Part shown: positions 1-64,000 of the stretch, piece after piece
Numbering within the stretch: position 1 is the first letter of the stretch
How the letters are laid out: every line of letters begins with the position of its first letter
From: Fodinibius sediminis
GTDB taxonomy: Bacteria > Bacteroidota > Rhodothermia > Balneolales > Balneolaceae
Direction: 5' to 3'
NCBI RefSeq assembly: GCF_900182555.1
Contig: NZ_FXTH01000010.1
Location: forward strand, 1-64,000
DNA: 64,000 nucleotides
Notes under the pieces: generated by a model
What the model was told of the DNA's origin: nothing
What the model saw: the letters and a program-made list of their open reading frames with translations, nothing else
Database searches by the model: none
Position numbers and translations under genes: made by a program

Positions 1-93
1 CACCCCGAACATTCCGGCTATGCTGGCGGCCGCGCCGGCAAACAAGGATTTGATGATTGAACGTCGTGATCGTTTATCGTCTGTAAATTCCAT
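1..93 (-). CDS. N-terminus of a Tat-exported protein (cut by window edge)
   Basis: Reading the minus strand from an ATG at 93-91 gives 31 open codons that run off the left edge. The residues include S-R-R-S-I-I-K followed by a hydrophobic alanine/glycine-rich stretch (L-F-A-G-A-A-A-S-I-A-G), which fits a twin-arginine (Tat) signal peptide. The mature protein is outside the window, so no function can be given. It is the last visible gene of a minus-strand run, 81 bases after the SMP-30-like gene. Two of the genes just upstream also carry Tat signals, so it probably belongs to the same exported pathway. The frame and start are seen directly; that it is a real gene is inferred from the signal and the context. 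Confidence 0.6.
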   Translation of the reverse strand, partial: MEFTDDKRSRRSIIKSLFAGAAASIAGMFGV

Positions 94-174
94 AATACTG
101 TTCCGTTATTGTGTAATATTGAAATTAAACCTATTTTCTTTGGTGGCTGTAATAACAACCCTTTTAGACCCGGG

Positions 175-1134
175 TTACCGTTCAGTTTTGAGTTTCCAGC
201 TCCTGCCCGGTTTATCCACCCTGAATGATTGGATATTACCGGTATCTGCTACGGTTACATATACCGTACGACCGTCGGGACCGCCAAACGCCAGATTTGT
301 TGTACTCTTACCCTCAACCATGGGGATCTCGCGCATCAGTTCTCCCCGTGGCGATATTTTAGCCACCACCCCTTTGCCGTGCCGCGTCAGGTATAAGTTC
401 CCATCCACATCACAGCGCATGCCATCCATACCGTAATCATCAAAGGATATAAACCGGCGTTTATTACTGATCTCCCCCTGCTCAGACAGATCATAGGCCC
501 AGACAACCCGCTGCACCGATTCATTCACATACAAGGTATTCTCATCGGGACTGACCTCTACGCCGTTGGTCGTACCCATGTCCTTTTCAAGCAGCGTTAT
601 AGTACCACCAGTGTCAATGCGCCACAGCTGCCCTGTAGACTCACTCCAGTTGGGGTCGCTTGCATACAGCACATCATTCGCCCCGATGGCAATATCATTG
701 GGCTGGTTCATCGCTGGTTCATGGGCATAGGTACTGATCTTCCGGGTCTTCATGTTAACCTTCAGTATATTGTGATTGACATAGTCTGCAACCAGCATCT
801 CCCCATCACGATTGAACCTTATACCATTGCCAATGCTATCACCCGGGAGTTCTACAAACAGGCTGGCCTCCCCGTCGGGCGTCACCCGGCCGATGGTATG
901 CTGGCGGGCAAAGTTCACCGCATACAGATTCCCTTTTTCATCAACCGCGGGGCCTTCGGCCCCATCGGTGAAACTTCCGGGTTCGGTTACATGCCTGCTT
1001 GTGTACAGTTCATCATTCTCTTGGGCCGTGTTTTGAGAGGCGGCGCAGCCCAGGGCCCCCAAGGGAGAGCTTAGCAGCAGACCTCCCCCGACAACCTGTA
1101 AAAAATGACGCCTGTTCATTTTATGCTTGTACAT
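175..1134 (-). CDS. SMP-30/gluconolactonase-like beta-propeller lipoprotein, Tat signal
   Basis: 319 aa. The N-terminus carries N-R-R-H-F-L-Q followed by a hydrophobic segment and a lipobox L-G-A-L-G-C with the lipidated Cys at residue 30, so it looks like a Tat-exported lipoprotein. The mature part has the repeats of a six-bladed SMP-30/gluconolactonase/LRE propeller, for example EGPAVDEKGNLYAV near residue 60, NGIRFNRDGEMLVADY near 100, QPNDIAIGANDVLYASD near 145 and NGVEVSPDENTLYVNE near 190. Family members hydrolyse sugar lactones using a divalent metal. The first ATG is chosen because an AGGA ribosome site lies about 9 bases upstream. It sits 27 bases after the PLP-enzyme gene in the same run. 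Likely role here: opening of the lactone made by the neighbouring sugar dehydrogenase. The family is confident; the substrate is not. Confidence 0.85.
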   Translation of the reverse strand: MYKHKMNRRHFLQVVGGGLLLSSPLGALGCAASQNTAQENDELYTSRHVTEPGSFTDGAEGPAVDEKGNLYAVNFARQHTIGRVTPDGEASLFVELPGDSIGNGIRFNRDGEMLVADYVNHNILKVNMKTRKISTYAHEPAMNQPNDIAIGANDVLYASDPNWSESTGQLWRIDTGGTITLLEKDMGTTNGVEVSPDENTLYVNESVQRVVWAYDLSEQGEISNKRRFISFDDYGMDGMRCDVDGNLYLTRHGKGVVAKISPRGELMREIPMVEGKSTTNLAFGGPDGRTVYVTVADTGNIQSFRVDKPGRSWKLKTER

Positions 1135-1161
1135 AAGTCGGATCCTTTCTGAGTATATTCA

Positions 1162-2394
1162 TTAAACAGCCTGGCTGAGCACTTCGCGGACCCGCCGGCC
1201 AACGATACCCACCTGGTCAGGCTTCATCATAACTACAGTGATATAGAGCCCTTCATCGTTGGAGGACACTTCAATGCGGGGCTCGCCTTCCTGAAGCTTC
1301 TTAACGACATCCTCAGGTTTTATTTGCACACGGCTTTGATCCCAGCTCAACTGCAGATCGGGGAAATGGTTTGCCGGCCCCGAGTTCACTTTGCGTTCAC
1401 TGGTCACCGTGGGCACCTTCTCAGCTTCCGCGGCAATGGTTTTGGTACGGCCTACCCATTCTTCCCACTGTTGTTCGTGGTCACGCTCCAGGTAAGACTC
1501 CAGGGCAACCATCATCCCAAAAATCTCCTCCTTGTTCACTTTCATCCCCCTTCCGATGGAATCAGAATGAGGGTTATGATTCAGCTTTGCTGCTTCAATA
1601 AGGTCTTTTCGTCCATACAACAGGCCCGAACTTTGCGGCCCCCGTATCGCTTTACCACCCGAGAATGTCACCAGGTCAAAACCAATATCAATATACTTGA
1701 ACAGATTATCCGGCGGGGGCACATCCGCGGCCGCATCAATAAAGGAAGGAATGTCATGCTTTTTACTGATAGCAACAAACTCCTCATGCCCAATGGTATG
1801 TTCAAATCCCCCGAACTGGGCAGCCGCGTTAAAAAACAGGCTCATTACTGTTCGATCATTGATAGCCTCCTCCATCTCCCGGGCACTTTCAACTTCAACC
1901 ATCTTCACGCCCGTGTTACGCACAGCATGATCATAGCTGTATCGGTGCCTTTTCTGGATAATCACTTCTCGCCGGGGGCCGGAAATGTTGGGCAGTTTTT
2001 TTATCATCTCCTCATCGGTGCCGGTGATGGCCGCTGCGGTACCCAGGGTGAGCGCTCCTGCGGCCCCGGAAGTTACCATAGCCGCTTCACAATTCAACAT
2101 CTCCGCAATGCGCTCCCCGACTTTATCCTGTACCTCGTAAAGGTTGGCAAATTCATGCGAGGTTGATTCAATGGCCTGTACCACCTCCGGCTGCATCAGC
2201 GAACCCGACAAGAAGGTTAGTGTTCCCCTTCCATTAATCAGTGTTTCGATCCCCAGCTCCTCGAACAGGTCCCGCTCTGCGGAGGCCGATGATGCTTCCT
2301 TCGAGGATGCTGCCATTCCCATTTTCGAAGCTGCAATTCCGCCAAAGAGGGGAAAACTTGCAAGCATTTTCAACATCTTTCTCCTGCTAATCAT
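1162..2394 (-). CDS. Tat-exported SelA/DgaE-like PLP enzyme
   Basis: 410 aa of the aminotransferase-like PLP fold that includes SelA (selenocysteine synthase) and DgaE (D-glucosaminate-6-phosphate ammonia-lyase). The PLP lysine is K248 in T-F-S-G-G-K-A-I-R-G-P-Q; D220 in S-F-I-D-A-A-A-D should contact the pyridine nitrogen; the phosphate-binding region is T-S-G-A-A-G-A near residues 108-114. The N-terminus S-R-R-K-M-L-K-M-L plus a hydrophobic stretch is a near-consensus Tat signal, which fits a cofactor-loaded enzyme folded before export. A true SelA would act on tRNA in the cytoplasm, so SelA function is unlikely. I infer an extracytoplasmic ammonia-lyase or beta-eliminase, supported by the exported RidA two genes upstream and the sugar oxidation genes on both sides. 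The fold is confident; the reaction is a hypothesis. Confidence 0.82.
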   Translation of the reverse strand: MISRRKMLKMLASFPLFGGIAASKMGMAASSKEASSASAERDLFEELGIETLINGRGTLTFLSGSLMQPEVVQAIESTSHEFANLYEVQDKVGERIAEMLNCEAAMVTSGAAGALTLGTAAAITGTDEEMIKKLPNISGPRREVIIQKRHRYSYDHAVRNTGVKMVEVESAREMEEAINDRTVMSLFFNAAAQFGGFEHTIGHEEFVAISKKHDIPSFIDAAADVPPPDNLFKYIDIGFDLVTFSGGKAIRGPQSSGLLYGRKDLIEAAKLNHNPHSDSIGRGMKVNKEEIFGMMVALESYLERDHEQQWEEWVGRTKTIAAEAEKVPTVTSERKVNSGPANHFPDLQLSWDQSRVQIKPEDVVKKLQEGEPRIEVSSNDEGLYITVVMMKPDQVGIVGRRVREVLSQAV

Positions 2395-2423
2395 AATAAC
2401 CTTCCTTTTAAATTAGAATTATC

Positions 2424-4157
2424 TTAATTCTCAGTACTGCTGCGTATCTTCTTGACTTCCTCAACGGAAACCGCACGGGCGTTATTTCCGAAACTCTTTC
2501 TAATATAAGTTAATACCTGGGCCACCTCATCATCACTCAGAAAGCTGTGCTGAGGCATGACATTATTATACATTTGTCCATTTACTTCTATGGATCCCTC
2601 CAAGCCGTTAAGTATGACGCCGATCAATCGTTCTTTATCCCCGGTAACCCAGTCTGTGCCGGCCAGCGGTGGATACCGATCGGTTCCCTCTCCATTCTGC
2701 TGGTGGCAGGAGGCACAGTAGGTCCTGTAGACCTGCTCCCCGCCGGCAATTTTTTCTTTCTGCAGGTTATCTTTTTCTTGATCCGGCTGGCGAATGTTGC
2801 TGGCCGTCTCCTTCTCCTCTTTCATCCGGGCCAGTGCTTCTTCGCCGAACGACGCCTTGTCGCCGGTATACCTGATGCGCCAGATGCGCCCATTCCTGTC
2901 TTCCGAGACGTACAGTGATCCATCCGGCCCCACAGCCAGTCCGGATGGCCGGTGTTTGGCATCGCTGGTATTGACAATGGGATCCACCTCCGCAAACCCA
3001 TTGGCAAAGACCTCCCACTCACCGGCAACCTCGCCGTTCTCAAAGGGGACAAATGCGATGAAATAACCGGCCTGCGGGTAGGGATTCCGAATGGTGGAGC
3101 CGTGCCAGGCGATAAAAGCGCCGTCCTGGTAATGATCCGGAAACTGATCACCCTGGTAAAACAGCAGGTCATTGGGGGCAAAATGGCCCGGAAAGCCCAC
3201 AACCGGATCATCAAAATCGCTGCAGCGGCCTATTTTCTGCCCGTCTCCGCCATACTGAGGGGCCAACACTTTTTTGCCCTGCATATGATCATAATAACAA
3301 TAGGGCCATCCAAAATTACTCCCCTCTGTAACACGCATAAATTCCTCGGATGGAAGCAGGGCATTCTCCCATGGGCTAAACTCATTGGGAAAGAGACGGT
3401 GGAGGTTGTCACTTCCGTGCATGGTAACGTATAAATTGTCATCCACCGGATTCCAGTTCATGGCCACAATGCTGCGCAACCCCGTAGCATACAACTCCCC
3501 GTCTTTCTGCAGCTGATTTTTCTTGTCGGCACTAAAGCGCCATATGCCGCCGTGATCCTTAAGCACAGGACACGGATCCAGTCCGGCCACCCCGGGGGTG
3601 CGCTTCGGTTCCTGGCAGGAATTATTGGGCGCTCCGAAGGGTACGTACATGTTCCCCCGGCTGTCGAACGACAACGGCTTGGTGTTATGCTCGTGATCGC
3701 CGTGCTCATGATCATCAAACAGTATGGTATCGATTTTGGCATCCGGCAGCAGCTGCCCGGGAACCAGTTTCTGACGATAGACCCACAAGCTGGAACTGTA
3801 GTACAGATATCCATTGTGAATTTTCATTCCCGTCTCAGCCCAGTGGCCGTCACGGTTTCCGAATCGTTTGAATACATCCATAATTCCATCACCAGTGGTA
3901 TCCCGCATGGCCAGGGCCCCCGGCTGCTCATCAGACCCCTTCAGTTTAACGTAGATGTCTCCATTGCTGTTGACGGCCAGGTGGCGTGCCTTCCCAATGC
4001 TATCGGCAACAATTGTCGCCTCAAATCCCTCGGGCAATAGCAAATCAGCTTTATTCGAATTGACCGATGCATTCTCTTCGGGACTGCACTGAACCAGGAA
4101 ACTCAGGAGTAAAACAAGGAAAAGATAAGTAAGGGATAAGTTATTGAAGTTATTCAT
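2424..4157 (-). CDS. PQQ-type sugar/sorbosone dehydrogenase fused to cytochrome c, lipoprotein
   Basis: 577 aa. The signal peptide ends in a lipobox with Cys24 (L-V-Q-C-S). Residues about 40-435 form a glucose/L-sorbosone dehydrogenase-type beta propeller, with G-S-N-F-G-W-P-Y-C-Y-Y-D and H-R-P-S-G-L-A-V-G-P-D-G-S-L-Y as clear family motifs. From about residue 470 there is a class I cytochrome c domain: heme site C-A-S-C-H at 481-485 and a probable Met ligand at about 534 (V-M-P-Q-H). Such fusions pass electrons from sugar oxidation through the heme to the respiratory chain at the outer face of a membrane. It lies 29 bases before the PLP-enzyme gene. Its expected product, an aldonolactone, is what the SMP-30-like neighbour should hydrolyse. 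PQQ dependence is inferred from the family; no PQQ synthesis gene is in the window. Confidence 0.87.
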   Translation of the reverse strand: MNNFNNLSLTYLFLVLLLSFLVQCSPEENASVNSNKADLLLPEGFEATIVADSIGKARHLAVNSNGDIYVKLKGSDEQPGALAMRDTTGDGIMDVFKRFGNRDGHWAETGMKIHNGYLYYSSSLWVYRQKLVPGQLLPDAKIDTILFDDHEHGDHEHNTKPLSFDSRGNMYVPFGAPNNSCQEPKRTPGVAGLDPCPVLKDHGGIWRFSADKKNQLQKDGELYATGLRSIVAMNWNPVDDNLYVTMHGSDNLHRLFPNEFSPWENALLPSEEFMRVTEGSNFGWPYCYYDHMQGKKVLAPQYGGDGQKIGRCSDFDDPVVGFPGHFAPNDLLFYQGDQFPDHYQDGAFIAWHGSTIRNPYPQAGYFIAFVPFENGEVAGEWEVFANGFAEVDPIVNTSDAKHRPSGLAVGPDGSLYVSEDRNGRIWRIRYTGDKASFGEEALARMKEEKETASNIRQPDQEKDNLQKEKIAGGEQVYRTYCASCHQQNGEGTDRYPPLAGTDWVTGDKERLIGVILNGLEGSIEVNGQMYNNVMPQHSFLSDDEVAQVLTYIRKSFGNNARAVSVEEVKKIRSSTEN

Positions 4158-4288
4158 GCCCTATAACAGAAACAAATTAAGTTATAATCGCTGTGACTAT
4201 CTTACTTTTTTATGAAAATTCAAGCGAAAAACGTATTGCGCGAATCACATTTAGGCTGCAGAAACGCATATGGTTTTAATCCTATGCG

Positions 4289-4882
4289 CTAATCTTCAAC
4301 TTCCACAACCATGTCAATCTCAACCGGAATATTGCCCGGCAGCGATCCCATGCCAACAGCTACACGAGCATGCTTGCCCCGCTGGCCAAAAACCTCCCCC
4401 ATCAAGTCTGAAAAGCCATTGATAACCTGGGGATGCTCGGTAAAATCAGAAGCGGCATTGACCATTCCGAAGACCTTGACGATTCGTGTTACCTTGTTGA
4501 GATCCCCGACTTCGGCCTTGAGGGAGGTCAGCAGCGAGATTGCTGTAAGACGAGCAGCCTCCTGTCCTTTCTCGAGGGATATCTCATCGCCTACCCTTCC
4601 AATAACCTGGCTTCCGTCCGGCTTATCCGGTCCGTGGCCAGATAAAAATACAAGATTACCGGTACGTACACTCGGCACATAATTGGCAACGGGAGGGGTT
4701 GGTTTTTCACCCAGGGTGATACCGAGCTCCGCGATCCGTTCTTCAACATCATAGTCATAATTATTCGTTTCCTGTCCCGATGGGTCCTCCGCTTGCCGGG
4801 CACTGCAGGAAACAAGAAGAAAACCAATGCTCAACAGCGATAAAAGCCTGGTAAAATTTTCAGAGTAAAGGTATTTCATCAT
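4289..4882 (-). CDS. RidA (YjgF/UK114) family lipoprotein
   Basis: 197 aa, longer than the usual ~130 aa because of an N-terminal signal with lipobox L-L-V-S-C (Cys26) and a linker of about 45 residues. The RidA fold starts near V-P-S-V-R-T-G-N-L-V-F-L-S-G-H-G. The catalytic arginine region is kept as H-A-R-V-A-V-G-M-G-S-L-P, with V-E-I-D-M-V-V-E-V close to the C-terminus. RidA proteins speed hydrolysis of enamines and imines released by PLP dehydratases. Classical RidA is cytosolic, so an exported lipoprotein form next to an exported PLP enzyme is unusual and informative. Two adjacent ATGs could start it. The gap of 131 bases to the dehydrogenase gene holds nothing clear. The family is confident; the substrate is not. 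Confidence 0.88.
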   Translation of the reverse strand: MMKYLYSENFTRLLSLLSIGFLLVSCSARQAEDPSGQETNNYDYDVEERIAELGITLGEKPTPPVANYVPSVRTGNLVFLSGHGPDKPDGSQVIGRVGDEISLEKGQEAARLTAISLLTSLKAEVGDLNKVTRIVKVFGMVNAASDFTEHPQVINGFSDLMGEVFGQRGKHARVAVGMGSLPGNIPVEIDMVVEVED

Positions 4883-4947
4883 AATCGATAGGATTAACGA
4901 TTGTGCATTAACAAAAACATCCGGTGTTCAGCAGAGCTTATCCATGG

Positions 4948-5002
4948 GCATAGTAATAACGGGGAGGGAGTGTAGTGATAATCTCCACTCCCCGTTACTA
5001 TG
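4948..5002 (-). terminator. Long hairpin after susD
   Basis: The gap between susD and ridA holds a long interrupted inverted repeat: GCATAGTA...AACGGGGAG on the left and its complement ending in CCCCGTTACTATGC on the right, about 20 paired bases around a 12-base loop, with one short bulge per arm. There is no long T run, so it may be a structured terminator or an mRNA-stabilising hairpin that lowers expression of the enzymes relative to SusCD. Confidence 0.6.
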
Positions 5003-5075
5003 CTCTTCCTTTATAGAATTGTAGAGTAAGCAGACAGCCAACCTAATAACCAATAATCAGAGCAACAGACGGCAG

Positions 5076-6674
5076 CTACTTGGCATCCCACCAGAGCTTG
5101 GTTGTTGCTTCATCAGCAGGCGAAGTAAGTAGCTGGATGGCATTCTGAACCGATTCTGCATTATCCGAGTACTCTCCGCTTGCAAAGGGGATTCTCTGTA
5201 CATCATCCCCGACTGGAATAGCCGGATTCAGCGAATTGATACGGTCATACAGCGCGGGGTAGCCGGTCCTCCGGTATTCGGCCCATGCTTCCATGCTATT
5301 CGGGTAGAGGGCCAGCCACTTCTGGGTAATTATCTGCTCCAGCTTCCGCTCTTTGCTGCCCGCACTTTCAAAGGCCACGGGAATATCGGTCAAGGCGGGA
5401 CTGTCCCAGATATCCTGAGGAGATTTGGGGGTATTGCCACTTTCGATATAGGCCTCAATTTCGGCAGAGGTAGCCGTTGTGCTTTCCATCATTGACATGC
5501 GGATACCCTCTTCGTACAGTGCCTCGGCCGTACCACCCATATTCCAGCCTTCCAGAGCACCTTCAGCCCGGAGGAAGTAGACCTCCGCGGCATTCATGAT
5601 TTCAATGGGCGGGTTGGATCCGCCTTTGCTGTCGTTTTGCCAGTCGATGCCCATGTCAGAATACCGGTCGTTCAGACCCTCGTCCTCTACACCCGACTCC
5701 TTCCGTGTCTTGGGCAGCCCGTTTCTGAATCCCTCATAGGGATTGCCGTCACCGTCCTGGTCGCCGTTGACCGCAGGCTGAAAATATTTGGCCTGGCGGG
5801 GATCTTCATACCCTTCCAGCGCACTTTCCATGGCCGCACTCATCCGGAATTCTCCCCAGTCGGTGATCGTTGTGTACGGATTCCTGGAGTTCTGAGTGGT
5901 CAGGAGCTTGGCGTTATGCGAATTATCCATCATAACACCATCGCTGACCGCTTTTTCAGCTTCCGTCTTGGCCAACTCCGGCTCTACATATTTGACCCTC
6001 ATGGCCAGTCGAAGCCTCAGCGAATTTGCAAACCGCAGCCACTGATCCACGCTGCCTTCGTAGATCTGGTCATTACTTCCAAAGGCATTGCCACCCGCGT
6101 TGTTTTTCAGCACAGCTACGGCTTCATCAAGGGTCACGAAGAAATCCTTGTAGACGTCTTCCTGGGAATCATAGGGTACTTTTGTTTCTCCATTTCCGAA
6201 CTCGGAATAGATTATTGGTCCCCAGTAATCCGTAATGCGATGGTAAAGCTGTACGCGCATGACCTTGGCAACAGCATTTTCAAGGGTCATCCCGTTTTCC
6301 TCGCTGAAGTTCTCCACAAAGTCGAGCTGCGGGGCCGCAGCGCCGTAAAACCCATTCCAGGCTCCGTTCTGCCAACTTCGAATCATGACGTTCTGATCAG
6401 AATCGAAGTTCGGGGCTGTAGTCGCAAAATACTGGGCATAGATATCAGCATGAAGCGACTGCATAAGCTGAAAGGGGCCGGGGCTTCCGTACAGCCCATA
6501 GAACTGGGCCTGTGCAAAAGCCTGTCCCAGCTGCGCCGACTCCAGGTTACTGGCTACCAGCTGGTCATCAGGTGTATTCAGTTCGTCAAAGTGATCGGTA
6601 CAGCCCGCCATCAGTAAGATGACCAACAGGCCGGTACTCGTCATTTTAAGTATATTCTTTTTAAGGCTATTCAT
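5076..6674 (-). CDS. SusD/RagB-like outer-membrane lipoprotein
   Basis: 532 aa. Signal peptide with lipobox L-M-A-G-C (Cys25) followed by the usual F-D-E-L-N-T-P-D start of the mature SusD-like proteins of the SusD_2 group. TPR-like helices and the typical motifs F-A-N-S-L-R-L-R-L-A-M-R, E-V-Y-F-L-R-A-E-G-A and I-I-T-Q-K-W-L-A-L-Y-P-N are present. It is the surface binding lid of a SusCD importer, paired with the SusC gene that ends 36 bases upstream. The ligand cannot be read from the sequence; the neighbouring enzymes suggest a sugar, amino sugar or sugar acid. ATG start at 6674; length is normal for the family. Confidence 0.93.
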   Translation of the reverse strand: MNSLKKNILKMTSTGLLVILLMAGCTDHFDELNTPDDQLVASNLESAQLGQAFAQAQFYGLYGSPGPFQLMQSLHADIYAQYFATTAPNFDSDQNVMIRSWQNGAWNGFYGAAAPQLDFVENFSEENGMTLENAVAKVMRVQLYHRITDYWGPIIYSEFGNGETKVPYDSQEDVYKDFFVTLDEAVAVLKNNAGGNAFGSNDQIYEGSVDQWLRFANSLRLRLAMRVKYVEPELAKTEAEKAVSDGVMMDNSHNAKLLTTQNSRNPYTTITDWGEFRMSAAMESALEGYEDPRQAKYFQPAVNGDQDGDGNPYEGFRNGLPKTRKESGVEDEGLNDRYSDMGIDWQNDSKGGSNPPIEIMNAAEVYFLRAEGALEGWNMGGTAEALYEEGIRMSMMESTTATSAEIEAYIESGNTPKSPQDIWDSPALTDIPVAFESAGSKERKLEQIITQKWLALYPNSMEAWAEYRRTGYPALYDRINSLNPAIPVGDDVQRIPFASGEYSDNAESVQNAIQLLTSPADEATTKLWWDAK

Positions 6675-6710
6675 AATAAATTCCCTTAAGACATTTGCAT
6701 TAAAATTTTT

Positions 6711-9700
6711 CTAAAAATCAATCTTGATATTGGCACCAAACGTACGGCTTGAAGGAGGCGTAAATGATTCGAAACCTTCAGCGGCAGCATTCGTTCCTGT
6801 CATCAGATCGGGATCCAGATTTTCGGAGGCCCGGTACAGGAAGAGCAGGTTCCGACCTACCAGGGAAAGCTTCAGGTTTGAAATGGGCAGGGAAGAAATC
6901 ACCGATTCGGGCAAATTATAACCGAGGGTGAGCTCCCGCAGCCGTGTATTGGTAGCCTCTACTACAAATGCTTCTCCCACCGGCGTATTTCGGCCTCCAA
7001 TGGAAGTCCAGAAGGTTTGGGCATCCACTTCCTGGGTATTCTTGCTGTATTCAGGATTCTCATCCGTGCCACCAGTCCGCATGACGGCAGACTCACCGCC
7101 GAAAAGATTATCTCCAAACACCAGGCCTCCGTCGCGTCCGTTCAGAGTCTGTTTGGTCAGCCCGTCATCAAACAAAATAGCGTTGGTCAGCGAAGCGATG
7201 GAGCCACCCTGCCGATGATCAATCAAGAAGCTCAGGCTCAGGTTCTTATACGACAACGTACTTCGGATGCTACCTCTCCAGTCGGGTGAGAAGTTCGCCA
7301 CCGGAACAGTACGCCCGCCGGTTACCTGGGGCACCCCGTTCTCGCCTACAATAACATCCCCGTCTTCGGTTCGCTCCCAACCCCGGGAGTAAACCTGCCC
7401 AAACGGCTTGCCCTCCTCAATGCGGAAGGCGCGGAGGAAGTCGGTAGCCAGCGTAAGGATCGGCTGATCCTCGGAAATCTTTTCCACCATGTTGTCATTG
7501 GCAGAGTAGTTCACGTTGAGATCCCAGTTGAAATCACGGCTTTGCACCGGCGTAGCCGAGAGCAAAATCTCATACCCTTTGTTGGAAACGTCTCCACCGT
7601 TGGTGAAGAAGGAGCTGGCACCGGACCCAACCGGTACGGCAACCTGGAATAACTGGTCGCGGGTATTGGTCTTGTAGTAGGTGAAATCCAGCCCCAGGCG
7701 ATTCTCAAAGAATTGGAGGTTTGCTCCCAATTCGTATGATTCTGTTTCTTCAGGCTTCAGGTTCTCGTTCGGCAGCGTCGTATCCAGCTGCAGGAAACCG
7801 TTGTTACCCCCGGACGAAAGGCTGGCCGTTCGGATGGTCATAAACGGCGGTGCACTGTTACCCACCTTCGCCCATGATCCGCGCACGCGGGCCCCGCTCA
7901 GCACGTCGGGCAGACCGGAAATCAATTCCGTCAGGCTTGCAGACAATCCGACAGATGGATAGAAATACGAACGATTATCCTCCGGCAGGGTGGAGCTGAC
8001 ATCATTACGCCCGGAAAAGTCCAGGTAGATGGCATCTTTCCATGCCAGCTGCCCAAAGGCGTAGGCCGAATAGATATCCATCGGTGAACCGATATTCTCT
8101 CCTGCCGCTACATTCTGCGTATTGGAGATGGCGAAGAAATTGGGAATCGTAAGTGCATTATTCGTATTGGCACTCATGGAAGAGTTGCGTTCCTTCTTGA
8201 TATTACCGCCAACGTTGGCTTCCAGGTACCAATCTTCCGTGAGATCCTGGTTGTAGGAAAGCAGGAAGTCACTGTTCCATTCATAACCATTGCTCTTGGC
8301 TATGCTATAATAGCCGTTCTGGGCAATTACATAGGTATCATTGTAGCGCCTGAATTCGGACTCACCACTGCCGCCGTCATAGGCCGACCGGACCATCAGG
8401 CTTAAATAGTCTGTGAAATCGTAGGTCAGTGAAGCCAGCGCATTGATGCGATCGCTTACGTTTTCGTTCAGATTTCGGTTCATCGTCCAGTAGGGATTGG
8501 CACCGCCGTTCGACAGCGGGTTCCAGTAATTCTGGCGGAGCATTCCTTCTGAATTGGTGTAGTCAAACATCTCGGCATCCGCCGTACGGATGTTACGCGG
8601 CAAGCGGTAAATATGCCGGATGGGGTTTGCAAAGCTTTCACCGGTCGGCAGCTGGTTGTCAATGCTCTGGCGCATGTACGACAGCTTGCTGTCCAGCGAA
8701 AGATTATCCGACAGCTGACTGGTCACCCGCGCACTGATGTTGTGGCGGTCCAGTTCGTTCTTGGGCACTACACCCTCCGCATTAGTGAACGTATAGGAAA
8801 ACAGAGCCTGCACGTTCTCACTACCCATGCTGGCGGTCAGGTTATTCGAAGAGTTGTACCCTGTCTGAAAAGCCTCTTCTACATTGTTCGGCTGTGGATT
8901 AAATGCATACTGCTCGCCCTGCATGTCGGGGGCCGGCGACCAATGGTCCACCATCTGCCCGTCCATTTGGGGTCCCCAGCTCGACTCAGAACTGGGCGAG
9001 TAGACCCCGGATGTTCCCTGCCCGTAAACATTTTGATACTTGGTCAACAGTATAGGGTCGCGAAGCATGAAGTTACTGCTGAAGCTGAAATCTATTTCAC
9101 CTTCCCGACCTTTCCGGGTGGTAACGACGATAGCACCGTTCTGCGCCTCACTACCATACAGTGCAGCCGCATTCGGTCCTTTCAGCACGTTAATGCTTTC
9201 GATGTTGTCCGGGTTCATATCACTGATATCACCGCGTATCGGCACCCCGTCAACCACATACAACGGCTGACTGCTCCCTGATATGGAACGGTTACCCCGC
9301 AGCACCACCCGCGAAGCTCCACCAACACCGGTACCAGCCTGGTTAACCTGCATACCGGCCACTTTACCAGACAGTGAATTCACTACATTCAGTTCCCTGG
9401 CTTCGGTCAATCCCTCATTATCAACACTTTCGGTACTGTACGTCAGTGAACTACTCTCTCGCTCAAGACCAAAGGCGGTAACCACCACTTCATCACCCGC
9501 AATAGCCTGGGGCGACAAGTTAACATCTATGCTTGTACGTCCGCTTATCGGTACTTCCTGGGTCTGGTAGCCGATAAATGAAAAAATAAGCGTATCCTGC
9601 AGAGACGGCGCATTCAGCTCGTAACTTCCCTGGCTGTCTGTGGAGGTACCTATTGTACTTCCCTTGACCATTACGTTTACGCCCGGAAGGGGGGCTCCTG

Positions 9701-10130
9701 TCTGGGCATCGGTGACCGAGCCCGTGACGACCTCCAGATTCATCGGATTTTTCATCTCCGTATCCCTGGGCAAAATTCCAAGTGTCCGGTGCGTCAGCTT
9801 CTTATAGGTGAAGTTGAATTCAGCAAGAAGCCGATCCAGAAGGTCAAACAGATCGCGGTTCAAGTATAACACCTTATGTTCTGACACATATTGATCAGCA
9901 AGCAACTTACTGTCAAACAAAAAATTGACATTATACTCATTCTCAATCAGCGATAACACTTCCTGGAGATGAGTCCCCGGTGCTATTTCCTGCAGATTCT
10001 GGTTATTCCAATCTGTAGCACTGACATACACATTTCTATCGTACTGATTATTCTGGGCCGCCGTCCACTGCGTAGATACGACCAGCAAAATGATCAGACT
10101 TCCTATCCATTTGTACCTTTTCATAATCAT
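6711..10130 (-). CDS. SusC/RagA TonB-linked outer-membrane transporter with STN signalling domain
   Basis: About 1139 aa from the ATG at 10130; the open frame extends to 10196 but that would overlap fecR, and the signal peptide (M-I-M-K-R-Y-K-W-I-G, ending at T-A-A-Q) begins here. Order: signal peptide, an STN (secretin/TonB N-terminal) domain around residues 40-115, a carboxypeptidase-D-like domain (V-T-G-S-V-T-D-A-Q-T-G-A-P-L-P-G-V-N), a plug with L-Y-V-V-D-G-V-P-I and G-P-N-A-A-A-L-Y-G-S, then a 22-strand-type barrel ending in aromatic-rich strands and I-K-I-D-F. The STN domain normally contacts FecR, and fecR and an ECF sigma gene lie just upstream, so this is a transducing transporter that senses its own substrate. 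Partner: the SusD 36 bases downstream. Confidence 0.94.
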   Translation of the reverse strand: MIMKRYKWIGSLIILLVVSTQWTAAQNNQYDRNVYVSATDWNNQNLQEIAPGTHLQEVLSLIENEYNVNFLFDSKLLADQYVSEHKVLYLNRDLFDLLDRLLAEFNFTYKKLTHRTLGILPRDTEMKNPMNLEVVTGSVTDAQTGAPLPGVNVMVKGSTIGTSTDSQGSYELNAPSLQDTLIFSFIGYQTQEVPISGRTSIDVNLSPQAIAGDEVVVTAFGLERESSSLTYSTESVDNEGLTEARELNVVNSLSGKVAGMQVNQAGTGVGGASRVVLRGNRSISGSSQPLYVVDGVPIRGDISDMNPDNIESINVLKGPNAAALYGSEAQNGAIVVTTRKGREGEIDFSFSSNFMLRDPILLTKYQNVYGQGTSGVYSPSSESSWGPQMDGQMVDHWSPAPDMQGEQYAFNPQPNNVEEAFQTGYNSSNNLTASMGSENVQALFSYTFTNAEGVVPKNELDRHNISARVTSQLSDNLSLDSKLSYMRQSIDNQLPTGESFANPIRHIYRLPRNIRTADAEMFDYTNSEGMLRQNYWNPLSNGGANPYWTMNRNLNENVSDRINALASLTYDFTDYLSLMVRSAYDGGSGESEFRRYNDTYVIAQNGYYSIAKSNGYEWNSDFLLSYNQDLTEDWYLEANVGGNIKKERNSSMSANTNNALTIPNFFAISNTQNVAAGENIGSPMDIYSAYAFGQLAWKDAIYLDFSGRNDVSSTLPEDNRSYFYPSVGLSASLTELISGLPDVLSGARVRGSWAKVGNSAPPFMTIRTASLSSGGNNGFLQLDTTLPNENLKPEETESYELGANLQFFENRLGLDFTYYKTNTRDQLFQVAVPVGSGASSFFTNGGDVSNKGYEILLSATPVQSRDFNWDLNVNYSANDNMVEKISEDQPILTLATDFLRAFRIEEGKPFGQVYSRGWERTEDGDVIVGENGVPQVTGGRTVPVANFSPDWRGSIRSTLSYKNLSLSFLIDHRQGGSIASLTNAILFDDGLTKQTLNGRDGGLVFGDNLFGGESAVMRTGGTDENPEYSKNTQEVDAQTFWTSIGGRNTPVGEAFVVEATNTRLRELTLGYNLPESVISSLPISNLKLSLVGRNLLFLYRASENLDPDLMTGTNAAAEGFESFTPPSSRTFGANIKIDF

Positions 10131-10146
10131 GTGATCTTTGTTCTTA

Positions 10147-11208
10147 TTATTGTTTGATAATGAGGGTCTCTCCTGTTTGATGAATTTGAAAACCAAAAAT
10201 TCCGGCTACTGCATCGGTAAGGCCATTCAAGCTTCTGAAATCGACCGACCCGGAAAGCGTTCTGTTCAGCATTTCCAGATCCTGAACTTCAACCGTCACT
10301 CCGTAGGTTCGTTCGATACGATTGATTAAAACTGACAAGGGCGTATTATCAAAAAACAACTCATTGGTGGACCATGAGGTATACACAGCCGGGTTTACCT
10401 TTTTGAGCTCAATGTGGCTGCTCTCTCCGTGAAATCTCACCAGTTCACCCGGCTCGAGCGTTGTTGTCTCTTCATTTCCGGTATTATTTTCCGGCAAAAT
10501 ACGCACTTCTCCCTCCGCCAGCACTACCCGAGTTCCGGTTCCATAGGTGTCCATGGTAAATCGGGTACCCCAGACCGCAGCGGTACCATCGTCTGTTTCA
10601 ACCACAAACTTGGGCGATCCCTTCTTTTCCTTCGGGGCAATATCAAAATAGGCCTCCCCCTTCAAGACCACCCGTTTAACCGGCTGGTCCAGCCAGTTCT
10701 CCTTATAGGAAAGTTCTGAATTAGCAGCCAAAATGATTGTAGATCCATCTGAAAGGTTAATTGTCTTCTTTTCGGCATAGTTGGTCTGTACCCTCTGCAC
10801 GGCCACAGGCTCTTCCACGGCAGCCGGATCCTGATACATATAGGCCGCGTATCCCACAAACAAACCAACCAGGAGGACAGCAGCGACTTTTAAAAAGAGA
10901 CTGAAATAATCCCGACTTCTGCCTTTTCTCACCTGTTTAACCCGTGTACTGCCTATGGACTGTTTTTCAGGAACGACATCAGCTCTTACTCTTGCCCATT
11001 CACGCTGTACATCAGGCAGGGCGGGACGTTTAAAGGCATAGCCCGAAATTTTCTGTTGTGCCCGAATAGCTAATTCTCGATTTTTCTTACTCTTTTTAAC
11101 CCAGAGGTTCCAACGCTCAGCCTGTCGTTCGTTCAAATCCCCCTCCACCCATAATGCAAAGGAAGGATTGTTTATCAATTCGTCTATTGTGTATTCCTTA
11201 TCTTTCAC
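10147..11208 (-). CDS. FecR-family anti-sigma factor
   Basis: 353 aa with a GTG start. Cytoplasmic N-terminal part (residues 1-100), one membrane segment at about 104-125, a FecR domain at about 145-245 (T-I-N-L-S-D-G-S-T-I-I-L-A-A-N-S and V-W-G-T-R-F-T) and a C-terminal DUF4974-type domain (L-S-V-L-I-N-R-I-E-R-T-Y-G-V). FecR holds or releases its ECF sigma factor depending on contact with the STN domain of the cognate transporter. It ends 16 bases before the SusC start. The sigma gene is upstream after an unusually long gap of 227 bases, so fecR-susC may also have its own promoter. Confidence 0.93.
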   Translation of the reverse strand: MKDKEYTIDELINNPSFALWVEGDLNERQAERWNLWVKKSKKNRELAIRAQQKISGYAFKRPALPDVQREWARVRADVVPEKQSIGSTRVKQVRKGRSRDYFSLFLKVAAVLLVGLFVGYAAYMYQDPAAVEEPVAVQRVQTNYAEKKTINLSDGSTIILAANSELSYKENWLDQPVKRVVLKGEAYFDIAPKEKKGSPKFVVETDDGTAAVWGTRFTMDTYGTGTRVVLAEGEVRILPENNTGNEETTTLEPGELVRFHGESSHIELKKVNPAVYTSWSTNELFFDNTPLSVLINRIERTYGVTVEVQDLEMLNRTLSGSVDFRSLNGLTDAVAGIFGFQIHQTGETLIIKQ

Positions 11209-11435
11209 GCTGCGGTCTCGGTTAAACTATCTCACGTTCACTACCATAGAGCAATTCAAACCATTTTGTACTCACTCTTTTTTTATTTTCGATCTACTCT
11301 CCAGAATGGCCTTCATGCCTCTTAAAACCACAAATCCAACGTATCCCGCTCCTCTTGATGCTGAGTCAAGGAGTGCACTTCCGTCTTCCTGTGCGTGAAT
11401 TCAGCCCGAACCAGCTAAAAGCTATTGACATGCAT

Positions 11436-12047
11436 TCACAGGGCCACGAGCAGAAGAAAAGGAAGCAGGGAAATGGCGATATCGGATAAATGATCATCCA
11501 TGATAGTTCTCAGCCTCTTGACCGCCCGGTGAATATGGTTGCGAATGGACTGGTAGTTGATAGCGAGGATCTCTTCGATCTCATCGTAGCTCATCCCGTT
11601 GAAATACTTCAGATAAAGCACCTCTTTCTGGCGATCAGGGAGCGCATTGAGAGCTTCATGCAGGGCCTGCCGTTTGTCAAGCTTCATTTCATCCCTTATG
11701 ATTATCTCTTCTGGAGAAAACTGAATCTGGACCGTCGTATGCACCTCTCCGTCCCAGTTTACAAAATACCTTCGCTTCTCCTGGATTCGTTTTAACAGGC
11801 TCCGTCGCAATGAAGCCAGCAGATAAGCTTTGACCGACTCTACCTCCCCCAAATTCTCGCGCCGATCCCACAATATTACAAATAGTTCATGAATACAATC
11901 TCTTGTCAATTCCGGACGACTTGAGAGCTTAAGACCATATCCATACAGGTCTTCGTAGCACAGTTTGAAAAGCTGCTCCCATGCTTCCAGATCGCTGTCT
12001 AAAAACGACTTCCAAAGCTGATGTTTGTTCAAAGTATCATCCATCAT
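11436..12047 (-). CDS. ECF RNA polymerase sigma factor, SusC-linked type
   Basis: 203 aa. Region 2 covers about residues 20-90 (W-E-Q-L-F-K-L-C-Y-E-D-L-Y-G-Y-G, then D-C-I-H-E-L-F-V-I-L-W-D-R-R). Region 4 is at about 125-180 (A-L-H-E-A-L-N-A-L-P-D-R-Q-K-E-V-L-Y-L-K-Y-F-N-G-M-S-Y-D... with a helix-turn-helix I-N-Y-Q-S-I-R-N-H-I-H-R-A). A hydrophobic C-terminal tail (L-L-P-F-L-L-L-V-A-L) follows, as in many Bacteroidota sigma factors tied to SusC. It should direct transcription of the fecR-susC-susD locus when released by FecR. Two consecutive ATG codons could start it. It is the first gene of the minus-strand run. Confidence 0.93.
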   Translation of the reverse strand: MMDDTLNKHQLWKSFLDSDLEAWEQLFKLCYEDLYGYGLKLSSRPELTRDCIHELFVILWDRRENLGEVESVKAYLLASLRRSLLKRIQEKRRYFVNWDGEVHTTVQIQFSPEEIIIRDEMKLDKRQALHEALNALPDRQKEVLYLKYFNGMSYDEIEEILAINYQSIRNHIHRAVKRLRTIMDDHLSDIAISLLPFLLLVAL

Positions 12048-12386
12048 TATAGTCCCCTATCCTTAACGACATCGAAACAAGAAATTAGTCTGTATCTAAT
12101 CTCTCATATAAATAAATTTATGAATCATTCCTACAACTCTATGCCTGTGTGTATCAAAATGTAAGGTGATACCTGGTCACCCGTTCCCGTTTCCCCCCTT
12201 ATCTCTTCTTTAGATAATTAACTGATAATAATAGACTATTGCCAATTAATAAAATTAAGTTCTGAAATTTATCTGCCAAATGGTGCCCTGTCCCCATTAC
12301 AGGGCTTTCCTGCTCCCACATTCGGTTACAAAAAAAAAGGGGCCGGCTGAACCGCGCCCCCTGTACTAAATTATACGAACTCTCCC
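12048..12386. other. Intergenic region upstream of the sigma gene
   Basis: No gene seen. It is A/T-rich near the sigma start and should hold the sigma promoter on the minus strand. The far end carries the trxA terminator. I could not find a clear Bacteroidota -33/-7 promoter. Confidence 0.5.
12331..12362 (-). terminator. Rho-independent terminator of trxA
   Basis: On the minus strand GGGGCGCGG pairs with CCGGCCCC around a short loop (one bulge) and is followed by eight T. It lies directly downstream of trxA. Confidence 0.85.
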
Positions 12387-12716
12387 TTATAGCTGTGCTT
12401 CCAACTGCTTTTTAAGCTGAGCCTTTGGAACGGCTCCGACAATCTGGTCAACAACTTCGCCATCTTTAAAGATCAGCAGTGAAGGTATGCTTCGAATACC
12501 GTATTTGGTCGATGTCTCGGGATTCGAATCCACATCCACCTTGCCGACCTTGGCCTTGCCTTCAAATTCGCCGGCCAGTTCTTCCACTACAGGACCAACC
12601 ATACGGCAGGGGCCGCACCATTCCGCCCAAAAGTCTACCAGTACCGGCTGACCGGCATCTGCATTCAAAACATCTTCCTCGAAAGAATCGTCTGTAAATT
12701 TTAGTGCTTTACTCAT
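12387..12716 (-). CDS. trxA: Thioredoxin
   Basis: 109 aa, the usual length for thioredoxin 1. Active site [10 protein letters not shown] at about residues 31-40, the cis-proline loop S-I-P-S-L-L-I-F at about 77-84, and no signal peptide, so it is a cytosolic disulfide reductase. It reduces ribonucleotide reductase, peroxiredoxins and other partners after reduction by thioredoxin reductase. It is 111 bases after dnaE on the same strand and ends at a clear terminator, so it may have its own promoter or be read with dnaE. Confidence 0.97.
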
Positions 12717-12827
12717 AACATCTTAGTCATTGGTTAAAGTTATATTCTTTCAATCATTTCGTTAAAATATCGTATAATTTTTTTCTACAATCATATCATT
12801 TATTGTTATACAGGATATTGCAAAAAT

Positions 12828-15800
12828 TTATCGGCCGTTATTGGCATTCCGTCTCAAATTGACCGATTCGTTGCCCACCAGTGACTTAAGTCCACCCAGC
12901 AATTCATCATTGGGATCAACAACAAACTTCCGCACGTGCATGGCAAACGGCCGTTTTGCCTCCTTGCTCAACACATTGAACCGGACATTCGTTTCTCCCT
13001 GGTGCTGCTCAAAAAGATCGGCCATGCGATGCAGCTGCTCCTCATCCACCTGCGAGGTATCAATATCAATTTTGAGTTCTATCTGGTTTTGATACTTTTC
13101 CCGCATGCTCTCGATTCGCTCAAAGCTGTTGGCAATAATCTGCGGTTTTCCCCGACGCGTGTCGATGCTCCCATCCACCACAACCAGCGTATCCACCTGG
13201 ATCATCCCCAGGCTGCGGTCATAGACCTCATTAAAGGCGATTACCTCCACCGTGCCGTGCAGGTCTTCCATTTGGAGAAAAGCAAAAGGACGCCCCTTTT
13301 TGTCCGTGACCCGTTTAACCTGTGTAATGATACCCGCACACCGCACATCGGTACGGTTGGGAAGGGACTCCATTTCCTTTGCATCCAGCGTATGAGAGCA
13401 GAACATCTCCACATCCTCCTTGTATTTGCTCAGCGGATGCCCACTCAAATAAAAACCGATCAGCTCGCGCTCCTTGTTGAGTCGTTCAATATTAGACCAG
13501 GGGTGCACCTCATCAAGCACCGGTTCATCGATGGCCGAAGCACTGCCGGTACCGTCGCCAAACAGGTCCGACTGGTTGGAGTTCTCCATCTCCTGCACCC
13601 GTGAACCATAACTGATGATCACTTCCATATTTTCGAGAAGCTGCCGACGGTTCCTGTTCAGCTCATCAAACGCACCGGCCTGGATCAGGCTTTCCAGTGT
13701 TCGCTTGTTGCAGATCCGAGAGTCAATGCGGCGGGCAAAATCATACACCGATTCAAACATACCATTCTCTCGGCGCTCTTTTACAACCTCTTCGACGGCA
13801 TTGGAGCCGACCCCCTTAATTGCCTCCATGCCGTACTGGATACGTCCGTCCACAGCCACGAACTTACCGGCCCCGGTATTGATATTGGGAGGATCCACCG
13901 TGATGCCGTTATGGTAGCACTCCTCGATGAACTTCGAAACCTTGTCGATATCTCCCATGTTGTGCGTGAGCACCGCCGCCATATACTCGGGGGTATAATT
14001 GGCTTTAAAGAAGGCCGTCTGGTAGGCCACAACCGAGTAGGCCGCCGAGTGCGATTTGTTGAATCCGTAGTTGGCGAACTCAGCCATGATATCGAATAGC
14101 TCTTCGGCCTTGGATTCCGATACGCCGTTTTCGATAGCCCGCTCAGTAAAGACCTTGCGCTGCTTCGCCATCACTTTCTGCTTTTTCTTGCCCATCGCTC
14201 TCCGTAGCAGATCGGCTTCGCCAAGCGAATAATTGGCAATAATCTGCGCCGCTTTCATGATCTGCTCCTGGTAGATCATAATACCGTATGTCGGTTTCAG
14301 CAGCTCCTCCAGGTCCGGATGCGGGTACTCCACCTCGCTTTGGCCATGCTTCCGGTCGATATATTCGGGGATAAACTGCATCGGCCCCGGACGGTAGAGC
14401 GCGTTCATGGCAATGAGATCGTCAAGGGAAGTGGGCTTCAGCTGCTTGAGATACTTACGCATGCCGTCAGACTCAAACTGAAAGGTCCCGATGGTATTTC
14501 CTTTCTGATAGAGCTCGAAAGTTTTGTCATCGTTTTCAGGAATGTCGTCGAGCTCGTAGTGGACGCCGTGATTTTCTTCCACATACTTGATGGCGGTCTT
14601 CAGGATGGAAAGGGTTTTCAGACCAAGGAAATCCATCTTCAGCAACCCGCACTCCTCCGCGTGCGGCCCATCGTACTGGGTAATAAGTTCTTTGTCTTTC
14701 GACAAGGCAACCGGCACATATTCACTGATTTCTCCGGGTGCAATAATGACGCCGGCCGCATGAATACCGGTCTGCCGGGCCGATCCCTCCAGGGTGCGTG
14801 CAAAACGCATCATTTTCTGCACCTGCGGATCGGGATGCTCAAACAATTCCCTGATATCCTTGGCCGACTCAGGATTCTTGGACGGATCCAGCACCTTGTC
14901 AAAAGTGTTAACCCCCGGCTGGTCGGGAAACATCTTGGTAATGCGATTCACCTCTTCCAGGGGAACTCCCAGCACCCGTCCCACATCACGTATAGAGGTC
15001 TTGGCCTTCATCGTGCCATAGGTCACGATCTGCGCCACATTGTTCCGGCCGTACTCTTCGACCACGTAGTCAATGACTTCCTGCCGGCCGCTGTCATCGA
15101 AGTCAATATCAATATCGGGCGGACTTACCCGCTCGGGGTTTAGAAATCGCTCAAAAAGGAGGTCGTGCCGCAGGGGGTCGATATTGATGATCCCCAGGCA
15201 GTAAGCCACAATAGAGCCGGCTGCGGAACCCCGGCCGGGCCCCACAAATACATCCCGGCGGCGGGCCTCCGTGGTGAAATCCTGTACAATCAGGAAATAG
15301 CCCACAAAATCCATCTCCTTGATAATCATCAGCTCCTGCTCAATGCGTTCACTGACATCATGCGTAATTTCCCCATACCGTTCCTTAGCCCCTTCATAAG
15401 TAAGTTTGCGCAGATAATCGAGCATGGAATCGTACTCATCGGGAATGCTGTAATGGGGAAGCAGCAGCTCGGAACTCAGATCGATATCATCGACCTTCTC
15501 AACAATCTCGTTTGTATTGTCAATTGCCGCCGGCTGATCACTGAACAGCTCCTGCATCTCCTCCGGCGTTTTCAAATAAAACTCCGTGTTCAGGTTATTG
15601 TGATCGTCAGTAAACCGGAACCGGTTGGGATCATCAATATCGGCATTCGTCTGCAGGGCCAGCAGGATATCATGAGCTTCCGAATCCTCTTCTTCCACGT
15701 AGTGGGAGTCGTTTGTGGCAATCATTTTCACATTGTACTCCCTGGCCCACTTGACCAGCGCCTCATTGCATCGGTTCTGATCCTGCAGGCCGTGACGTTG

Positions 15801-16310
15801 CAGTTCAATGTAATAATCATCACCGAAAACATTCAGATACCACTCAAAAAGCGCCCGCGCTTCGCTCTCTCCTTCATTGATAATAGTCTGGTTGATCTCA
15901 CTGGCGATGCAGCAGGTTGTGGCAATGAGCCCCTCGGCATGTTCGGCCAGCGTCGGCTTGTCGATACGGGGCTTGTAGTAGAGCCCGTCTGTATAACCGA
16001 GCGAACACAGCTTGGTGAGATTACGGTATCCCGTCATATTTTTGGCCAACAGCACCTGGTGATACCGCGTTCGGTCCTTCTTGTCATCCATTCCCGAAGG
16101 GGTAATGTAAAATTCGCAGCCGATGATGGGCTTTACACCCTGCTTGTGTGCTTCATTCACAAATTCCGGCACGCCAAACATATTCCCGTGATCCGTAATC
16201 GCGATGGCCGGCATCCCCTCATTTTTCGACTTCGTAATGAGCTGACTGATGCTGGCTGCACCGTCTAACATGCTGAATTGTGTGTGGCAGTGAAGGTGTG
16301 AAAAATCCAT
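12828..16310 (-). CDS. dnaE: DNA polymerase III alpha subunit
   Basis: 1160 aa, normal for DnaE. N-terminal PHP domain (F-S-H-L-H-C-H-T-Q-F-S at residues 3-13, A-I-T-D-H-G-N-M-F-G), the polymerase core with G-P-G-R-G-S-A-A-G-S and the catalytic aspartates in P-D-I-D-I-D-F-D-D, a helix-hairpin-helix region near A-M-E-A-I-K-G-V-G-S-N-A-V-E, and a C-terminal OB fold near residue 1000 (V-R-C-A-G-I-I-T-Q-V-K-R). It is the replicative polymerase subunit. Start ATG at 16310. No neighbouring replication genes; trxA follows. Confidence 0.97.
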   Translation of the reverse strand: MDFSHLHCHTQFSMLDGAASISQLITKSKNEGMPAIAITDHGNMFGVPEFVNEAHKQGVKPIIGCEFYITPSGMDDKKDRTRYHQVLLAKNMTGYRNLTKLCSLGYTDGLYYKPRIDKPTLAEHAEGLIATTCCIASEINQTIINEGESEARALFEWYLNVFGDDYYIELQRHGLQDQNRCNEALVKWAREYNVKMIATNDSHYVEEEDSEAHDILLALQTNADIDDPNRFRFTDDHNNLNTEFYLKTPEEMQELFSDQPAAIDNTNEIVEKVDDIDLSSELLLPHYSIPDEYDSMLDYLRKLTYEGAKERYGEITHDVSERIEQELMIIKEMDFVGYFLIVQDFTTEARRRDVFVGPGRGSAAGSIVAYCLGIINIDPLRHDLLFERFLNPERVSPPDIDIDFDDSGRQEVIDYVVEEYGRNNVAQIVTYGTMKAKTSIRDVGRVLGVPLEEVNRITKMFPDQPGVNTFDKVLDPSKNPESAKDIRELFEHPDPQVQKMMRFARTLEGSARQTGIHAAGVIIAPGEISEYVPVALSKDKELITQYDGPHAEECGLLKMDFLGLKTLSILKTAIKYVEENHGVHYELDDIPENDDKTFELYQKGNTIGTFQFESDGMRKYLKQLKPTSLDDLIAMNALYRPGPMQFIPEYIDRKHGQSEVEYPHPDLEELLKPTYGIMIYQEQIMKAAQIIANYSLGEADLLRRAMGKKKQKVMAKQRKVFTERAIENGVSESKAEELFDIMAEFANYGFNKSHSAAYSVVAYQTAFFKANYTPEYMAAVLTHNMGDIDKVSKFIEECYHNGITVDPPNINTGAGKFVAVDGRIQYGMEAIKGVGSNAVEEVVKERRENGMFESVYDFARRIDSRICNKRTLESLIQAGAFDELNRNRRQLLENMEVIISYGSRVQEMENSNQSDLFGDGTGSASAIDEPVLDEVHPWSNIERLNKERELIGFYLSGHPLSKYKEDVEMFCSHTLDAKEMESLPNRTDVRCAGIITQVKRVTDKKGRPFAFLQMEDLHGTVEVIAFNEVYDRSLGMIQVDTLVVVDGSIDTRRGKPQIIANSFERIESMREKYQNQIELKIDIDTSQVDEEQLHRMADLFEQHQGETNVRFNVLSKEAKRPFAMHVRKFVVDPNDELLGGLKSLVGNESVNLRRNANNGR

Positions 16311-16446
16311 TCGGGGTCACTTGACGTTAGCGCTGATGTTCGCATTATTATACGATTCCTCAGCCACAAAATTAAGGGGATATTTGATCAAAAGAAGTTC
16401 CCGTTTGCCGCCCCTCCTCTCACAGCAGGCAGCGGCCAAGCGTGTA

Positions 16447-16478
16447 AATAAAAAAGGCCCGATCCAATGACCGGGCCT
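16447..16478 (-). terminator. Rho-independent terminator
   Basis: On the minus strand AGGCCCGGTC...GATCGGGCCT forms a GC-rich hairpin followed by T-rich sequence. It lies 40 bases downstream of the coiled-coil lipoprotein gene and upstream of dnaE, so the two are probably separate transcripts. Confidence 0.8.
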
Positions 16479-16521
16479 CAAATCTCTAACCTCCTTGTTA
16501 ACAAGCGACTCTATGTGGCAT

Positions 16522-16977
16522 CTACGATTCTGAATCTTCAATGCCCAGGTCTTTTTTGAGCTCAGCTATGTTTTCCTCAAGGCTGTTCAGCTGTTCCTGG
16601 AAATCACGCTTAAACGCTTCAAAATTTTCAATCGTACCTGATTCCACTTCCTCGTATGTTTCTTCGAGCTCACTTTGCTGATCCTTCAGATCATTCCAGC
16701 GCTTCTCGACTTCTGGCTCCAGCTCTTCCGACTGCTCTTCGATGGCTGCTTCAATTTCATCTATCTCTTCATTCAGGGCCTCTCGCTGCTCATCGACATT
16801 CTCCATGAACTCATTCTGCAATGATTCCATTTCCTCTTCCATGGAATTCATCGCCTCATTGGTGGATTCCTCCGCCTGTTCCTGCATCTGGTTCATCTCA
16901 TTTTCTGACTTCTCGCTGCAGGATGTAAAGAGCAATCCAACCGAAAGAACGAATGTTATAAGCGTAATGCGTTTCAT
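16522..16977 (-). CDS. Glutamate-rich coiled-coil lipoprotein
   Basis: 151 aa. The signal peptide ends at a lipobox L-L-F-T-S-C (Cys20). The rest is almost all Glu, Gln, Asn, Lys and Leu with heptad-like spacing, predicting one long alpha-helical coiled coil. Such proteins sit in the cell envelope as spacers or stress-linked lipoproteins, but no specific family is recognised. It is closed by its own terminator, and the 145-base upstream gap is shared with a divergent gene, so it is likely a single-gene transcript. Function unknown. Confidence 0.75.
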   Translation of the reverse strand: MKRITLITFVLSVGLLFTSCSEKSENEMNQMQEQAEESTNEAMNSMEEEMESLQNEFMENVDEQREALNEEIDEIEAAIEEQSEELEPEVEKRWNDLKDQQSELEETYEEVESGTIENFEAFKRDFQEQLNSLEENIAELKKDLGIEDSES

Positions 16978-17122
16978 AATGTTGAATAGTTGATGGCTGT
17001 TTTTATTTATATCCTTACCTACTCATACTCTATCGTCATACGGATGTTCCCTCTCAAAAAATTTATAATTTCATAACGTTTTTTGTAACATACCGCTTCA
17101 TTTACTCATAGATTTTGATACC

Positions 17123-17938
17123 ATGATTATCAGCATCCTGGGTTGCGGCTGGCTGGGCCTGCCTCTTGCAGAACAATTGCGAGACGAAGGGCACCATATC
17201 AAAGGCTCAACCACCTCCCCTGAAAAATTAACGCTTCTCAAAGGTAAAAATATTGAGCCCTACCTCATCCGTTTGGATCCCCGGCTCAACGCTGATGCGG
17301 ATCCCGATTTCTGGGATGCCGACCTGCTTATTTTAAATATACCTCCGGGACGAAACAGGGAGCATGTGGAACAGTTCCACAAGCAACAAATACAGGCGAT
17401 TATTGAAAACATTCGCGACTCCTCCATCGACGAAGTTATTTTTGTCAGTTCTACCTCCGTCTACCCGGAACAGCCGGGCATAGTTGCAGAGGAAGATGCC
17501 AAAGCGGGGGAAGCTGTTCGACCGAGCGGCAACGCCCTGCTGAAAGCAGAAGCCCTGCTTATGAACGAATCCTCCTTCGACACGCATATTGTCCGGTTTG
17601 GCGGGCTTTATGGTTACGACCGTCACCCGGTCACCCACCTTTCAGGCCGCAAGAACCTGAGCAATGGCAATGCGCCGGTTAACCTTATCCATCGCGATGA
17701 CTGCATCGGCATCCTCAAGGCCATCATACACAGTAACATCAGCAATCATATCTTCAATGGCGTCTCGGATGGACATCCGCCCAAAAAAATGTATTATCCG
17801 GCCGTGGCCAGGGCCAAGGGCCTGGCACCCCCGGTTTATAATGATGATGAGAACGAGGGCTACAAGATCGTGTCCAACATGAAGCTGAAACACATGCTCA
17901 ATTATACCTTCAAATATCCGAACCCCATGGATTTTTAG
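17123..17938 (+). CDS. NAD(P)-dependent epimerase-like SDR
   Basis: 271 aa. N-terminal Rossmann motif I-L-G-C-G-W-L-G-L-P-L-A at residues 5-16. This is the G-x-G-x-x-G variant of the YeeZ-like atypical SDR group, in which the nucleotide-binding glycines follow C-G-W. V-F-V-S-S-T-S-V-Y-P is the usual catalytic-region motif, and N-L-I-H-R-D-D-C-I is the late NAD-dependent epimerase signature. Soluble. The substrate is unknown. It is 55 bases before the CDGSH gene on the same strand and may be co-transcribed. Family confident, reaction open. Confidence 0.85.
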   Translation: MIISILGCGWLGLPLAEQLRDEGHHIKGSTTSPEKLTLLKGKNIEPYLIRLDPRLNADADPDFWDADLLILNIPPGRNREHVEQFHKQQIQAIIENIRDSSIDEVIFVSSTSVYPEQPGIVAEEDAKAGEAVRPSGNALLKAEALLMNESSFDTHIVRFGGLYGYDRHPVTHLSGRKNLSNGNAPVNLIHRDDCIGILKAIIHSNISNHIFNGVSDGHPPKKMYYPAVARAKGLAPPVYNDDENEGYKIVSNMKLKHMLNYTFKYPNPMDF

Positions 17939-17993
17939 AGGTCCTGTCTAATCTAATACTGATATCAACTCTGAACCCCGATCCAACAATTCC

Positions 17994-18650
17994 ATGAAAA
18001 TAAACATCCACAGCTACGAAGCAGAAAATATCACCATAGAATATGATCAGGAGCGATGCATCCATGCGGCTGAATGCGTTAAAAACCTGCCATCCGTCTT
18101 CAACCCCGACAAGCGACCATGGATCCAGCCGCAACAAGCAACGCCCGGTCAGCTGAAAAAAGCCGTTCAGTGCTGTCCGACTGGTGCGCTGAAATATCGT
18201 GACACCGATCCGCAGGAAGAGCCCGAGCCCCGAAATGCCATTATTATTGCCCCGGACGGCCCGGTATATCTGCGCGGCAACATCGAGGTCAGAAATGCAG
18301 ACGGAGAAACAATTTTAAAAGACACCCGGCTGGCCCTGTGCCGATGCGGTGAGTCTCAGAATAAACCGCTCTGCGACAATTCACACCAGAATATCGCTTT
18401 TGAAGCGCCGGCAGGGTTTGACCCGGACAAGCTGGCATTTTCAGAAGACGTGAGTACTGGCAGCAGCCATCCCCTTGTTATCAAAATGATGAAAAATGGT
18501 CCAGTGCTGGTGGAGGGATCCTACCAGGTATATTCCATAGCAGCACAGCCGGCTGCCAGTACAAAAAACATCGCGCTCTGCCGCTGCGGACAGTCATCTG
18601 CCAAGCCCTTCTGTGACGGCACGCACAAAGAGATCGGCTTCAAGGGATAA
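17994..18650 (+). CDS. 4Fe-4S mono-cluster domain plus two CDGSH iron-sulfur domains
   Basis: 218 aa. Residues 1-75 match the Fer4_19/DUF1271 type of divergent ferredoxin domain (Cys22 and Cys28, then Cys60-Cys61-Pro). Two CDGSH zinc-finger-like iron-sulfur motifs follow: C116, C118, C127 and H131 (C-R-C-G-E-S-Q-N-K-P-L-C-D-N-S-H), and C196, C198, C207 and H211 (C-R-C-G-Q-S-S-A-K-P-F-C-D-G-T-H). Each CDGSH motif binds a 2Fe-2S cluster through three Cys and one His. It is probably a cytosolic electron-transfer or redox-sensing protein. No partner can be named; the neighbours are an SDR and a DUF3052 gene. Confidence 0.88.
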   Translation: MKINIHSYEAENITIEYDQERCIHAAECVKNLPSVFNPDKRPWIQPQQATPGQLKKAVQCCPTGALKYRDTDPQEEPEPRNAIIIAPDGPVYLRGNIEVRNADGETILKDTRLALCRCGESQNKPLCDNSHQNIAFEAPAGFDPDKLAFSEDVSTGSSHPLVIKMMKNGPVLVEGSYQVYSIAAQPAASTKNIALCRCGQSSAKPFCDGTHKEIGFKG

Positions 18651-18749
18651 CGTTGCAAAAACCGGCGAAGGCATTACCGAAGCTTCACAATAACTTCATC
18701 TATAATACCTATATACCGGCCAACATTAAACCAACGATGCAGAAGTGCG

Positions 18750-19136
18750 GTGCCTCGCAAAACCCTCGCTCAGAAAATGCACATAAAACCCGGCCAGCGA
18801 ATGGGCCTTTTCAATGCTCCCGATAATGTATTGGATCTGACAGGCGAACTCCCCGAGGACGTTGCGGTAATAGAAGAACTCCAAGGCCGGCAGGTGGATA
18901 TAATTCTGGGTTTCATAGAGAACCGCAATATGTTAGAAACCCATCTGCCTGTCCTCAGAAGAGCCCTCGACGATGAGGGAGCCCTCTGGGTGGCCTACTA
19001 CAAGGGCAGTGCTTCGATAGATACCGACATCAACCGCGACTCCATCCATGACTATGCCAAAAGCATTGATCTGAAAGGGGTTGCCATGGTATCGATCGAT
19101 GAAAACTGGTCAGGCTTTCGATTTAAAAAAGTATAA
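18750..19136 (+). CDS. DUF3052-like protein
   Basis: 128 aa from a GTG start. The N-terminal pattern L-A-Q-K-M-H-I-K-P-G-Q-R-M-G-L-F-N-A-P matches the opening of DUF3052 proteins, which favours the GTG over an ATG nine codons later. The C-terminal half has L-W-V-A-Y-Y-K-G and D-E-N-W-S-G-F-R-F, also typical of the family. Small soluble alpha/beta protein of unknown function. It is followed three bases later by a DUF423 gene, so these two form an operon. Confidence 0.75.
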   Translation: MPRKTLAQKMHIKPGQRMGLFNAPDNVLDLTGELPEDVAVIEELQGRQVDIILGFIENRNMLETHLPVLRRALDDEGALWVAYYKGSASIDTDINRDSIHDYAKSIDLKGVAMVSIDENWSGFRFKKV

Positions 19137-19139
19137 CCC

Positions 19140-19514
19140 ATGCAGAAATTATTTTTGATCATTGGATCTGCTGCCATGGCACTAGCGGTCATGCTGGGGG
19201 CCTTTGGTGCGCACGGACTTAAAAAAATGCTCTCAGATGAGATGCTCACCATTTTTGAAACCGGGGTCAGCTACCACTTTTACCATGCCATCGGCCTGCT
19301 GGTTGTCGGCCTCACCGCACGATATCTTTCCGATTCGATCCTCCTGTCGTGGTCTGGATGGTTGATGCTTGCCGGCCTCCTGATATTTTCGGGAAGCCTG
19401 TATGTGCTTTCCATAACCGGCATCCGATGGTTGGGAGCCATTACCCCCGTGGGTGGGTTGTGCTTTATCGCCTCCTGGATCCTGTTAGCCCTGGCCATCT
19501 GGAAAAACTTGTGA
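19140..19514 (+). CDS. DUF423 (YgdD-like) membrane protein
   Basis: 124 aa with four hydrophobic membrane segments and the family signature G-A-F-G-A-H-G-L at about residues 20-27, plus a conserved F-E-T-G-V-S-Y-H-F-Y-H-A region. DUF423 proteins are small inner-membrane proteins of unknown role. Three bases after the DUF3052-like gene. Confidence 0.9.
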   Translation: MQKLFLIIGSAAMALAVMLGAFGAHGLKKMLSDEMLTIFETGVSYHFYHAIGLLVVGLTARYLSDSILLSWSGWLMLAGLLIFSGSLYVLSITGIRWLGAITPVGGLCFIASWILLALAIWKNL

Positions 19515-19681
19515 CCTTTATTTAAGAGGGACATACCGCAAAATTCATACTTGCAGTTCCCCATCATTATTATAACTTAACATTAATTATTTATTGCTTT
19601 TACAGCCAATAGGGAGGTCTAAGGTCGTCCTGAGGGCACAAACGAGCATATCTACCGGTATAACTGAAAGCGACTGCAGCT

Positions 19682-20203
19682 ATGAAAACATCCATAAGAA
19701 TTAATCGCCAGCTGGGCCTGCTGGTTTTGCTGTGGATGATGCCGGTGCTCGTGTGGGCACAAAATGAGGTTGATCGCGAACGCAGCTCTCTCAGGGGCAT
19801 TCAATCGATGGGTCTTTCTGTCAATTATGAAGCTAATGCCGCCCTGCAGAAAAAAGGGGAGTTGAAGGTAGCATCCCTGCAGGACAAAGGACGGCAATTG
19901 CTGCGGGAAGCAGGTATTACCTTTATTCCTGATGAAAAGATCAGGCAGTCTGACCAGCTTCCGCTACTGTATCTGCACATTAATGCGATGGATGCCGGGC
20001 GCGGACTTGTGCCCTTTGCCATAAACCTTTATTTCTACCAGCCGGTCAAACTGGTGCTAAACCAAGATCTGCAAACCACGGCTAATACCTGGGAAAGCGG
20101 CACGGTGGGAATTGTATCGTACGACCAGCTATCGTTAATCGGGGACGCAGCAACGGGACTCCTTGAGGAGTTTATCCGTGATTATCATACTATTAATAAT
20201 TAA
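19682..20203 (+). CDS. Exported protein of unknown function
   Basis: 173 aa. A signal peptide is clear: basic start, L-L-V-L-L-W-M-M-P-V-L-V-W-A-Q with probable cleavage after A-Q near residue 29. The mature part has mixed alpha/beta composition, with no cysteine and no motif that I recognise. A central segment (I-T-F-I-P-D-E-K-I-R-Q-S-D-Q-L-P-L-L-Y-L-H-I) looks like a beta strand pair of a periplasmic domain. It stands alone after a 167-base gap and is followed 30 bases later by an MmcQ/YjbR gene. Confidence 0.7.
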   Translation: MKTSIRINRQLGLLVLLWMMPVLVWAQNEVDRERSSLRGIQSMGLSVNYEANAALQKKGELKVASLQDKGRQLLREAGITFIPDEKIRQSDQLPLLYLHINAMDAGRGLVPFAINLYFYQPVKLVLNQDLQTTANTWESGTVGIVSYDQLSLIGDAATGLLEEFIRDYHTINN

Positions 20204-20233
20204 AGCTTATAATCTTTCATAAATATATAATTC

Positions 20234-20599
20234 ATGAACTTAGAAGACTTTCGAGAATTTTGCCTCACATTCACGGGCTCAACCGAAGATCATCCTTTTG
20301 AAGACGAAAATATTCTGGCTTTTAAAGTAATGGATAAAATTTATGCGATTGCGGATACCGATAAATTTAAAAGTATTGACCTGAAGTGCGATCCGGTCAA
20401 GGCTTCCATGCTCAGAAATCTTTATCAGGAGGTGCAGCCCGGTCAATTTAAAGACAAGCGAAGCTGGAATACAATTGATACCGAGGGAGCGCTTGACGAT
20501 GAGCTTATCAAAGAATGGATCAAAGATTCCTATAGCCTGGTTGTGGAAACCCTGTCCAGGAAAAAGCAGAAAAAGCTGGAAAAGATGGATGAGGACTAG
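20234..20599 (+). CDS. MmcQ/YjbR family protein
   Basis: 121 aa. Opens with the family's typical F-R-E-F-C-L-T-F-T-G-S-T-E-D-H-P-F and has F-K-V-M-D-K-I-Y-A-I, S-I-D-L-K-C-D-P and S-Y-S-L-V-V-E-T-L at the expected places. YjbR proteins have a CyaY-like double-wing DNA-binding fold; their role is not settled. The stop codon overlaps the end of the convergent DUF6787-like gene by 4 bases. Confidence 0.9.
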   Translation: MNLEDFREFCLTFTGSTEDHPFEDENILAFKVMDKIYAIADTDKFKSIDLKCDPVKASMLRNLYQEVQPGQFKDKRSWNTIDTEGALDDELIKEWIKDSYSLVVETLSRKKQKKLEKMDED

Positions 20600-20916
20600 G
20601 GATTTTCTCCACGGGCAAACAGCCTTTTAATGCGGTGGAGGCTCTTTTTTTCGAAATTCCATACAAATTCAAATTTGCCCAGCAGAAATCCATATAAAAG
20701 AAAGAGGATCTGGTAGGCCGGGAACACGATCAATATCCAGGCAAGTATCTCAAGCAAAAGGGGGGTTTCCGCATTCAATCCCAGCAATCCAAAGACATAT
20801 TTTCGCACATAGAGAGCAGTCATTCCTGTTATCGAAAAAATAAACAGGATAATCAGCAGGCCGCCATAACTTTCGACACCCCACCGCTTCATCAATTTTT
20901 CAATCAGTTTGTTCAT
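20596..20916 (-). CDS. DUF6787-like small membrane protein
   Basis: About 106 aa from the ATG at 20916; a TTG four codons earlier is less likely. It opens with L-M-K-R-W-G-V-E-S-Y-G-G-L-L-I-I-L and has two hydrophobic segments, the second at L-A-W-I-L-I-V-F-P-A-Y-Q-I-L-F-L-L-Y-G. It ends with W-N-F-E-K-K-S-L-H-R-I-K, as I recall for Bacteroidota DUF6787 proteins. Function unknown. It follows hemL on the same strand after 185 bases that include a hairpin. Confidence 0.65.
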   Translation of the reverse strand: MNKLIEKLMKRWGVESYGGLLIILFIFSITGMTALYVRKYVFGLLGLNAETPLLLEILAWILIVFPAYQILFLLYGFLLGKFEFVWNFEKKSLHRIKRLFARGENP

Positions 20917-21078
20917 ATACCATTTCAAATTACAAAATACTGATGCGAGGCGCTGATTCCTTTTCCAGCTGCCTCTGGAATGGGGACCTGAAACAGGTGC
21001 TTATCTATTTGTCCCAGTAACAGCAGGCCAGTTTTCTGACTCCTCCCCCTCACAGGGAAAGCAGGATTTAGCAGAATG

Positions 21079-21106
21079 GCAAAACCGTCTCACGCGGTTT
21101 TCTTGC
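21079..21106 (-). terminator. Hairpin after hemL
   Basis: GCAAAACCG and CGGTTTTCTTGC are complementary around a 7-base loop, just downstream of hemL. It may end the heme operon; the U tract is short. Confidence 0.45.
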
Positions 21107-21113
21107 TATCCAG

Positions 21114-22406
21114 CTATTCGCTCAGAGCAGAGGCTATCGCTGTATCCGCGGCTGCAATGGTGTCGTCCAGCAGCAACTCGGTGTGCGAATTCGCTAAAAA
21201 CCAAGACTCAAAAGGAGACGGGGGAAGATACACACCGTTTTTCAACATTTCATGAAAAAATCGTTTAAACAACCTCTGATCAGTGGATCGGGCGGTCCGA
21301 AAATCAATCACTTCTTCTCCGGTAAAAAAGACGCTGATCATCGAACCCACCCGGTTTATACTGGCTGCCACCTCGTGCGCCTCGAAAACCTCTTTCAATC
21401 CTGAAAACAGATAGGTTGTCTTCTCTTCCAGCTCATCGTAATGGCGGGGATTCTTGTTCAGCTCAGAAAGCAGGGCAAAACCTGCAGCCATCGCCAGCGG
21501 ATTCCCTGAAAGGGTTCCCGCCTGGTAGACCGGCCCGACCGGGGAGACCTCGTCCATTACCTCCCTCCTCCCTCCGAAAGCACCCACCGGCAACCCGGCG
21601 CCAATAATCTTTCCATAGGTAACAAGATCAGCGGTGACCCCGTATCGCTGCTGGGCACCCCCTTTTGCTATGCGGAAGCCGGTCATGACTTCATCAAAAA
21701 TAAGCACTACATCATGGGCATCACAGAGCTCACGCAGTCCGGGGAGGAATCCCTTTTTGGGGGGAATACACCCCATGTTGCCGGCCACGGGCTCAACGAT
21801 AATTGCAGCCACTTCCCCTTCATATTCATTGAGAAGCTGCTTCACAGAATTCAAATCATTAAAATCGGCGGTCAACGTATCCTGTGCCGTCCCCTTGGTG
21901 ACCCCGGGACTGCTGGGCTGGCCCAGTGTCAGGGCTCCGCTTCCGGCGTTAATCAGAAATGAATCACCGTGACCATGATAGTTGCCCTCGAATTTGATAA
22001 TCTTATCTCGCCCGGTGTAACCACGGGCTACCCGGATGGCACTCATGCAGGCTTCCGTCCCGGAATTGACCATACGGATTTTATCTACGCCCGGCACCAT
22101 CTGCCTGACAAGCTCAGCCATCTTCACTTCCACCTCGGTCGGGGCTCCAAAAGAAGTGGACCGGCCGGCTGTTTCCCTGACGGCTTCAATCACAGGCTCA
22201 TAGGCGTGTCCGAGTATCATCGGTCCCCACGACCCTACATAATCAATATACTCCTTGCCATCCACATCGGTCAGTAAGGAGCCCTCCGCCTTTTCAAAAA
22301 AAACGGGCGTGCCGCCTACCGATTTAAAAGCCCGGGCCGGAGAATTCACACCGCCTGGAATAAACTGCTGTGCTCGTTCAAATAATTTCTTGCTCGTTTC
22401 TAGCAT
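21114..22406 (-). CDS. hemL: Glutamate-1-semialdehyde 2,1-aminomutase
   Basis: 430 aa, typical length. Converts glutamate-1-semialdehyde to 5-aminolevulinate using PMP/PLP in the C5 heme pathway. Motifs: [13 protein letters not shown] near residue 17, [16 protein letters not shown] near 115, D-E-V-M-T-G-F-R near 240, and the PLP lysine in [16 protein letters not shown] near 266. It is the last gene of the heme run although it performs the second step, the first being hemA near the other end. The 98-base gap to hemB contains a hairpin. Confidence 0.97.
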
Positions 22407-22446
22407 GTTCAGTTATCATTTTGTGCCATGGTCAGGCTGAATATCA

Positions 22447-22474
22447 TTCAGCAGTTAACAAGCTGACTGCTGAA
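22447..22474. repeat. Hairpin in the hemB-hemL gap
   Basis: A perfect 9-base inverted repeat, TTCAGCAGT and ACTGCTGAA, around a 10-base loop, with no T run. It shares the core TTCAGCA/TGCTGAA with the hairpin in the hemF-hemB gap. Possibly an RNA processing or stability element. Confidence 0.6.
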
Positions 22475-22504
22475 ACACATTCGCATAACCTGTTAAAAAA
22501 TATG

Positions 22505-23497
22505 TTAGTAATCGTTCAATAATTCAGAAGCCGCCTTTGCGAAGTAGGTAGCTATCAGATCAGCGCCGGCCCGCTTGAAGCCTACCAATGCTTCCATCAT
22601 CGCTTGTTCTTCGTTCAGCCAGCCCTTCTCGGCCGCGGCCTTTAACATAGCGTATTCTCCGGAAACATTATACACCGAAACAGGTACCGAAACGTTTTCT
22701 CTGACAGCCCGAATAACATCCAGATATGGCAACCCGGGTTTGACCATTACAATGTCGGCGCCTTCCTGTTCGTCCAGCTTCGCTTCTCTGACAGCCTCTC
22801 TGACATTGGCCGGATCCATCTGGTAGGTTTTCTTGTCGCCAAAGCCCGGTGCCGAATCAAGCGCATCCCGAAAAGGACCGTAGTAGCTGGAAGCGTATTT
22901 TGCACTGTATGCCATGAGCCCGGTATGCTTGAACCCCGCCTCGTCCAGCGATTCTCGCATGGCTGCGATTCGGCCATCCATCATATCCGAGGGAGCCACC
23001 ATGTCGGCGCCCGCTGCGGCGTGGCTTACGGCCATCTTTGCAAGCACTTCCACCGATTCGTCGTTGAGTATTTCGCCGTCTTCCACAATGCCATCGTGTC
23101 CGTAACTGGAATAGGGGTCCATCGCCACATCGGTCATCACCAGCATTTCAGGAAATTGCTTTTTGATCGTGCGCACAGCCCGCTGCATGAGTCCCTCCGG
23201 GTTAAGGGCCTCCGTGCCCCTGTTATCTTTTTTCTCATCCGGCACCTTGGCAAAAACCAGCACCGAACGAACACCCACTTCTTTCAACTCCCCGATTTCA
23301 TCCATCAATAAGTCCAGGCTGTACCGATAGTAGCCGGGCATGGAAGGGATTTCAACCCTGCTATTGTCCCCTTCCATAACAAAAACAGGTGCTATGAAAT
23401 CAGCCGGTTTGAGATGATGTTCGGCCACCATTTCTCGCATGGCCGAAGAGGTTCGCAGTCGTCGTCCCCGAATATAGGGAAATTGTCCATGTGTCAT
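22505..23497 (-). CDS. hemB: Porphobilinogen synthase (5-aminolevulinate dehydratase)
   Basis: 330 aa. Condenses two 5-aminolevulinates to porphobilinogen. The two Schiff-base lysines are in Y-S-A-K-Y-A-S-S-Y-Y-G-P-F-R and M-V-K-P-G-L-P-Y-L-D. The metal-site region reads D-V-A-M-D-P-Y-S-S-Y-G-H-D-G, with Asp/Ser in place of the three zinc cysteines. This is the magnesium-type variant and not damage. Expected active as an octamer in the cytosol. 101 bases separate it from hemF, with a hairpin between. Confidence 0.97.
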   Translation of the reverse strand: MTHGQFPYIRGRRLRTSSAMREMVAEHHLKPADFIAPVFVMEGDNSRVEIPSMPGYYRYSLDLLMDEIGELKEVGVRSVLVFAKVPDEKKDNRGTEALNPEGLMQRAVRTIKKQFPEMLVMTDVAMDPYSSYGHDGIVEDGEILNDESVEVLAKMAVSHAAAGADMVAPSDMMDGRIAAMRESLDEAGFKHTGLMAYSAKYASSYYGPFRDALDSAPGFGDKKTYQMDPANVREAVREAKLDEQEGADIVMVKPGLPYLDVIRAVRENVSVPVSVYNVSGEYAMLKAAAEKGWLNEEQAMMEALVGFKRAGADLIATYFAKAASELLNDY

Positions 23498-23529
23498 AAT
23501 ACAATATCTGTTGCTTTTGTCGAGCTGGG

Positions 23530-23568
23530 TTTATTTCAGTATCCTCAGCAAACAGATGCTGAAATAAA
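23530..23568. repeat. Hairpin in the hemF-hemB gap
   Basis: TTTATTTCAG and CTGAAATAAA form a 10-base stem around a 19-base loop. An alternative inner pairing is TCAGCA with TGCTGA. No T run follows on either strand. Shares its core with the hairpin in the hemB-hemL gap. Confidence 0.6.
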
Positions 23569-23598
23569 TCAAGCCCGGGATGTACATTCGATCATTGG

Positions 23599-24606
23599 TT
23601 AGCTGTCGAGCATGCCTTCTTCTCTGCCAAGGGCAATCCAGTCAATGGGGTTTCGAAGCCGATCAATGAGATAGGCCTCCTCGCTGCCCTCCGCAACCTT
23701 AAAATCATAGTCCCAGCGCACCCGCGGCGGCAGGCTCATAAGGATGGACTCGGTACGTCCGCTGGTTTTCAATCCAAACAAGGTCCCCCGATCGTGAATC
23801 AGGTTGAACTCGACATAGCGGCCGCGTCGGATTTCCTGGAAGTATCGCTGTGTTTCGGTATAGCTTTCGTCCTTGCGTCGCTCGACAATAGGCACATAGC
23901 TCTCCAGAAAAGCATCGCCCGCGGCCGTAGTAAAGCTGTACCAGTCCTCCACCGATCGCTCCCCATCGGCGCGAAGGTAATCAAAAAAAAGCCCGCCTAT
24001 CCCCCGCCCTTCGGACCGGTGATCATTGTAAAAATAGTGATCACACTCCTTTTTATAGCGGGGATACAGTTCCTTCCCATGGGGATCACAGGCCTTTTTC
24101 AATATACGGTGGAAATGTACGGCATCCTCATCCCGGAGGTAATAGGGGGTTAAATCGGCGCCACCGCCGAACCAGCAGTCACGCACTTCGCTCATTTCAG
24201 CATCATCATAGAGTTCAAAATAGCGAAAATTGGCATGCACCGTCGGTACCATCGGGCTTCGCGGATGAATAACGAGTGATAGTCCACCGGCCCAGAACCA
24301 TCCCTGCTCAACCTCAAACCGTTTGCGAATGAGCTCGGGCAATTCCCCGTGCACCGTTGAAATATTGACCCCGCCCTTTTCAAACACATTTCCCTTCTCA
24401 ATGACCCGGGTGTGGCCTCCGCCGCCGCCTTCGCGCTCCCAGTCGTCATGGCGGAACCGCGCTTTGTCGTCAATTTCCTCGAGCCGGCTGCATATTTCAT
24501 CCTGGAGGTCTTGGATATAAGCCTCGAACCGCTCTTTGACGGGAGTCCCCTTGGGGTTTCCTTTTGGTGAGACGGGATGTGCACTGCTTTCAACGGGCAT
24601 AGTCAT
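23599..24606 (-). CDS. hemF: Oxygen-dependent coproporphyrinogen III oxidase
   Basis: 335 aa. Decarboxylates coproporphyrinogen III to protoporphyrinogen IX with O2 as acceptor. Family motifs: G-G-G-G-H-T-R-V-I-E-K-G-N-V-F-E-K-G-G-V-N near residue 60, C-W-F-G-G-G-A-D-L-T-P-Y-Y near 143, G-R-G-I-G-G-L-F-F-D and R-Y-V-E-F-N-L-I-H-D-R-G-T-L-F-G-L. Cytosolic homodimer. It implies aerobic growth; no oxygen-independent hemN is in the window. Start ATG at 24606, 46 bases after hemE. Confidence 0.97.
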   Translation of the reverse strand: MTMPVESSAHPVSPKGNPKGTPVKERFEAYIQDLQDEICSRLEEIDDKARFRHDDWEREGGGGGHTRVIEKGNVFEKGGVNISTVHGELPELIRKRFEVEQGWFWAGGLSLVIHPRSPMVPTVHANFRYFELYDDAEMSEVRDCWFGGGADLTPYYLRDEDAVHFHRILKKACDPHGKELYPRYKKECDHYFYNDHRSEGRGIGGLFFDYLRADGERSVEDWYSFTTAAGDAFLESYVPIVERRKDESYTETQRYFQEIRRGRYVEFNLIHDRGTLFGLKTSGRTESILMSLPPRVRWDYDFKVAEGSEEAYLIDRLRNPIDWIALGREEGMLDS

Positions 24607-24652
24607 ATGGACTTTTAATAATTCCTTTTAAAGCGGATAATACATCAATGGT

Positions 24653-25699
24653 TTATTTTGCTTCGTATTCCTTCACGGCATCCACAAATGCCCGGGCATG
24701 ATCTACGGGAATATTGGGCAGGATGCCGTGCCCGAGGTTGGCAATATAATTCTGTGGGCCGAAGCGATCGATCATCCGCTTGACCTGCCGCCTGATCTCC
24801 TCCGCCGGCATCATCAGCTTCGACGGATCAAAATTACCCTGCAGCACAATGTTTCCGCGAGTAGCCTCACGTGCATACTCCGGGGTGACGGTCCAGTCAA
24901 CACCCAGAGCAGAAGCGTTGCTCTTGAAACTGAGTCGCTCAAGGGCATACCAGCTTCCCTTGGCAAACAGGATCACCGGAACCTCATCAACGGCCGCACA
25001 TATTTCCATCAGGTACGGCATGGCCCATTCATTAAAATCCTCCGGACCCAGCAGTCCCGCCCACGAGTCGAAAACCTGCACCACCTGAGCACCGGCGGCC
25101 ACCTGTGCTTTAAGGTAATCAATTGTAGCCTTGGTCAGCTCTTTCATAACATGTCGTGCCGCATCCGGATGCTGATACATAAAGGCTTTGGCCCTGGCAA
25201 AGTTCTTTGATCCCTCGCCCTGCACCATGTAACAGAAGAGCGTCCACGGCGCACCGGCAAAACCAATCAGCGGCACGCGTCCATTCAGCTCGTTCCGCGT
25301 AAGTGTAATAGCCTCCATCACGTGGCTGAGCTTTCCGGGGACATCCTCGGCCAGGATGGCAAAGGCATCATCCACGCTTCGTATGGGATTGCCCATTACC
25401 GGCCCCTTGCCCTTGACGAGGTCCACATCAATACCAAGCGCCTGGGGCACTGTCAGGATATCCGAAAAGATGATGGCTGCATCGGGCTCCAGTTCATCGA
25501 TAGGCTGGATGGTGATCTCACAGGCCAGCGCCGGCGTTTCCACGCGCTCGAAAAAAGTATATTTTTTGCGAAGCTTCATATACTGTGGAAGGTAACGCCC
25601 CGCCTGTCGCATCATCCAAACCGGCGGGCGTTCCACCTCTTCCCCCCGCAGGGTGCGAAGCAGTAAATCATTCTTGAGTGCAGGAAAATTATGATCCAT
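24653..25699 (-). CDS. hemE: Uroporphyrinogen decarboxylase
   Basis: 348 aa, standard size. Removes four acetate carboxyls from uroporphyrinogen III to give coproporphyrinogen III without a cofactor. Signature P-V-W-M-M-R-Q-A-G-R-Y-L-P-Q-Y near residue 26, A-I-I-F-S-D-I-L with the catalytic Asp near residue 79, and G-F-A-G-A-P-W-T-L-F-C-Y. Gaps of 36 and 46 bases to hemD and hemF support one transcript. Confidence 0.97.
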   Translation of the reverse strand: MDHNFPALKNDLLLRTLRGEEVERPPVWMMRQAGRYLPQYMKLRKKYTFFERVETPALACEITIQPIDELEPDAAIIFSDILTVPQALGIDVDLVKGKGPVMGNPIRSVDDAFAILAEDVPGKLSHVMEAITLTRNELNGRVPLIGFAGAPWTLFCYMVQGEGSKNFARAKAFMYQHPDAARHVMKELTKATIDYLKAQVAAGAQVVQVFDSWAGLLGPEDFNEWAMPYLMEICAAVDEVPVILFAKGSWYALERLSFKSNASALGVDWTVTPEYAREATRGNIVLQGNFDPSKLMMPAEEIRRQVKRMIDRFGPQNYIANLGHGILPNIPVDHARAFVDAVKEYEAK

Positions 25700-25735
25700 A
25701 AATACTTTGGTTGATAAAGATTTGTTTCTCCGCGA

Positions 25736-26485
25736 TCAGCCCCTGTCTTCGCGGGTAATGTGATCCTCGGACTGGTTGAATAGGTAGTCGGCCGTGAGCC
25801 GCAGCAGCACCTCCGTATCGGGCCGGCCCGCAATTTCCACCTGCTGGTCGGTATGCTCCTTCAGTGCTTTGGCGGTGGTGGGACCAATGGCGAAAAGCGG
25901 GGGAAGGTCGTCTTCAAAACCCGCTCCACGGGCAAATCCTTCAACAGCACTGGGGCTGTAAAAAAGGATTCCGGCAATGGGGCGGCCGGGCACCTCAACG
26001 GGGTTGATTACCGTTTCGTAGACTTCCAGCTCAATAACTTCAATACCTTCTTCACCAAGCCGATCCGTCATTTCGTCCCGACTTAAATTGCCGTGAAAGT
26101 AGATAACCGAATTAATTTTTCCCTCCTTGATAATCAGCTCGGCCAAATGCTTGCCATTTTCTTTGCGGGGAATTTTGGCATCCAGCCCCAGGTCCTGCAG
26201 CGCTTCGCGGGTTTTGGCCCCCACCGCAAAAAGCTGTGTTTCCGGGCGTACCTGTAATCCACTGTTCATCAGCTCCTTAAGGGCCTTAACCCCATTGGCA
26301 CTTGTAAAAACCCAGTCGGATTTCGGATGCTCATTTATCACCCTGAGCACCTCATCCCAGTAATGGGGAAAATGAAACTCGAGGGCTGGTTCTATGATCG
26401 GCTCCAGTCCTAATATACGGGCATATTCCAATTGCTGTGCTGATAGCGGTCGTGTAACTAAAATATTCCGTTTGGCTTGTCTCAT
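25736..26485 (-). CDS. hemD: Uroporphyrinogen-III synthase
   Basis: 249 aa. Cyclises hydroxymethylbilane and inverts ring D. HemD is poorly conserved, but the two-lobed pattern is visible: I-L-V-T-R-P-L-S-A-Q-Q at the N-terminus, W-V-F-T-S-A-N-G-V-K-A-L near residue 60, F-Y-S-P-S-A-V-E-G-F near 170 and F-A-I-G-P-T-T-A-K-A-L near 195. Position between hemC and hemE, with 21 and 36 base gaps, confirms the call. Confidence 0.93.
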   Translation of the reverse strand: MRQAKRNILVTRPLSAQQLEYARILGLEPIIEPALEFHFPHYWDEVLRVINEHPKSDWVFTSANGVKALKELMNSGLQVRPETQLFAVGAKTREALQDLGLDAKIPRKENGKHLAELIIKEGKINSVIYFHGNLSRDEMTDRLGEEGIEVIELEVYETVINPVEVPGRPIAGILFYSPSAVEGFARGAGFEDDLPPLFAIGPTTAKALKEHTDQQVEIAGRPDTEVLLRLTADYLFNQSEDHITREDRG

Positions 26486-26506
26486 ACCTTGTCAAACTAC
26501 CTCAAA

Positions 26507-27430
26507 TTACTCCGATCTCATTTCCTCAATGATCTTTCCGGCTCCTTGGCGTAGCAGTGCCTGTGCAGCGGCGTGTCCCAGATCACCGGCCTTCCCAACG
26601 GAAACGCGCTTCTCAAAATCATACTGTTTCCGGCCGTCCAGGGTCAGGGCCACAGCCTTGAAATGAAGCTCTTCATCATCAATAACCGCAAAGGCTCCGA
26701 CGGGCGCGCTGCATCCGGCTTCCATATCATGCAGAAAATCACGCTCGACGGCAGTGCACAGGGCCGTTTTGTCGTGATTGAGTTGCGAAACGATGTTTTC
26801 CATCTTGGAATCACCGTCACGGATCATGACTGCCATGGCACCCTGTGCCGCTGCTGAAACCATCCAGTCGAGATATTCACTGATGTGATGCCCCAGATCA
26901 ATGCGCTGAAGTCCTGCCGCGGCAAAAATAGCCCCGTCCCAGTCATTAGCATGCACCTTCTCAAGCCTTGTATTTACATTTCCCCGGATGTTCACAATCT
27001 CATGGTGGGGGTAGCGATGCAGCCACTGGGCACGCCGCCTGTTGCTGCTGGTGGCAATGGTAGCCCGGTACGAGGTATCCTCCAGGAAGTCCGTGCCGGC
27101 GGGTGCCACCAGTGAATCCCGGGGGTCGGCCCGCTCCATGACAGCGGCCACTTTAAGCGGCAGGGGATTTTCAGTTGGCAAGTCCTTGAAGGAATGCACC
27201 GCAATATCAATTACATGATTAAGCTGGGCATCATCAAGCGCCTTGGTGAAAACCCCTTTGCCACCCATTTCGGTAAGTGGGGTGGTCAAATCCAGATCGC
27301 CTTCCGATTTAACAAAAACAAGCTCAGTTTCATGACCGAGCTCTTGAAGTTCCTTCGCTACCTGCTTTGCCTGCCAGGTAGCAAGTTCGCTGTCACGTGT
27401 GCCAATACGAATGGTGGCTTGCCTATTCAT
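26507..27430 (-). CDS. hemC: Hydroxymethylbilane synthase (porphobilinogen deaminase)
   Basis: About 307 aa from the ATG at 27430; the open frame continues upstream but the family starts at R-I-G-T-R-D-S-E-L-A-T-W-Q-A. Polymerises four porphobilinogens on a dipyrromethane cofactor bound to the Cys in E-A-G-C-S-A-P-V-G-A near residue 235. H-S-F-K-D-L-P carries the catalytic Asp. This start overlaps the hemA stop by 8 bases, which indicates translational coupling. Cytosolic. Confidence 0.97.
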   Translation of the reverse strand: MNRQATIRIGTRDSELATWQAKQVAKELQELGHETELVFVKSEGDLDLTTPLTEMGGKGVFTKALDDAQLNHVIDIAVHSFKDLPTENPLPLKVAAVMERADPRDSLVAPAGTDFLEDTSYRATIATSSNRRRAQWLHRYPHHEIVNIRGNVNTRLEKVHANDWDGAIFAAAGLQRIDLGHHISEYLDWMVSAAAQGAMAVMIRDGDSKMENIVSQLNHDKTALCTAVERDFLHDMEAGCSAPVGAFAVIDDEELHFKAVALTLDGRKQYDFEKRVSVGKAGDLGHAAAQALLRQGAGKIIEEMRSE

Positions 27431-28688
27431 TATCAGTGTTGATTTCCAGCTTAAACATATCGTGTACAACCCTGGTCACCTGCTCCGATTCATGATGGTC
27501 GCGCAGGTGCTCTATGGAATAAGCAGCAATCTTATTGACAATGCGACGCGTCAAATTCTCCACTTTATCCTTATCAGTCTCAGAAATCTTATTTTTGAAG
27601 AAATCAAATTCATCTTCACGGATGGCATCAAACTTCGCAGTCAGGGCCTTGATCGTGGGCACCACCTTCTGCTTGCTGAGCCAGTTCTGGTAATCCGTCA
27701 ACTCATCCTCAATGATTTTTTTCACCAGCGGTATATTCTCTTCCCGTCTGCGGTAAGCCTCGTCGGTCACATCCGTCAGGAAGTCCATATTTGCCAGGTC
27801 TACAAAATTCAGATCGGCTATTTCAGGATCGATGTTGCGGGGAACTGACAAATCAACCATCACCTTGAAAGCGGGATCCAGCAGGGAGGGTTTCATATCA
27901 TCCAGCGTAATGACCGGCTTTTTGGATCCCGTCGCTACGATGACAAGATCCGCGTCCGCAATTTCCTGTGGCAGCCTGGCCATATCAGCTACCTGCAAGT
28001 CATATTTATCGGCCACGAATTCTGCCCGGTTGCGGGTTCGATTAATCAGCGTCAACTTCCTCGCACCGAGATTAATCAGATTTTTACAGGTGACCTTGCC
28101 GATTTTGCCTGTACCGACAAGAAGAATATTCTTATCCTTCAGATTATCAAAGGTTTCAATGGCGAATTTTACGGCGGCATAGGCCGTGGTGGCCGCCCCT
28201 TCGCCCAGCGAGGTCTCATTGCGGGATCGTTTGTGTGCCCGGAATACATGCTGCATCAGGCGATGAAGTTCTCCATCAACCGCATCCATATTACTGGCCA
28301 GCTCATATGCTTCCTTGATCTGTTTCACAACCTGCAGGTCGCCCAGAATTTGGGAGTCAAGCCCTACTGTGACCTGGAACAGATGTTCTATGGCCCGCCG
28401 GCCCTCCTTCTCGAAGCCATAGTTATGGAATTCTTCCAGGCTGGCATTCGAATACGTTATGAGCAATCGTATAATTTCCTGGGGCGTAGCGTCCTGGGCA
28501 AAGAGTTCCGTACGGTTACAGGTTGAGATCACGAACAAGCTGTTGATTCCCTCACGTCCGGCTCCCCGTATGAGTTCCTTTTTCTGTGCTTCTGTCAAAC
28601 TGAAACGCTCGCGCACATCGATGGTGGCCTCCCAGTGGTTGACCCCGACGACGCAAAAGTCTGATATTTTAGGTCGATCTACGGACAT
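27423..28688 (-). CDS. hemA: Glutamyl-tRNA reductase
   Basis: 421 aa. Reduces glutamyl-tRNA to glutamate-1-semialdehyde, the first committed step of the C5 pathway. The catalytic Cys lies in I-S-T-C-N-R-T-E-L-F near residue 57; the NADPH-binding motif is L-L-V-G-T-G-K-I-G-K-V-T; the C-terminal dimerisation helices are present. In many bacteria this enzyme is under heme feedback. It starts 3 bases after hemH ends and overlaps hemC, so it is tightly placed in the operon. Confidence 0.97.
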   Translation of the reverse strand: MSVDRPKISDFCVVGVNHWEATIDVRERFSLTEAQKKELIRGAGREGINSLFVISTCNRTELFAQDATPQEIIRLLITYSNASLEEFHNYGFEKEGRRAIEHLFQVTVGLDSQILGDLQVVKQIKEAYELASNMDAVDGELHRLMQHVFRAHKRSRNETSLGEGAATTAYAAVKFAIETFDNLKDKNILLVGTGKIGKVTCKNLINLGARKLTLINRTRNRAEFVADKYDLQVADMARLPQEIADADLVIVATGSKKPVITLDDMKPSLLDPAFKVMVDLSVPRNIDPEIADLNFVDLANMDFLTDVTDEAYRRREENIPLVKKIIEDELTDYQNWLSKQKVVPTIKALTAKFDAIREDEFDFFKNKISETDKDKVENLTRRIVNKIAAYSIEHLRDHHESEQVTRVVHDMFKLEINTDNE

Positions 28689-28691
28689 CTT

Positions 28692-29813
28692 TCAAGCTGA
28701 AACCTTTTCAGATTCAGAATTTGCACCTGATTCAACATCAAGTTCATGATCCATTTTATCCAGTACCTGGTTCGCCAGGGCCTGGATATAGCGGGGATGA
28801 TCGTTAATGCCCGGCATCACCGTGATGTTTTCATATTCATATCCCTCCTCTTCCAGATCCTCTGCCAGCTCAACCCCCAGTTCATACAGCGTTTCAATAT
28901 GATCTGTGACAAACGCAATGGGGATCATCAAGAAGTTTTTGATGCCGTATTCAATGTGACGCTCCACCAGCTCCGCCGTATTGGGCTGGGTCCATTTCTG
29001 CGGCCCCACCTTCGACTGGTATCCCAGCCAGTAGTCATAGTCGTAGCCGCGCCGTTCCATGATCGCCTCCATCGTCTGGTTGATCTCAGAGGTATAGGGA
29101 TCGCCGCTTTTCACTTCCAGGAGCGGGGTTCCGTGGGCACTGAAAATAAAATGTGTCTTCCTGCGCGTCTCCTCCTCCATTCCCGCCAGGGCCTCATCGA
29201 TGCGGTCGTTCATGGCGGCCAGGTAATCCTCGTCAAGGTGGTAATTTTTGACATGGAATTCTTTCCACGGGGTATGCTCTCCGAATTTATCTTCTCGCTT
29301 GGTCTCCCAGTCGCGGAAGCTGCTGCCGGTGGTTGTCCACGAAAACTGTGGGTATAGCGGCACCATCACAGCATGTGTGATGCTATCCTCGACCATATCC
29401 TCCATGGTCGTCTCGGCAAAGGGCAGCCAGTAGCGCATGCAGGTATAGACCTTCACAAAATGGTCGGGCATTAGCTTCTTAAAATGCTTCTCCAATCCCC
29501 GGCGCTGCTTCTCTGTCAGGCTATTAATGGGCGAGCAGCAGGTCGATACAATACTGTTCTTGCGATTCAGGCAGTGCTTGTTACCCATACAACCCCGCGG
29601 GCACCCATTGATCTCCTCATAATCCTCCTGCACGGCGGGAGCACGAAATTTAGAAATTATATTCGCGAAAAAATCCTGAAACCTTCCACCGCCCAGCTTG
29701 ATGATATCCTCATCACGGAAAAGATTATACAAAAAGGGGCGAACTGCATAATCAGCAGTAGGCCCACCGAGATTCATCAATACTACACCAATTCGTTTTT
29801 CGTCTTGAGACAT
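28692..29813 (-). CDS. hemH: Ferrochelatase with a cysteine-rich insertion
   Basis: 373 aa. Inserts Fe2+ into the porphyrin. Core motifs: V-L-M-N-L-G-G-P near residue 11, V-Y-T-C-M-R-Y-W near 122, P-L-Y-P-Q-F-S near 152 and the catalytic His in F-I-F-S-A-H-G-T-P. Between Y-E-E-I and S-P-I-N, at about residues 69-93, there is an added stretch with Cys71, Cys75, Cys81, Cys92 and Cys93, where most bacterial enzymes have a short glycine-rich loop. It could bind an iron-sulfur cluster or metal. It is first in the heme run and starts about 135 bases downstream of a dyad. Whether the product route is protoporphyrin or coproporphyrin cannot be told from this gene alone; hemE and hemF upstream in the pathway fit protoporphyrin. 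Confidence 0.95.
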   Translation of the reverse strand: MSQDEKRIGVVLMNLGGPTADYAVRPFLYNLFRDEDIIKLGGGRFQDFFANIISKFRAPAVQEDYEEINGCPRGCMGNKHCLNRKNSIVSTCCSPINSLTEKQRRGLEKHFKKLMPDHFVKVYTCMRYWLPFAETTMEDMVEDSITHAVMVPLYPQFSWTTTGSSFRDWETKREDKFGEHTPWKEFHVKNYHLDEDYLAAMNDRIDEALAGMEEETRRKTHFIFSAHGTPLLEVKSGDPYTSEINQTMEAIMERRGYDYDYWLGYQSKVGPQKWTQPNTAELVERHIEYGIKNFLMIPIAFVTDHIETLYELGVELAEDLEEEGYEYENITVMPGINDHPRYIQALANQVLDKMDHELDVESGANSESEKVSA

Positions 29814-29946
29814 CTAAACCTTGTATTAATCTCCGGCAAGTAAAAGCCTTGTTTATGTTCTTGATAAAGTGGAAACTTCGATATTATCACAGTTAATAAA
29901 TTCATTTTTTATGAAGAGAGTTTGAAGAAAAGGGTACTAATTATAT

Positions 29947-29961
29947 TTAGAACGAGTCTAA
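29947..29961. promoter_or_regulatory. Dyad upstream of hemH
   Basis: TTAGA-ACGAG-TCTAA is a perfect 5-5-5 inverted repeat in an A/T-rich context, 134-148 bases before the hemH start. It resembles the short dyads recognised by Fur/PerR/Irr-type or similar regulators. On the minus strand a TATAAT-like sequence follows directly. Regulation by iron, heme or peroxide is a guess. Confidence 0.4.
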
Positions 29962-30028
29962 CTATTCCACACCCTGTCCCCCGTAAACAGTCCGCTAAAC
30001 CGTATGAAACAGATTTTGACCCTTGTGC

Positions 30029-31426
30029 CTATCCCTTTGGCAGCTCGAACCAGAATTTGGTACCGCTGCCCACGGTGCTCTCCACATTAATATCGGAATT
30101 ATGGGCATTGAGGATGCTTTTAACCACCGCCAGGCCCAGCCCGGTTCCCCCCTTGTCTCTTGAACGCGCCTTGTCGGTACGATAAAACCGATCAAACAAC
30201 CGATCCAGGTGCTCATCCGAAATACCAATGCCACTGTCCTGCACGGAGAGGACCACCCGGTCGCCAACGGTCTCATAGGTCATTGTCACACTCCCCTTGT
30301 TCGTATACTTCAGGGCATTTGATACCAGGTTGTCAAGCACCTGCTCAATTTTTCCGGGGTCGCCCAGCACATTGCAGGAATGCCGGTCCAATTCCAGGTC
30401 AATTCCCTTCTCTGCGGCTTTTTCGCCATACCAGTCCTGCATATGCCGGGCAACGGTGGCAAGATCAAACTCCTGCATTTCAACAAAGTATTCATCCGAA
30501 TCGTAGCGCTGCAGCGTTTTAAGATCCTTGAACAGGTGTGAAATACGCTCTGTCTGCTTTTTGGCAGTGGCAATATATTTCTGTCTTTTGGAGGGAGACA
30601 ACTTGTCAAGCTCCAGCATTTCCAGCGCCCCGGAGATGGTATGCAACGGATTCCGGACTTCGTGGGTGATGTCGGCAAAAAACTGGCGCTGTTTTTCCGC
30701 AAACCGCTTGATCTGTTCAGTATCGGCCCGCAGCTTCGATGCCATCTGGTTAAGCGAAGTTGCCAGGGTGCCAAATTCATCACTTCGGCGTATATCGATC
30801 TCCCGGTCCACATCCCCTTCAGCAATATCGCGGGCCGCATTTTTTATCTGGGTAATAGGCTTGGTAAGATAGCGCGACATCCAGATACTGACCAGGATGA
30901 TGAGGCCAACCGAAATAAACATTCCGTAATAGATGATCCAGCGGATGGTTTTAATGGGCGCATAGATCTCATCCTTGAGCTGGGCGGCCTGCAGGTAATA
31001 CAACCCGTTTCCGGTGTGCGGCAGTCGGATATAGCTGGTCAACACTTCCGCACTGGTATTACGGGGAAGCAAGGGGATTCCTCCGCCTTCCTCCAGGGTA
31101 TCCCTGATCTGCGGCGCCAACCGCTGATCAGGAATAAAAGTCGTATCCTCTTTCAGGTAGCTGTTGAGCAGCCGCCCGGAGGAATCGTAGAGGGCCAGCT
31201 GGTACCCCGAGGTCTGAGCTGCTTCAGCAAACCGCTGCTTGAATTCACTGCTGCCGGTCAGATTGGAGATGGTAACGGCCAGCCAGCGGGTATCGCGCTC
31301 CATCTCCGTTCGGCCCTCTTCAAGCAGGTAATCCCTGATAAAAAGGATCGAATAGCTGCTGATGGATGTAATACCGAAAATCAACAGCAGAATAAAGGTC
31401 CACGCCAGTTTGGAGCGTATGCTCAT
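30029..31426 (-). CDS. HAMP-domain sensor histidine kinase
   Basis: About 465 aa from the ATG at 31426; the longer frame begins with a GTG and lacks a sensible start. Order: TM1 at residues 7-29, an extracytoplasmic sensor of about 130 residues, TM2 (W-I-I-Y-Y-G-M-F-I-S-V-G-L-I-I-L-V), HAMP, HisKA with the phospho-His in F-A-D-I-T-H-E-V-R-N-P-L, and HATPase with N-box D-N-L-V-S-N-A-L-K-Y, G1 D-S-G-I-G-I and G2 G-G-T-G-L-G-L. Inner-membrane kinase, orphan in signal, probably paired with the response regulator 428 bases upstream on the same strand. A degenerate kinase tail lies between them. Confidence 0.92.
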   Translation of the reverse strand: MSIRSKLAWTFILLLIFGITSISSYSILFIRDYLLEEGRTEMERDTRWLAVTISNLTGSSEFKQRFAEAAQTSGYQLALYDSSGRLLNSYLKEDTTFIPDQRLAPQIRDTLEEGGGIPLLPRNTSAEVLTSYIRLPHTGNGLYYLQAAQLKDEIYAPIKTIRWIIYYGMFISVGLIILVSIWMSRYLTKPITQIKNAARDIAEGDVDREIDIRRSDEFGTLATSLNQMASKLRADTEQIKRFAEKQRQFFADITHEVRNPLHTISGALEMLELDKLSPSKRQKYIATAKKQTERISHLFKDLKTLQRYDSDEYFVEMQEFDLATVARHMQDWYGEKAAEKGIDLELDRHSCNVLGDPGKIEQVLDNLVSNALKYTNKGSVTMTYETVGDRVVLSVQDSGIGISDEHLDRLFDRFYRTDKARSRDKGGTGLGLAVVKSILNAHNSDINVESTVGSGTKFWFELPKG

Positions 31427-31489
31427 ATACAATTCGTGTTTCAGGAGTTCATATTTACATTCATAGCCGGGAAGCACAAGAGGGCAGAC

Positions 31490-31841
31490 TCAACGAAAAT
31501 TAATAATGAATTGTGTTCCTTTGTCCGGCTGACCCTCAACATCAATTTTCCCGTCAAAATTTGTCATCTGACGATGTACCAAATAAAGGCTACCCCCCTT
31601 GGAGTCGTTATTATCGTGAAAAGTTTGATTCAAGCCGAGTAAATCATCTTTTATCTTCTTCAGATCCATCCCCAGTCCATTATCCTCTACAATCATTTTT
31701 TGGTCCCTGCTCAACTTTGAATTGACTGCTTATCTCAGATTTTGAGTCTGGCTTAAAGTACTTAATGGCATTGGCAGTCAAGTTCAGGAACACGCTTTTC
31801 GGGGAAGGAAAAGGATGGAATATAGTCACATCAGCAACATC
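31490..31841 (-). pseudogene. Remnant of a second histidine kinase (ATPase domain), frameshifted
   Basis: Minus-strand translation gives an N-box F-L-N-L-T-A-N-A-I-K-Y in one frame and, after a shift at the six-T run 31696-31701, a G1 box V-E-D-N-G-L-G-M-D-L and a worn G2 region G-G-S-L-Y-L-V-H in another, ending G-T-Q-F-I-I-N-F-R. This is the C-terminal half of a HATPase_c domain. The part before residue D-V-A-D is missing, with a stop 31844-31842. No start, sensor or phospho-His remains. It sits directly behind the response regulator, where that regulator's own kinase would be expected. Confidence 0.85.
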
Positions 31842-31853
31842 TCAACACTCCTT

Positions 31854-32555
31854 TTACACCTTCACAATCTCACGGTTAAGCCCGTAACCAATGCCACGGT
31901 AGGTTTTGATGATCTCACCGGCTCCCTTCATCTTCAACCTCAGGTTCTTGACATGCACATCCACCGTCCGGTCAAAGACAAATCGATCGTCTTCGGTAAT
32001 ATGCTCCAGGATCTCCTGCCGGGTGTACACCCGTTTTGGATTTTTGTAGAAGAGCTCAATGAGGGTATACTCCGTGGAGGTAAGATCAACCTTCTCATCC
32101 TCAACATACAGCTCCTTGGCCTCTGTGTCCAGGTAGGTATCTCCATACTGCAACCAATTGGCCTTTTGGGGATTTTGGCGCCTCAGCAGCGACTCCACAT
32201 GCGCCTTCACCAGGTTCAGGCTCGCCGGTTTGGGAATATAGTCGTCCGCCCCGAGCTCAAGCCCTTCAATCTCATCCTTCTCCTCGTCCCTGGCCGTCAG
32301 AAAAATAACAGGGATGTCGTTCAGCACCGGATGCTTGCGGATATGGCGACAGATCTCCTTGCCGTCCACATTAGGCACCATAATATCCAGGATCGCCAGA
32401 TGTATTTCGCCCGCATGCTGCTCAATAAGCTCCAGCGCCCGATTCCCTTCATGAGCAACCAGAACCTCGTAATCATTCATTTCCAGAAAATTAGCCAGCA
32501 TTTCGGCCGATTCTTCTTCATCCTCTACTAACAGTATGCTATGTCTGGGTTTCAC
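31854..32555 (-). CDS. OmpR/PhoB-type response regulator
   Basis: 233 aa, GTG start; an overlapping ATG is out of frame. Receiver domain residues 5-120 with acidic pocket E11-D12, phospho-Asp57 in L-A-I-L-D-I-M-V-P, T/A at F-L-T-A-R and Lys in Y-I-P-K-P. The winged-helix DNA-binding domain spans about 140-230 (L-T-S-T-E-Y-T-L-I-E-L-F, R-T-V-D-V-H-V-K-N-L-R-L-K, T-Y-R-G-I-G-Y-G). A transcription factor controlled by phosphorylation. Upstream is a 181-base divergent region shared with an SDR gene. Its partner is now probably the HAMP kinase downstream. Confidence 0.95.
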   Translation of the reverse strand: MKPRHSILLVEDEEESAEMLANFLEMNDYEVLVAHEGNRALELIEQHAGEIHLAILDIMVPNVDGKEICRHIRKHPVLNDIPVIFLTARDEEKDEIEGLELGADDYIPKPASLNLVKAHVESLLRRQNPQKANWLQYGDTYLDTEAKELYVEDEKVDLTSTEYTLIELFYKNPKRVYTRQEILEHITEDDRFVFDRTVDVHVKNLRLKMKGAGEIIKTYRGIGYGLNREIVKV

Positions 32556-32736
32556 ATCAAATAATTTTAGTTACAGTAAAACAGGTCAAAACAGCATCGG
32601 ATCAAAATTCGTTGGTAAGATAGCAAACTTTACAGAGTATCTGAACCGGAAGGTCATTTATAAAATGAACCTTGTCATGCTGCGCTTGTTTCACCATTTT
32701 ATTTCAATTGTTAGAAACCCACAAACCATCGCACTT

Positions 32737-33531
32737 ATGCCCTTTGAAAATAACGTTGCCTGGATTACCGGTGCCTCCTCGGGTATTGGCGAAGCCCTGG
32801 CCTACGCCCTCAGCAACCGGGGAGCCAAACTCATCCTCTCCTCGCGGCGAGAGGAGGCCCTGAAAGAGGTAAAAGAAAAATGCGCGGGCGATCCTGCCCA
32901 CATCCAGGTACTGCCGCTGGACCTGGCCGCCACGGATACCCTGGAGAAGAAAGCCCAGCAAGCGCTAGATCGCTATGGGGATATCGACTACCTGTTTAAC
33001 AACGGGGGCATCAGCCAGCGCTCCCTGGCTGTTGATACAAACTTCGAGGTACTCCGGAAGGTGATGGAGGTGAATTTCTTTGGCTCTGTGGCCCTCACCA
33101 AAGCCCTCCTCCCCTCAATGATTGAACGCCAATCGGGACATATTGTCGTCACCAGCAGCGTCATGGGGAAATTCGGCACCCGGCTTCGATCCAGCTATGC
33201 CGCATCCAAGCACGCCCTTCACGGTTATTTTGATTCTCTGAGGCAGGAAGTGCATGAACATAATATCAGGGTAACACTGGTTTGTCCCGGCTTTGTAAAA
33301 ACCGATGTAACCAGGAACATGCTGGAAGGCGACGGCAGCAGACACAACAAAATGGGCAAGGGGCAACAGGATGGCCTGTCCCCGGATGCATTCGCCGAAA
33401 AGCTGCTTCCTAAAATTTCCAGGGGAAAAAACGAAATTTATATCGGCGGAAAGGAAATTGTGGGCGTCTATTTGAAACGATGGGCCCCCGGACTGCTTAA
33501 CAAGCTGTTGCTCAAGTCCGACGTAACTTGA
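32737..33531 (+). CDS. Short-chain dehydrogenase/reductase
   Basis: About 264 aa from the ATG at 32737. The open frame starts 67 codons earlier, but that part is not SDR-like and lies in the promoter region of the divergent regulator. Cofactor motif T-G-A-S-S-G-I-G near residue 10, N-N-G-G-I near 90, catalytic S-S-V-M-G-K...Y-A-A-S-K-H-A-L (Tyr and Lys), and C-P-G-F-V-K-T. The type resembles the DHRS7-like or 3-oxoacyl reductase-like group; the substrate is unknown. Stands alone. Confidence 0.9.
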   Translation: MPFENNVAWITGASSGIGEALAYALSNRGAKLILSSRREEALKEVKEKCAGDPAHIQVLPLDLAATDTLEKKAQQALDRYGDIDYLFNNGGISQRSLAVDTNFEVLRKVMEVNFFGSVALTKALLPSMIERQSGHIVVTSSVMGKFGTRLRSSYAASKHALHGYFDSLRQEVHEHNIRVTLVCPGFVKTDVTRNMLEGDGSRHNKMGKGQQDGLSPDAFAEKLLPKISRGKNEIYIGGKEIVGVYLKRWAPGLLNKLLLKSDVT

Positions 33532-33628
33532 CACACGCCTCCCTGAACAGACCTGGATAATCCCCCCTAACTGTTCGACACAATTCCCAGCCCTGGATTT
33601 CGCCGTCTTTCTTAATGCCCTGACCGGT

Positions 33629-33951
33629 TTCTTTGTCATCTCGGTCTTTTCAATGTCTATCCCGCTGCTGGCCGGGCCAGGGTCTCTCACCTTGTCCATA
33701 CTGCTCTTTTCTAAGACCGCTACGGTGGAAGGGAATATTGCCGTACTTTCGGCCATCCTTGCGGTCTGCCTGCTCACACTCATACTGATGCTGACCTCGC
33801 AATACCTTAAAAAAGGTATGGAAGAACCGGTGATGAAATCCTGCGCCGTTTCCTGGGTGTTATTCTTTCGGTTCTCTCCATCCAGTTTATTTACGAGGGG
33901 ATCACAAATATGGCCGGGCGGGACCTCTCATATCCAGGGCGTGCGCCCTGA
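33629..33951 (+). pseudogene. Remnant of a MarC-family membrane protein gene
   Basis: One frame reads I-S-V-F-S-M-S-I-P-L-L-A-G-P-G-S-L-T-L, the signature of the second half of MarC/UPF0056 proteins. After a shift near 33800-33829 the next frame reads L-R-R-F-L-G-V-I-L-S-V-L-S-I-Q-F-I-Y-E-G-I, the last membrane helix of the same family, and stops at 33949-33951. The first half of the gene is absent. This explains most of the 578-base gap between the SDR and the arginine-deiminase-like gene; in 33952-34109 I see nothing. Confidence 0.8.
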
Positions 33952-34109
33952 GCTTCACCATTTTCAGACCGGTACAGGCACCTGCCCAATGCTCCAAAAA
34001 CGTCTACCCGCCATAGTTTATTCTTTCCGACAAATGATTATCTTGTGTACCACAATGGGCTCACAGCCTGAGCCTTTTCTTCCTTAACTCACGTTATCAT
34101 TCAACCGAC

Positions 34110-35006
34110 ATGGCCCAACTCATAACCTCTGCCGAAGAACTCTCTTTCAGCATAGACGATATCCCTTCCATGCCTCTGCCGAAGGAGGTTCTGATGGTCC
34201 GCCCCCTGCATTTTTCCGTCGATTATGTGATTAATCCGCATATGGCGGATCAAGTCGGTAACGTGGATAAAATTGAAGCCCAGAATGAGTGGACCCTAGT
34301 GCAGTCACTGTTCGATCAAATCGGTATGAAGATACACATTATGGAAGACCAGGAAGGCCTGCCCGACATGGTCTTCTGCGCCAATCAAAGCCTGCCCTAC
34401 CGTGACGAAGACGGTAACCGGCATGTATTCATGAGTATTATGCATGCAGAACAGCGCAAAAAAGAAGTCCCTTATTTTGAACAATGGTATCGCCAGCGTG
34501 GTTACGAACTGCACTTCCTGGACGAGGAAAAGATTCGCGACTTCGAAGGCTGCGGAGATGCAATTTGGCACACCGGCAGACGCCTGCTGTGGGGAGGCCA
34601 TGGATTCCGCTCTTCACTGGATGCCTATCAAATGATTTCCGACACCTTCGGCATACCGATTATCACGCTTGAGCTGGTGGATGAATCGTTTTACCACCTG
34701 GATACCTGTTTCTGTATTCTGGATGAGCATACGGCCCTGATATATCCCGAAGCGTTTACCGACCAGGGCCTCGGCATGATTCACACAATATTCGACCAGG
34801 TCATTGAAGCCTCCAAGTATGAAGCCGAAGAACTCTTTGCCTGTAATGCCTGCTGTCCTGACGGCCGTAATGTGATAATCCAGCAGGGTGCCACCAACGT
34901 CACCAAGAACCTGAGGGATGCCGGCTTTGCGGTTCATGAAGTCAGCACTTATGAGTTTATGAAGAGCGGAGGAAGTGTCTTTTGCATGAAAATGCTGCTC
35001 TGGTAG
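34110..35006 (+). CDS. Arginine deiminase-superfamily enzyme (amidinotransferase/DDAH-like)
   Basis: 298 aa with the five-bladed GME fold pattern. Residues R31-P-L-H-F-S near the start, F-E-G-C-G-D at 145-150 (family F-E-G-G-D), H196 in Y-H-L-D-T and the nucleophile Cys292 in G-G-S-V-F-C-M-K-M place it with dimethylarginine dimethylaminohydrolases and amidinotransferases. It acts on a guanidino compound such as arginine, methylarginine or ornithine-type substrates; which one cannot be read. Cytosolic. 56 bases before an exported acylase on the same strand. Confidence 0.85.
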   Translation: MAQLITSAEELSFSIDDIPSMPLPKEVLMVRPLHFSVDYVINPHMADQVGNVDKIEAQNEWTLVQSLFDQIGMKIHIMEDQEGLPDMVFCANQSLPYRDEDGNRHVFMSIMHAEQRKKEVPYFEQWYRQRGYELHFLDEEKIRDFEGCGDAIWHTGRRLLWGGHGFRSSLDAYQMISDTFGIPIITLELVDESFYHLDTCFCILDEHTALIYPEAFTDQGLGMIHTIFDQVIEASKYEAEELFACNACCPDGRNVIIQQGATNVTKNLRDAGFAVHEVSTYEFMKSGGSVFCMKMLLW

Positions 35007-35062
35007 CCGTCTCCACCTCGCCGGGCCGGGGCCGGATTTTTTAAAACTGATCATTACATCTT

Positions 35063-37492
35063 ATGGCCAGAAACCTGACCCAACTGTTGATTTCAGCGGC
35101 AACAACCCTCCTGCTGTTTTGGTTGTTGTCCATTGCCTTCGGACCCACTCCACCCCTGGGTCCGTTTTTTAGTCCCTCTGCCGGCTTCTGGGCAAATGCC
35201 GTCACCAGCCAGAAAAGCGACCTGCAGCTCGATATGCCCGGCGGAGCCCTGACCGAAACCGTATCTGTTTACTACGATTCGCTCGGTATCCCCCACATTT
35301 TTGCCCAAAACGACGATGATCTTTATTACGCCCAGGGATATGTCACTGCACGGGACCGCCTTTGGCAGATGGAATTTCAGACTTATGCAGCCGCGGGACG
35401 ACTTTCCGAGATTATAGGCCCCTCGATGCTTGAATATGATCGGTACCGGCGACGCATTGGCATGGGCTGTGCTGCCGAACAGGCACTGAGCGGTTTAGTC
35501 GAACATCCCGAAACGGCCCGTGCCGTCAAGGCCTATGCGGCAGGTGTCAACGCCCGGATAAATGAACTCAATCCTGCTGAATATTCCCTGGAATATAAAC
35601 TTCTCGACTACCGGCCCGAACCATGGAGCCCGCTGAAGACAGCATTACTCCTCAAAAGTATGACATATACCCTGGCAGGCCACCATCATGACCTTCAGAT
35701 GAGTAATACGAGGGCGTACCTGGGAAGCTCCTTTATCCGACAGGTCCTGGATATTGACCCTCCGCTCAATGCCCCCGTCATTCCCCCCGATCAAAAATGG
35801 GATTTCCTTCCGGTTCCCATTCAGCAGCCCGACACTGTATTCAAACCGTCCATTGCCACAAAGATCCCTCCCTTCCGGCCGGACCCGCACAACGGGAGCA
35901 ACAACTGGGCTGTCAGTGGCTCTAAAACGGCCAGCGGATATCCCATCCTTGCCAATGATCCTCACCTGAATATGACGCTTCCCTCCATCTGGTATGCAAT
36001 ACAGCTGCACAGCCCCACTCAAAATGTCATGGGAGCCTCTCTGCCGGGCGCACCTGCTGTTATCGTAGGCTTTAATGAACACACCGCCTGGGGTACCACC
36101 AACGTGAGCGCTGATGTCTGGGACTGGTATGAAATTGTCTTTCGTGACTCTACGCTGGCTGAATACCGCTACAATGGCTCCTGGCGTCCGACCACGCAGC
36201 GAGTAGAGAAAATTAATATCAAAGGAGAACCTGCCGTGGTAGACACGGTCGTCTACACGCATCATGGTCCTGTTGTACAGACGTCTGGCAGTAAAAAGAT
36301 GCGGCCCGGCATCCCCAGATACCACGCCATGCAATGGATTGCCCATAAAAGGTCCAATGAACTTCGTTATTTTCTTGAGCTCAACAAGGCCCGCAGCTAT
36401 GAGGATTACCGCGAAGCGCTGCCGCACTTTGACAGTCCGGCACAGAACTGGGTGTTTGCCGACCACACGAACATCGCCCTTACTGCTGCCGGAAAGTATC
36501 CGCTTAAATGGAACGGGCAGGGTCGCTTTATCGGTGATGGCTCCGATCCCCGGTACGACTGGCAGGGATGGATTCCTTTTGACCATATTCCTTCCGTCAA
36601 GAACCCGGCTCGTGGGTTTGTAAGCTCGGCCAACCAGGATCCAACCGGCGACGCCTACCCCTATTACCTCGATGACGATTTTGCTCCCTATGAAAGAGGG
36701 CGGCGTATCAACGACCGGCTCGCCGCTATGGACAATATTACGCCCCGGGATTTGCAGCAGCTCCAGACGGATACCTACAGCTATCATGCTGCCACGGTGC
36801 TCCCCCGGCTTTTGCGGGACCTCCGCAAAGACACCTTGTCTCCCCTGAAACGGGAGGCCCTTGCATCGCTTGCAGAATGGGACTATAACAATGATGGAGA
36901 ACTTTCCGCCCCCTCACTCTTCCACTACTGGTGGGAGGCCCTTGACAATGCCATCTGGGACGATGAGTATCATGCGGTATCCTTTCCCATGGAACGGCCC
37001 GCCCGCGACCAGACTGCCCATCTTGTGCTTACCGATTCGACCCTCAGCTGGTATGACAACATTACGACCGAAGAGTCGGAAACCCTTAATATGCTGATCA
37101 ACCGTTCTTTTCACCGGGCCTTCCGGCAGCTCACCAAGGAATTCGGCCCTCGGGGCCCCCGCTGGAAATGGGGACAGGTGAACAATACCAATCTTAATCA
37201 CCTCGCTCAAATACCCGGCCTTGGTCAACCAAATATCTTTACCGATGGAGCGAGAGAATCTATCAATGCGATACGGGGAGATCACGGTCCCTCCTGGCGC
37301 ATGGTGGTAGCAATGGGCCCGGCTATCGATGCATATGGCATTTATCCCGGAGGGCAATCCGGCAATCCCGGATCACCCTACTATGATAATATGATCGATG
37401 ACTGGACCCGTGGGAAGCTCTATCCGCTGTGGTTCATGAAACACAGGCCGAGCAGTGACGACTCGGTAACCTACATGCTCAACATGCAATAA
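35063..37492 (+). CDS. Penicillin acylase-family Ntn hydrolase
   Basis: 809 aa. N-terminal membrane/signal segment (L-L-I-S-A-A-T-T-L-L-L-F-W-L-L). The precursor should self-cleave before Ser279 in N-G-S-N-N-W, giving an alpha chain and a beta chain with N-terminal Ser as nucleophile. G-I-P-H-I-F near residue 75, R-D-R-L-W-Q-M-E and V-S-S-A-N-Q-D-P are family motifs. Periplasmic or surface amide hydrolase; relatives cleave penicillins, acyl-homoserine lactones or acylated amino acids. The substrate is unknown. The next gene starts 17 bases later. Confidence 0.93.
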   Translation: MARNLTQLLISAATTLLLFWLLSIAFGPTPPLGPFFSPSAGFWANAVTSQKSDLQLDMPGGALTETVSVYYDSLGIPHIFAQNDDDLYYAQGYVTARDRLWQMEFQTYAAAGRLSEIIGPSMLEYDRYRRRIGMGCAAEQALSGLVEHPETARAVKAYAAGVNARINELNPAEYSLEYKLLDYRPEPWSPLKTALLLKSMTYTLAGHHHDLQMSNTRAYLGSSFIRQVLDIDPPLNAPVIPPDQKWDFLPVPIQQPDTVFKPSIATKIPPFRPDPHNGSNNWAVSGSKTASGYPILANDPHLNMTLPSIWYAIQLHSPTQNVMGASLPGAPAVIVGFNEHTAWGTTNVSADVWDWYEIVFRDSTLAEYRYNGSWRPTTQRVEKINIKGEPAVVDTVVYTHHGPVVQTSGSKKMRPGIPRYHAMQWIAHKRSNELRYFLELNKARSYEDYREALPHFDSPAQNWVFADHTNIALTAAGKYPLKWNGQGRFIGDGSDPRYDWQGWIPFDHIPSVKNPARGFVSSANQDPTGDAYPYYLDDDFAPYERGRRINDRLAAMDNITPRDLQQLQTDTYSYHAATVLPRLLRDLRKDTLSPLKREALASLAEWDYNNDGELSAPSLFHYWWEALDNAIWDDEYHAVSFPMERPARDQTAHLVLTDSTLSWYDNITTEESETLNMLINRSFHRAFRQLTKEFGPRGPRWKWGQVNNTNLNHLAQIPGLGQPNIFTDGARESINAIRGDHGPSWRMVVAMGPAIDAYGIYPGGQSGNPGSPYYDNMIDDWTRGKLYPLWFMKHRPSSDDSVTYMLNMQ

Positions 37493-37508
37493 AGGCAGCT
37501 GTAAAACC

Positions 37509-37862
37509 ATGATTTTAATTTTGTTACTTGCTCTGTCGGCCTGGCTGCTAAGTCTCATATTTCCCTGGTGGTCGCTAGCTGTCCCTGCGATTCTCCTGGG
37601 TGCAGCCCTGGGCAGAACAGGCGGATCATCCTTCGGTACAGGTTTTTTGGGAATTGGGCTTCTGTGGTTTGTCCAGGCAACTTATATCCACCTTGCCAAT
37701 GATGGTCTCCTTGTCACCCGGATAGCCGATCTTTTCAGCTTGCCTCATCCATGGCTGGTTATCCTAATCACTGTCCTTGTCGGTGGCCTGGCCGGGGGCT
37801 TCTCTACCCTTACCGGCTATTTGCTGGGCAAAGTGCTTTCCCAAGCCCGCAAGACAGTCTAA
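37509..37862 (+). CDS. Small membrane protein of unknown function
   Basis: 117 aa, very hydrophobic with about four membrane segments, glycine-rich (G-A-A-L-G-R-T-G-G-S-S-F-G-T-G-F), and a final loop G-G-L-A-G-G-F-S-T-L-T-G. No family recognised. Close behind the acylase gene (17 bases), so perhaps co-transcribed. Confidence 0.7.
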   Translation: MILILLLALSAWLLSLIFPWWSLAVPAILLGAALGRTGGSSFGTGFLGIGLLWFVQATYIHLANDGLLVTRIADLFSLPHPWLVILITVLVGGLAGGFSTLTGYLLGKVLSQARKTV

Positions 37863-38021
37863 GACGTATTGAAAAAAACGACACCAGCCGGCAATATCAC
37901 CCCGGCTTTCCAGGTTCATTGCGATCATCTCAATGATTTTTAGCAGCATCCGGGCTTTCAATTTTTATCAAAAGCATGTAGATTAATTCTTACTGCAACT
38001 TACTGACCAATGAGGTGTGTC

Positions 38022-38231
38022 ATGCCCGCCATGAAACCCGATAATACCGATACCCCTTCTTTCACCTGTAGTTACTGCGGCGAAATCAATACAACATTTG
38101 TAGATCCATCACAGGGCAAAACACAGGAATATATTGAAGATTGCCAGGTATGCTGCCGCCCCAACGAACTGTCGGTATCGTATGTCTACCGCAACCGGGA
38201 ATTTCTGATTCAGGCCCGGCCTTCGCAATAA
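38022..38231 (+). CDS. CPXCG-type cysteine-rich small protein
   Basis: About 69 aa from the ATG at 38022, preferred because GAGGTG lies just before it; an ATG four codons upstream is possible. Two Cys pairs, F-T-C-S-Y-C-G-E and D-C-Q-V-C-C-R-P, match the Cys_rich_CPXG family, a putative zinc-binding small protein of unknown role. Isolated between two gaps. Confidence 0.8.
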   Translation: MPAMKPDNTDTPSFTCSYCGEINTTFVDPSQGKTQEYIEDCQVCCRPNELSVSYVYRNREFLIQARPSQ

Positions 38232-38415
38232 ATCGGAATTAGCTTAATAATTCATTGGAATTCAATTATTCGATTTGTATCTTTATGCAGTTTTGCGCTG
38301 GAATTGCGGTTTAAAGCACAGTAATGTTAATAATAGAGGATTAGCGAACGAAACTTGGCCTGCAAGCAAACACTTTTAAAACCAGGCGGAAGCATTTTCA
38401 GCTTCCCATACATAC

Positions 38416-38466
38416 ATGAAATATTTGACCATTTATCGATGGTCAGCACACCTCCCCTTTTCCTGA
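38416..38466 (+). other. Possible 16-codon leader peptide upstream of carA
   Basis: ATG at 38416, stop TGA at 38464-38466, translating as M-K-Y-L-T-I-Y-R-W-S-A-H-L-P-F-S. The stop abuts the left arm of the terminator hairpin, a spacing seen in translation-coupled attenuators. No ribosome site is obvious, so this is weak. Confidence 0.3.
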
Positions 38467-38500
38467 AATCCGACACTTCATTGGTTGTCGGATTTTTTTT
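38466..38500 (+). terminator. Rho-independent terminator or attenuator upstream of carA
   Basis: AAATCCGACA and TGTCGGATTT form a perfect 10-base stem with a 10-base loop, followed by a run of T to 38500. It precedes the carA start by 45 bases. It is 235 bases after the previous small gene, so it is more likely part of the carA leader. Confidence 0.8.
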
Positions 38501-38544
38501 ATATCAAAATTCGAACCCCTCAAAAAGATTTATTCCTTAATAAT

Positions 38545-39663
38545 ATGTCACTGTATCCCAGAGATAAAGCAATCATTGCCCTCTCCGACGGCACGGTAGA
38601 ACACGGTTATGCTATCGGAAAAAAAGGTACCACCGGCGGCGAACTATGTTTTAACACCAGCATGGTTGGCTACCAGGAAATATTTACTGATCCCAGCTAC
38701 TACGGTCAGCTCATGATGATGACTTATCCTCATATCGGCAATTACGGAACCATGAGCCGCGATGACGAAGCACGACGGGTCATGATCTCCGGGCTGATCG
38801 TCCGTTCCTTTTCATGGGAACACAGCAATCCCCAGGCCGATGGCAACCTTCAGCAATACTTGGAACAGAATGAGGTAGTCGGCATCAGCGGCATCGATAC
38901 CCGCAAGCTGGTACGGCACATCCGTTCCAAGGGTGTAATGAATGCGGTAATCTCATCCGAAGAACTCGATGAAGAGGCCCTGGTGGAAAAAGCCCGCAAC
39001 TGGGAAGACATGGTCGGGCTTGAACTGGCTACCGAAGTGACACGCACCGAGCCCCAAACAGTACACAGCGATGGCCCCTTCAAGATAGCAGCTTTTGACT
39101 ACGGCATTAAGCAAAGTATCATCGACAACTTTGTGAAACGAGGCTGCACACTGCGCATTTTCCCGGCGAAGGGTGATTTCAAGAAAGAACTGGAACAGTG
39201 GCAACCCGATGGCTTCTTCTTCAGCAACGGTCCCGGCGACCCCGTTGCCACCGCAGAATATGCCATGGATGTAGTCAAATATGCCAAGCAGACGGGCAAA
39301 CCCATATTCGGTATCTGCCTGGGACACCAGCTCATGGCTCTGTCCGAAGGCATCTCAACGAAAAAGATGTTCGTAGGCCACCGGGGGGCCAATCACCCGG
39401 TAAAAAACCTCGAGACCGGGCTCGTTGAAATCACGACGCAGAACCACGGTTTTGCCGTAGATGAAAAGGAGCTGGATGAATCGAAAGTGGAAATCACCCA
39501 CAAGAATCTGAATGACGGAACCATCGAGGGCCTGCGGTTCAGAAATTTCCCCGGCATGTCGGTACAGTATCATCCCGAGGCCTCGCCCGGTCCGCATGAT
39601 TCCCGATACCTTTTTAATCAATTCCTGGACATGATTAAGGAAGGGAAAAAGGAAATGGCCTAA
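38545..39663 (+). CDS. carA: Carbamoyl-phosphate synthase small subunit
   Basis: 372 aa from the ATG at 38545; the open frame reaches further upstream through the terminator and is not the true start. Provides ammonia from glutamine to CarB. N-terminal domain (A-I-I-A-L-S-D-G-T-V), then a class I glutamine amidotransferase with the nucleophile Cys in F-G-I-C-L-G-H-Q-L and the His/Glu in Q-Y-H-P-E-A-S-P-G-P. Pathways: pyrimidines and arginine. carB follows after 83 bases. Confidence 0.97.
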   Translation: MSLYPRDKAIIALSDGTVEHGYAIGKKGTTGGELCFNTSMVGYQEIFTDPSYYGQLMMMTYPHIGNYGTMSRDDEARRVMISGLIVRSFSWEHSNPQADGNLQQYLEQNEVVGISGIDTRKLVRHIRSKGVMNAVISSEELDEEALVEKARNWEDMVGLELATEVTRTEPQTVHSDGPFKIAAFDYGIKQSIIDNFVKRGCTLRIFPAKGDFKKELEQWQPDGFFFSNGPGDPVATAEYAMDVVKYAKQTGKPIFGICLGHQLMALSEGISTKKMFVGHRGANHPVKNLETGLVEITTQNHGFAVDEKELDESKVEITHKNLNDGTIEGLRFRNFPGMSVQYHPEASPGPHDSRYLFNQFLDMIKEGKKEMA

Positions 39664-39746
39664 GCCATTCATCGAATCACGGACGTCCTGTGTGGCGTCC
39701 CTTCAAAAATCATAATCTATTAATAAAATAGAAAACTACACCCAGA

Positions 39747-42584
39747 ATGCCACGACGTAACGACATTAATACCATCCTCATTATCGGATCAGGACCCATT
39801 GTCATTGGCCAGGCCTGCGAATTTGATTATTCCGGATCACAAGCCTGCCGTTCCCTGAAAGAAGACGGCTACCGGGTTGTGCTGATCAACTCCAATCCGG
39901 CGACCATTATGACAGACCCGATGATGGCCGATGAAATTTACCTGAAGCCGCTGACCATCGAATCCATTAAGGAAATTGTAGAGAAAGAAAATCCCGACGC
40001 CGTGCTGCCCACCATGGGCGGCCAGACGGGCCTTAATTTAGCCCGGGACCTGCAGCAGGAAGGATACTGGAGCGACCACGGAATTCAGATCATCGGTGTG
40101 GATATAGCTGCAGTGGATATCACCGAAGACCGCCAGCAGTTCCGAGACCTGATGGACGAAATTGACATCCCCCAGTGCCGCAGCCGGGCGGCCGATTCGC
40201 TGCTGGAAGCTAAAGAGATTACCGAAGAACTGGGCGGCCTGCCCATTGTTATCCGCCCCTCCTTCACCATGGGAGGCGCCGGCGGCGGCATCGTATGGAG
40301 CGAAGATGAGTTTGAACGCAAAGTACGCCGCGGACTGGAAATGAGTCCTGTACACCGGGTGCTGATCGAGGAATCCATCTTCGGGTGGAAAGAATACGAG
40401 CTCGAGCTCCTGCGCGATCCCAATGATAACGTCGTTATCATCTGTACGGTGGAGAATATTGACCCCATGGGCGTGCATACCGGCGACTCGGTAACCGTTG
40501 CCCCCTCTCAGACCCTGACCGACAAACAGTTCCAGATGCTCCGCGATGCGGCTATTAAGATGATGCGCTCGATTGGAACCTTTGCGGGGGGCTGCAATGT
40601 GCAGTTCGCTGTTGAACCGGGCAGCGACCGCTATGTAGCTATTGAGATCAACCCCCGGGTGAGCCGCTCCTCGGCCCTGGCCTCGAAGGCCACCGGCTAT
40701 CCCATTGCCAAGATAGCAACCAAGCTGGCGGTGGGCTACAACCTGGACGAACTGCCCAACCCGATTACCGGCAATACTTCGGCATGCTTTGAGCCCTCTA
40801 TTGACTACGTCATTGTCAAGACGCCGCGGTTTAACTTTGAGAAGTTCCCTAATGTGGATGAAGAGCTTACCACACAGATGAAAGCTGTCGGGGAGGCCAT
40901 GTCCATTGGACGCAATTTCCCCGAAGCGCTGAACAAGGCCTTCCAGTCGCTCGAAATTGGACGTGCGGGACTGGGCGCCGACGGTTATGAGGAGCTGGAT
41001 CGCAAGCATGTGCGCGAACGCCTCATCAAACCTTACTGGGATCGCATGCTGAATATACGAAATGCCTTTAAGCTGGGTGCTTCGGTTGAAGAAATTGCTG
41101 ATATCACCAAGGTCGATCCCTGGTTTCTGCAACAGATCCGCTACATGGTTTCCCTCGAAAATCGTACGGAGGGACAATCCCTGAAGGATATATCAAAAGA
41201 GGACTTCTACGAGCTCAAGCAGGCTGGTTTCGGCGACGAACAGATCAGCTGGATGCTCAGCCAGAGTAATGGTGAAGTTACCGAAGAGGAAGTGCGGGCC
41301 CGGCGCAAGGAGCTGGGGCTGACCCCCTCCTTCAAGGTGGTGGATACTTGCGCGGCAGAATTCCCGGCCGAAACCCCTTATTTCTATTCCGCTTACGAGG
41401 GAGAAAACGAAAGCGAGGTCTCTGACAAGAAAAAAGTGATGATCCTGGGCAGCGGACCCAATCGGATCGGCCAGGGTATCGAGTTCGACTACTCCTGTGT
41501 GCATGCCGTCAAGGCGGCCCAGGATATGGGCTATGAGGCCATCATGGTCAACTGCAACCCCGAAACGGTTTCCACCGACTTTGACATCGCCGACAAACTC
41601 TATTTTGAACCAGTCTTCTGGGAACGCGTGCTGGATATCTATGAACATGAGCAGCCCGAGGGCGTTATTTTACAGGTGGGTGGACAGACGGCCCTGAAAC
41701 TGGGAAAACGCTTTGTCGAAGAGGGCATCAACATTTTCGGCACCGACTTTGAGATGATCAATTTTGCCGAAGACCGCGGATCCTTCTCGGAGTTTCTCAA
41801 AAAACTGGATATCCCCTTCCCCTCCTACGGTACAGCCGAGGATGTGGATGGAGCAATCGAAATTGCCAACCGCATCGGCTACCCGGTGCTCATCCGACCC
41901 AGCTACGTACTGGGCGGGCAGGGCATGCGTATCGCCGTAAAACAGGAAGAGCTGGAATATTACACCGAACGCGTTCTCGCCACGCATCCCGAAAATGCCT
42001 TCCTCATTGACAAATTCCTGGAGCATGCGGTTGAAGTGGATGTTGACGCCGTCTATGATGGTGAACAGCTGCATATATCCGGTATTATGCAACACATCGA
42101 GCCGGCCGGCGTCCATTCGGGCGACTCCACGGCCGTCATCCCGACTTACTCACTCAGCGACACCGCACTGGATAAAATCCGCTCGTACCATGAAAAAATT
42201 GCGGCAAACATGAACATAAAAGGATTCCTGAACGTACAGTATGCCGTCAAAGGTGATGAGGTGTACGTGCTGGAAGCCAACCCCCGTTCAACGCGCACCA
42301 TTCCATTCCTGGCCAAAGCGACGGGACGTGCCGAAGCGCAGATTGCTGTAAAAGTGATGCTGGGGGCCAAAATAAAGGATTTCAGTACGGAAGAACTGAC
42401 GTCGACTCTCGACAAATGGGCCATTAAGGAGCCGGTCTTTCCCTTCGATAAGTTCCCCGAAGTTAAGAAAGAACTTGGCCCGGAAATGAAATCCACCGGG
42501 GAAACCATTTACTTTATGGAGAATTTTAATGACGAACACTTTAAAAAACCTTTTGAATTTAAAAATCTCTATCTCAGTAAATAA
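39747..42584 (+). CDS. carB: Carbamoyl-phosphate synthase large subunit, no allosteric domain
   Basis: 945 aa. Two ATP-grasp halves: carboxyphosphate synthesis (residues about 1-400, I-L-I-I-G-S-G-P-I-V-I-G-Q-A-C-E-F-D), oligomerisation region (400-550), and carbamoyl-phosphate synthesis (555-935, I-L-G-S-G-P-N-R-I-G-Q-G-I-E-F-D). The E. coli enzyme is about 1073 aa; here the chain ends where its C-terminal MGS allosteric domain (UMP and ornithine site) would start. I recall similarly short CarB in Bacteroidota, so this is a lineage form and not a truncation. Regulation is then likely at the level of transcription. Confidence 0.97.
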   Translation: MPRRNDINTILIIGSGPIVIGQACEFDYSGSQACRSLKEDGYRVVLINSNPATIMTDPMMADEIYLKPLTIESIKEIVEKENPDAVLPTMGGQTGLNLARDLQQEGYWSDHGIQIIGVDIAAVDITEDRQQFRDLMDEIDIPQCRSRAADSLLEAKEITEELGGLPIVIRPSFTMGGAGGGIVWSEDEFERKVRRGLEMSPVHRVLIEESIFGWKEYELELLRDPNDNVVIICTVENIDPMGVHTGDSVTVAPSQTLTDKQFQMLRDAAIKMMRSIGTFAGGCNVQFAVEPGSDRYVAIEINPRVSRSSALASKATGYPIAKIATKLAVGYNLDELPNPITGNTSACFEPSIDYVIVKTPRFNFEKFPNVDEELTTQMKAVGEAMSIGRNFPEALNKAFQSLEIGRAGLGADGYEELDRKHVRERLIKPYWDRMLNIRNAFKLGASVEEIADITKVDPWFLQQIRYMVSLENRTEGQSLKDISKEDFYELKQAGFGDEQISWMLSQSNGEVTEEEVRARRKELGLTPSFKVVDTCAAEFPAETPYFYSAYEGENESEVSDKKKVMILGSGPNRIGQGIEFDYSCVHAVKAAQDMGYEAIMVNCNPETVSTDFDIADKLYFEPVFWERVLDIYEHEQPEGVILQVGGQTALKLGKRFVEEGINIFGTDFEMINFAEDRGSFSEFLKKLDIPFPSYGTAEDVDGAIEIANRIGYPVLIRPSYVLGGQGMRIAVKQEELEYYTERVLATHPENAFLIDKFLEHAVEVDVDAVYDGEQLHISGIMQHIEPAGVHSGDSTAVIPTYSLSDTALDKIRSYHEKIAANMNIKGFLNVQYAVKGDEVYVLEANPRSTRTIPFLAKATGRAEAQIAVKVMLGAKIKDFSTEELTSTLDKWAIKEPVFPFDKFPEVKKELGPEMKSTGETIYFMENFNDEHFKKPFEFKNLYLSK

Positions 42585-42621
42585 GTTTTACTCGTAGGAC
42601 ATAAGAAGCGCCCTTTTTCCG

Positions 42622-42675
42622 GATAGCACAGATTTCGGCCGGTGGTGACATCACCGGTCCGAAATCTGTGCTATC
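42622..42675. repeat. Long hairpin between carB and recQ
   Basis: GATAGCACAGATTTCGG pairs perfectly with CCGAAATCTGTGCTATC; inside these, CCGGTG pairs with CACCGG after one unpaired T, leaving a loop of about 7 bases. That is about 23 paired bases. No U tract follows on either strand. It could be a factor-dependent terminator, an RNA processing site or a small palindromic repeat element. Confidence 0.75.
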
Positions 42676-42715
42676 ATCATTCATTCTATCCCATTTCAAA
42701 ATTTATTTGTACTCC

Positions 42716-44890
42716 ATGATCAAAGAAGCACGCAAGAAACTGAATAATGTTTTTGGGTACGAAACGTTTCGTCCCCTACAGGAGGATGTCATCACCCAGG
42801 TCCTAAACAAAGAGGATGCCTTGGTCATCATGCCCACAGGCGGGGGAAAGTCGCTCTGCTACCAGATCCCAGCGCTTCTTTTTGACGGGTTGACGATTGT
42901 CGTATCTCCCCTCATCTCCCTTATGAAAGACCAGGTGGAACAGCTGCGCCAGTTTAACATTCCGGCTATATACCTGAACAGCTCGCTGACGCCTGAACAG
43001 TACCAGGATAATGTAGCCCGGCTTAAACGCGGTGAAGTTAAAATGCTGTACCTGGCCCCTGAGACGCTGCTCATGCCACAGACTCGCGAACTGCTTAGCA
43101 ACCAGCAGGTTGATCTGTTTACCATTGACGAGGCTCACTGCATCTCCGAATGGGGGCACGACTTCCGTCCCGAATACCGGCAGCTCAACGAGGTACGGAG
43201 CGATTTTCCGGATGCAACCTGCCTGGCCCTCACGGCAACGGCAACCCCCCGCGTACGCCAGGATATCAAGGACATCCTGGAACTGGACGACTCCGAAACA
43301 TTTCTGGCCAGCTTTGACCGAAAGAACCTTTTTCTGAAGGTCGCTGACAAAGACAACCCCGTTGAACAGACGCTTGATTTTCTCTATACGCGGAAAAAGC
43401 AGTCGGGGATTATTTACTGCTTTTCCCGCAAGCAGGTGGAGGAGCTCTATGTCGAACTAAAAAAAGAAGGGCACTCGGTGAAGCCCTACCATGCGGGGCT
43501 TTCCAAGAAAGTGCGTGCCCGCAATCAGGAACTCTTCATCAGGGATGACATTTCGATTATCGTGGCAACCATCGCCTTCGGCATGGGAATTGACAAGCCC
43601 AACGTACGGTTTGTCATGCACTACGACATGCCCAAGAACATTGAATCCTACTACCAGCAAATCGGACGGGCCGGCCGCGATGGCTTGCGTTCCGACTGCC
43701 TGCTGCTCTACAGCAGGTCCGACAAGCAGAAAATTCAGTATTTTATCAACCAGAAAGAAGGCCAGGAAAAAAAGGTAGCTGAAAAGCACCTGAAGGATCT
43801 AATGAAATTCCTGGAAACCGATGAATGCCGCCGGAAACCACTCATGAAGTATTTCGGCGAAACATACCCAAACGACGAATGCGGCATGTGTGACAATTGT
43901 CTGTCGGTTGATGCCGAAGTGGAAGACCTGACAGTTCAATCCCAAAAATTCCTTTCCTGTATAGCCCGCACTGATCAAAAGTTCGGGGCCTATCATATTG
44001 CGGATGTATTGCGGGGATCGAAGGCCAAGAAAGTCATCGAGAATGGGCATGATCAGCTTTCCACTTATGATATTGGCAACGAATGGGCCAAGGAACAGTG
44101 GATTTTACTCGGGCGTATGCTCGTCCGACAAAACTACCTGAGTCGCGATGAAAAGCACGGCTCGCTGCAGTTTACCGAACAGGCCAAAGCCGTATTGAAC
44201 GGGCAGGAAAATGTGTTTGGCGTGCTCGACCGCACCGATACCGTTATTGGCGACGAAGCCATTGATCGTACCTCCTCGGATGTGGAAAATAACTACGACC
44301 GGGACCTTTTTGAGCAGCTTCGTGAAAGGAGAAAGGAAATGGCCGACCAGCAGGGCATCCCTCCCTATGTTATTTTTCCCGACACTACACTCATGGAAAT
44401 GGCCTATTACTTCCCCCGGGATAAAGAAGATCTTCTCGCCATTTATGGCGTCGGATCGGTCAAACAAAAGAAATACGGGAAAGATTTTCTGAAGATGATC
44501 AGGACATACTGTGATGAAAATGAAGTGGAATCGCGCCGTAAGTCGTTAAAGAAAAAGAAGAAAAAATCGTCCGGGGAAACATTCGAGCAGATGGGAGAGG
44601 CCTTCAATGAGGGGCAGTCGATTGACCACCTGGCCGAGGAACACGGGGTCAAGCAGGTGACAGTCATCAAACACCTGAAGACCTACCTGGAAGAAGGCAA
44701 CGACCTCAGAACCGAGGGAATCGCCGCGGCCTCCTCCCTTTCCGTACGCAAGCGTGACGAGGTGATGGAGGTCATGGACGATGTTGGAGCGCGAATGCTG
44801 CGCATTGTATACAATAAGCTCGATAAATCTGTTGGTTACAGCGAATTACGCGTTATGCAGCTTTATTACATGGCCCAGAATAAAAAATAG
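42716..44890 (+). CDS. recQ: ATP-dependent DNA helicase RecQ
   Basis: 724 aa from the ATG at 42716. Helicase core: G-Y-E-T-F-R-P-L-Q motif 0, Walker A M-P-T-G-G-G-K-S, D-E-A-H-C-I-S-E-W-G-H-D-F, and motif VI Q-I-G-R-A-G-R-D-G. A zinc site follows (C-R-R-K-P-L...C-G-M-C-D-N-C), then RQC winged helix, HRDC (I-P-P-Y-V-I-F-P-D-T-T-L) and an extra C-terminal lysine-rich linker with a helix-turn-helix region (H-L-A-E-E-H-G-V-K-Q-V-T-V-I-K-H-L). Unwinds 3'-5' in recombination repair. The frame opens further upstream across the hairpin but that is not homologous. Confidence 0.96.
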   Translation: MIKEARKKLNNVFGYETFRPLQEDVITQVLNKEDALVIMPTGGGKSLCYQIPALLFDGLTIVVSPLISLMKDQVEQLRQFNIPAIYLNSSLTPEQYQDNVARLKRGEVKMLYLAPETLLMPQTRELLSNQQVDLFTIDEAHCISEWGHDFRPEYRQLNEVRSDFPDATCLALTATATPRVRQDIKDILELDDSETFLASFDRKNLFLKVADKDNPVEQTLDFLYTRKKQSGIIYCFSRKQVEELYVELKKEGHSVKPYHAGLSKKVRARNQELFIRDDISIIVATIAFGMGIDKPNVRFVMHYDMPKNIESYYQQIGRAGRDGLRSDCLLLYSRSDKQKIQYFINQKEGQEKKVAEKHLKDLMKFLETDECRRKPLMKYFGETYPNDECGMCDNCLSVDAEVEDLTVQSQKFLSCIARTDQKFGAYHIADVLRGSKAKKVIENGHDQLSTYDIGNEWAKEQWILLGRMLVRQNYLSRDEKHGSLQFTEQAKAVLNGQENVFGVLDRTDTVIGDEAIDRTSSDVENNYDRDLFEQLRERRKEMADQQGIPPYVIFPDTTLMEMAYYFPRDKEDLLAIYGVGSVKQKKYGKDFLKMIRTYCDENEVESRRKSLKKKKKKSSGETFEQMGEAFNEGQSIDHLAEEHGVKQVTVIKHLKTYLEEGNDLRTEGIAAASSLSVRKRDEVMEVMDDVGARMLRIVYNKLDKSVGYSELRVMQLYYMAQNKK

Positions 44891-44993
44891 CAGCCGCACG
44901 AAGCTCCTGCCGGTATGGCAGGTGACGGGATGGAAATGCCGAACCCGGGGCAGCACCCGTCTGTCATTTCCTTCACATCTGAGGGTATCTTTT

Positions 44994-45029
44994 CTTATCA
45001 TTAGAGGGATTTAACTTAATGATGATAAG
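44994..45029. promoter_or_regulatory. Inverted repeat just before ddl
   Basis: CTTATCAT and ATGATAAG are perfect inverted repeats separated by 20 bases, ending five bases before the ddl ATG. It may be an operator or an RNA hairpin that hides the ribosome site. The rest of the 144-base gap holds no gene. Confidence 0.35.
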
Positions 45030-45034
45030 ATGTT

Positions 45035-46225
45035 ATGAGTAGCCAAAATATTATTGTTGCCTTTGGAGGTATTTCACCTGAACATGAAGTATCCGTACTC
45101 TCGGCCATGCAGGCGATTGCCTCGCTCAAGAATACGAGCTATACGATCATTCCGCTGTACATATCCAAATCGGGACGCTGGCTGACCGGCCCGCCCCTGC
45201 TGGATCTTGAAAACTACCAGGATTTGGATGCATTAGTCAAGCAGGCTACCTCCTGTAGCTTCGGGCATGATGATCTGGGAAAACCCATTCTCCGGGAAAC
45301 CGAGAAGAACGGCTTCTTCTCTTCCCCTGAACAACATTCCATCCACGCTGTTATCCCTGCTTTCCACGGGTCGGAAGGTGAAAACGGGGCTTTTCAGGGA
45401 ACCTGCGAAATGTATAACATACCCTATGCCGGAAGTAATGTTCTCGCTTCGAGCCTGGGCATGGACAAGGTAAAAGCCAAAGAACTCTGCCGGGCCCATA
45501 ACATCCCCGTTGTCGACGAATATGACTTTTATGAAAGTGAATGGGTCCGTGACCAAAAATCCGTACTCTATTATGCCGAGAAACTCCAATATCCTGTTAT
45601 GGTGAAGCCCACCACACTGGGCAGCAGTATTGGGGTCGCGAAAGCCGATGATGAAGAAGCGTTGATCGAAGCTGTAGAGATGGCCTTCCGATACGATCAC
45701 AACCTGATGATAGAAAAGGCAGTGATCCCCCTGATGGAAATCAACTGTTCGATTCTTGGCACCACCGAACAGATGCAGACCAGTGTCTGCGAGCGCCCCC
45801 TGGGACAACAGGACTTGCTTTCATTTGAAGACAAGTATCAAAATGAGGGAGGAGGGCAAAAAGGCATGGCCTCGGCAGACCGCATTATCCCCGCCGATAT
45901 ATCTGATGAACTCACCCAGAAAATCCAGGCCATGTCTCGCAATATATTCAAGATTTTTCGGGCCAGCGGAGTGGCCCGTCTCGACTTCCTGGTCAATACC
46001 GATACTGACGAGGTTTATTTCAATGAAATCAACACCATTCCCGGTTCTTTTTCTTACTATTTATGGGAAGAAAGTGGAATGAATATGAAAGAATTAATGC
46101 TAAAGCTTATTGACATAGCCCTGGAGCAGCACCGGCAGAAGGTGGGCCGCATACGTTCTTACGACACCAACCTGCTCAATGAAAAAGCAGTCAAAGGTAT
46201 CAAGGGATTGAAGGGGACAAAATGA
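45035..46225 (+). CDS. ddl: D-alanine-D-alanine ligase
   Basis: 396 aa, the longer Ddl type. Joins two D-Ala using ATP for peptidoglycan. N-terminal F-G-G-I-S-P-E-H-E-V-S-V at residues 10-21, ATP-grasp centre V-M-V-K-P-T-T-L-G-S-S-I-G-V, and metal-binding D-F-L-V-N...Y-F-N-E-I-N-T-I-P-G-S-F near residue 330. The C-terminal 40 residues are a basic tail. It lies apart from a mur cluster; neighbours are recQ and an ABC binding protein. Confidence 0.96.
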   Translation: MSSQNIIVAFGGISPEHEVSVLSAMQAIASLKNTSYTIIPLYISKSGRWLTGPPLLDLENYQDLDALVKQATSCSFGHDDLGKPILRETEKNGFFSSPEQHSIHAVIPAFHGSEGENGAFQGTCEMYNIPYAGSNVLASSLGMDKVKAKELCRAHNIPVVDEYDFYESEWVRDQKSVLYYAEKLQYPVMVKPTTLGSSIGVAKADDEEALIEAVEMAFRYDHNLMIEKAVIPLMEINCSILGTTEQMQTSVCERPLGQQDLLSFEDKYQNEGGGQKGMASADRIIPADISDELTQKIQAMSRNIFKIFRASGVARLDFLVNTDTDEVYFNEINTIPGSFSYYLWEESGMNMKELMLKLIDIALEQHRQKVGRIRSYDTNLLNEKAVKGIKGLKGTK

Positions 46226-46237
46226 TAACCCGTATTA

Positions 46238-46281
46238 CCTGTTGCTTGATCCGGGGCAGATTCTGCAGATTCTGCAACAGG
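46238..46281 (+). terminator. Hairpin after ddl
   Basis: CCTGTTGC and GCAACAGG pair perfectly around a 28-base loop that contains a tandem CAGATTCTG. It follows the ddl stop by 12 bases. A short T-containing stretch follows, so terminator activity is possible but weak. Confidence 0.4.
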
Positions 46282-46378
46282 CTGTTTCATCAATGGATAT
46301 TCAAAAAATACCATCCATTATTAAAATAAGGACGTTCGATGAAGTGTTCACAAACATTCCTTTAAAATTATCCGGACA

Positions 46379-47857
46379 ATGATACTACTCCCTACTGCCA
46401 AACGACTGTCTGTTTTTCTTTTGATATTCGTCCTCGCCATGGCCTGCAAACAGCCCGAGACCATTATCGTTGACCGGGATCCCGAAACGGCCACCGCTGG
46501 TGATACGACCGATCAGTCCCAGACCGGAAGACAGGCGGCCAGTTTCCAACAGCTCAATATAGGAGAACTTGAGCCCATAAGATCCCTGGATCCGCTGCTT
46601 GCCACCAACAGCGCGGAGACACGGGCCATTCAACTGCTGTACGAGGGATTGGTTCGTTTCGATGAAACAGGGACGATCACGCCTGCCATTGCCCGGGAGT
46701 GGTCTTCCTCGAATGACCGTCGCCAATATACCTTCCATTTACGGTCGGATGTTTTTTTTCACAACAGCGAGGTATTTGGAAGCGGGACGGGACGCAAACT
46801 GACAGCCAATGATGTACGGTTTGTATTCGAACGGATGGCCCATAATGACGTTCCTCCCCATGCGGCTGAATTGTTCATGAATATTGAAGGGTTTGACGCC
46901 TATTTCCGGGAACAGCGGTTGCTGTATAAACCCAGTCTGAGAACACTGGATAAAATCAATGGCATCCGGACCCCCGACGATACGACGGTGGTTTTCGAGT
47001 TAAACGAACCAGACCCGGATTTTCTCCAAAAATTGGCCTCACCTCTGGCCGTGGTCTATCCCCGGGAGGCCACCAGAAGAAATACTGACAGCTTTGCAGC
47101 CGTAGGTTCCGGTCCCTTCACCTTGTCTCAACAGTCCAGTGACTCCAGCTTCATCTTTTCAAAATTCAACAACTATTACGGGGCCTCAGATGTACAACTT
47201 AATCGTGTCGATGTCATTTCAAGCAGTAATGAATCGGCCCTTTTCCAGGCACTCGAAGAGGGAGATATTCATTTTCTGCCGGCCCTGGGACCGTCGCTCG
47301 CACGCCGGGTATTATCAGCAGACATGTCCCTGGCAATGCCCTATGCAAACCGTTATGCACTCGAAGAAGCCGGTGAAATACAATATACCCTGCGGCGGCA
47401 CCTTTCCTCCTCCCTCTCTCAGGGACAAGCAGCGGCCCTGGCTCAGCTTGCCCAAAATAATGGGGAGACGCTTTTCGATCCGTTCGGTCCGTTGCTAGCC
47501 GATACATCCTATATGAAAACAGAAGCAGATGTCCCGCCGACCGGCAGCCTGAACACAGAAGCGCCAGCAACTGAAGATCCATATGCAACGGCTTTTCTAC
47601 TACAGCTTTCCGAACTGCTTGCCAACCAGGGCGGAATGCTTGCCATCAATGATGTCCGCATCCCCACACAACAAACCGGCGTTTTTATGAGCCGTTATTC
47701 TGAACTGCTTCCAACCGTGGATTGGAGCCGCCATCCCGAGGTCGCCAGCTTTACCATACAACAGTATTCCCTCAAGCGTCAAAACATCCAGCATCTTGCC
47801 GCTAACCGGTATTCATGGTGGATTAACCTTCGCAAGACCGAATTACCAGCCGACTAA
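46379..47857 (+). CDS. ABC transporter substrate-binding lipoprotein, family 5
   Basis: 492 aa. Signal peptide with lipobox L-A-M-A-C (Cys22). Family 5 (peptide/nickel type) features: I-R-S-L-D-P-L-L-A-T-N near residue 65, L-L-Y-E-G-L-V-R-F, A-R-E-W-S-S-S-N-D, F-H-L-R-S-D-V-F-F-H and L-T-A-N-D-V-R-F-V-F-E-R. The central region after residue 330 is unlike common DppA and lower in complexity. No permease or ATPase gene is adjacent, so it is an orphan binding protein. The next gene is 17 bases downstream. Confidence 0.87.
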   Translation: MILLPTAKRLSVFLLIFVLAMACKQPETIIVDRDPETATAGDTTDQSQTGRQAASFQQLNIGELEPIRSLDPLLATNSAETRAIQLLYEGLVRFDETGTITPAIAREWSSSNDRRQYTFHLRSDVFFHNSEVFGSGTGRKLTANDVRFVFERMAHNDVPPHAAELFMNIEGFDAYFREQRLLYKPSLRTLDKINGIRTPDDTTVVFELNEPDPDFLQKLASPLAVVYPREATRRNTDSFAAVGSGPFTLSQQSSDSSFIFSKFNNYYGASDVQLNRVDVISSSNESALFQALEEGDIHFLPALGPSLARRVLSADMSLAMPYANRYALEEAGEIQYTLRRHLSSSLSQGQAAALAQLAQNNGETLFDPFGPLLADTSYMKTEADVPPTGSLNTEAPATEDPYATAFLLQLSELLANQGGMLAINDVRIPTQQTGVFMSRYSELLPTVDWSRHPEVASFTIQQYSLKRQNIQHLAANRYSWWINLRKTELPAD

Positions 47858-47874
47858 CATTTAAGTATATATTC

Positions 47875-48747
47875 ATGAAACTCGCGGTAATAGCAAACCC
47901 CAGGAAGTATTCCGTAAAAGAATCCTTCATCGATATTCTTTCCTGGGCCGACAGTCATGACGTCAAGATTATTTTCTGCTCCGAACTGCAGGAACTCTAT
48001 CGGGGCGAGGAGCATCCCTCTGCCGTTGTCACCGACAGTGAACAGGCAGCCATCGACCAGGCCGATATCATTATTGCCGTTGGCGGCGATGGAACGATGC
48101 TCTATACCGCCCGCCTGATGAAAAACATTCAAAAGCCCATCCTGGGCGTTAACAGCGGACGGCTGGGTTTTATGGCCTACACGCAGAAAGAGAATATTAC
48201 CCAGGCGCTGGACAACCTGAAAGAAGGACACTACCGCATTGATAAACGATACCTCCTGGAAGCCGAAGATCATAAAGGGACCATCTACCATGCCTTAAAT
48301 GAATTTCTTTTTGCCAAGAAAGATTCTACCTCCATGGTAACCGTCAGTGCCGAATATGATGACATGTTTATCAATAATTATTGGGCCGACGGACTGATTG
48401 TGGCCTCCCCTACCGGTTCCACAGCCTATAACCTCTCTTCGAGCGGACCCATTGTAATGCCGAATACCAATGTGATGGTGTTAACCCCCATCAATCCGCA
48501 TACCCTGACCACACGCCCGCTGGTACTGCCTTCAAACAAGTCGCTGAAAATAAAGGTCCAGAAGCAAGACCACGAAGTGCTGTTCTCATACGACGGACAG
48601 ATAAAGGAGATCACCTCCTACCCCTTTGAAGTCAACATCAAGCGGTCCAATTTTACCATAGATCTTATCGAACTGCCCAACCAAAGCTATTTTGATACTC
48701 TTCGCCACAAGCTCATGTGGGGGATGGATTCCAGGGAACGCCTGTAG
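47875..48747 (+). CDS. nadK: NAD kinase
   Basis: 290 aa. Phosphorylates NAD to NADP. G-G-D-G-T-M-L near residue 65 is the catalytic motif; N-S-G-R-L-G-F near 100, N-E-F-L-F-A-K-K and P-T-G-S-T-A-Y-N-L-S-S-S-G-P near 180 are family signatures. Cytosolic. It is 17 bases after the binding protein gene and probably read with it. Confidence 0.96.
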   Translation: MKLAVIANPRKYSVKESFIDILSWADSHDVKIIFCSELQELYRGEEHPSAVVTDSEQAAIDQADIIIAVGGDGTMLYTARLMKNIQKPILGVNSGRLGFMAYTQKENITQALDNLKEGHYRIDKRYLLEAEDHKGTIYHALNEFLFAKKDSTSMVTVSAEYDDMFINNYWADGLIVASPTGSTAYNLSSSGPIVMPNTNVMVLTPINPHTLTTRPLVLPSNKSLKIKVQKQDHEVLFSYDGQIKEITSYPFEVNIKRSNFTIDLIELPNQSYFDTLRHKLMWGMDSRERL

Positions 48748-48878
48748 AGCTGCGCCTGAAAAATTCAATCGGCGGCAGTCCGTTTCGGCGTCGTGCCCGC
48801 CATTTTCTTTATCCTGATATTCAGTAATTTTACCATTATCTTTATATCGAATTTTAACACATAAAAAAGTTAGTCAAT

Positions 48879-49835
48879 ATGAAAGTAACAGTAGTTGGTG
48901 CCGGCGGCAATGTCGGTTCTACGGTTTCGATGGCCGTTGCTCAGCGCGACTTTGCCAAAGAGGTTGTGATGGTTGATATCGTGCAAGAAAAAAATGGTGA
49001 TAAAATTTATCCTTCAAAAGGTCGGGCCCTTGACCAGTGGGAATCATCCCCCATTCATAAATTTGATACCAAGCTTACCGGCACGGTAGATTATGAAGAT
49101 ACCGCCGGCTCGGATGTCTGCGTGATTACAGCCGGTGTTCCGCGTCGTCCCGGGATGAGCCGTGACGATCTGCTGGAAACGAATGCAAATATCGTGCAGT
49201 CCGTCACAGAGCAGCTGATTAAACATTCGCCCGATACTATTCTCATTATTGTATCCAATCCGCTCGATGTTATGGCCCAGGTGGCCTATGAAACCAGCGG
49301 ACTGGATTCCAACCGGGTTATGGGAATGGCCGGAATTCTGGATACCGCGCGCTATCGCTCATTCCTGGCAGAAGAGCTGGACGTATCCCCGAAGGATATT
49401 CAGGCACTGCTGCTGGGCGGACACGGAGACACGATGGTTCCCCTTCCCCGATTTACTACCGTCGCCGGAATGCCTGTTACACAATTTATTGATGAGGATA
49501 CATTGAATGAAATCGTCGAGCGCACCAAAGGCGGGGGCGGCGAACTGGTCAACCTGATGGGAACCTCAGCCTGGTATGCACCCGGAGCGGCAGCGGCACA
49601 AATGGTGGAAGCTATCATGCTCGATCAGAACCGCGTCTTCCCCTGTGCGGCCTATCTAAACGGTGAGTATGGCCACGAGGATCTCTTTTTGGGCGTACCC
49701 GTAAAATTGGGTGAAGGAGGAATTAAAGAGATAATTGAGGTTGATTTAAACAACGAAGAACAACAACTTATGGACACATCGGCTGATCACGTGCATTCTG
49801 TACTCGCAGAATTCCGCAAGCTGATGAATAAATAA
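48879..49835 (+). CDS. mdh: Malate dehydrogenase, LDH-like type
   Basis: 318 aa. Oxidises malate to oxaloacetate with NAD in the TCA cycle. V-V-G-A-G-G-N-V-G-S-T at residues 4-14 binds NAD; G-V-P-R-R-P-G-M-S-R holds the substrate arginines (the R-R pair marks MDH, as opposed to LDH); catalytic His in L-L-G-G-H-G-D-T-M-V. Closed by a bidirectional terminator. The 131-base gap upstream is A/T-rich and likely holds its promoter. Confidence 0.97.
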   Translation: MKVTVVGAGGNVGSTVSMAVAQRDFAKEVVMVDIVQEKNGDKIYPSKGRALDQWESSPIHKFDTKLTGTVDYEDTAGSDVCVITAGVPRRPGMSRDDLLETNANIVQSVTEQLIKHSPDTILIIVSNPLDVMAQVAYETSGLDSNRVMGMAGILDTARYRSFLAEELDVSPKDIQALLLGGHGDTMVPLPRFTTVAGMPVTQFIDEDTLNEIVERTKGGGGELVNLMGTSAWYAPGAAAAQMVEAIMLDQNRVFPCAAYLNGEYGHEDLFLGVPVKLGEGGIKEIIEVDLNNEEQQLMDTSADHVHSVLAEFRKLMNK

Positions 49836-49881
49836 ATCGCAATAAATTGAAGACGTAAGGCTTCTTCACTACTTGCATTTG

Positions 49882-49918
49882 AAAAAAAGGCTCCGCAGAC
49901 CATAGCGGGGCCTTTTTT
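49882..49918. terminator. Bidirectional terminator between mdh and the NYN gene
   Basis: AAAAAAAGGCTCCGC and GCGGGGCCTTTTTT form a GC stem (one wobble) with A and T runs on both sides, between two convergent genes. Confidence 0.9.
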
Positions 49919-49990
49919 GATTTCCATCCAGAAATGCCCGTGCTGTCGAATCTTTCACATAGGTTTCTTCCATGAGCCGGTGGATGCCCA

Positions 49991-50800
49991 TCAGGGTGCA
50001 CTGACCAGGACAATGTCTTCTGCTACCAATCCTTTGTCGTTCTCTATCAGGTCAAACTCAAAAATAAGATGACGACTGGGCAGATAGCTGGTATCAAAAT
50101 CGCTCTCAAACTGTGATACATGCGCAAAGACGGTTTTATAGGGCGAGGCTTCGAACCGGGAGTCGGTAATCCAGAGATTTTCATTTAGCTTGACGAGATA
50201 GCGTAAAAACCCGTAGCCGTCGCTGTGTGAAAAGTCGTAACACACTCCCCGCACCCGTGACCCCACTTCGCCCCAGGCATAGGGCGATTCAATGGGCAGA
50301 ATCCCCGGGATCAAATAGCCGGATATATACAGATCCGACTCCTTGCGAAGCTCCGTGGGAACATCATCAAAACCAACCAGCTCGACCCGGGCGCCCTGGC
50401 GCTGCAGGGCTCTGATTACACTTACATAACTTCCGTCGTTGGTCAGCAGAACGACGTTGTCCAGCTGCCTGCCCTGGGTCATCATATCGACGGCCATATC
50501 CATAGCCACCGTTGATTTGGTTATTACCTCTCCAGTCTCATGATCTTCATAATACTGCATGGGTTTTTCAATAACCTTGTACTCAAAATCACGCAGTACC
50601 TCGCTGAATCGCTGTGTCTTGGCGTGGTAGGATTCATCATTATTCGCTCTTTCCTGATCATAGCCCAAGTATACATTCATCCTCGAAGGAGTGCGTCCGT
50701 CGCGACAGGCAAATCGTCTTAATATATCATATCGCAAGCCAAATCCGCCATTCATGGTTACATTCACAGCGTCTACAAAAATACCAACATTATTTTTCAT
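49991..50800 (-). CDS. NYN (LabA-like) nuclease domain with cold-shock-like tail
   Basis: 269 aa. Residues 1-165 form a NYN domain of the LabA/DUF88 type: G-I-F-V-D-A-V-N (Asp10), acidic D101-x3-D105, and L-L-T-N-D-G-S-Y-V (Asp122), a PIN-like metal nuclease centre. Residues about 181-269 resemble a cold-shock domain: V-R-G-V-C-Y-D-F...G-Y-G-F-L-R, then V-F-A-H-V-S-Q-F and K-G-L-V-A-E-D-I-V-L-V. It is probably an RNA-binding RNase. 94 bases from the flippase gene on the same strand. Domain one is confident, domain two likely. Confidence 0.87.
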   Translation of the reverse strand: MKNNVGIFVDAVNVTMNGGFGLRYDILRRFACRDGRTPSRMNVYLGYDQERANNDESYHAKTQRFSEVLRDFEYKVIEKPMQYYEDHETGEVITKSTVAMDMAVDMMTQGRQLDNVVLLTNDGSYVSVIRALQRQGARVELVGFDDVPTELRKESDLYISGYLIPGILPIESPYAWGEVGSRVRGVCYDFSHSDGYGFLRYLVKLNENLWITDSRFEASPYKTVFAHVSQFESDFDTSYLPSRHLIFEFDLIENDKGLVAEDIVLVSAP

Positions 50801-50894
50801 AATTATTTCTCTCTATAATTTTTATTCCAATCTTAATAATGAAGAACAGATAGGTGTAGTTCTCAGCAACTATCACCCTGCGCAATACTTATAT

Positions 50895-52361
50895 TTATCG
50901 CTCAGGGGTAGACCAGGCAAAACCAACAAAGCCTGCTATACCAATTATTAACATAATACCACGGCTCATCCATTCCCCTGAAACCCATTGATTCAGATAC
51001 GACTGCAGGTACAAACAGAGAAACGCAAGAATCATCATTCCCAATCCGCGGAACACCTCGTACTGTACCGGGTAAACTTTAATACTTTGATAGTAGAGCA
51101 GCAGCGCCATAACCGAATAGCTGATTAACGTGGCTGCCGCCGATCCCATCATGCCCCAGTACGGGATAAATACGAGGTTGGCTGCAATCGTGATAACGGC
51201 GCCGATCAATGTAATAACGGGCAGCACTTTGGTTTTTTCGCGGATAAAAATACCGGCCGAAAAGTTCATATACCAGCCATGAAACCAGTATGCCCCAAGC
51301 AGTAGCGGTACAATCTGGAGCCCGAGCCAGTATTCCTTCCCAACCAGGTAGACATCAAGAAACGGAACCTTGATCTGAACGATCTGCTGTACAAACAGCC
51401 CCACGACTAAAAAACAGGTCCCGGCAATGACGTTAAAATACCGAAACACATCGCGATAAAGCCCGGGGGCTTCCGGGTCATCAGCCTCGCGCAGAAAGAA
51501 CGGCTGCCATGCCATGCGAAACATCTGTACCAGCAATAGCATGAAGACCGATACTTTGTAACAGGCACTGTAGATCCCTACAACGTCGTCTGGCATCAGG
51601 TCGGGACTGTAAAGCTCCGCAACCCTGCTTTCCGAGAGGTAGTTGCCAAGAAAAAAGCGATCAAGCGTTTCATTGATCGCAAAGCCCAACCCTGCCGGAA
51701 CAAACGGCAGCCCAAAGTAGAACGCCTTTTTGAGGATGGACGTATCCCACGTCCCTGAAAACATATCAGCCGTAACCAACCACAACACCAGGGCCGTCAG
51801 GGCCGATGCAATTAAGCTGGCAAAAAAAACCGCCTCAATCCCCCGGTCGAGCCACAGGATAAAGTAGAACTGCAATCCGACATTGACAACGACATTGGCT
51901 GTCTTTACAATGGCAAACAACCACTGGCGGCGGACCAGCCGCAGCTCGGCAAATGGAATCAATACCATGGTATCGAACCAAAGGATGCCCAGCATCATCC
52001 AGTACAGATTTTGATTGCCCGCAGCCTCCAGATTCATTACCGGCATGAGGGTAGGGGCCAGCAGGGCAAGCATCAGTACGAGGAATGAAGAAAGCAGTCC
52101 CAGTCCAATTTGGAGCGTTTTGAAGATGTCCGGAGACCGCTCCCGATCTTTGGCATACCGCAGGTAGGCCGATTCCATCCCGAACGTAAACAACACATTT
52201 AAAAATGCCAATCCGGCATACACCAAGCTGACAACCCCGTATTGCGAGGTGGCAAAAGCATCGGTGTGAAGGGGCACCAGCAAATACCCAATAAACCGGG
52301 CCAGGACGCTGCTTATCCCGTAAACCAGCGTATCGGAGAGGAGTTCTCTTAATTTTTTCAA
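50895..52361 (-). CDS. Polysaccharide/lipid flippase of the MOP superfamily
   Basis: 488 aa from a TTG codon; no upstream ATG is in frame, and the N-terminus L-L-S-D-T-L-V-Y-G-I-S-S-V-L-A-R-F-I-G-Y-L-L-V-P-L fits the Wzx-like family start. About 12-14 membrane segments. Moves lipid-linked sugars across the inner membrane. No glycosyltransferases are adjacent, so its exact cargo (O antigen, capsule or teichuronate-like) is unknown. The following genes in this direction are unrelated. Confidence 0.85.
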   Translation of the reverse strand: MKKLRELLSDTLVYGISSVLARFIGYLLVPLHTDAFATSQYGVVSLVYAGLAFLNVLFTFGMESAYLRYAKDRERSPDIFKTLQIGLGLLSSFLVLMLALLAPTLMPVMNLEAAGNQNLYWMMLGILWFDTMVLIPFAELRLVRRQWLFAIVKTANVVVNVGLQFYFILWLDRGIEAVFFASLIASALTALVLWLVTADMFSGTWDTSILKKAFYFGLPFVPAGLGFAINETLDRFFLGNYLSESRVAELYSPDLMPDDVVGIYSACYKVSVFMLLLVQMFRMAWQPFFLREADDPEAPGLYRDVFRYFNVIAGTCFLVVGLFVQQIVQIKVPFLDVYLVGKEYWLGLQIVPLLLGAYWFHGWYMNFSAGIFIREKTKVLPVITLIGAVITIAANLVFIPYWGMMGSAAATLISYSVMALLLYYQSIKVYPVQYEVFRGLGMMILAFLCLYLQSYLNQWVSGEWMSRGIMLIIGIAGFVGFAWSTPER

Positions 52362-52456
52362 TTACAAAAGCGTGAGATTAACATTAGTTCTGACCTGTGC
52401 TGCAACTGTTGGCATCTCATAATAAAACGGGGCGGTTTTTTTCCAGTCCACGTCTA

Positions 52457-52891
52457 TCACTGATCCGCTATCAGCCGCTGGATGGCATACACTCCCAGCA
52501 CGTAGCTGTGCTTGCCAAAGCCGGTGATGATACCATCTGCAATGCGGCCGGTCAGCGTCTGCTCACGAAATTCCTCGCGCGCATGAATATTGGACAAATG
52601 CACCTCCACGATGGGTATTTCCAGCAGGTCCAGGGCATCTCGTATAGCCACGGAGGTGTGAGAATACCCTCCAAAGTTTGCAATGAGCCCATCAACATCA
52701 CTTTTCAGGAGCGACTGAATAGCTTCGACCAGTTCTCCCTCCAGGTTGCTTTGAAAAAAGATAAGTTCATCATCAGGAAATGTTTCGGTCAGCAGCTGCT
52801 CGATATCTTCAAGCGTTTCAGCACCGTAATGCTCAGGGTCGCGGGTGCCCAGCATGTTGAGATTGGGTCCATTCAATATGGATAGTTTCAT
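52457..52891 (-). CDS. aroQ: 3-dehydroquinate dehydratase, type II
   Basis: 144 aa. Third step of the shikimate pathway. N-G-P-N-L-N-M-L-G-T-R-D-P at residues 7-19, catalytic Tyr in E-H-Y-G, A-N-F-G-G-Y-S-H-T-S-V-A near residue 70 and E-V-H-L-S-N-I-H-A-R-E near 95. The ATG overlaps the HIT gene stop by 4 bases, so translation is coupled. Confidence 0.97.
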   Translation of the reverse strand: MKLSILNGPNLNMLGTRDPEHYGAETLEDIEQLLTETFPDDELIFFQSNLEGELVEAIQSLLKSDVDGLIANFGGYSHTSVAIRDALDLLEIPIVEVHLSNIHAREEFREQTLTGRIADGIITGFGKHSYVLGVYAIQRLIADQ

Positions 52892-53286
52892 AGCTGCACC
52901 TCTCTGCTTATCAGGCTGGCCAGTTCTTTCATCCGGTCATCACTCACGCTTACATTATGCCCGAGTGCCATTACCTGATGCGTTTCATAAAGGGGAACCA
53001 GGTGAACATGCGCGTGGGGTACTTCCAGTCCCTGCACAATAACACCGGTGCGAAGCGGTTCCAAGGAGGTATCGATAGCGCGGGCAATCGTCCGGGCAAA
53101 GCCCATAGTGCTATGCATCAAGGCATCCGGCAAATCAAAAAAATAATCCACCTCCTGTTTGGGTACTACCAGCGTATGTCCCTCTGCGATGGGGTTTACA
53201 TCCAGAAATGCCATATGATCTTCCGTCTCCGCCACCTTGTGACATGGTATTTCGCCTTCAATGATTTTGGTGAATATCGTAGCCAT
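52888..53286 (-). CDS. HIT-family nucleotide hydrolase
   Basis: 132 aa. I-F-T-K-I-I-E-G-E-I-P at the N-terminus and the histidine triad in H-A-H-V-H-L-V-P near residue 103, as in Hint-type proteins that hydrolyse nucleoside phosphoramidates. Cytosolic. Upstream partner of aroQ (4-base overlap). Confidence 0.95.
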   Translation of the reverse strand: MATIFTKIIEGEIPCHKVAETEDHMAFLDVNPIAEGHTLVVPKQEVDYFFDLPDALMHSTMGFARTIARAIDTSLEPLRTGVIVQGLEVPHAHVHLVPLYETHQVMALGHNVSVSDDRMKELASLISREVQL

Positions 53287-53396
53287 ACTGTCAATGGTTA
53301 TTTGTTATTCTTATGGTTATCGGAAGCTGGCAATACCATGGCTCATTGTCAAACCAATTGGCTATTTTCTTGCAGCTCCAAATGAAGAGTCAAACC

Positions 53397-54332
53397 TTAT
53401 GCCTTGCAATATGTTCGTTTTCTTTGGTTCCAGCCAATAGTCTCCTCTTCCCGGCCCCAATCCAGGTACCCCAATACTTCCGACAATGCCAAAAAGACGG
53501 CTCCCTGTTCAATGGACGGGGCAAACAGCCGCCGGGCCAGCTCCATCAAACTCATCGGTTGCTTCGCCAGCAGCTGGTGAATATGAGCATAGCGCTTTTC
53601 CTGTTCCTGCAGGTGATGTTCTGCCACCTCCCTGATATGGTGAATGATCTCCCCATGGCCCGGCAGCACTTGTCCCTCCCGTTCAGCAATCCAACGGAGG
53701 GATGCCCGGTACTGCAATAAACTTTTATTCCGCTGACGCGTATCCGGGTCAAAATTTATGAGCGCATTGGTACTGATATTGTCAAGCAACAAGTCTCCAC
53801 CGAACATTACGCCTTCCCGCGTATCAAAGAGGAGATGTCCGGGAGCGTGTCCCGGCACTTTTTTCACCTCAACCGATATTCTGCCGCTCTCCAGCAGGTC
53901 TCCTTCCCGCACCCATTCCGGTTCAATGGGCTGCTGATATTGCTGCAGCCATTCCAGCTGATCCAGCATCTGTTGAACCAGCTCTTCCGGGACATCCTGG
54001 CTTTGGAAGTAGTCCCGAAACAGATCCCGGTCGTCATTCCCTGCAAAGTTTGACCGTTCCTTGGGATGTCCGTATATCACTGCTCCCGACCGGTCGGCCA
54101 ACAAAGCGGCCTGCCCGAAATGATCAGGATGTCCGTGGGTAAGCCAGATTTCATCCAGATCCCCCAACTGCAATCCCTGTTCCCCCAGGTGGGCTTTCAG
54201 CCGTTCCAGCGATTCTTCAGCATAATAGCCACAATCCACGAGTACAATCTTGTCATCCACAATGAGATAACAAAACACATCCCCCACCGCAAAGGGCGTG
54301 GGAATACGCAGGGGAAATATGTGCTGCGACAT
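53397..54332 (-). CDS. Metallo-beta-lactamase-fold hydrolase
   Basis: About 311 aa from the ATG at 54332; the open frame starts at a TTG six codons earlier. Metal motif L-T-H-G-H-P-D-H-F-G near residue 70, later D-C-G, G-H-A-P-G-H and a G-D-L-L aspartate. The C-terminal part (L-L-A-K-Q-P-M-S-L-M-E-L-A) looks like the small helical domain of the LACTB2-like group. Probable zinc hydrolase of unknown substrate. 110 bases before the HIT gene. Confidence 0.9.
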   Translation of the reverse strand: MSQHIFPLRIPTPFAVGDVFCYLIVDDKIVLVDCGYYAEESLERLKAHLGEQGLQLGDLDEIWLTHGHPDHFGQAALLADRSGAVIYGHPKERSNFAGNDDRDLFRDYFQSQDVPEELVQQMLDQLEWLQQYQQPIEPEWVREGDLLESGRISVEVKKVPGHAPGHLLFDTREGVMFGGDLLLDNISTNALINFDPDTRQRNKSLLQYRASLRWIAEREGQVLPGHGEIIHHIREVAEHHLQEQEKRYAHIHQLLAKQPMSLMELARRLFAPSIEQGAVFLALSEVLGYLDWGREEETIGWNQRKRTYCKA

Positions 54333-54524
54333 CAACAGAGACGGTTTCAAATCAAAAAAATAAATTAAATTGGAAATAAGGTTGAAAGTTAGCGATTTTT
54401 AGACGCAATTGAAGTTTCCAACTGTGCCTGTACGGGCTGCAGTACGGCAAACAAAATTTTTCCTGATTTTTGGTTGAAATTCAACCGATGAAAGCCGTAT
54501 ATTTGGAATCTGTTTTGAGACCGA

Positions 54525-54597
54525 GAGTCGGTAGCTCAGATGGTAGAGCAACGGCCTTTTAAGCCGTGGGTCGAGGGTTCGATCCCCTCCCGACTCA
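54525..54597 (+). tRNA. tRNA-Lys (UUU)
   Basis: 73 nt cloverleaf: acceptor GAGTCGG pairs with CCGACTC, D-loop AGCTCAGATGGTAGAGC, anticodon stem ACGGC/GCCGT with loop CTTTTAA giving anticodon TTT, T-arm GGGTTCGATCCCC. Discriminator A; CCA is not encoded. A terminator follows 20 bases later. Confidence 0.97.
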
Positions 54598-54617
54598 CTT
54601 TCTAGACACTCTCTCTT

Positions 54618-54653
54618 AAGCCTCTGACGGTTGATAGCCTCAGGGGCTTTTTT
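54618..54653 (+). terminator. Rho-independent terminator after tRNA-Lys
   Basis: AAGCCTCTGA and TCAGGGGCTT form a 10-base stem with one wobble, followed by a T run. Confidence 0.88.
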
Positions 54654-54826
54654 CTGATCACTCTTTTTCATGCTTTTTTATTACGATTCTTTCAGATATT
54701 AAATGCATCGCAATTCCATCACGCTATTCGTATACTGACCTATGGAATTACGATCCCTTCATTTCACGTTGAAAGGGATACCTACTTTATTTGAATCTTT
54801 TGCTATCTATTATTTAACCCAAGTTT

Positions 54827-56809
54827 ATGGCCGAGAACAAGAGAAAATCATCGGACAGTAACAATCCCAAAAATAGGAAAGGTAATAAAAGGCCGGGCGG
54901 TAAATTTCAATACAGTTTCTATTGGATCATTATTGCCACGCTTCTTGCTTTTTGGCTCTTCAGCTCCCAGGATGGTGGACTCTTTGGTGGCCCACCTACC
55001 ATTGATTACAGCACTTTCCGTGAACAAATCCAGGCTGGCAATGTCCAGAAGGTAACGGTGCGCGGTGACAAAATTGAAGGCCAGCTCAATCAGAAGGCAA
55101 CACTCAAGGCCTCTGAAAACGATACCACGCAATACAGCCATTTCTCAACCTATCTGCCTTCCTTTGGCGATGAGAAGCTGATGGACATGCTCGAAGCCAA
55201 CAATGTAAAGGTACAAACACTGCCGCAGAGCAATTACAACTGGTGGACCATCTTAATCTGGGGCATCCCCCTGATCTTCCTCATCATCATAGGCATCCAG
55301 TTTTTTCGTCAGATGCGTATGCAGGGGCAGAATATGTTCAAGATTGGGCAAAGCAAGGCCAAGCTGCAAGACGCTGAAAAAGTCAATACCACCTTTGATG
55401 ATGTGGCCGGACTCAGTGGCGCCAAAACCGAGCTGCAAGAAATCATCAGTTTCCTCAAGAATCCCAATAAGTTTGATTCCCTCGGCGGTGAAATTCCCAG
55501 GGGTTTGTTGATGGTGGGTCCACCCGGAACCGGGAAAACGCTCCTGGCACGGGCCGTAGCCGGAGAAGCAAAGGTTCCCTACTTTACCATTACCGGCTCT
55601 GACTTTATGGAAATGTTCGTAGGTGTGGGGGCCAAGCGCGTGCGGGATATGTTCAACAAGGCCAAGGAAAAAGCTCCCAGCATTATTTTCATTGACGAAA
55701 TTGACTCTATTGGCCGCAAGCGGGGAGCCGGCTTGGGTGGTGGCCATGACGAGCGGGAACAAACGCTCAATCAGCTGCTGGCCGAACTGGATGGATTTGA
55801 ACCCAATGAAGGCGTTGTGGTGATGGCCGCCACCAACCGTCCGGATATCCTGGACAAAGCCCTGCTCCGACCCGGTCGATTTGACAGGCAGATTACGGTA
55901 CACCTGCCAACCCAGGAACACCGCAAGGAGATTTTAAAAATCCATGCCAAGAACAAAAAACTTTCCGAGGACATTGACCTCAGTGAGATTGCCCGGTCAA
56001 CCCCCGGTTTCAGCGGAGCAGACCTTCAGAACCTGCTTAACGAGGCCGCTCTCATCGCTGCCCGGCATAAGCGCAAGGCTGTAGAGCAGCAGGATGTCGA
56101 CCAGGCCCGCGACAAGGTGATGATGGGGCTCAAGCGGGAAGGGATTCGTCTTTCTGATCACGAGAAAAAACTATTGGCATATCATGAAGCGGGGCATGCT
56201 ATTGTAGCGGCCGCCCTGCCCGACACCGACCCCATACACAAAGTCACCGTCATTCCGCGCGGCAAGGCCATGGGCGTCACGATGCAGCTTCCCGAGAAAG
56301 AAAAGCTGCTCTACGAAAAGAAATATATGCTCGATCGCATGGCTGTTATGATGGGGGGGCGTGCGGCAGAAAACCTCATCTTCGACACGGCCACCAGCGG
56401 AGCTGAGAACGATCTCAAGCAGATTACAAAGCTGGCCCGCAAGATGGTACTGGACTGGGGCATGAGTGACAAGTTTAACAATATTGCCTTCGGAGGTCAG
56501 CGCGAACAGGTATTCCTGGGCGAGCAGATGGGCAGCCAGCAGGAGTACAGCGACAGCACGGCCCGGGAGATCGACCAGGAAGTACAACAGATCCTGAAAA
56601 CGGCCTATGACCGTGCCCTCGAGGCTATCAATAAACACCGTGATGTGTTAGACAAGTTGGCCGACGAGCTTCTGGAGAAAGAGGAAGTGTCCGGCAAAAT
56701 TGTTATGGCCTGGATGAATGGAGATATGGATGCTCAAGAAGAACCGGAGAAAAAAGAGGAACAGCTGACCGATTCCAGCAACACCGGGTCCGAGCAAGAG
56801 GAAGAGTAG
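54827..56809 (+). CDS. ftsH: ATP-dependent zinc metalloprotease FtsH
   Basis: 660 aa. Two membrane segments (residues about 31-47 and 138-155) flank a small periplasmic domain. AAA module: Walker A G-P-P-G-T-G-K-T near residue 230, Walker B I-I-F-I-D-E-I-D near 285, SRH region. Zinc protease motif H-E-A-G-H at 453-457. C-terminal tail rich in Glu. Degrades membrane proteins and short-lived regulators at the inner membrane. The basic N-terminus before TM1 is about 30 residues. Starts 174 bases after the tRNA terminator. Confidence 0.98.
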
Positions 56810-56953
56810 CAGTCAGAGTCAGACCGGCATGAGAAGCGATGCTCATCATCATACGGAAGACTGCGAGCTGGAACAGCCTGCTGCTTCCTGTATACAGCTG
56901 GTTTCATAATCCCGGAATTTTGAGCACTCGGAATCCTCTTAGTCGAACATCTT

Positions 56954-57415
56954 ATGTTTAAAGAGTTCAAAGCCTTTGCTGTACGTGGTAACGTCATCGA
57001 TATGGCCGTCGGAATAATTATCGGGGCGGCTTTCACGACGGTGGTACAATCACTGGTCAACGACTTGTTGATGCCGCCCCTCAGTCTGCTCACCAGTGAA
57101 GTTGATTTTAGTAATCTGTTCCTGGTGCTCAGGGAAGGAAGCAGCCCGGGTCCCTATACCTCCCTCCAGATGGCAGAAGAAGCCGGAGCTACCATCCTTC
57201 GGATAGGAACTTTTATCAACGCCATAACGAATTTTGGACTCGTTGCCATTGCCGTATTTCTGATGATACGCTATATCAACAAACTGAAAGATCCGAAACA
57301 AACCCCGGAACCGGTTTCTCCCACTATCAAGAAATGCCGTTACTGCTACTCTGATATACCTATCCAGGCAACACGATGTCCCCATTGCACCTCCAAATTT
57401 GATTTAGAGAACTAA
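56954..57415 (+). CDS. mscL: Large-conductance mechanosensitive channel with zinc-ribbon tail
   Basis: 153 aa. M-F-K-E-F-K-A-F-A-V-R-G-N-V-I-D-M-A-V-G-I-I-I-G-A-A-F plus a second membrane helix (F-G-L-V-A-I-A-V-F-L-M-I-R) are the MscL core, forming a pentameric osmotic valve. Residues 126-153 replace the usual helical bundle end by a zinc ribbon with Cys128, Cys131, Cys142 and Cys145 (C-R-Y-C...C-P-H-C). The channel function is confident; the role of the ribbon is unclear. The SemiSWEET gene starts 7 bases later. Confidence 0.95.
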   Translation: MFKEFKAFAVRGNVIDMAVGIIIGAAFTTVVQSLVNDLLMPPLSLLTSEVDFSNLFLVLREGSSPGPYTSLQMAEEAGATILRIGTFINAITNFGLVAIAVFLMIRYINKLKDPKQTPEPVSPTIKKCRYCYSDIPIQATRCPHCTSKFDLEN

Positions 57416-57421
57416 CTACTC

Positions 57422-57688
57422 ATGTCTATGACCATGATCCTGGGATTGGTGGCCGGTATGCTCACCACCATTGCCTTCATACCGCAAGTTGTCAAAACCT
57501 GGAAAACGAAATCTGCTGATGATCTGTCTCTTGGGATGTATGTGGCATTTTGCCTTGGGGTCTCACTCTGGCTCATCTATGGATTCATCGTTTCGGATCT
57601 TCCCATCATTGCCGCCAACCTGGTTACCTTATCTTTGGCCATAACCCTTCTTTATTTTAAGCTGACCTACAATAACAAAACCCGGTAG
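57422..57688 (+). CDS. SemiSWEET-like transporter
   Basis: 88 aa, three membrane segments with the PQ-loop motif F-I-P-Q-V-V-K-T-W-K-T-K-S near residue 20 and L-S-L-G-M-Y. SemiSWEETs dimerise to move sugars such as sucrose down a gradient; substrates here are not known. Starts 7 bases after mscL. Confidence 0.9.
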   Translation: MSMTMILGLVAGMLTTIAFIPQVVKTWKTKSADDLSLGMYVAFCLGVSLWLIYGFIVSDLPIIAANLVTLSLAITLLYFKLTYNNKTR

Positions 57689-57825
57689 CTCCACCTGGCG
57701 GCAAATGAGACCTTATACCGCGGGTCAGCAGGTACCGCCTTCATCAAAGGTGAGGGGCGTGCCATGATTGGTCAATGATTTTTCTATATTCCGGTCACAT
57801 TTGACAAGAGTATCACCCCTTGGCT

Positions 57826-58581
57826 ATGAGTACTTCCACTTTTACATTCGGGGATCATTTCCGAAGCATTCTCGCTATCAGTCTTTTTTTCCTGATCCTG
57901 CTGTTCTTCACTCCCCTTATCCTTTTGCTTCTGCTGCTCACCCTTGGCAGGGCCTCCAATTTTATTGTTGAACACGTCGCCCCCCTGATGATGCAGCCTG
58001 TCTTGTGGACCAGTGGTATCCATTTCGACGTACAGCACCATGACGGCCCAATTACCTGTCCGGCTGTTTTCATCATCAACCACAGCTCGACCCTTGATGT
58101 ACTGACACTCTTAGCCCTGGGCCTGCCCAGGATCCGATTCGTTGCCAAATGGGAGTTCCAGTATAACCCCCTTTTCTTCCTCCTCGGACGTCTGACGGGG
58201 CAGATTTTCATCCAGCGGAGGCAGTCTGATAAAGCGATAAAGCAGCTGAAAAAAACCTACGGGCGCATCAAGCGCAACCAGCTATCGGTCATGATGGCCC
58301 CTGAAGGCTCCCGCAAGCACCCGGGCATTATCGGTCCCTTCAAGAAGGGCCCCTTCCGTATGGCCCTGGATCTCGGATATCCCATTGTTCCCATCTATTT
58401 TGAAGGGAGCCGGGAATTGAGCAAGGGCGGAAGCCTCATCACAAAATCCGGGACCGTCACAGCCCATATCCACGAAGCGATAGACGTGTCGAACTGGACC
58501 CTGGAGAACCTCGACGGTCATATCACAGAGATACGCAGCCGCTACCTGGAATGGGCCGGGGTCGGGGAAGATGTCGCCTGA
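57826..58581 (+). CDS. plsC: 1-acyl-sn-glycerol-3-phosphate acyltransferase
   Basis: About 251 aa from the ATG at 57826; an earlier TTG is less likely. N-terminal hydrophobic hairpin (I-L-A-I-S-L-F-F-L-I-L-L-F-F-T-P-L-I-L-L-L-L), then the catalytic N-H-S-S-T-L-D (H-x4-D) and the glycerol-phosphate site A-P-E-G-S-R, followed by P-I-V-P-I-Y-F-E-G-S-R. Makes phosphatidic acid at the membrane. Family assignment is confident, the exact acceptor is not. Last plus-strand gene before the A/T-rich locus. Confidence 0.85.
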   Translation: MSTSTFTFGDHFRSILAISLFFLILLFFTPLILLLLLLTLGRASNFIVEHVAPLMMQPVLWTSGIHFDVQHHDGPITCPAVFIINHSSTLDVLTLLALGLPRIRFVAKWEFQYNPLFFLLGRLTGQIFIQRRQSDKAIKQLKKTYGRIKRNQLSVMMAPEGSRKHPGIIGPFKKGPFRMALDLGYPIVPIYFEGSRELSKGGSLITKSGTVTAHIHEAIDVSNWTLENLDGHITEIRSRYLEWAGVGEDVA

Positions 58582-58681
58582 CCCTGCTACGACCGGTTTT
58601 TCCTCATCCCGAGCTTGTGTAACCTGCAAGCAAGTAGATAACAGCTAAACCTGTGTGAACTCTAAAACGGGTGAGGTTATA

Positions 58682-59830
58682 TTATTCCATATCATGCTCG
58701 GAAGGGATGTGACCAAGGACCTTATCTATGAACTGATAGGCTTCTCGGCGCACCTCTGTCGGAAAATCGTGCCCTGCATCAGGATATCGAACCTGAAGGT
58801 TGTCTTCAGCATCCAAAAATTTATATACGCTGCGTGATTTTAAAATTCCTTTTCGTACTCCATTAACATCAAAGTTGTTATCATTGGCAGGAGAATTCGA
58901 AAAAAAGGAACGTGGAGCTATGGCCGCTATAATTTCATGAAAGTCAAAAGGGATTATATCATCATCCATATTAAATTTATCACGTATTAAAGGCATATAT
59001 ACATCTTGTGCCCAGGGACCAAGCCGCCCCCCATATTTTTCAACTGCCGCCTTGCCAATGTCATAGTATCCAAGTTGTGTCCATCCGCTGCTGGAAACAA
59101 CGACCTTTAAGCGAGGATCGAAAGCAGCAACAAACATGGCATTATGTCCTCCCAACGAGTGCCCGATGACCCCAATTTTCTGAGGATCGACATCTTCTCT
59201 TTCCCTGAGCAGATCTACACTGCGCATATGATTGAAAATTCCCTTCATTGTCCCTGACTTATACCGGTCTTCATCAAATTTATAATCTTTTAACTCTCCG
59301 AATCCGGGATAATCCGGTGCAATGACAATATATCCCCGTTCGGCCAATTCCTTTGCATAGCCTCTGTTGGCAAGCCCTTGTCCATCAACAATATCTTTTC
59401 CTATTTCTCCTGTCGGATGAAGGGCAAGCATTGCCGGCAGTTTCCCAGATACACCGCTGCGATGCGGGATATACAAATAGGCGGATATCCGTTCATCTTT
59501 TGCAACCGTAAAACTGATCGTAAGTCGGTTATACCTATCTGTCTTTAACGTATCAAAAGCCTGTATATTCAAGGGAGGCAGATCAATTCGTTGTGGTAAT
59601 GCCCCCATTACTTCTTCCATTCCCTTTATGATATTCCATCTCTGGTTCTCCCATTCAGCGATTGATGAAATATGTTTTGGGGCATTGTCTATTGAACTTT
59701 CAATAACAAAAGCATGGTTATCGGACTGTGCATGCATTTTTCCCGGCCAGATGTTTAAAAAGCACATAGCAAAGAAAAAGAACAAAACAAGTCGCTTGCC
59801 AACTGGAAACCTATTATCCCTGAATTCCAT
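58682..59830 (-). CDS. Secreted alpha/beta hydrolase (esterase/dienelactone-hydrolase type)
   Basis: About 382 aa. The start is set at 59830 because GGAGG lies 4-5 bases before this ATG and a signal peptide follows at once (V-G-K-R-L-V-L-F-F-F-F-A-M-C-F-L, cleaved after H-A-Q). Catalytic Ser in G-V-I-G-H-S-L-G-G-H-N near mature-frame residue 225, His in Y-P-D-A-G-H-D-F near 354; strand motif I-A-P-D-Y-P-G-F-G-E. Likely removes acyl or acetyl groups from a glycan imported by the SusCD pair just upstream (transcription order susC, susD, hydrolase). Substrate unknown. Confidence 0.85.
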   Translation of the reverse strand: MEFRDNRFPVGKRLVLFFFFAMCFLNIWPGKMHAQSDNHAFVIESSIDNAPKHISSIAEWENQRWNIIKGMEEVMGALPQRIDLPPLNIQAFDTLKTDRYNRLTISFTVAKDERISAYLYIPHRSGVSGKLPAMLALHPTGEIGKDIVDGQGLANRGYAKELAERGYIVIAPDYPGFGELKDYKFDEDRYKSGTMKGIFNHMRSVDLLREREDVDPQKIGVIGHSLGGHNAMFVAAFDPRLKVVVSSSGWTQLGYYDIGKAAVEKYGGRLGPWAQDVYMPLIRDKFNMDDDIIPFDFHEIIAAIAPRSFFSNSPANDNNFDVNGVRKGILKSRSVYKFLDAEDNLQVRYPDAGHDFPTEVRREAYQFIDKVLGHIPSEHDME

Positions 59831-60053
59831 AATCCTCCGAACCCTTATTTTAACCATTAAAATAACCGTAATGGAATATATCAAAAACATTGAAACACAT
59901 CTCATAAGCCACCACGATCCATTTTAAAACCATGACATAATCCTATCGGGTGCTCCTCCTGTACAATAAGCTGCCAAAATCCGAAGATGGAAGAAAGGTC
60001 ACAGTGAATACGATAGATATAAGACTATATTTTTTTCCTACAGCAGCATAGAA

Positions 60054-61832
60054 TTATTTTTCAATCGTATCTTCAATCGTATCAAGTGGTTCACTGTTAT
60101 TTTGATAACCTTCGTAACCATAGTTTTGATTGATTGTACCCTGGGTGTTTGCTGTAATTATGTTTTGAGGAATTGGCCAGTAAATGTTATATGGCTCAAT
60201 TGTAACAGATTGACTACTCCACCAAGTGCCGGGCGGTTGATTATACAAATCATTTACCCTCATTACTCTATCATACCACCAGCTTTTTTGTCCAATAGTT
60301 TCTAGTTCATAGCCATTAGTATTTAATCTGGCCATTATATTTGATACCCTAACCATCTCTGTATGGCGGGGTTCTTCCATATATAATTCACGTGCCCGCT
60401 CATCAAAAATATAGTCTATTGTTACATCAGCCCCTGTAATGGAGGGAGCATTAGCACGTAATCTAACCACATTAATATCAGCAGCGGATTGAGCTAATTG
60501 CTCATTCCAGTAATATGCTTCAGCTCTTATTAAATAAGTTTCTGCAAGACGAAATAGATACCAATCTCCATTTCCTCCTCCCCACGTGCTTTCCTCCTGA
60601 CTTGTAGGATTATATGTTTTGTAGTGAGGCCATGAATACCATCTTAATGTAGTGTCGCTTGGAGTCGACCACCGTTGCTCGATACGCTCGCCAAAGTTAG
60701 GAGAATCAGCCACATTATAACGAATTTCTCTCATTTCAATCCAATTTATATCTGATCTCCTAAGGTCTGGCGTAGTTTCCCAGGAGTAAGTTTCATCTCC
60801 CCATATTCCATATTGAAAGTATTTATTCGATACCGTAATCCCTTGACCCCTCATAACTGTATCCATAAGGGCTGAAGGGTATTCAATGCCCCTTTGGCCA
60901 TCTATATCTTTCACATCCCACCAATGAGGATTAAAGTTTGCAGCCAAAGATCGATATCTCCGAGCTTCCTCCGGGGCTTCGGCTCTATCCACCAACCCCA
61001 GGATAGTCTCGGTATTTTGACCATTATAAATATTTTCATGTCTAAAAAGATCCCAGATCACATTACGTGTTGGATCATCTGACCAACTTCCAAATCTATT
61101 AGTCATTAAAGCAAAGGGACCCTCAATTACGTTTGTAGCAGCTTCAATTGCTTTATCAAATTCCGTATTTGCCAAATAAATTTTTGCCAACAGATGCCAG
61201 CCGGCATATTTCGTAGGGACTCTGGGAGGCGCTGACTCAGGCATCCACTCCACGGCCCATTCTAAATCTCTTTGAATCTTATCTAAGATTGCCCATCTGG
61301 AGTGAGTTACAAAATCAATTTTAGCCCCTTTCAATTCCTCACCAATCCACGGTACATCCCCATAGGAATGGATTAATCTATAATACAAATATGCACGATG
61401 CCAAAATGCTTCCGCAAGAAGCCGATTACGTATAGATTGATCTTGCCATGCAACCTCATCAATGCGAGAGATTAGCACGTTCGGATCTTTCAAATACTCA
61501 TAGATATCACCAAACATATCATCCACCGGGTATCGCTCTGGCGTGCCAGTAGGAGTAAGAAAAGAGAAATCAGGTCCATACCCTCCTACCGCTAAATCAG
61601 ATGAAACATATTCAGCCGTCGACCAGCTAAAAAAACCATAATGCTCATCTTTGAGATTTTTTCTCATCGTTACAAGTAACGATTCAAACCCCTCTTCATC
61701 TACATAAACATTTTCTGGTGTAAATGTTGAAAGCGGTTCAGGTGCGAGCCAATTATCGGTACACGAGTTAAAAAACTGACTCAAAAACATTAACCCGCAT
61801 ATAAGACAGACTTTTATATTTATAACTTTCAT
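60054..61832 (-). CDS. SusD/RagB-family outer-membrane lipoprotein
   Basis: 592 aa. Lipobox F-F-N-S-C (Cys24) followed by T-D-N-W-L-A-P-E-P-L-S. TPR-like helices, A-E-A-F-W-H-R-A-Y-L-Y-Y-R-L, G-W-H-L-L-A-K-I-Y-L-A-N and the C-terminal E-T-Y-L-I-R-A-E-A-Y and L-Y-M-E-E-P-R-H-T-E are SusD hallmarks. It is the glycan-binding partner of the SusC upstream (32 bases). A/T-rich relative to the rest of the window. Confidence 0.95.
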   Translation of the reverse strand: MKVINIKVCLICGLMFLSQFFNSCTDNWLAPEPLSTFTPENVYVDEEGFESLLVTMRKNLKDEHYGFFSWSTAEYVSSDLAVGGYGPDFSFLTPTGTPERYPVDDMFGDIYEYLKDPNVLISRIDEVAWQDQSIRNRLLAEAFWHRAYLYYRLIHSYGDVPWIGEELKGAKIDFVTHSRWAILDKIQRDLEWAVEWMPESAPPRVPTKYAGWHLLAKIYLANTEFDKAIEAATNVIEGPFALMTNRFGSWSDDPTRNVIWDLFRHENIYNGQNTETILGLVDRAEAPEEARRYRSLAANFNPHWWDVKDIDGQRGIEYPSALMDTVMRGQGITVSNKYFQYGIWGDETYSWETTPDLRRSDINWIEMREIRYNVADSPNFGERIEQRWSTPSDTTLRWYSWPHYKTYNPTSQEESTWGGGNGDWYLFRLAETYLIRAEAYYWNEQLAQSAADINVVRLRANAPSITGADVTIDYIFDERARELYMEEPRHTEMVRVSNIMARLNTNGYELETIGQKSWWYDRVMRVNDLYNQPPGTWWSSQSVTIEPYNIYWPIPQNIITANTQGTINQNYGYEGYQNNSEPLDTIEDTIEK

Positions 61833-61864
61833 ATCTTATTGTTATTTATAAATTTAGCAGTCAT

Positions 61865-64000
61865 TTATAATGACAAGTCAATTCCGATGGTATATGTTTT
61901 GGGCATAGGAAGCATCCTTGATTCTGGATCCCACCCTGCAAAATCATCAAAAGTCAACAAATTACGAGATGATAAATATATACTCATCGAATTCACATCA
62001 AATCTTTCCAACAGTGAGTGAGGCAGCGAATAATTTAGAGTTACGTCTTGTACTCTAACAAATGTCCCCGGCTCATAAAAATTTATTCCTCCACCGTAAG
62101 CTGTATGCTTAGGTCGTAAGCGAGCATATTCATTATTTTTATTTTCTGCTGTCCAATAGGGTAAAGGACCCATATCATAATTTCGCCTGTCATGAGATAA
62201 GGTTCCTCTCAAAGCTTCATTAAATGGGATAAGATGCCCCAAGTCTCCCCTAATAAATATGTTGGCACCGAATGGCCCCATATTAAAATTATTTCTTAAC
62301 CCTATGTGGAATCGAGGTTTTGTGTGACCTATAAACTGTTTATCCTCTACATCTACATACCTTCCATCATTATTAACATCCTCAGCTTTATAATCCCCCG
62401 GCAACATATTGTATTCTGCAGCTTGTTCAGCCTCTTCCATCTGCCAAACACCTGAAATATCATAATCCCATACGGCATCTATAGCGTGACCAGGGAACCA
62501 ATTGTTTGAAAAGTCTGGCAGTTCACCTCTGTGCTGCTCCCCTAATAAAGTATATTCACCCAAATCTCCATACAGAGATACAATTTCATTCCTATTGAAA
62601 GAAAATGCCAAATCTGTACTCCAGGAAAAATCTGGTTTTATAATGTTGTTGCTCGTTATACTGATATCAAGTCCCCGGTTTTTCAACTCGCCAAGATTAG
62701 CTGTTACATTTGAAAAACCTGTAATAATCGGTAAACGCCTGTTCATCAATACATCCTTTGTAGTACCTATATAATAATCTGCACTTATGCCCAAGCGGTC
62801 ATTTAATATGCCAATGTCAGTCCCAAAATTAAGAGCTGTAGTTTGCTCCCAAGCCAGATTTTCATTTGCCAGAGAAGAATTCTCAACTCCAACGTTAACA
62901 CTTGAACCGTCATAGTCCAGTGTTGAGCTTAACGAAGCTAAAGCAGAATAAGCACCAATTGAACGGTTGCCATTTATACCCCAAGATACCCTTAATTTTA
63001 CTCTGTTGACGAACCAGTCGGTATTATAAAAGTGCTCGTTTGATACTCTCCATGCTCCTGCCAAGGCTGGAAAAACAGCTCGGGGTTGATCCTGACCAAA
63101 AGCAGAATACCCATCCCTGCGGACTGATGCAGTAAGAATATACTTGTCAAGCAGGGTATAATTCACTCGCCCCATCAAGGCATCCGCCGTCTCTTTGGTG
63201 TCTATATTGTTCAAATTCGGACTGTCTCCAAACTGTAGTCCGTGGTATCCCAAATTCGCATTAGGTGCAAAATTTTGATTGGATTGAATTTCATACAAAC
63301 TAGATTTTTTTTCGATATTGTATAAAAAAGTAAGATTTACTGAATGAATGCCAATCTCTTTCTTCCACGTCAATAAATTATCTACCATCCAGTCACTAAC
63401 CTTACTATTAACACGACTGGCATATCCTCCCGGATATGTCTGTGTACCCGTTATCGTTTGTTCTCCCCAAAAATTCAGTTCATTTGTGTATGATAACCTC
63501 GGTTGAAAGGAAAATTCATATTCAATATTAAAAGGAAATGTGATCTGTGTATACAGATTCGAAAAAATCGAGTTTATTTTCCTGTCACGATTGTGCCCAT
63601 AATAGTTCATCAATGGATTGTAGGCACTTGGATCACCATAAGGACGTAATTTGAGGGATCCATCATCATTACGCACCTCACCAAACGGACTGGCAATATA
63701 CATTAAGGCTAGACTTGCTGGTGTATCTCCTTCATCTCTGCTACTATATTGTGTATTTGTCCCTATAACCAGCCAATCATTGATTTCATATTCCAAATTT
63801 AGCCTTGTGCGAAATGTAGAATATTCATCTCCCTTAATTAACCCTTCATTATTTAGATACCCTACCGACCAATAGTAATTTAGATTTTCCAGTCCTCCAC
63901 TAACACTTATATCATAATTTTGCCTTATTCCATCATTCATAACCAAATCATACCAATCCACTGTCTTTCCAGCCAACGCATTTTCTTGCTCAGCCGGATA
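61865..64000 (-). CDS. SusC/RagA-type TonB-dependent transporter, C-terminal part (cut by edge)
   Basis: The frame is open from 64000 to the stop at 61865, about 711 codons, with the N-terminus (signal, carboxypeptidase-like and plug domains) beyond the window. An apparent TTG near 63976 is internal. The sequence starts at the plug/barrel border (D-Y-D-L-type Y-D-I-S-V-S-G-G) and runs through a barrel with many aromatic strands, ending T-Y-T-I-G-I-D-L-S-L. A/T-rich. Paired with the SusD that follows. No sigma or FecR gene is visible on this side. Confidence 0.93.
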   Translation of the reverse strand, partial: YPAEQENALAGKTVDWYDLVMNDGIRQNYDISVSGGLENLNYYWSVGYLNNEGLIKGDEYSTFRTRLNLEYEINDWLVIGTNTQYSSRDEGDTPASLALMYIASPFGEVRNDDGSLKLRPYGDPSAYNPLMNYYGHNRDRKINSIFSNLYTQITFPFNIEYEFSFQPRLSYTNELNFWGEQTITGTQTYPGGYASRVNSKVSDWMVDNLLTWKKEIGIHSVNLTFLYNIEKKSSLYEIQSNQNFAPNANLGYHGLQFGDSPNLNNIDTKETADALMGRVNYTLLDKYILTASVRRDGYSAFGQDQPRAVFPALAGAWRVSNEHFYNTDWFVNRVKLRVSWGINGNRSIGAYSALASLSSTLDYDGSSVNVGVENSSLANENLAWEQTTALNFGTDIGILNDRLGISADYYIGTTKDVLMNRRLPIITGFSNVTANLGELKNRGLDISITSNNIIKPDFSWSTDLAFSFNRNEIVSLYGDLGEYTLLGEQHRGELPDFSNNWFPGHAIDAVWDYDISGVWQMEEAEQAAEYNMLPGDYKAEDVNNDGRYVDVEDKQFIGHTKPRFHIGLRNNFNMGPFGANIFIRGDLGHLIPFNEALRGTLSHDRRNYDMGPLPYWTAENKNNEYARLRPKHTAYGGGINFYEPGTFVRVQDVTLNYSLPHSLLERFDVNSMSIYLSSRNLLTFDDFAGWDPESRMLPMPKTYTIGIDLSL

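Follow-up and report, generated by a model that had tools for sequence, protein, structure and literature searches.

The window, the whole 64,000-nucleotide stretch of Fodinibius sediminis DNA analysed here, begins at base 1 of contig NZ_FXTH01000010.1 (C10), where the end of the contig truncates a minus-strand operon. All eight genes named in the original prediction were found using the ORF list and Pfam/TIGR profiles, and profile matches confirmed the SMP-30, PLP enzyme, GSDH-cytochrome c, Rid, SusD, SusC, and FecR genes. The sigma factor exists as well, but just beyond the 1–11208 range that had been given for the run. The features are:

1–93, minus strand: canonical-type RidA (second Rid gene), 5' end only, cut by the contig end; Tat-type signal SRRSIIK
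175–1134, minus strand: SMP-30/gluconolactonase-like Tat-lipoprotein, candidate lactonase (PF08450, 2e-45)
1162–2394, minus strand: SelA/DgaE-like PLP enzyme with Tat-type export motif, candidate hexosaminate ammonia-lyase (PF03841, 5e-13; TIGR01437, 8.8e-55, and NF047797, 1.3e-41, both below cut-off)
2424–4157, minus strand: GSDH-type (PQQ-type) sugar dehydrogenase-cytochrome c fusion, lipoprotein (PF07995, 4.9e-12; PF00034, 2.8e-10)
4289–4882, minus strand: Rid-family lipoprotein of the PA0814/ACIAD3089-like branch (PF14588, 1.1e-14; lipobox LVSC)
5076–6674, minus strand: SusD-like lipoprotein (PF12741, 9.7e-137)
6711–10196, minus strand: SusC-like TonB-dependent outer-membrane transporter (TIGR04056, 7.4e-194)
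10147–11208, minus strand: FecR-type regulator (PF04773, 1.6e-16)
11436–12047, minus strand: ECF sigma factor (TIGR02937, 4.7e-26, over cut-off; TIGR02985, 9.5e-27, below cut-off)

The FecR ORF as listed has a GTG start and overlaps, at its 3' end, the TTG start listed for SusC, which leaves the true starts uncertain. The N-terminus of the RidA fragment resembles the RidA of the uncut operon in Fodinibius roseus (L006:12426–12920; PF01042, 3.4e-19).

The export signals ascribed to the enzymes are visible in the translations of four of them, as SRRKMLK in the PLP enzyme, NRRHFLQ plus a cysteine in ALGC (judged by eye) in the SMP-30 protein, and lipoboxes in the dehydrogenase (LVQC) and the Rid lipoprotein (LVSC). 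An RR/RK motif was present in 22/22 aligned bacterial PLP rows (two with RK) compared to 0/2 outgroup rows, and in 10/10 aligned orthologues of the second, Tat-type RidA. TatC is encoded in all 10 PLP-positive genomes, the window's genome included, and with both motif and TatC at hand the PLP enzyme and the second RidA are predicted Tat substrates.

Among solved structures, Salmonella DgaE (7lc0; 1.5e-73) was closest to the PLP enzyme, ahead of SelA (1.6e-24), and in alignment to 7lc0 the PLP lysine, Asp, and RxMKxxKE motif line up. K248, D220, H150, R282, K285, and K288 are kept in 24/24 aligned rows. The enzyme differs from DgaE in its Tat-type export motif and in falling short of the curated TIGR01437 and NF047797 cut-offs (142.8/600 and 186.1/385.3 bits), and the F. 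roseus operon, unlike the DgaE system, has no identified sugar kinase.

A structural model of the dehydrogenase best matched an AA12 enzyme (Foldseek; 6i1t, 3e-21), followed by pyranose and aldose dehydrogenases, with 6jt5 also among the best AA12 matches. G226/R228, GWP 283–285, HGST 352–355 with R357, and CxxCH occur in 10/10 rows, and the propeller motifs align to 6i1q; we take these to have the catalytic (Arg, Ca/PQQ) roles. Judged by sequence and model, the protein carries a GSDH propeller with the conserved Arg and Ca/PQQ motifs of the GSDH/AA12 type, though the solved AA12 enzymes are fungal, whereas the window's has a lipoprotein signal and a fused C-terminal cytochrome c. As a sign of PQQ supply, pqqB was sought and scored over the cut-off in 0/10 genomes searched, but also in 0/14 control genomes; weaker matches occurred in four of the 10 (G178 near full-length, 106.5 of 245 bits) and in none of the six same-family ones. 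For pqqC, 0/12 genomes matched and likewise no control, in a search without a positive control.

The nearest solved structures to the SMP-30 protein were 7plb, 7ris, and 8djf, and E60, N190, and D237, presumably the metal ligands, are invariant in 9/9 orthologues, consistent with a sugar lactonase (an SGL domain with a Glu/Asn/Asp metal site). The Rid lipoprotein was nearest to 3d01 (2.4e-33) and 9bk9 (7.4e-23). R139 of the second RidA was conserved in 10/10 rows and R173 of the other Rid alignment in 10/11, the exception being a canonical-type RidA from Granulicella; this Arg, assumed to bind the substrate carboxylate, suggests that both Rid proteins are imine deaminases.

The operon of F. 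roseus is uncut, and its further genes encode, besides a RidA of Tat type, two exported proteins (an amidohydrolase/deacetylase and an RraA-like aldolase homologue) and an SBF carrier. Such continuation genes occur in the window's genome at the end of another contig, and contig C12 ends with an amidohydrolase copy in synteny with that operon. The amidohydrolase belongs to the NF006689/2ogj type (nearest solved structures 8je0, 5.9e-72, and 2ogj, 6.9e-62), with Asp/Glu in place of the presumed metal-binding His of two aligned solved relatives. The RraA-like protein (PF03737, 8.9e-19) matches 3noj, named an aldolase (7.3e-19), and has R182 and D183 in 7/7 rows; with this Arg-Asp motif, which we take to be a metal motif, it is a candidate class II pyruvate aldolase.

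A search for the same gene set elsewhere, proposed in the original prediction as a check, was run, and the set recurs around the PLP gene in 10 PLP-positive genomes. Within 12 kb of the PLP gene were found the amidohydrolase (n = 10), dehydrogenase (n = 9), SMP-30 protein (n = 8), Rid lipoprotein branch (n = 8), Tat-RidA (n = 8), SBF (n = 7), and RraA (n = 6), with at least one Rid protein in 10/10; for the window's genome, the Rid counted is the window's lipoprotein and the amidohydrolases are those at its C4 locus. RraA and SBF were both absent near the PLP gene in two of the 10 genomes (G007 and G244), and SusCD was near it in just five. Among 395 phylum genomes, the PLP enzyme (E ≤ 1e-30) occurred in eight, all within the 12 with the amidohydrolase (E ≤ 1e-60; chance under independence 3.6e-14, ignoring kinship) and the nine with the dehydrogenase (E ≤ 1e-200; 6.6e-16, likewise). 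A paralogue locus in F. roseus contains PLP, amidohydrolase, PIG-L, and TctABC genes with two SGSH-type sulphatases upstream, and GSDH and GlcNAc 2-epimerase-family genes adjoin PLP copies in G022. In G178, a KDG/KDGal-kinase-like gene (below cut-off) is located ~1.6 kb from that of the dehydrogenase and sits next to a KDPG/KHG aldolase gene (over cut-off). Other genes near PLP loci include alginate-lyase-family (at the C4 locus of the window's own genome), GH32, and peptidase-like genes. GH20 hexosaminidase was not enriched (7/10 PLP-positive and 6/10 PLP-negative genomes).

More distant homologues lie on plasmids. One record from the acidobacterium Granulicella encodes RraA, PLP, RidA, a second PLP protein, the amidohydrolase, a PF10282 lactonase, and an FAD/BBE oxidase. 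The lactonase is 7-bladed and unrelated to SMP-30; the flavin oxidase is unrelated to the window's dehydrogenase, and its best solved match was N-acetyl-D-hexosamine oxidase (7zzk, E 4.2e-162). PMC9299179, which may concern a protein other than 7zzk, reports C1 oxidation for which GlcNAc and GalNAc have the highest affinity and glucosamine and galactosamine a lower one; in the window a PQQ-type dehydrogenase-cytochrome c stands in place of such an enzyme. A plasmid of the haloarchaeon Halosolutus has GH18 chitinase, PIG-L deacetylase, PLP, Rid, glucose dehydrogenase, and lactonase genes. The sugar oxidase-lactonase pair was absent at four of six plasmid loci (Natronosalvus, Rhizobium, Haladaptatus, and Mesorhizobium).

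On balance, the operon probably encodes extracytoplasmic oxidative catabolism of an N-acylated amino-aldose, most likely N-acetylhexosamine. The outline first proposed (C1 oxidation, lactone opening, DgaE-like ammonia elimination, and Rid clean-up, all exported) is supported in its core logic by the recurring gene set, the conserved Tat-like motifs, and an acidobacterium in which unrelated enzymes take over two steps; the pathway is longer than envisaged, with the amidohydrolase, second RidA, RraA-like protein, and SBF carrier of the F. roseus operon. As substrate, an N-acetylated hexosamine is favoured over free glucosamine, because an N-deacylase candidate is near the PLP gene in 10/10 genomes and a HexNAc-oxidase relative occupies the Granulicella cluster. 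The source sugar is most likely GlcNAc or GalNAc, perhaps out of sulphated or other glycans. Weighing against this reading are the pqqB and pqqC results (although no control genome passed either), the sub-cut-off scores of the PLP enzyme, the Asp/Glu of the amidohydrolase, the unenriched GH20, the patchy occurrence of RraA, SBF, and SusCD, the alginate-lyase-family, GH32, and peptidase-like neighbours, the four plasmid loci with no oxidase-lactonase pair, and the reliance on a single Granulicella record.

What was observed directly is which genes are present and where the set recurs, along with export motifs, conserved residues (PLP-pocket, Rid, and heme-binding), and the two-step replacement elsewhere. 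In the following scheme, we infer every reaction, the substrate, the sequence of steps, where they take place, and the role of the aldolase. SusCD, controlled by the ECF-sigma/FecR pair, would deliver the ligand to the periplasm, where the dehydrogenase would oxidise C1 to a lactone, with electrons flowing to respiration via the fused cytochrome c. Opening of the lactone by the SMP-30 protein would give HexNAc-onate, which the exported amidohydrolase would convert to hexosaminate and acetate. The PLP enzyme, which would take up its cofactor in the cytoplasm and be exported folded by Tat, would then eliminate ammonia from hexosaminate, and hydrolysis of the enamine/imine by the two exported Rid proteins would yield 2-keto-3-deoxy-gluconate or -galactonate (KDG/KDGal). 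In genomes that encode it, the RraA homologue, also exported, may split KDG/KDGal to pyruvate and glyceraldehyde, while the SBF carrier would move the acid product across the inner membrane. In its fullest form, with N-acetylhexosamine broken down to pyruvate, glyceraldehyde, acetate, and ammonia outside the cytoplasm, energy taken directly via cytochrome c, a Tat-exported PLP ammonia-lyase, two exported Rid proteins, and an exported RraA aldolase, and assembly separately in a Bacteroidota group and Acidobacteriota with unrelated oxidation and lactone-opening enzymes, the scheme is somewhat unlikely.

Other substrates would fit parts of the evidence. The PLP, Rid, and amidohydrolase proteins might have N-acyl D-amino acids as substrates, or else hydroxy amino acids, with the dehydrogenase and lactonase serving a separate sugar through the same SusCD. 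OngC, an enzyme of like chemistry, also deaminates D-serine and D-threonine (PMC9537276), the Rhizobium homologue sits beside Rid, asparaginase, and aspartate ammonia-lyase genes, and on G022 contig L054 the three genes adjoin an M81 peptidase and gamma-glutamyltranspeptidase with no sugar oxidase among genes scanned. Yet most of the 10 genomes have a sugar C1-oxidising enzyme and a lactonase alongside the PLP gene, and Granulicella and Halosolutus fill these steps with unrelated enzymes of the same type, which leaves the amino-acid substrates improbable.

Oxidation of free glucosamine or another hexosamine to hexosaminate, deaminated outside the cytoplasm, with the amidohydrolase serving another purpose or branch, is rather improbable. 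A deacetylase is not required by the in-window genes, the closest PLP relative to carry a name is named for action on glucosaminate-6-phosphate, and HexNAc oxidase accepts the free amino sugars; against this, the amidohydrolase is within the F. roseus operon, near the PLP gene in 10/10 genomes, and in 8/8 PLP genomes of the 395, and PIG-L family deacetylase genes occur at two distant PLP loci. It is very improbable that the substrates of the PLP, Rid, and RraA proteins are amino sugar acids of a uronate-like or sulphated kind, such as those of glycosaminoglycan-like or alginate-like polymers: the SGSH-type sulphatases found upstream of the PLP and amidohydrolase genes at the F. roseus paralogue locus and the alginate-lyase-family gene beside SusCD-like and amidohydrolase genes on C4 would suit such a route, but neither is within the operon itself and the relative of HexNAc oxidase speaks for a neutral HexNAc.

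The N-acetylhexosamine route resembles the ong cluster of Pseudoalteromonas prydzensis, described in PMC9537276 and PMC12017989 as serving oxidative chitin utilisation by a non-phosphorylated route in which an amidohydrolase-superfamily enzyme deacetylates GlcNAc1A, a PLP enzyme deaminates the product to KDG, a RidA-family protein is essential, and uptake is TonB-dependent. A deacetylase candidate, PLP enzyme, and Rid are likewise encoded near each other in 10/10 genomes here. In the ong route, both the deacetylation and the deamination of GlcNAc1A are cytoplasmic (PMC9537276), with OngB (D-aminoacylase-type) and OngC (fold type III) predicted to reside there and GlcNAc1A derived from LPMO action and carried across the inner membrane by an SSS carrier. 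In contrast, the enzymes here have export motifs and include a sugar dehydrogenase and lactonase, with a SelA/DgaE-like PLP enzyme and an NF006689/2ogj-type amidohydrolase. An OngC-type fold III deaminase was ruled out by the SelA/DgaE-like profile matches, and an OngB-type (D-aminoacylase, subtype V) deacetylase because PpOngB (9kb1) matches just profile positions 22–89 (6.7e-8). The statement that no described pathway has all steps exported needs narrowing, in that nothing beyond the exported form seems undescribed; like cytoplasmic chemistry is known from ong with different enzymes. Natrarchaeobius chitinase clusters contain DGA (a DgaE homologue), GDH (glucose dehydrogenase), and RutC/Rid for a predicted conversion of glucosamine via glucosaminate to a keto-deoxy acid; the authors propose a phosphorylated intermediate (PMC12343721), and the related Halosolutus PLP protein has no RR/RK motif.

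If the proposed pathway is correct, amino-sugar nitrogen and acetyl groups would be removed before the cytoplasm, respiration fed directly, and the keto acid alone imported. Elimination by a PLP enzyme and imine hydrolysis by Rid proteins would, unusually, take place in the periplasm or at the surface, and proteins annotated as 'selenocysteine synthase-like', 'amidohydrolase/deacetylase', exported RraA, and Rid lipoprotein would gain testable functions. The operon would be an exported counterpart to the cytoplasmic ong route of chitin oxidation.

The run of minus-strand genes at the start of contig NZ_FXTH01000010.1 (C10) from which the original prediction was drawn is real, its members being confirmed by Pfam and NCBIfam:

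175-1134, minus strand, SMP-30 protein
1162-2394, minus strand, SelA/DgaE-like PLP enzyme
2424-4157, minus strand, GSDH-type dehydrogenase fused to cytochrome c
4289-4882, minus strand, Rid lipoprotein
5076-6674, minus strand, SusD
6711-10196, minus strand, SusC
10147-11208, minus strand, FecR
11436-12047, minus strand, ECF sigma factor, just beyond the run as originally delimited

The operon is preceded on its own strand by ordinary housekeeping genes that, by eye, encode thioredoxin-like and DNA polymerase III alpha-like proteins (12387-16310). The window starts at base 1 of C10, in a genome of 4.43 Mb and 50 contigs, and its positions 1-93 (minus strand) hold the start of a Tat-type RidA gene, as in the operon of Fodinibius roseus. 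In this genome, contig C12 carries at its end the last part of a RidA gene, followed by amidohydrolase, RraA and SBF genes (82%, 81% and 82.5% identity to F. roseus, respectively). The first 95 bases of C10 and of contig C4 are identical, and both fall within a Tat-RidA gene, which makes a repeated RidA gene the probable cause of the assembly break. Either contig could then lie ahead of C12, with synteny to F. roseus pointing to C10.

F. roseus DSM 21986 (Balneolaceae, placed by NCBI in the phylum Balneolota), the sole relative returned by a search of related genomes' contigs, has a PLP enzyme with 86% identity and an uncut operon (locus L006). Its gene order is that of the window (sigma-FecR-SusC-SusD-Rid-dehydrogenase-PLP-SMP30), and after SMP30 come a Tat-type RidA (PF01042) and three further genes:

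L006:13024-14352, amidohydrolase, predicted exported (PF07969; above the curated cut-off of NF006689 'amidohydrolase/deacetylase')
L006, RraA-like protein, predicted exported (PF03737)
L006, SBF carrier (PF01758)

A paralogue locus in F. roseus carries PLP, amidohydrolase, PIG-L and TctABC genes. Two SGSH-type sulphatases lie upstream of it (L047:5458-9578), hinting at sulphated amino sugars.

The same gene set was sought in every genome carrying the PLP enzyme (E<=1e-30), 10 in total, among 58 relatives and 395 phylum genomes, two partly overlapping sets, by counting genes <=12 kb from the PLP gene at fixed score limits (for the window's own genome, excluding genes on C12 and the cut RidA). 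It recurs around the PLP gene, with the amidohydrolase in 10/10 genomes, any Rid protein in 10/10 (the PF14588-type Rid lipoprotein branch and Tat-RidA in 8/10 each), the dehydrogenase in 9/10 and SMP-30 in 8/10. Conservation is lowest for the uptake and sigma genes (SusC 5/10, SusD 5/10, FecR 4/10, sigma 3/10), and SBF (7/10) and RraA (6/10) are optional members, which counts against the pathway. Across the 395 phylum genomes, where the best three or four first-look candidates per genome were scored for each of three proteins, the PLP enzyme is present in eight, from four families (f1, f24, f29, f47), and all eight are included among the 12 with the amidohydrolase (E<=1e-60) and the nine with the dehydrogenase (E<=1e-200); at E<=1e-60 the dehydrogenase matches 52 genomes, many matches stopping short of the cytochrome. 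The probabilities of this co-occurrence with the PLP enzyme under independence, 3.6e-14 (amidohydrolase) and 6.6e-16 (dehydrogenase), ignore kinship and overstate its significance because the genomes are related, although the eight span four families. One genome of the window's family, G022, has 10 PLP-enzyme matches (L049-L055), often adjoining amidohydrolase copies, a large expansion that perhaps serves different sugar-derived amino acids.

Among the aligned PLP rows, an RR/RK motif in a Tat-like setting occurs in 22/22 of those from Granulicella and the phylum (RK in two of them, a variant that the Tat pathway tolerates) and in 0/2 outgroup rows (Halosolutus, Rhizobium); RidA2, the Tat-type canonical RidA, has it in 10/10 rows. 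A lipobox was found by pattern in 7/10 dehydrogenase rows, and a cysteine lipobox in 8/9 phylum rows of the Rid lipoprotein branch (four by pattern, four by eye), the ninth having a signal without a lipobox. Hydrophobic N-terminal stretches are present in 18/18 amidohydrolase and 7/7 RraA rows, and TatC is encoded in 10/10 genomes. Export of the PLP, Rid, dehydrogenase, amidohydrolase and RraA proteins is accordingly a prediction from motifs, as distinct from localisation.

The nearest solved relative of the PLP enzyme is Salmonella DgaE (profile 1.5e-73, versus 1.6e-24 for SelA); true SelA function was rejected on these matches and the export motif, and the enzyme scores below the curated DgaE cut-offs and is therefore termed DgaE-like. 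K248 and the other pocket residues are kept in 24/24 rows of alignment A1 (21 of 30 counted copies plus Granulicella, Halosolutus and Rhizobium, excluding six longer and three partial or broken copies). A longer PLP branch of ~560 aa has a C-terminal extension:

L005:274-1950, minus strand, no Pfam match at all (the only one scanned)
L048:8737-10413, minus strand
L060:11735-13456, minus strand

The branch has a Tat-like start and adjoins amidohydrolases; the extension looks lipocalin-like by eye.

The predicted dehydrogenase structure (10-sequence alignment, mean pLDDT 71.2) matches AA12 and aldose dehydrogenases, and G-x-R, GWP and HGST-x-R motifs in 10/10 rows (10/10 genes) align to GLR, GYP and HGSTDR of 6i1q. 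PQQ-synthesis genes were not found in searches that had no positive control above cut-off, G178, a relative's genome, giving a weak, near full-length PqqB match; PQQ can be scavenged by bacteria. The amidohydrolase (17 of 26 copies near PLP plus Granulicella) aligns with 8je0 and 2ogj and retains HxH, Lys (17/18), His and Asp. At a presumed metal-ligand position it has Asp (16/18) or Glu (2/18) versus His in both structures, so its metal site may differ from theirs; the cog3964 enzyme Atu3266 reportedly hydrolyses R-configured alpha-acetyl carboxylates. The remaining alignments covered 9/11 Rid-lipoprotein-branch genes plus Granulicella and Rhizobium, 10/11 RidA2, 9/9 SMP-30 and 6/6 RraA plus Granulicella, the RraA Arg-Asp being kept in 7/7 rows; the catalytic roles of the GSDH, SMP-30, Rid and RraA residues are presumed. 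Keto acids can be moved by SBF carriers.

Clues to the substrate come from other loci. A plasmid cluster of Granulicella tundricola (L064) encodes RraA, PLP, RidA, a second PLP protein, amidohydrolase, a PF10282 lactonase and an FAD/BBE oxidase, with TRRRFLG (PLP), SRRGLLK (RidA) and hydrophobic (amidohydrolase) N-termini. The best solved match of the oxidase is the N-acetyl-D-hexosamine oxidase 7zzk (4.2e-162); a Ralstonia enzyme of this activity, whose identity with 7zzk is not assumed, has its best affinity for GlcNAc and GalNAc according to PMC9299179. On a Halosolutus plasmid (L065), PLP and Rid genes are accompanied by genes for GH18, PIG-L deacetylase, glucose dehydrogenase and PF10282 lactonase proteins, and Natrarchaeobius chitinase clusters contain DGA, GDH and RutC (PMC12343721). 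In G178 the dehydrogenase gene is distant from PLP, and its neighbours (L097:5147-11251) include KDPG/KHG aldolase, KDG/KDGal-kinase-like, regulator-like and sugar-isomerase-like genes; the kinase-like gene (below cut-off) is ~1.6 kb away on the opposite strand, with the regulator-like gene (by eye) between, and adjoins the aldolase gene (above cut-off). The recurrence of the same reaction types through different enzymes argues for one pathway. GH20 was rejected as a supporting supply gene for lack of enrichment (7/10 PLP-positive versus 6/10 PLP-negative genomes).

Several observations, besides the PQQ and GH20 results, count against such a pathway. Members of the amidohydrolase family are also found where PLP is absent: a single genus (f18, g51) has four such genomes (three of the four loci were fetched, and genes scanned around that of G384, where a PF10282 lactonase adjoins it), and for relatives on four other plasmids (Thermomicrobium, Chelativorans, Pantoea and Mesorhizobium; 234 matching records) the annotated genes include no such PLP partner. 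On the Pantoea plasmid RraA and an anion symporter lie beside the amidohydrolase, showing that amidohydrolase and RraA can be paired in the absence of the pathway. In G395 the dehydrogenase occurs without PLP, near GDSL-lipase and GH95 genes. At six plasmid PLP-homologue loci read out of 245 matching records, sugar oxidase and lactonase genes are present at two, and no such pair was seen at the Natronosalvus, Haladaptatus, Rhizobium and Mesorhizobium loci, the Rhizobium homologue having an amino-acid gene context. PLP loci also adjoin alginate-lyase-family, GH32 and peptidase-like genes, and the Granulicella evidence is one plasmid, the only plasmid record with a HexNAc-oxidase relative (E<=1e-60) in a search for further acidobacterial clusters.

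The closest described system is the oxidative chitin pathway (ong) of Pseudoalteromonas which, according to PMC9537276 and PMC12017989, starts from LPMO products and is predicted to be cytoplasmic; GlcNAc1A is deacetylated by a D-aminoacylase-type enzyme (OngB) and deaminated to KDG by a fold III PLP enzyme (OngC), with a RidA protein needed. The present system may work alike, yet is not a member of ong because the two defining enzymes differ, and orthology of the PLP enzyme and amidohydrolase to OngC and OngB was rejected. No paper on an exported version was found in the open-licence literature searched, with limited recall.

Oxidation of an aldose such as glucosamine outside the cytoplasm to glucosaminate, and on to ammonia and a keto-deoxy acid, as originally predicted, is supported in part, by the recurring gene set and the reaction types, and is extended to a longer route that includes N-deacylation. 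A bolder form, in which the exported pathway runs as far as pyruvate outside the cytoplasm and arose by separate assembly in two phyla, seems rather unlikely. An exported oxidative N-acetylhexosamine pathway is slightly more likely than not, and would run from oxidation at C1 and opening of the lactone through N-deacylation and Rid-assisted elimination of ammonia to use of the keto-deoxy acid.
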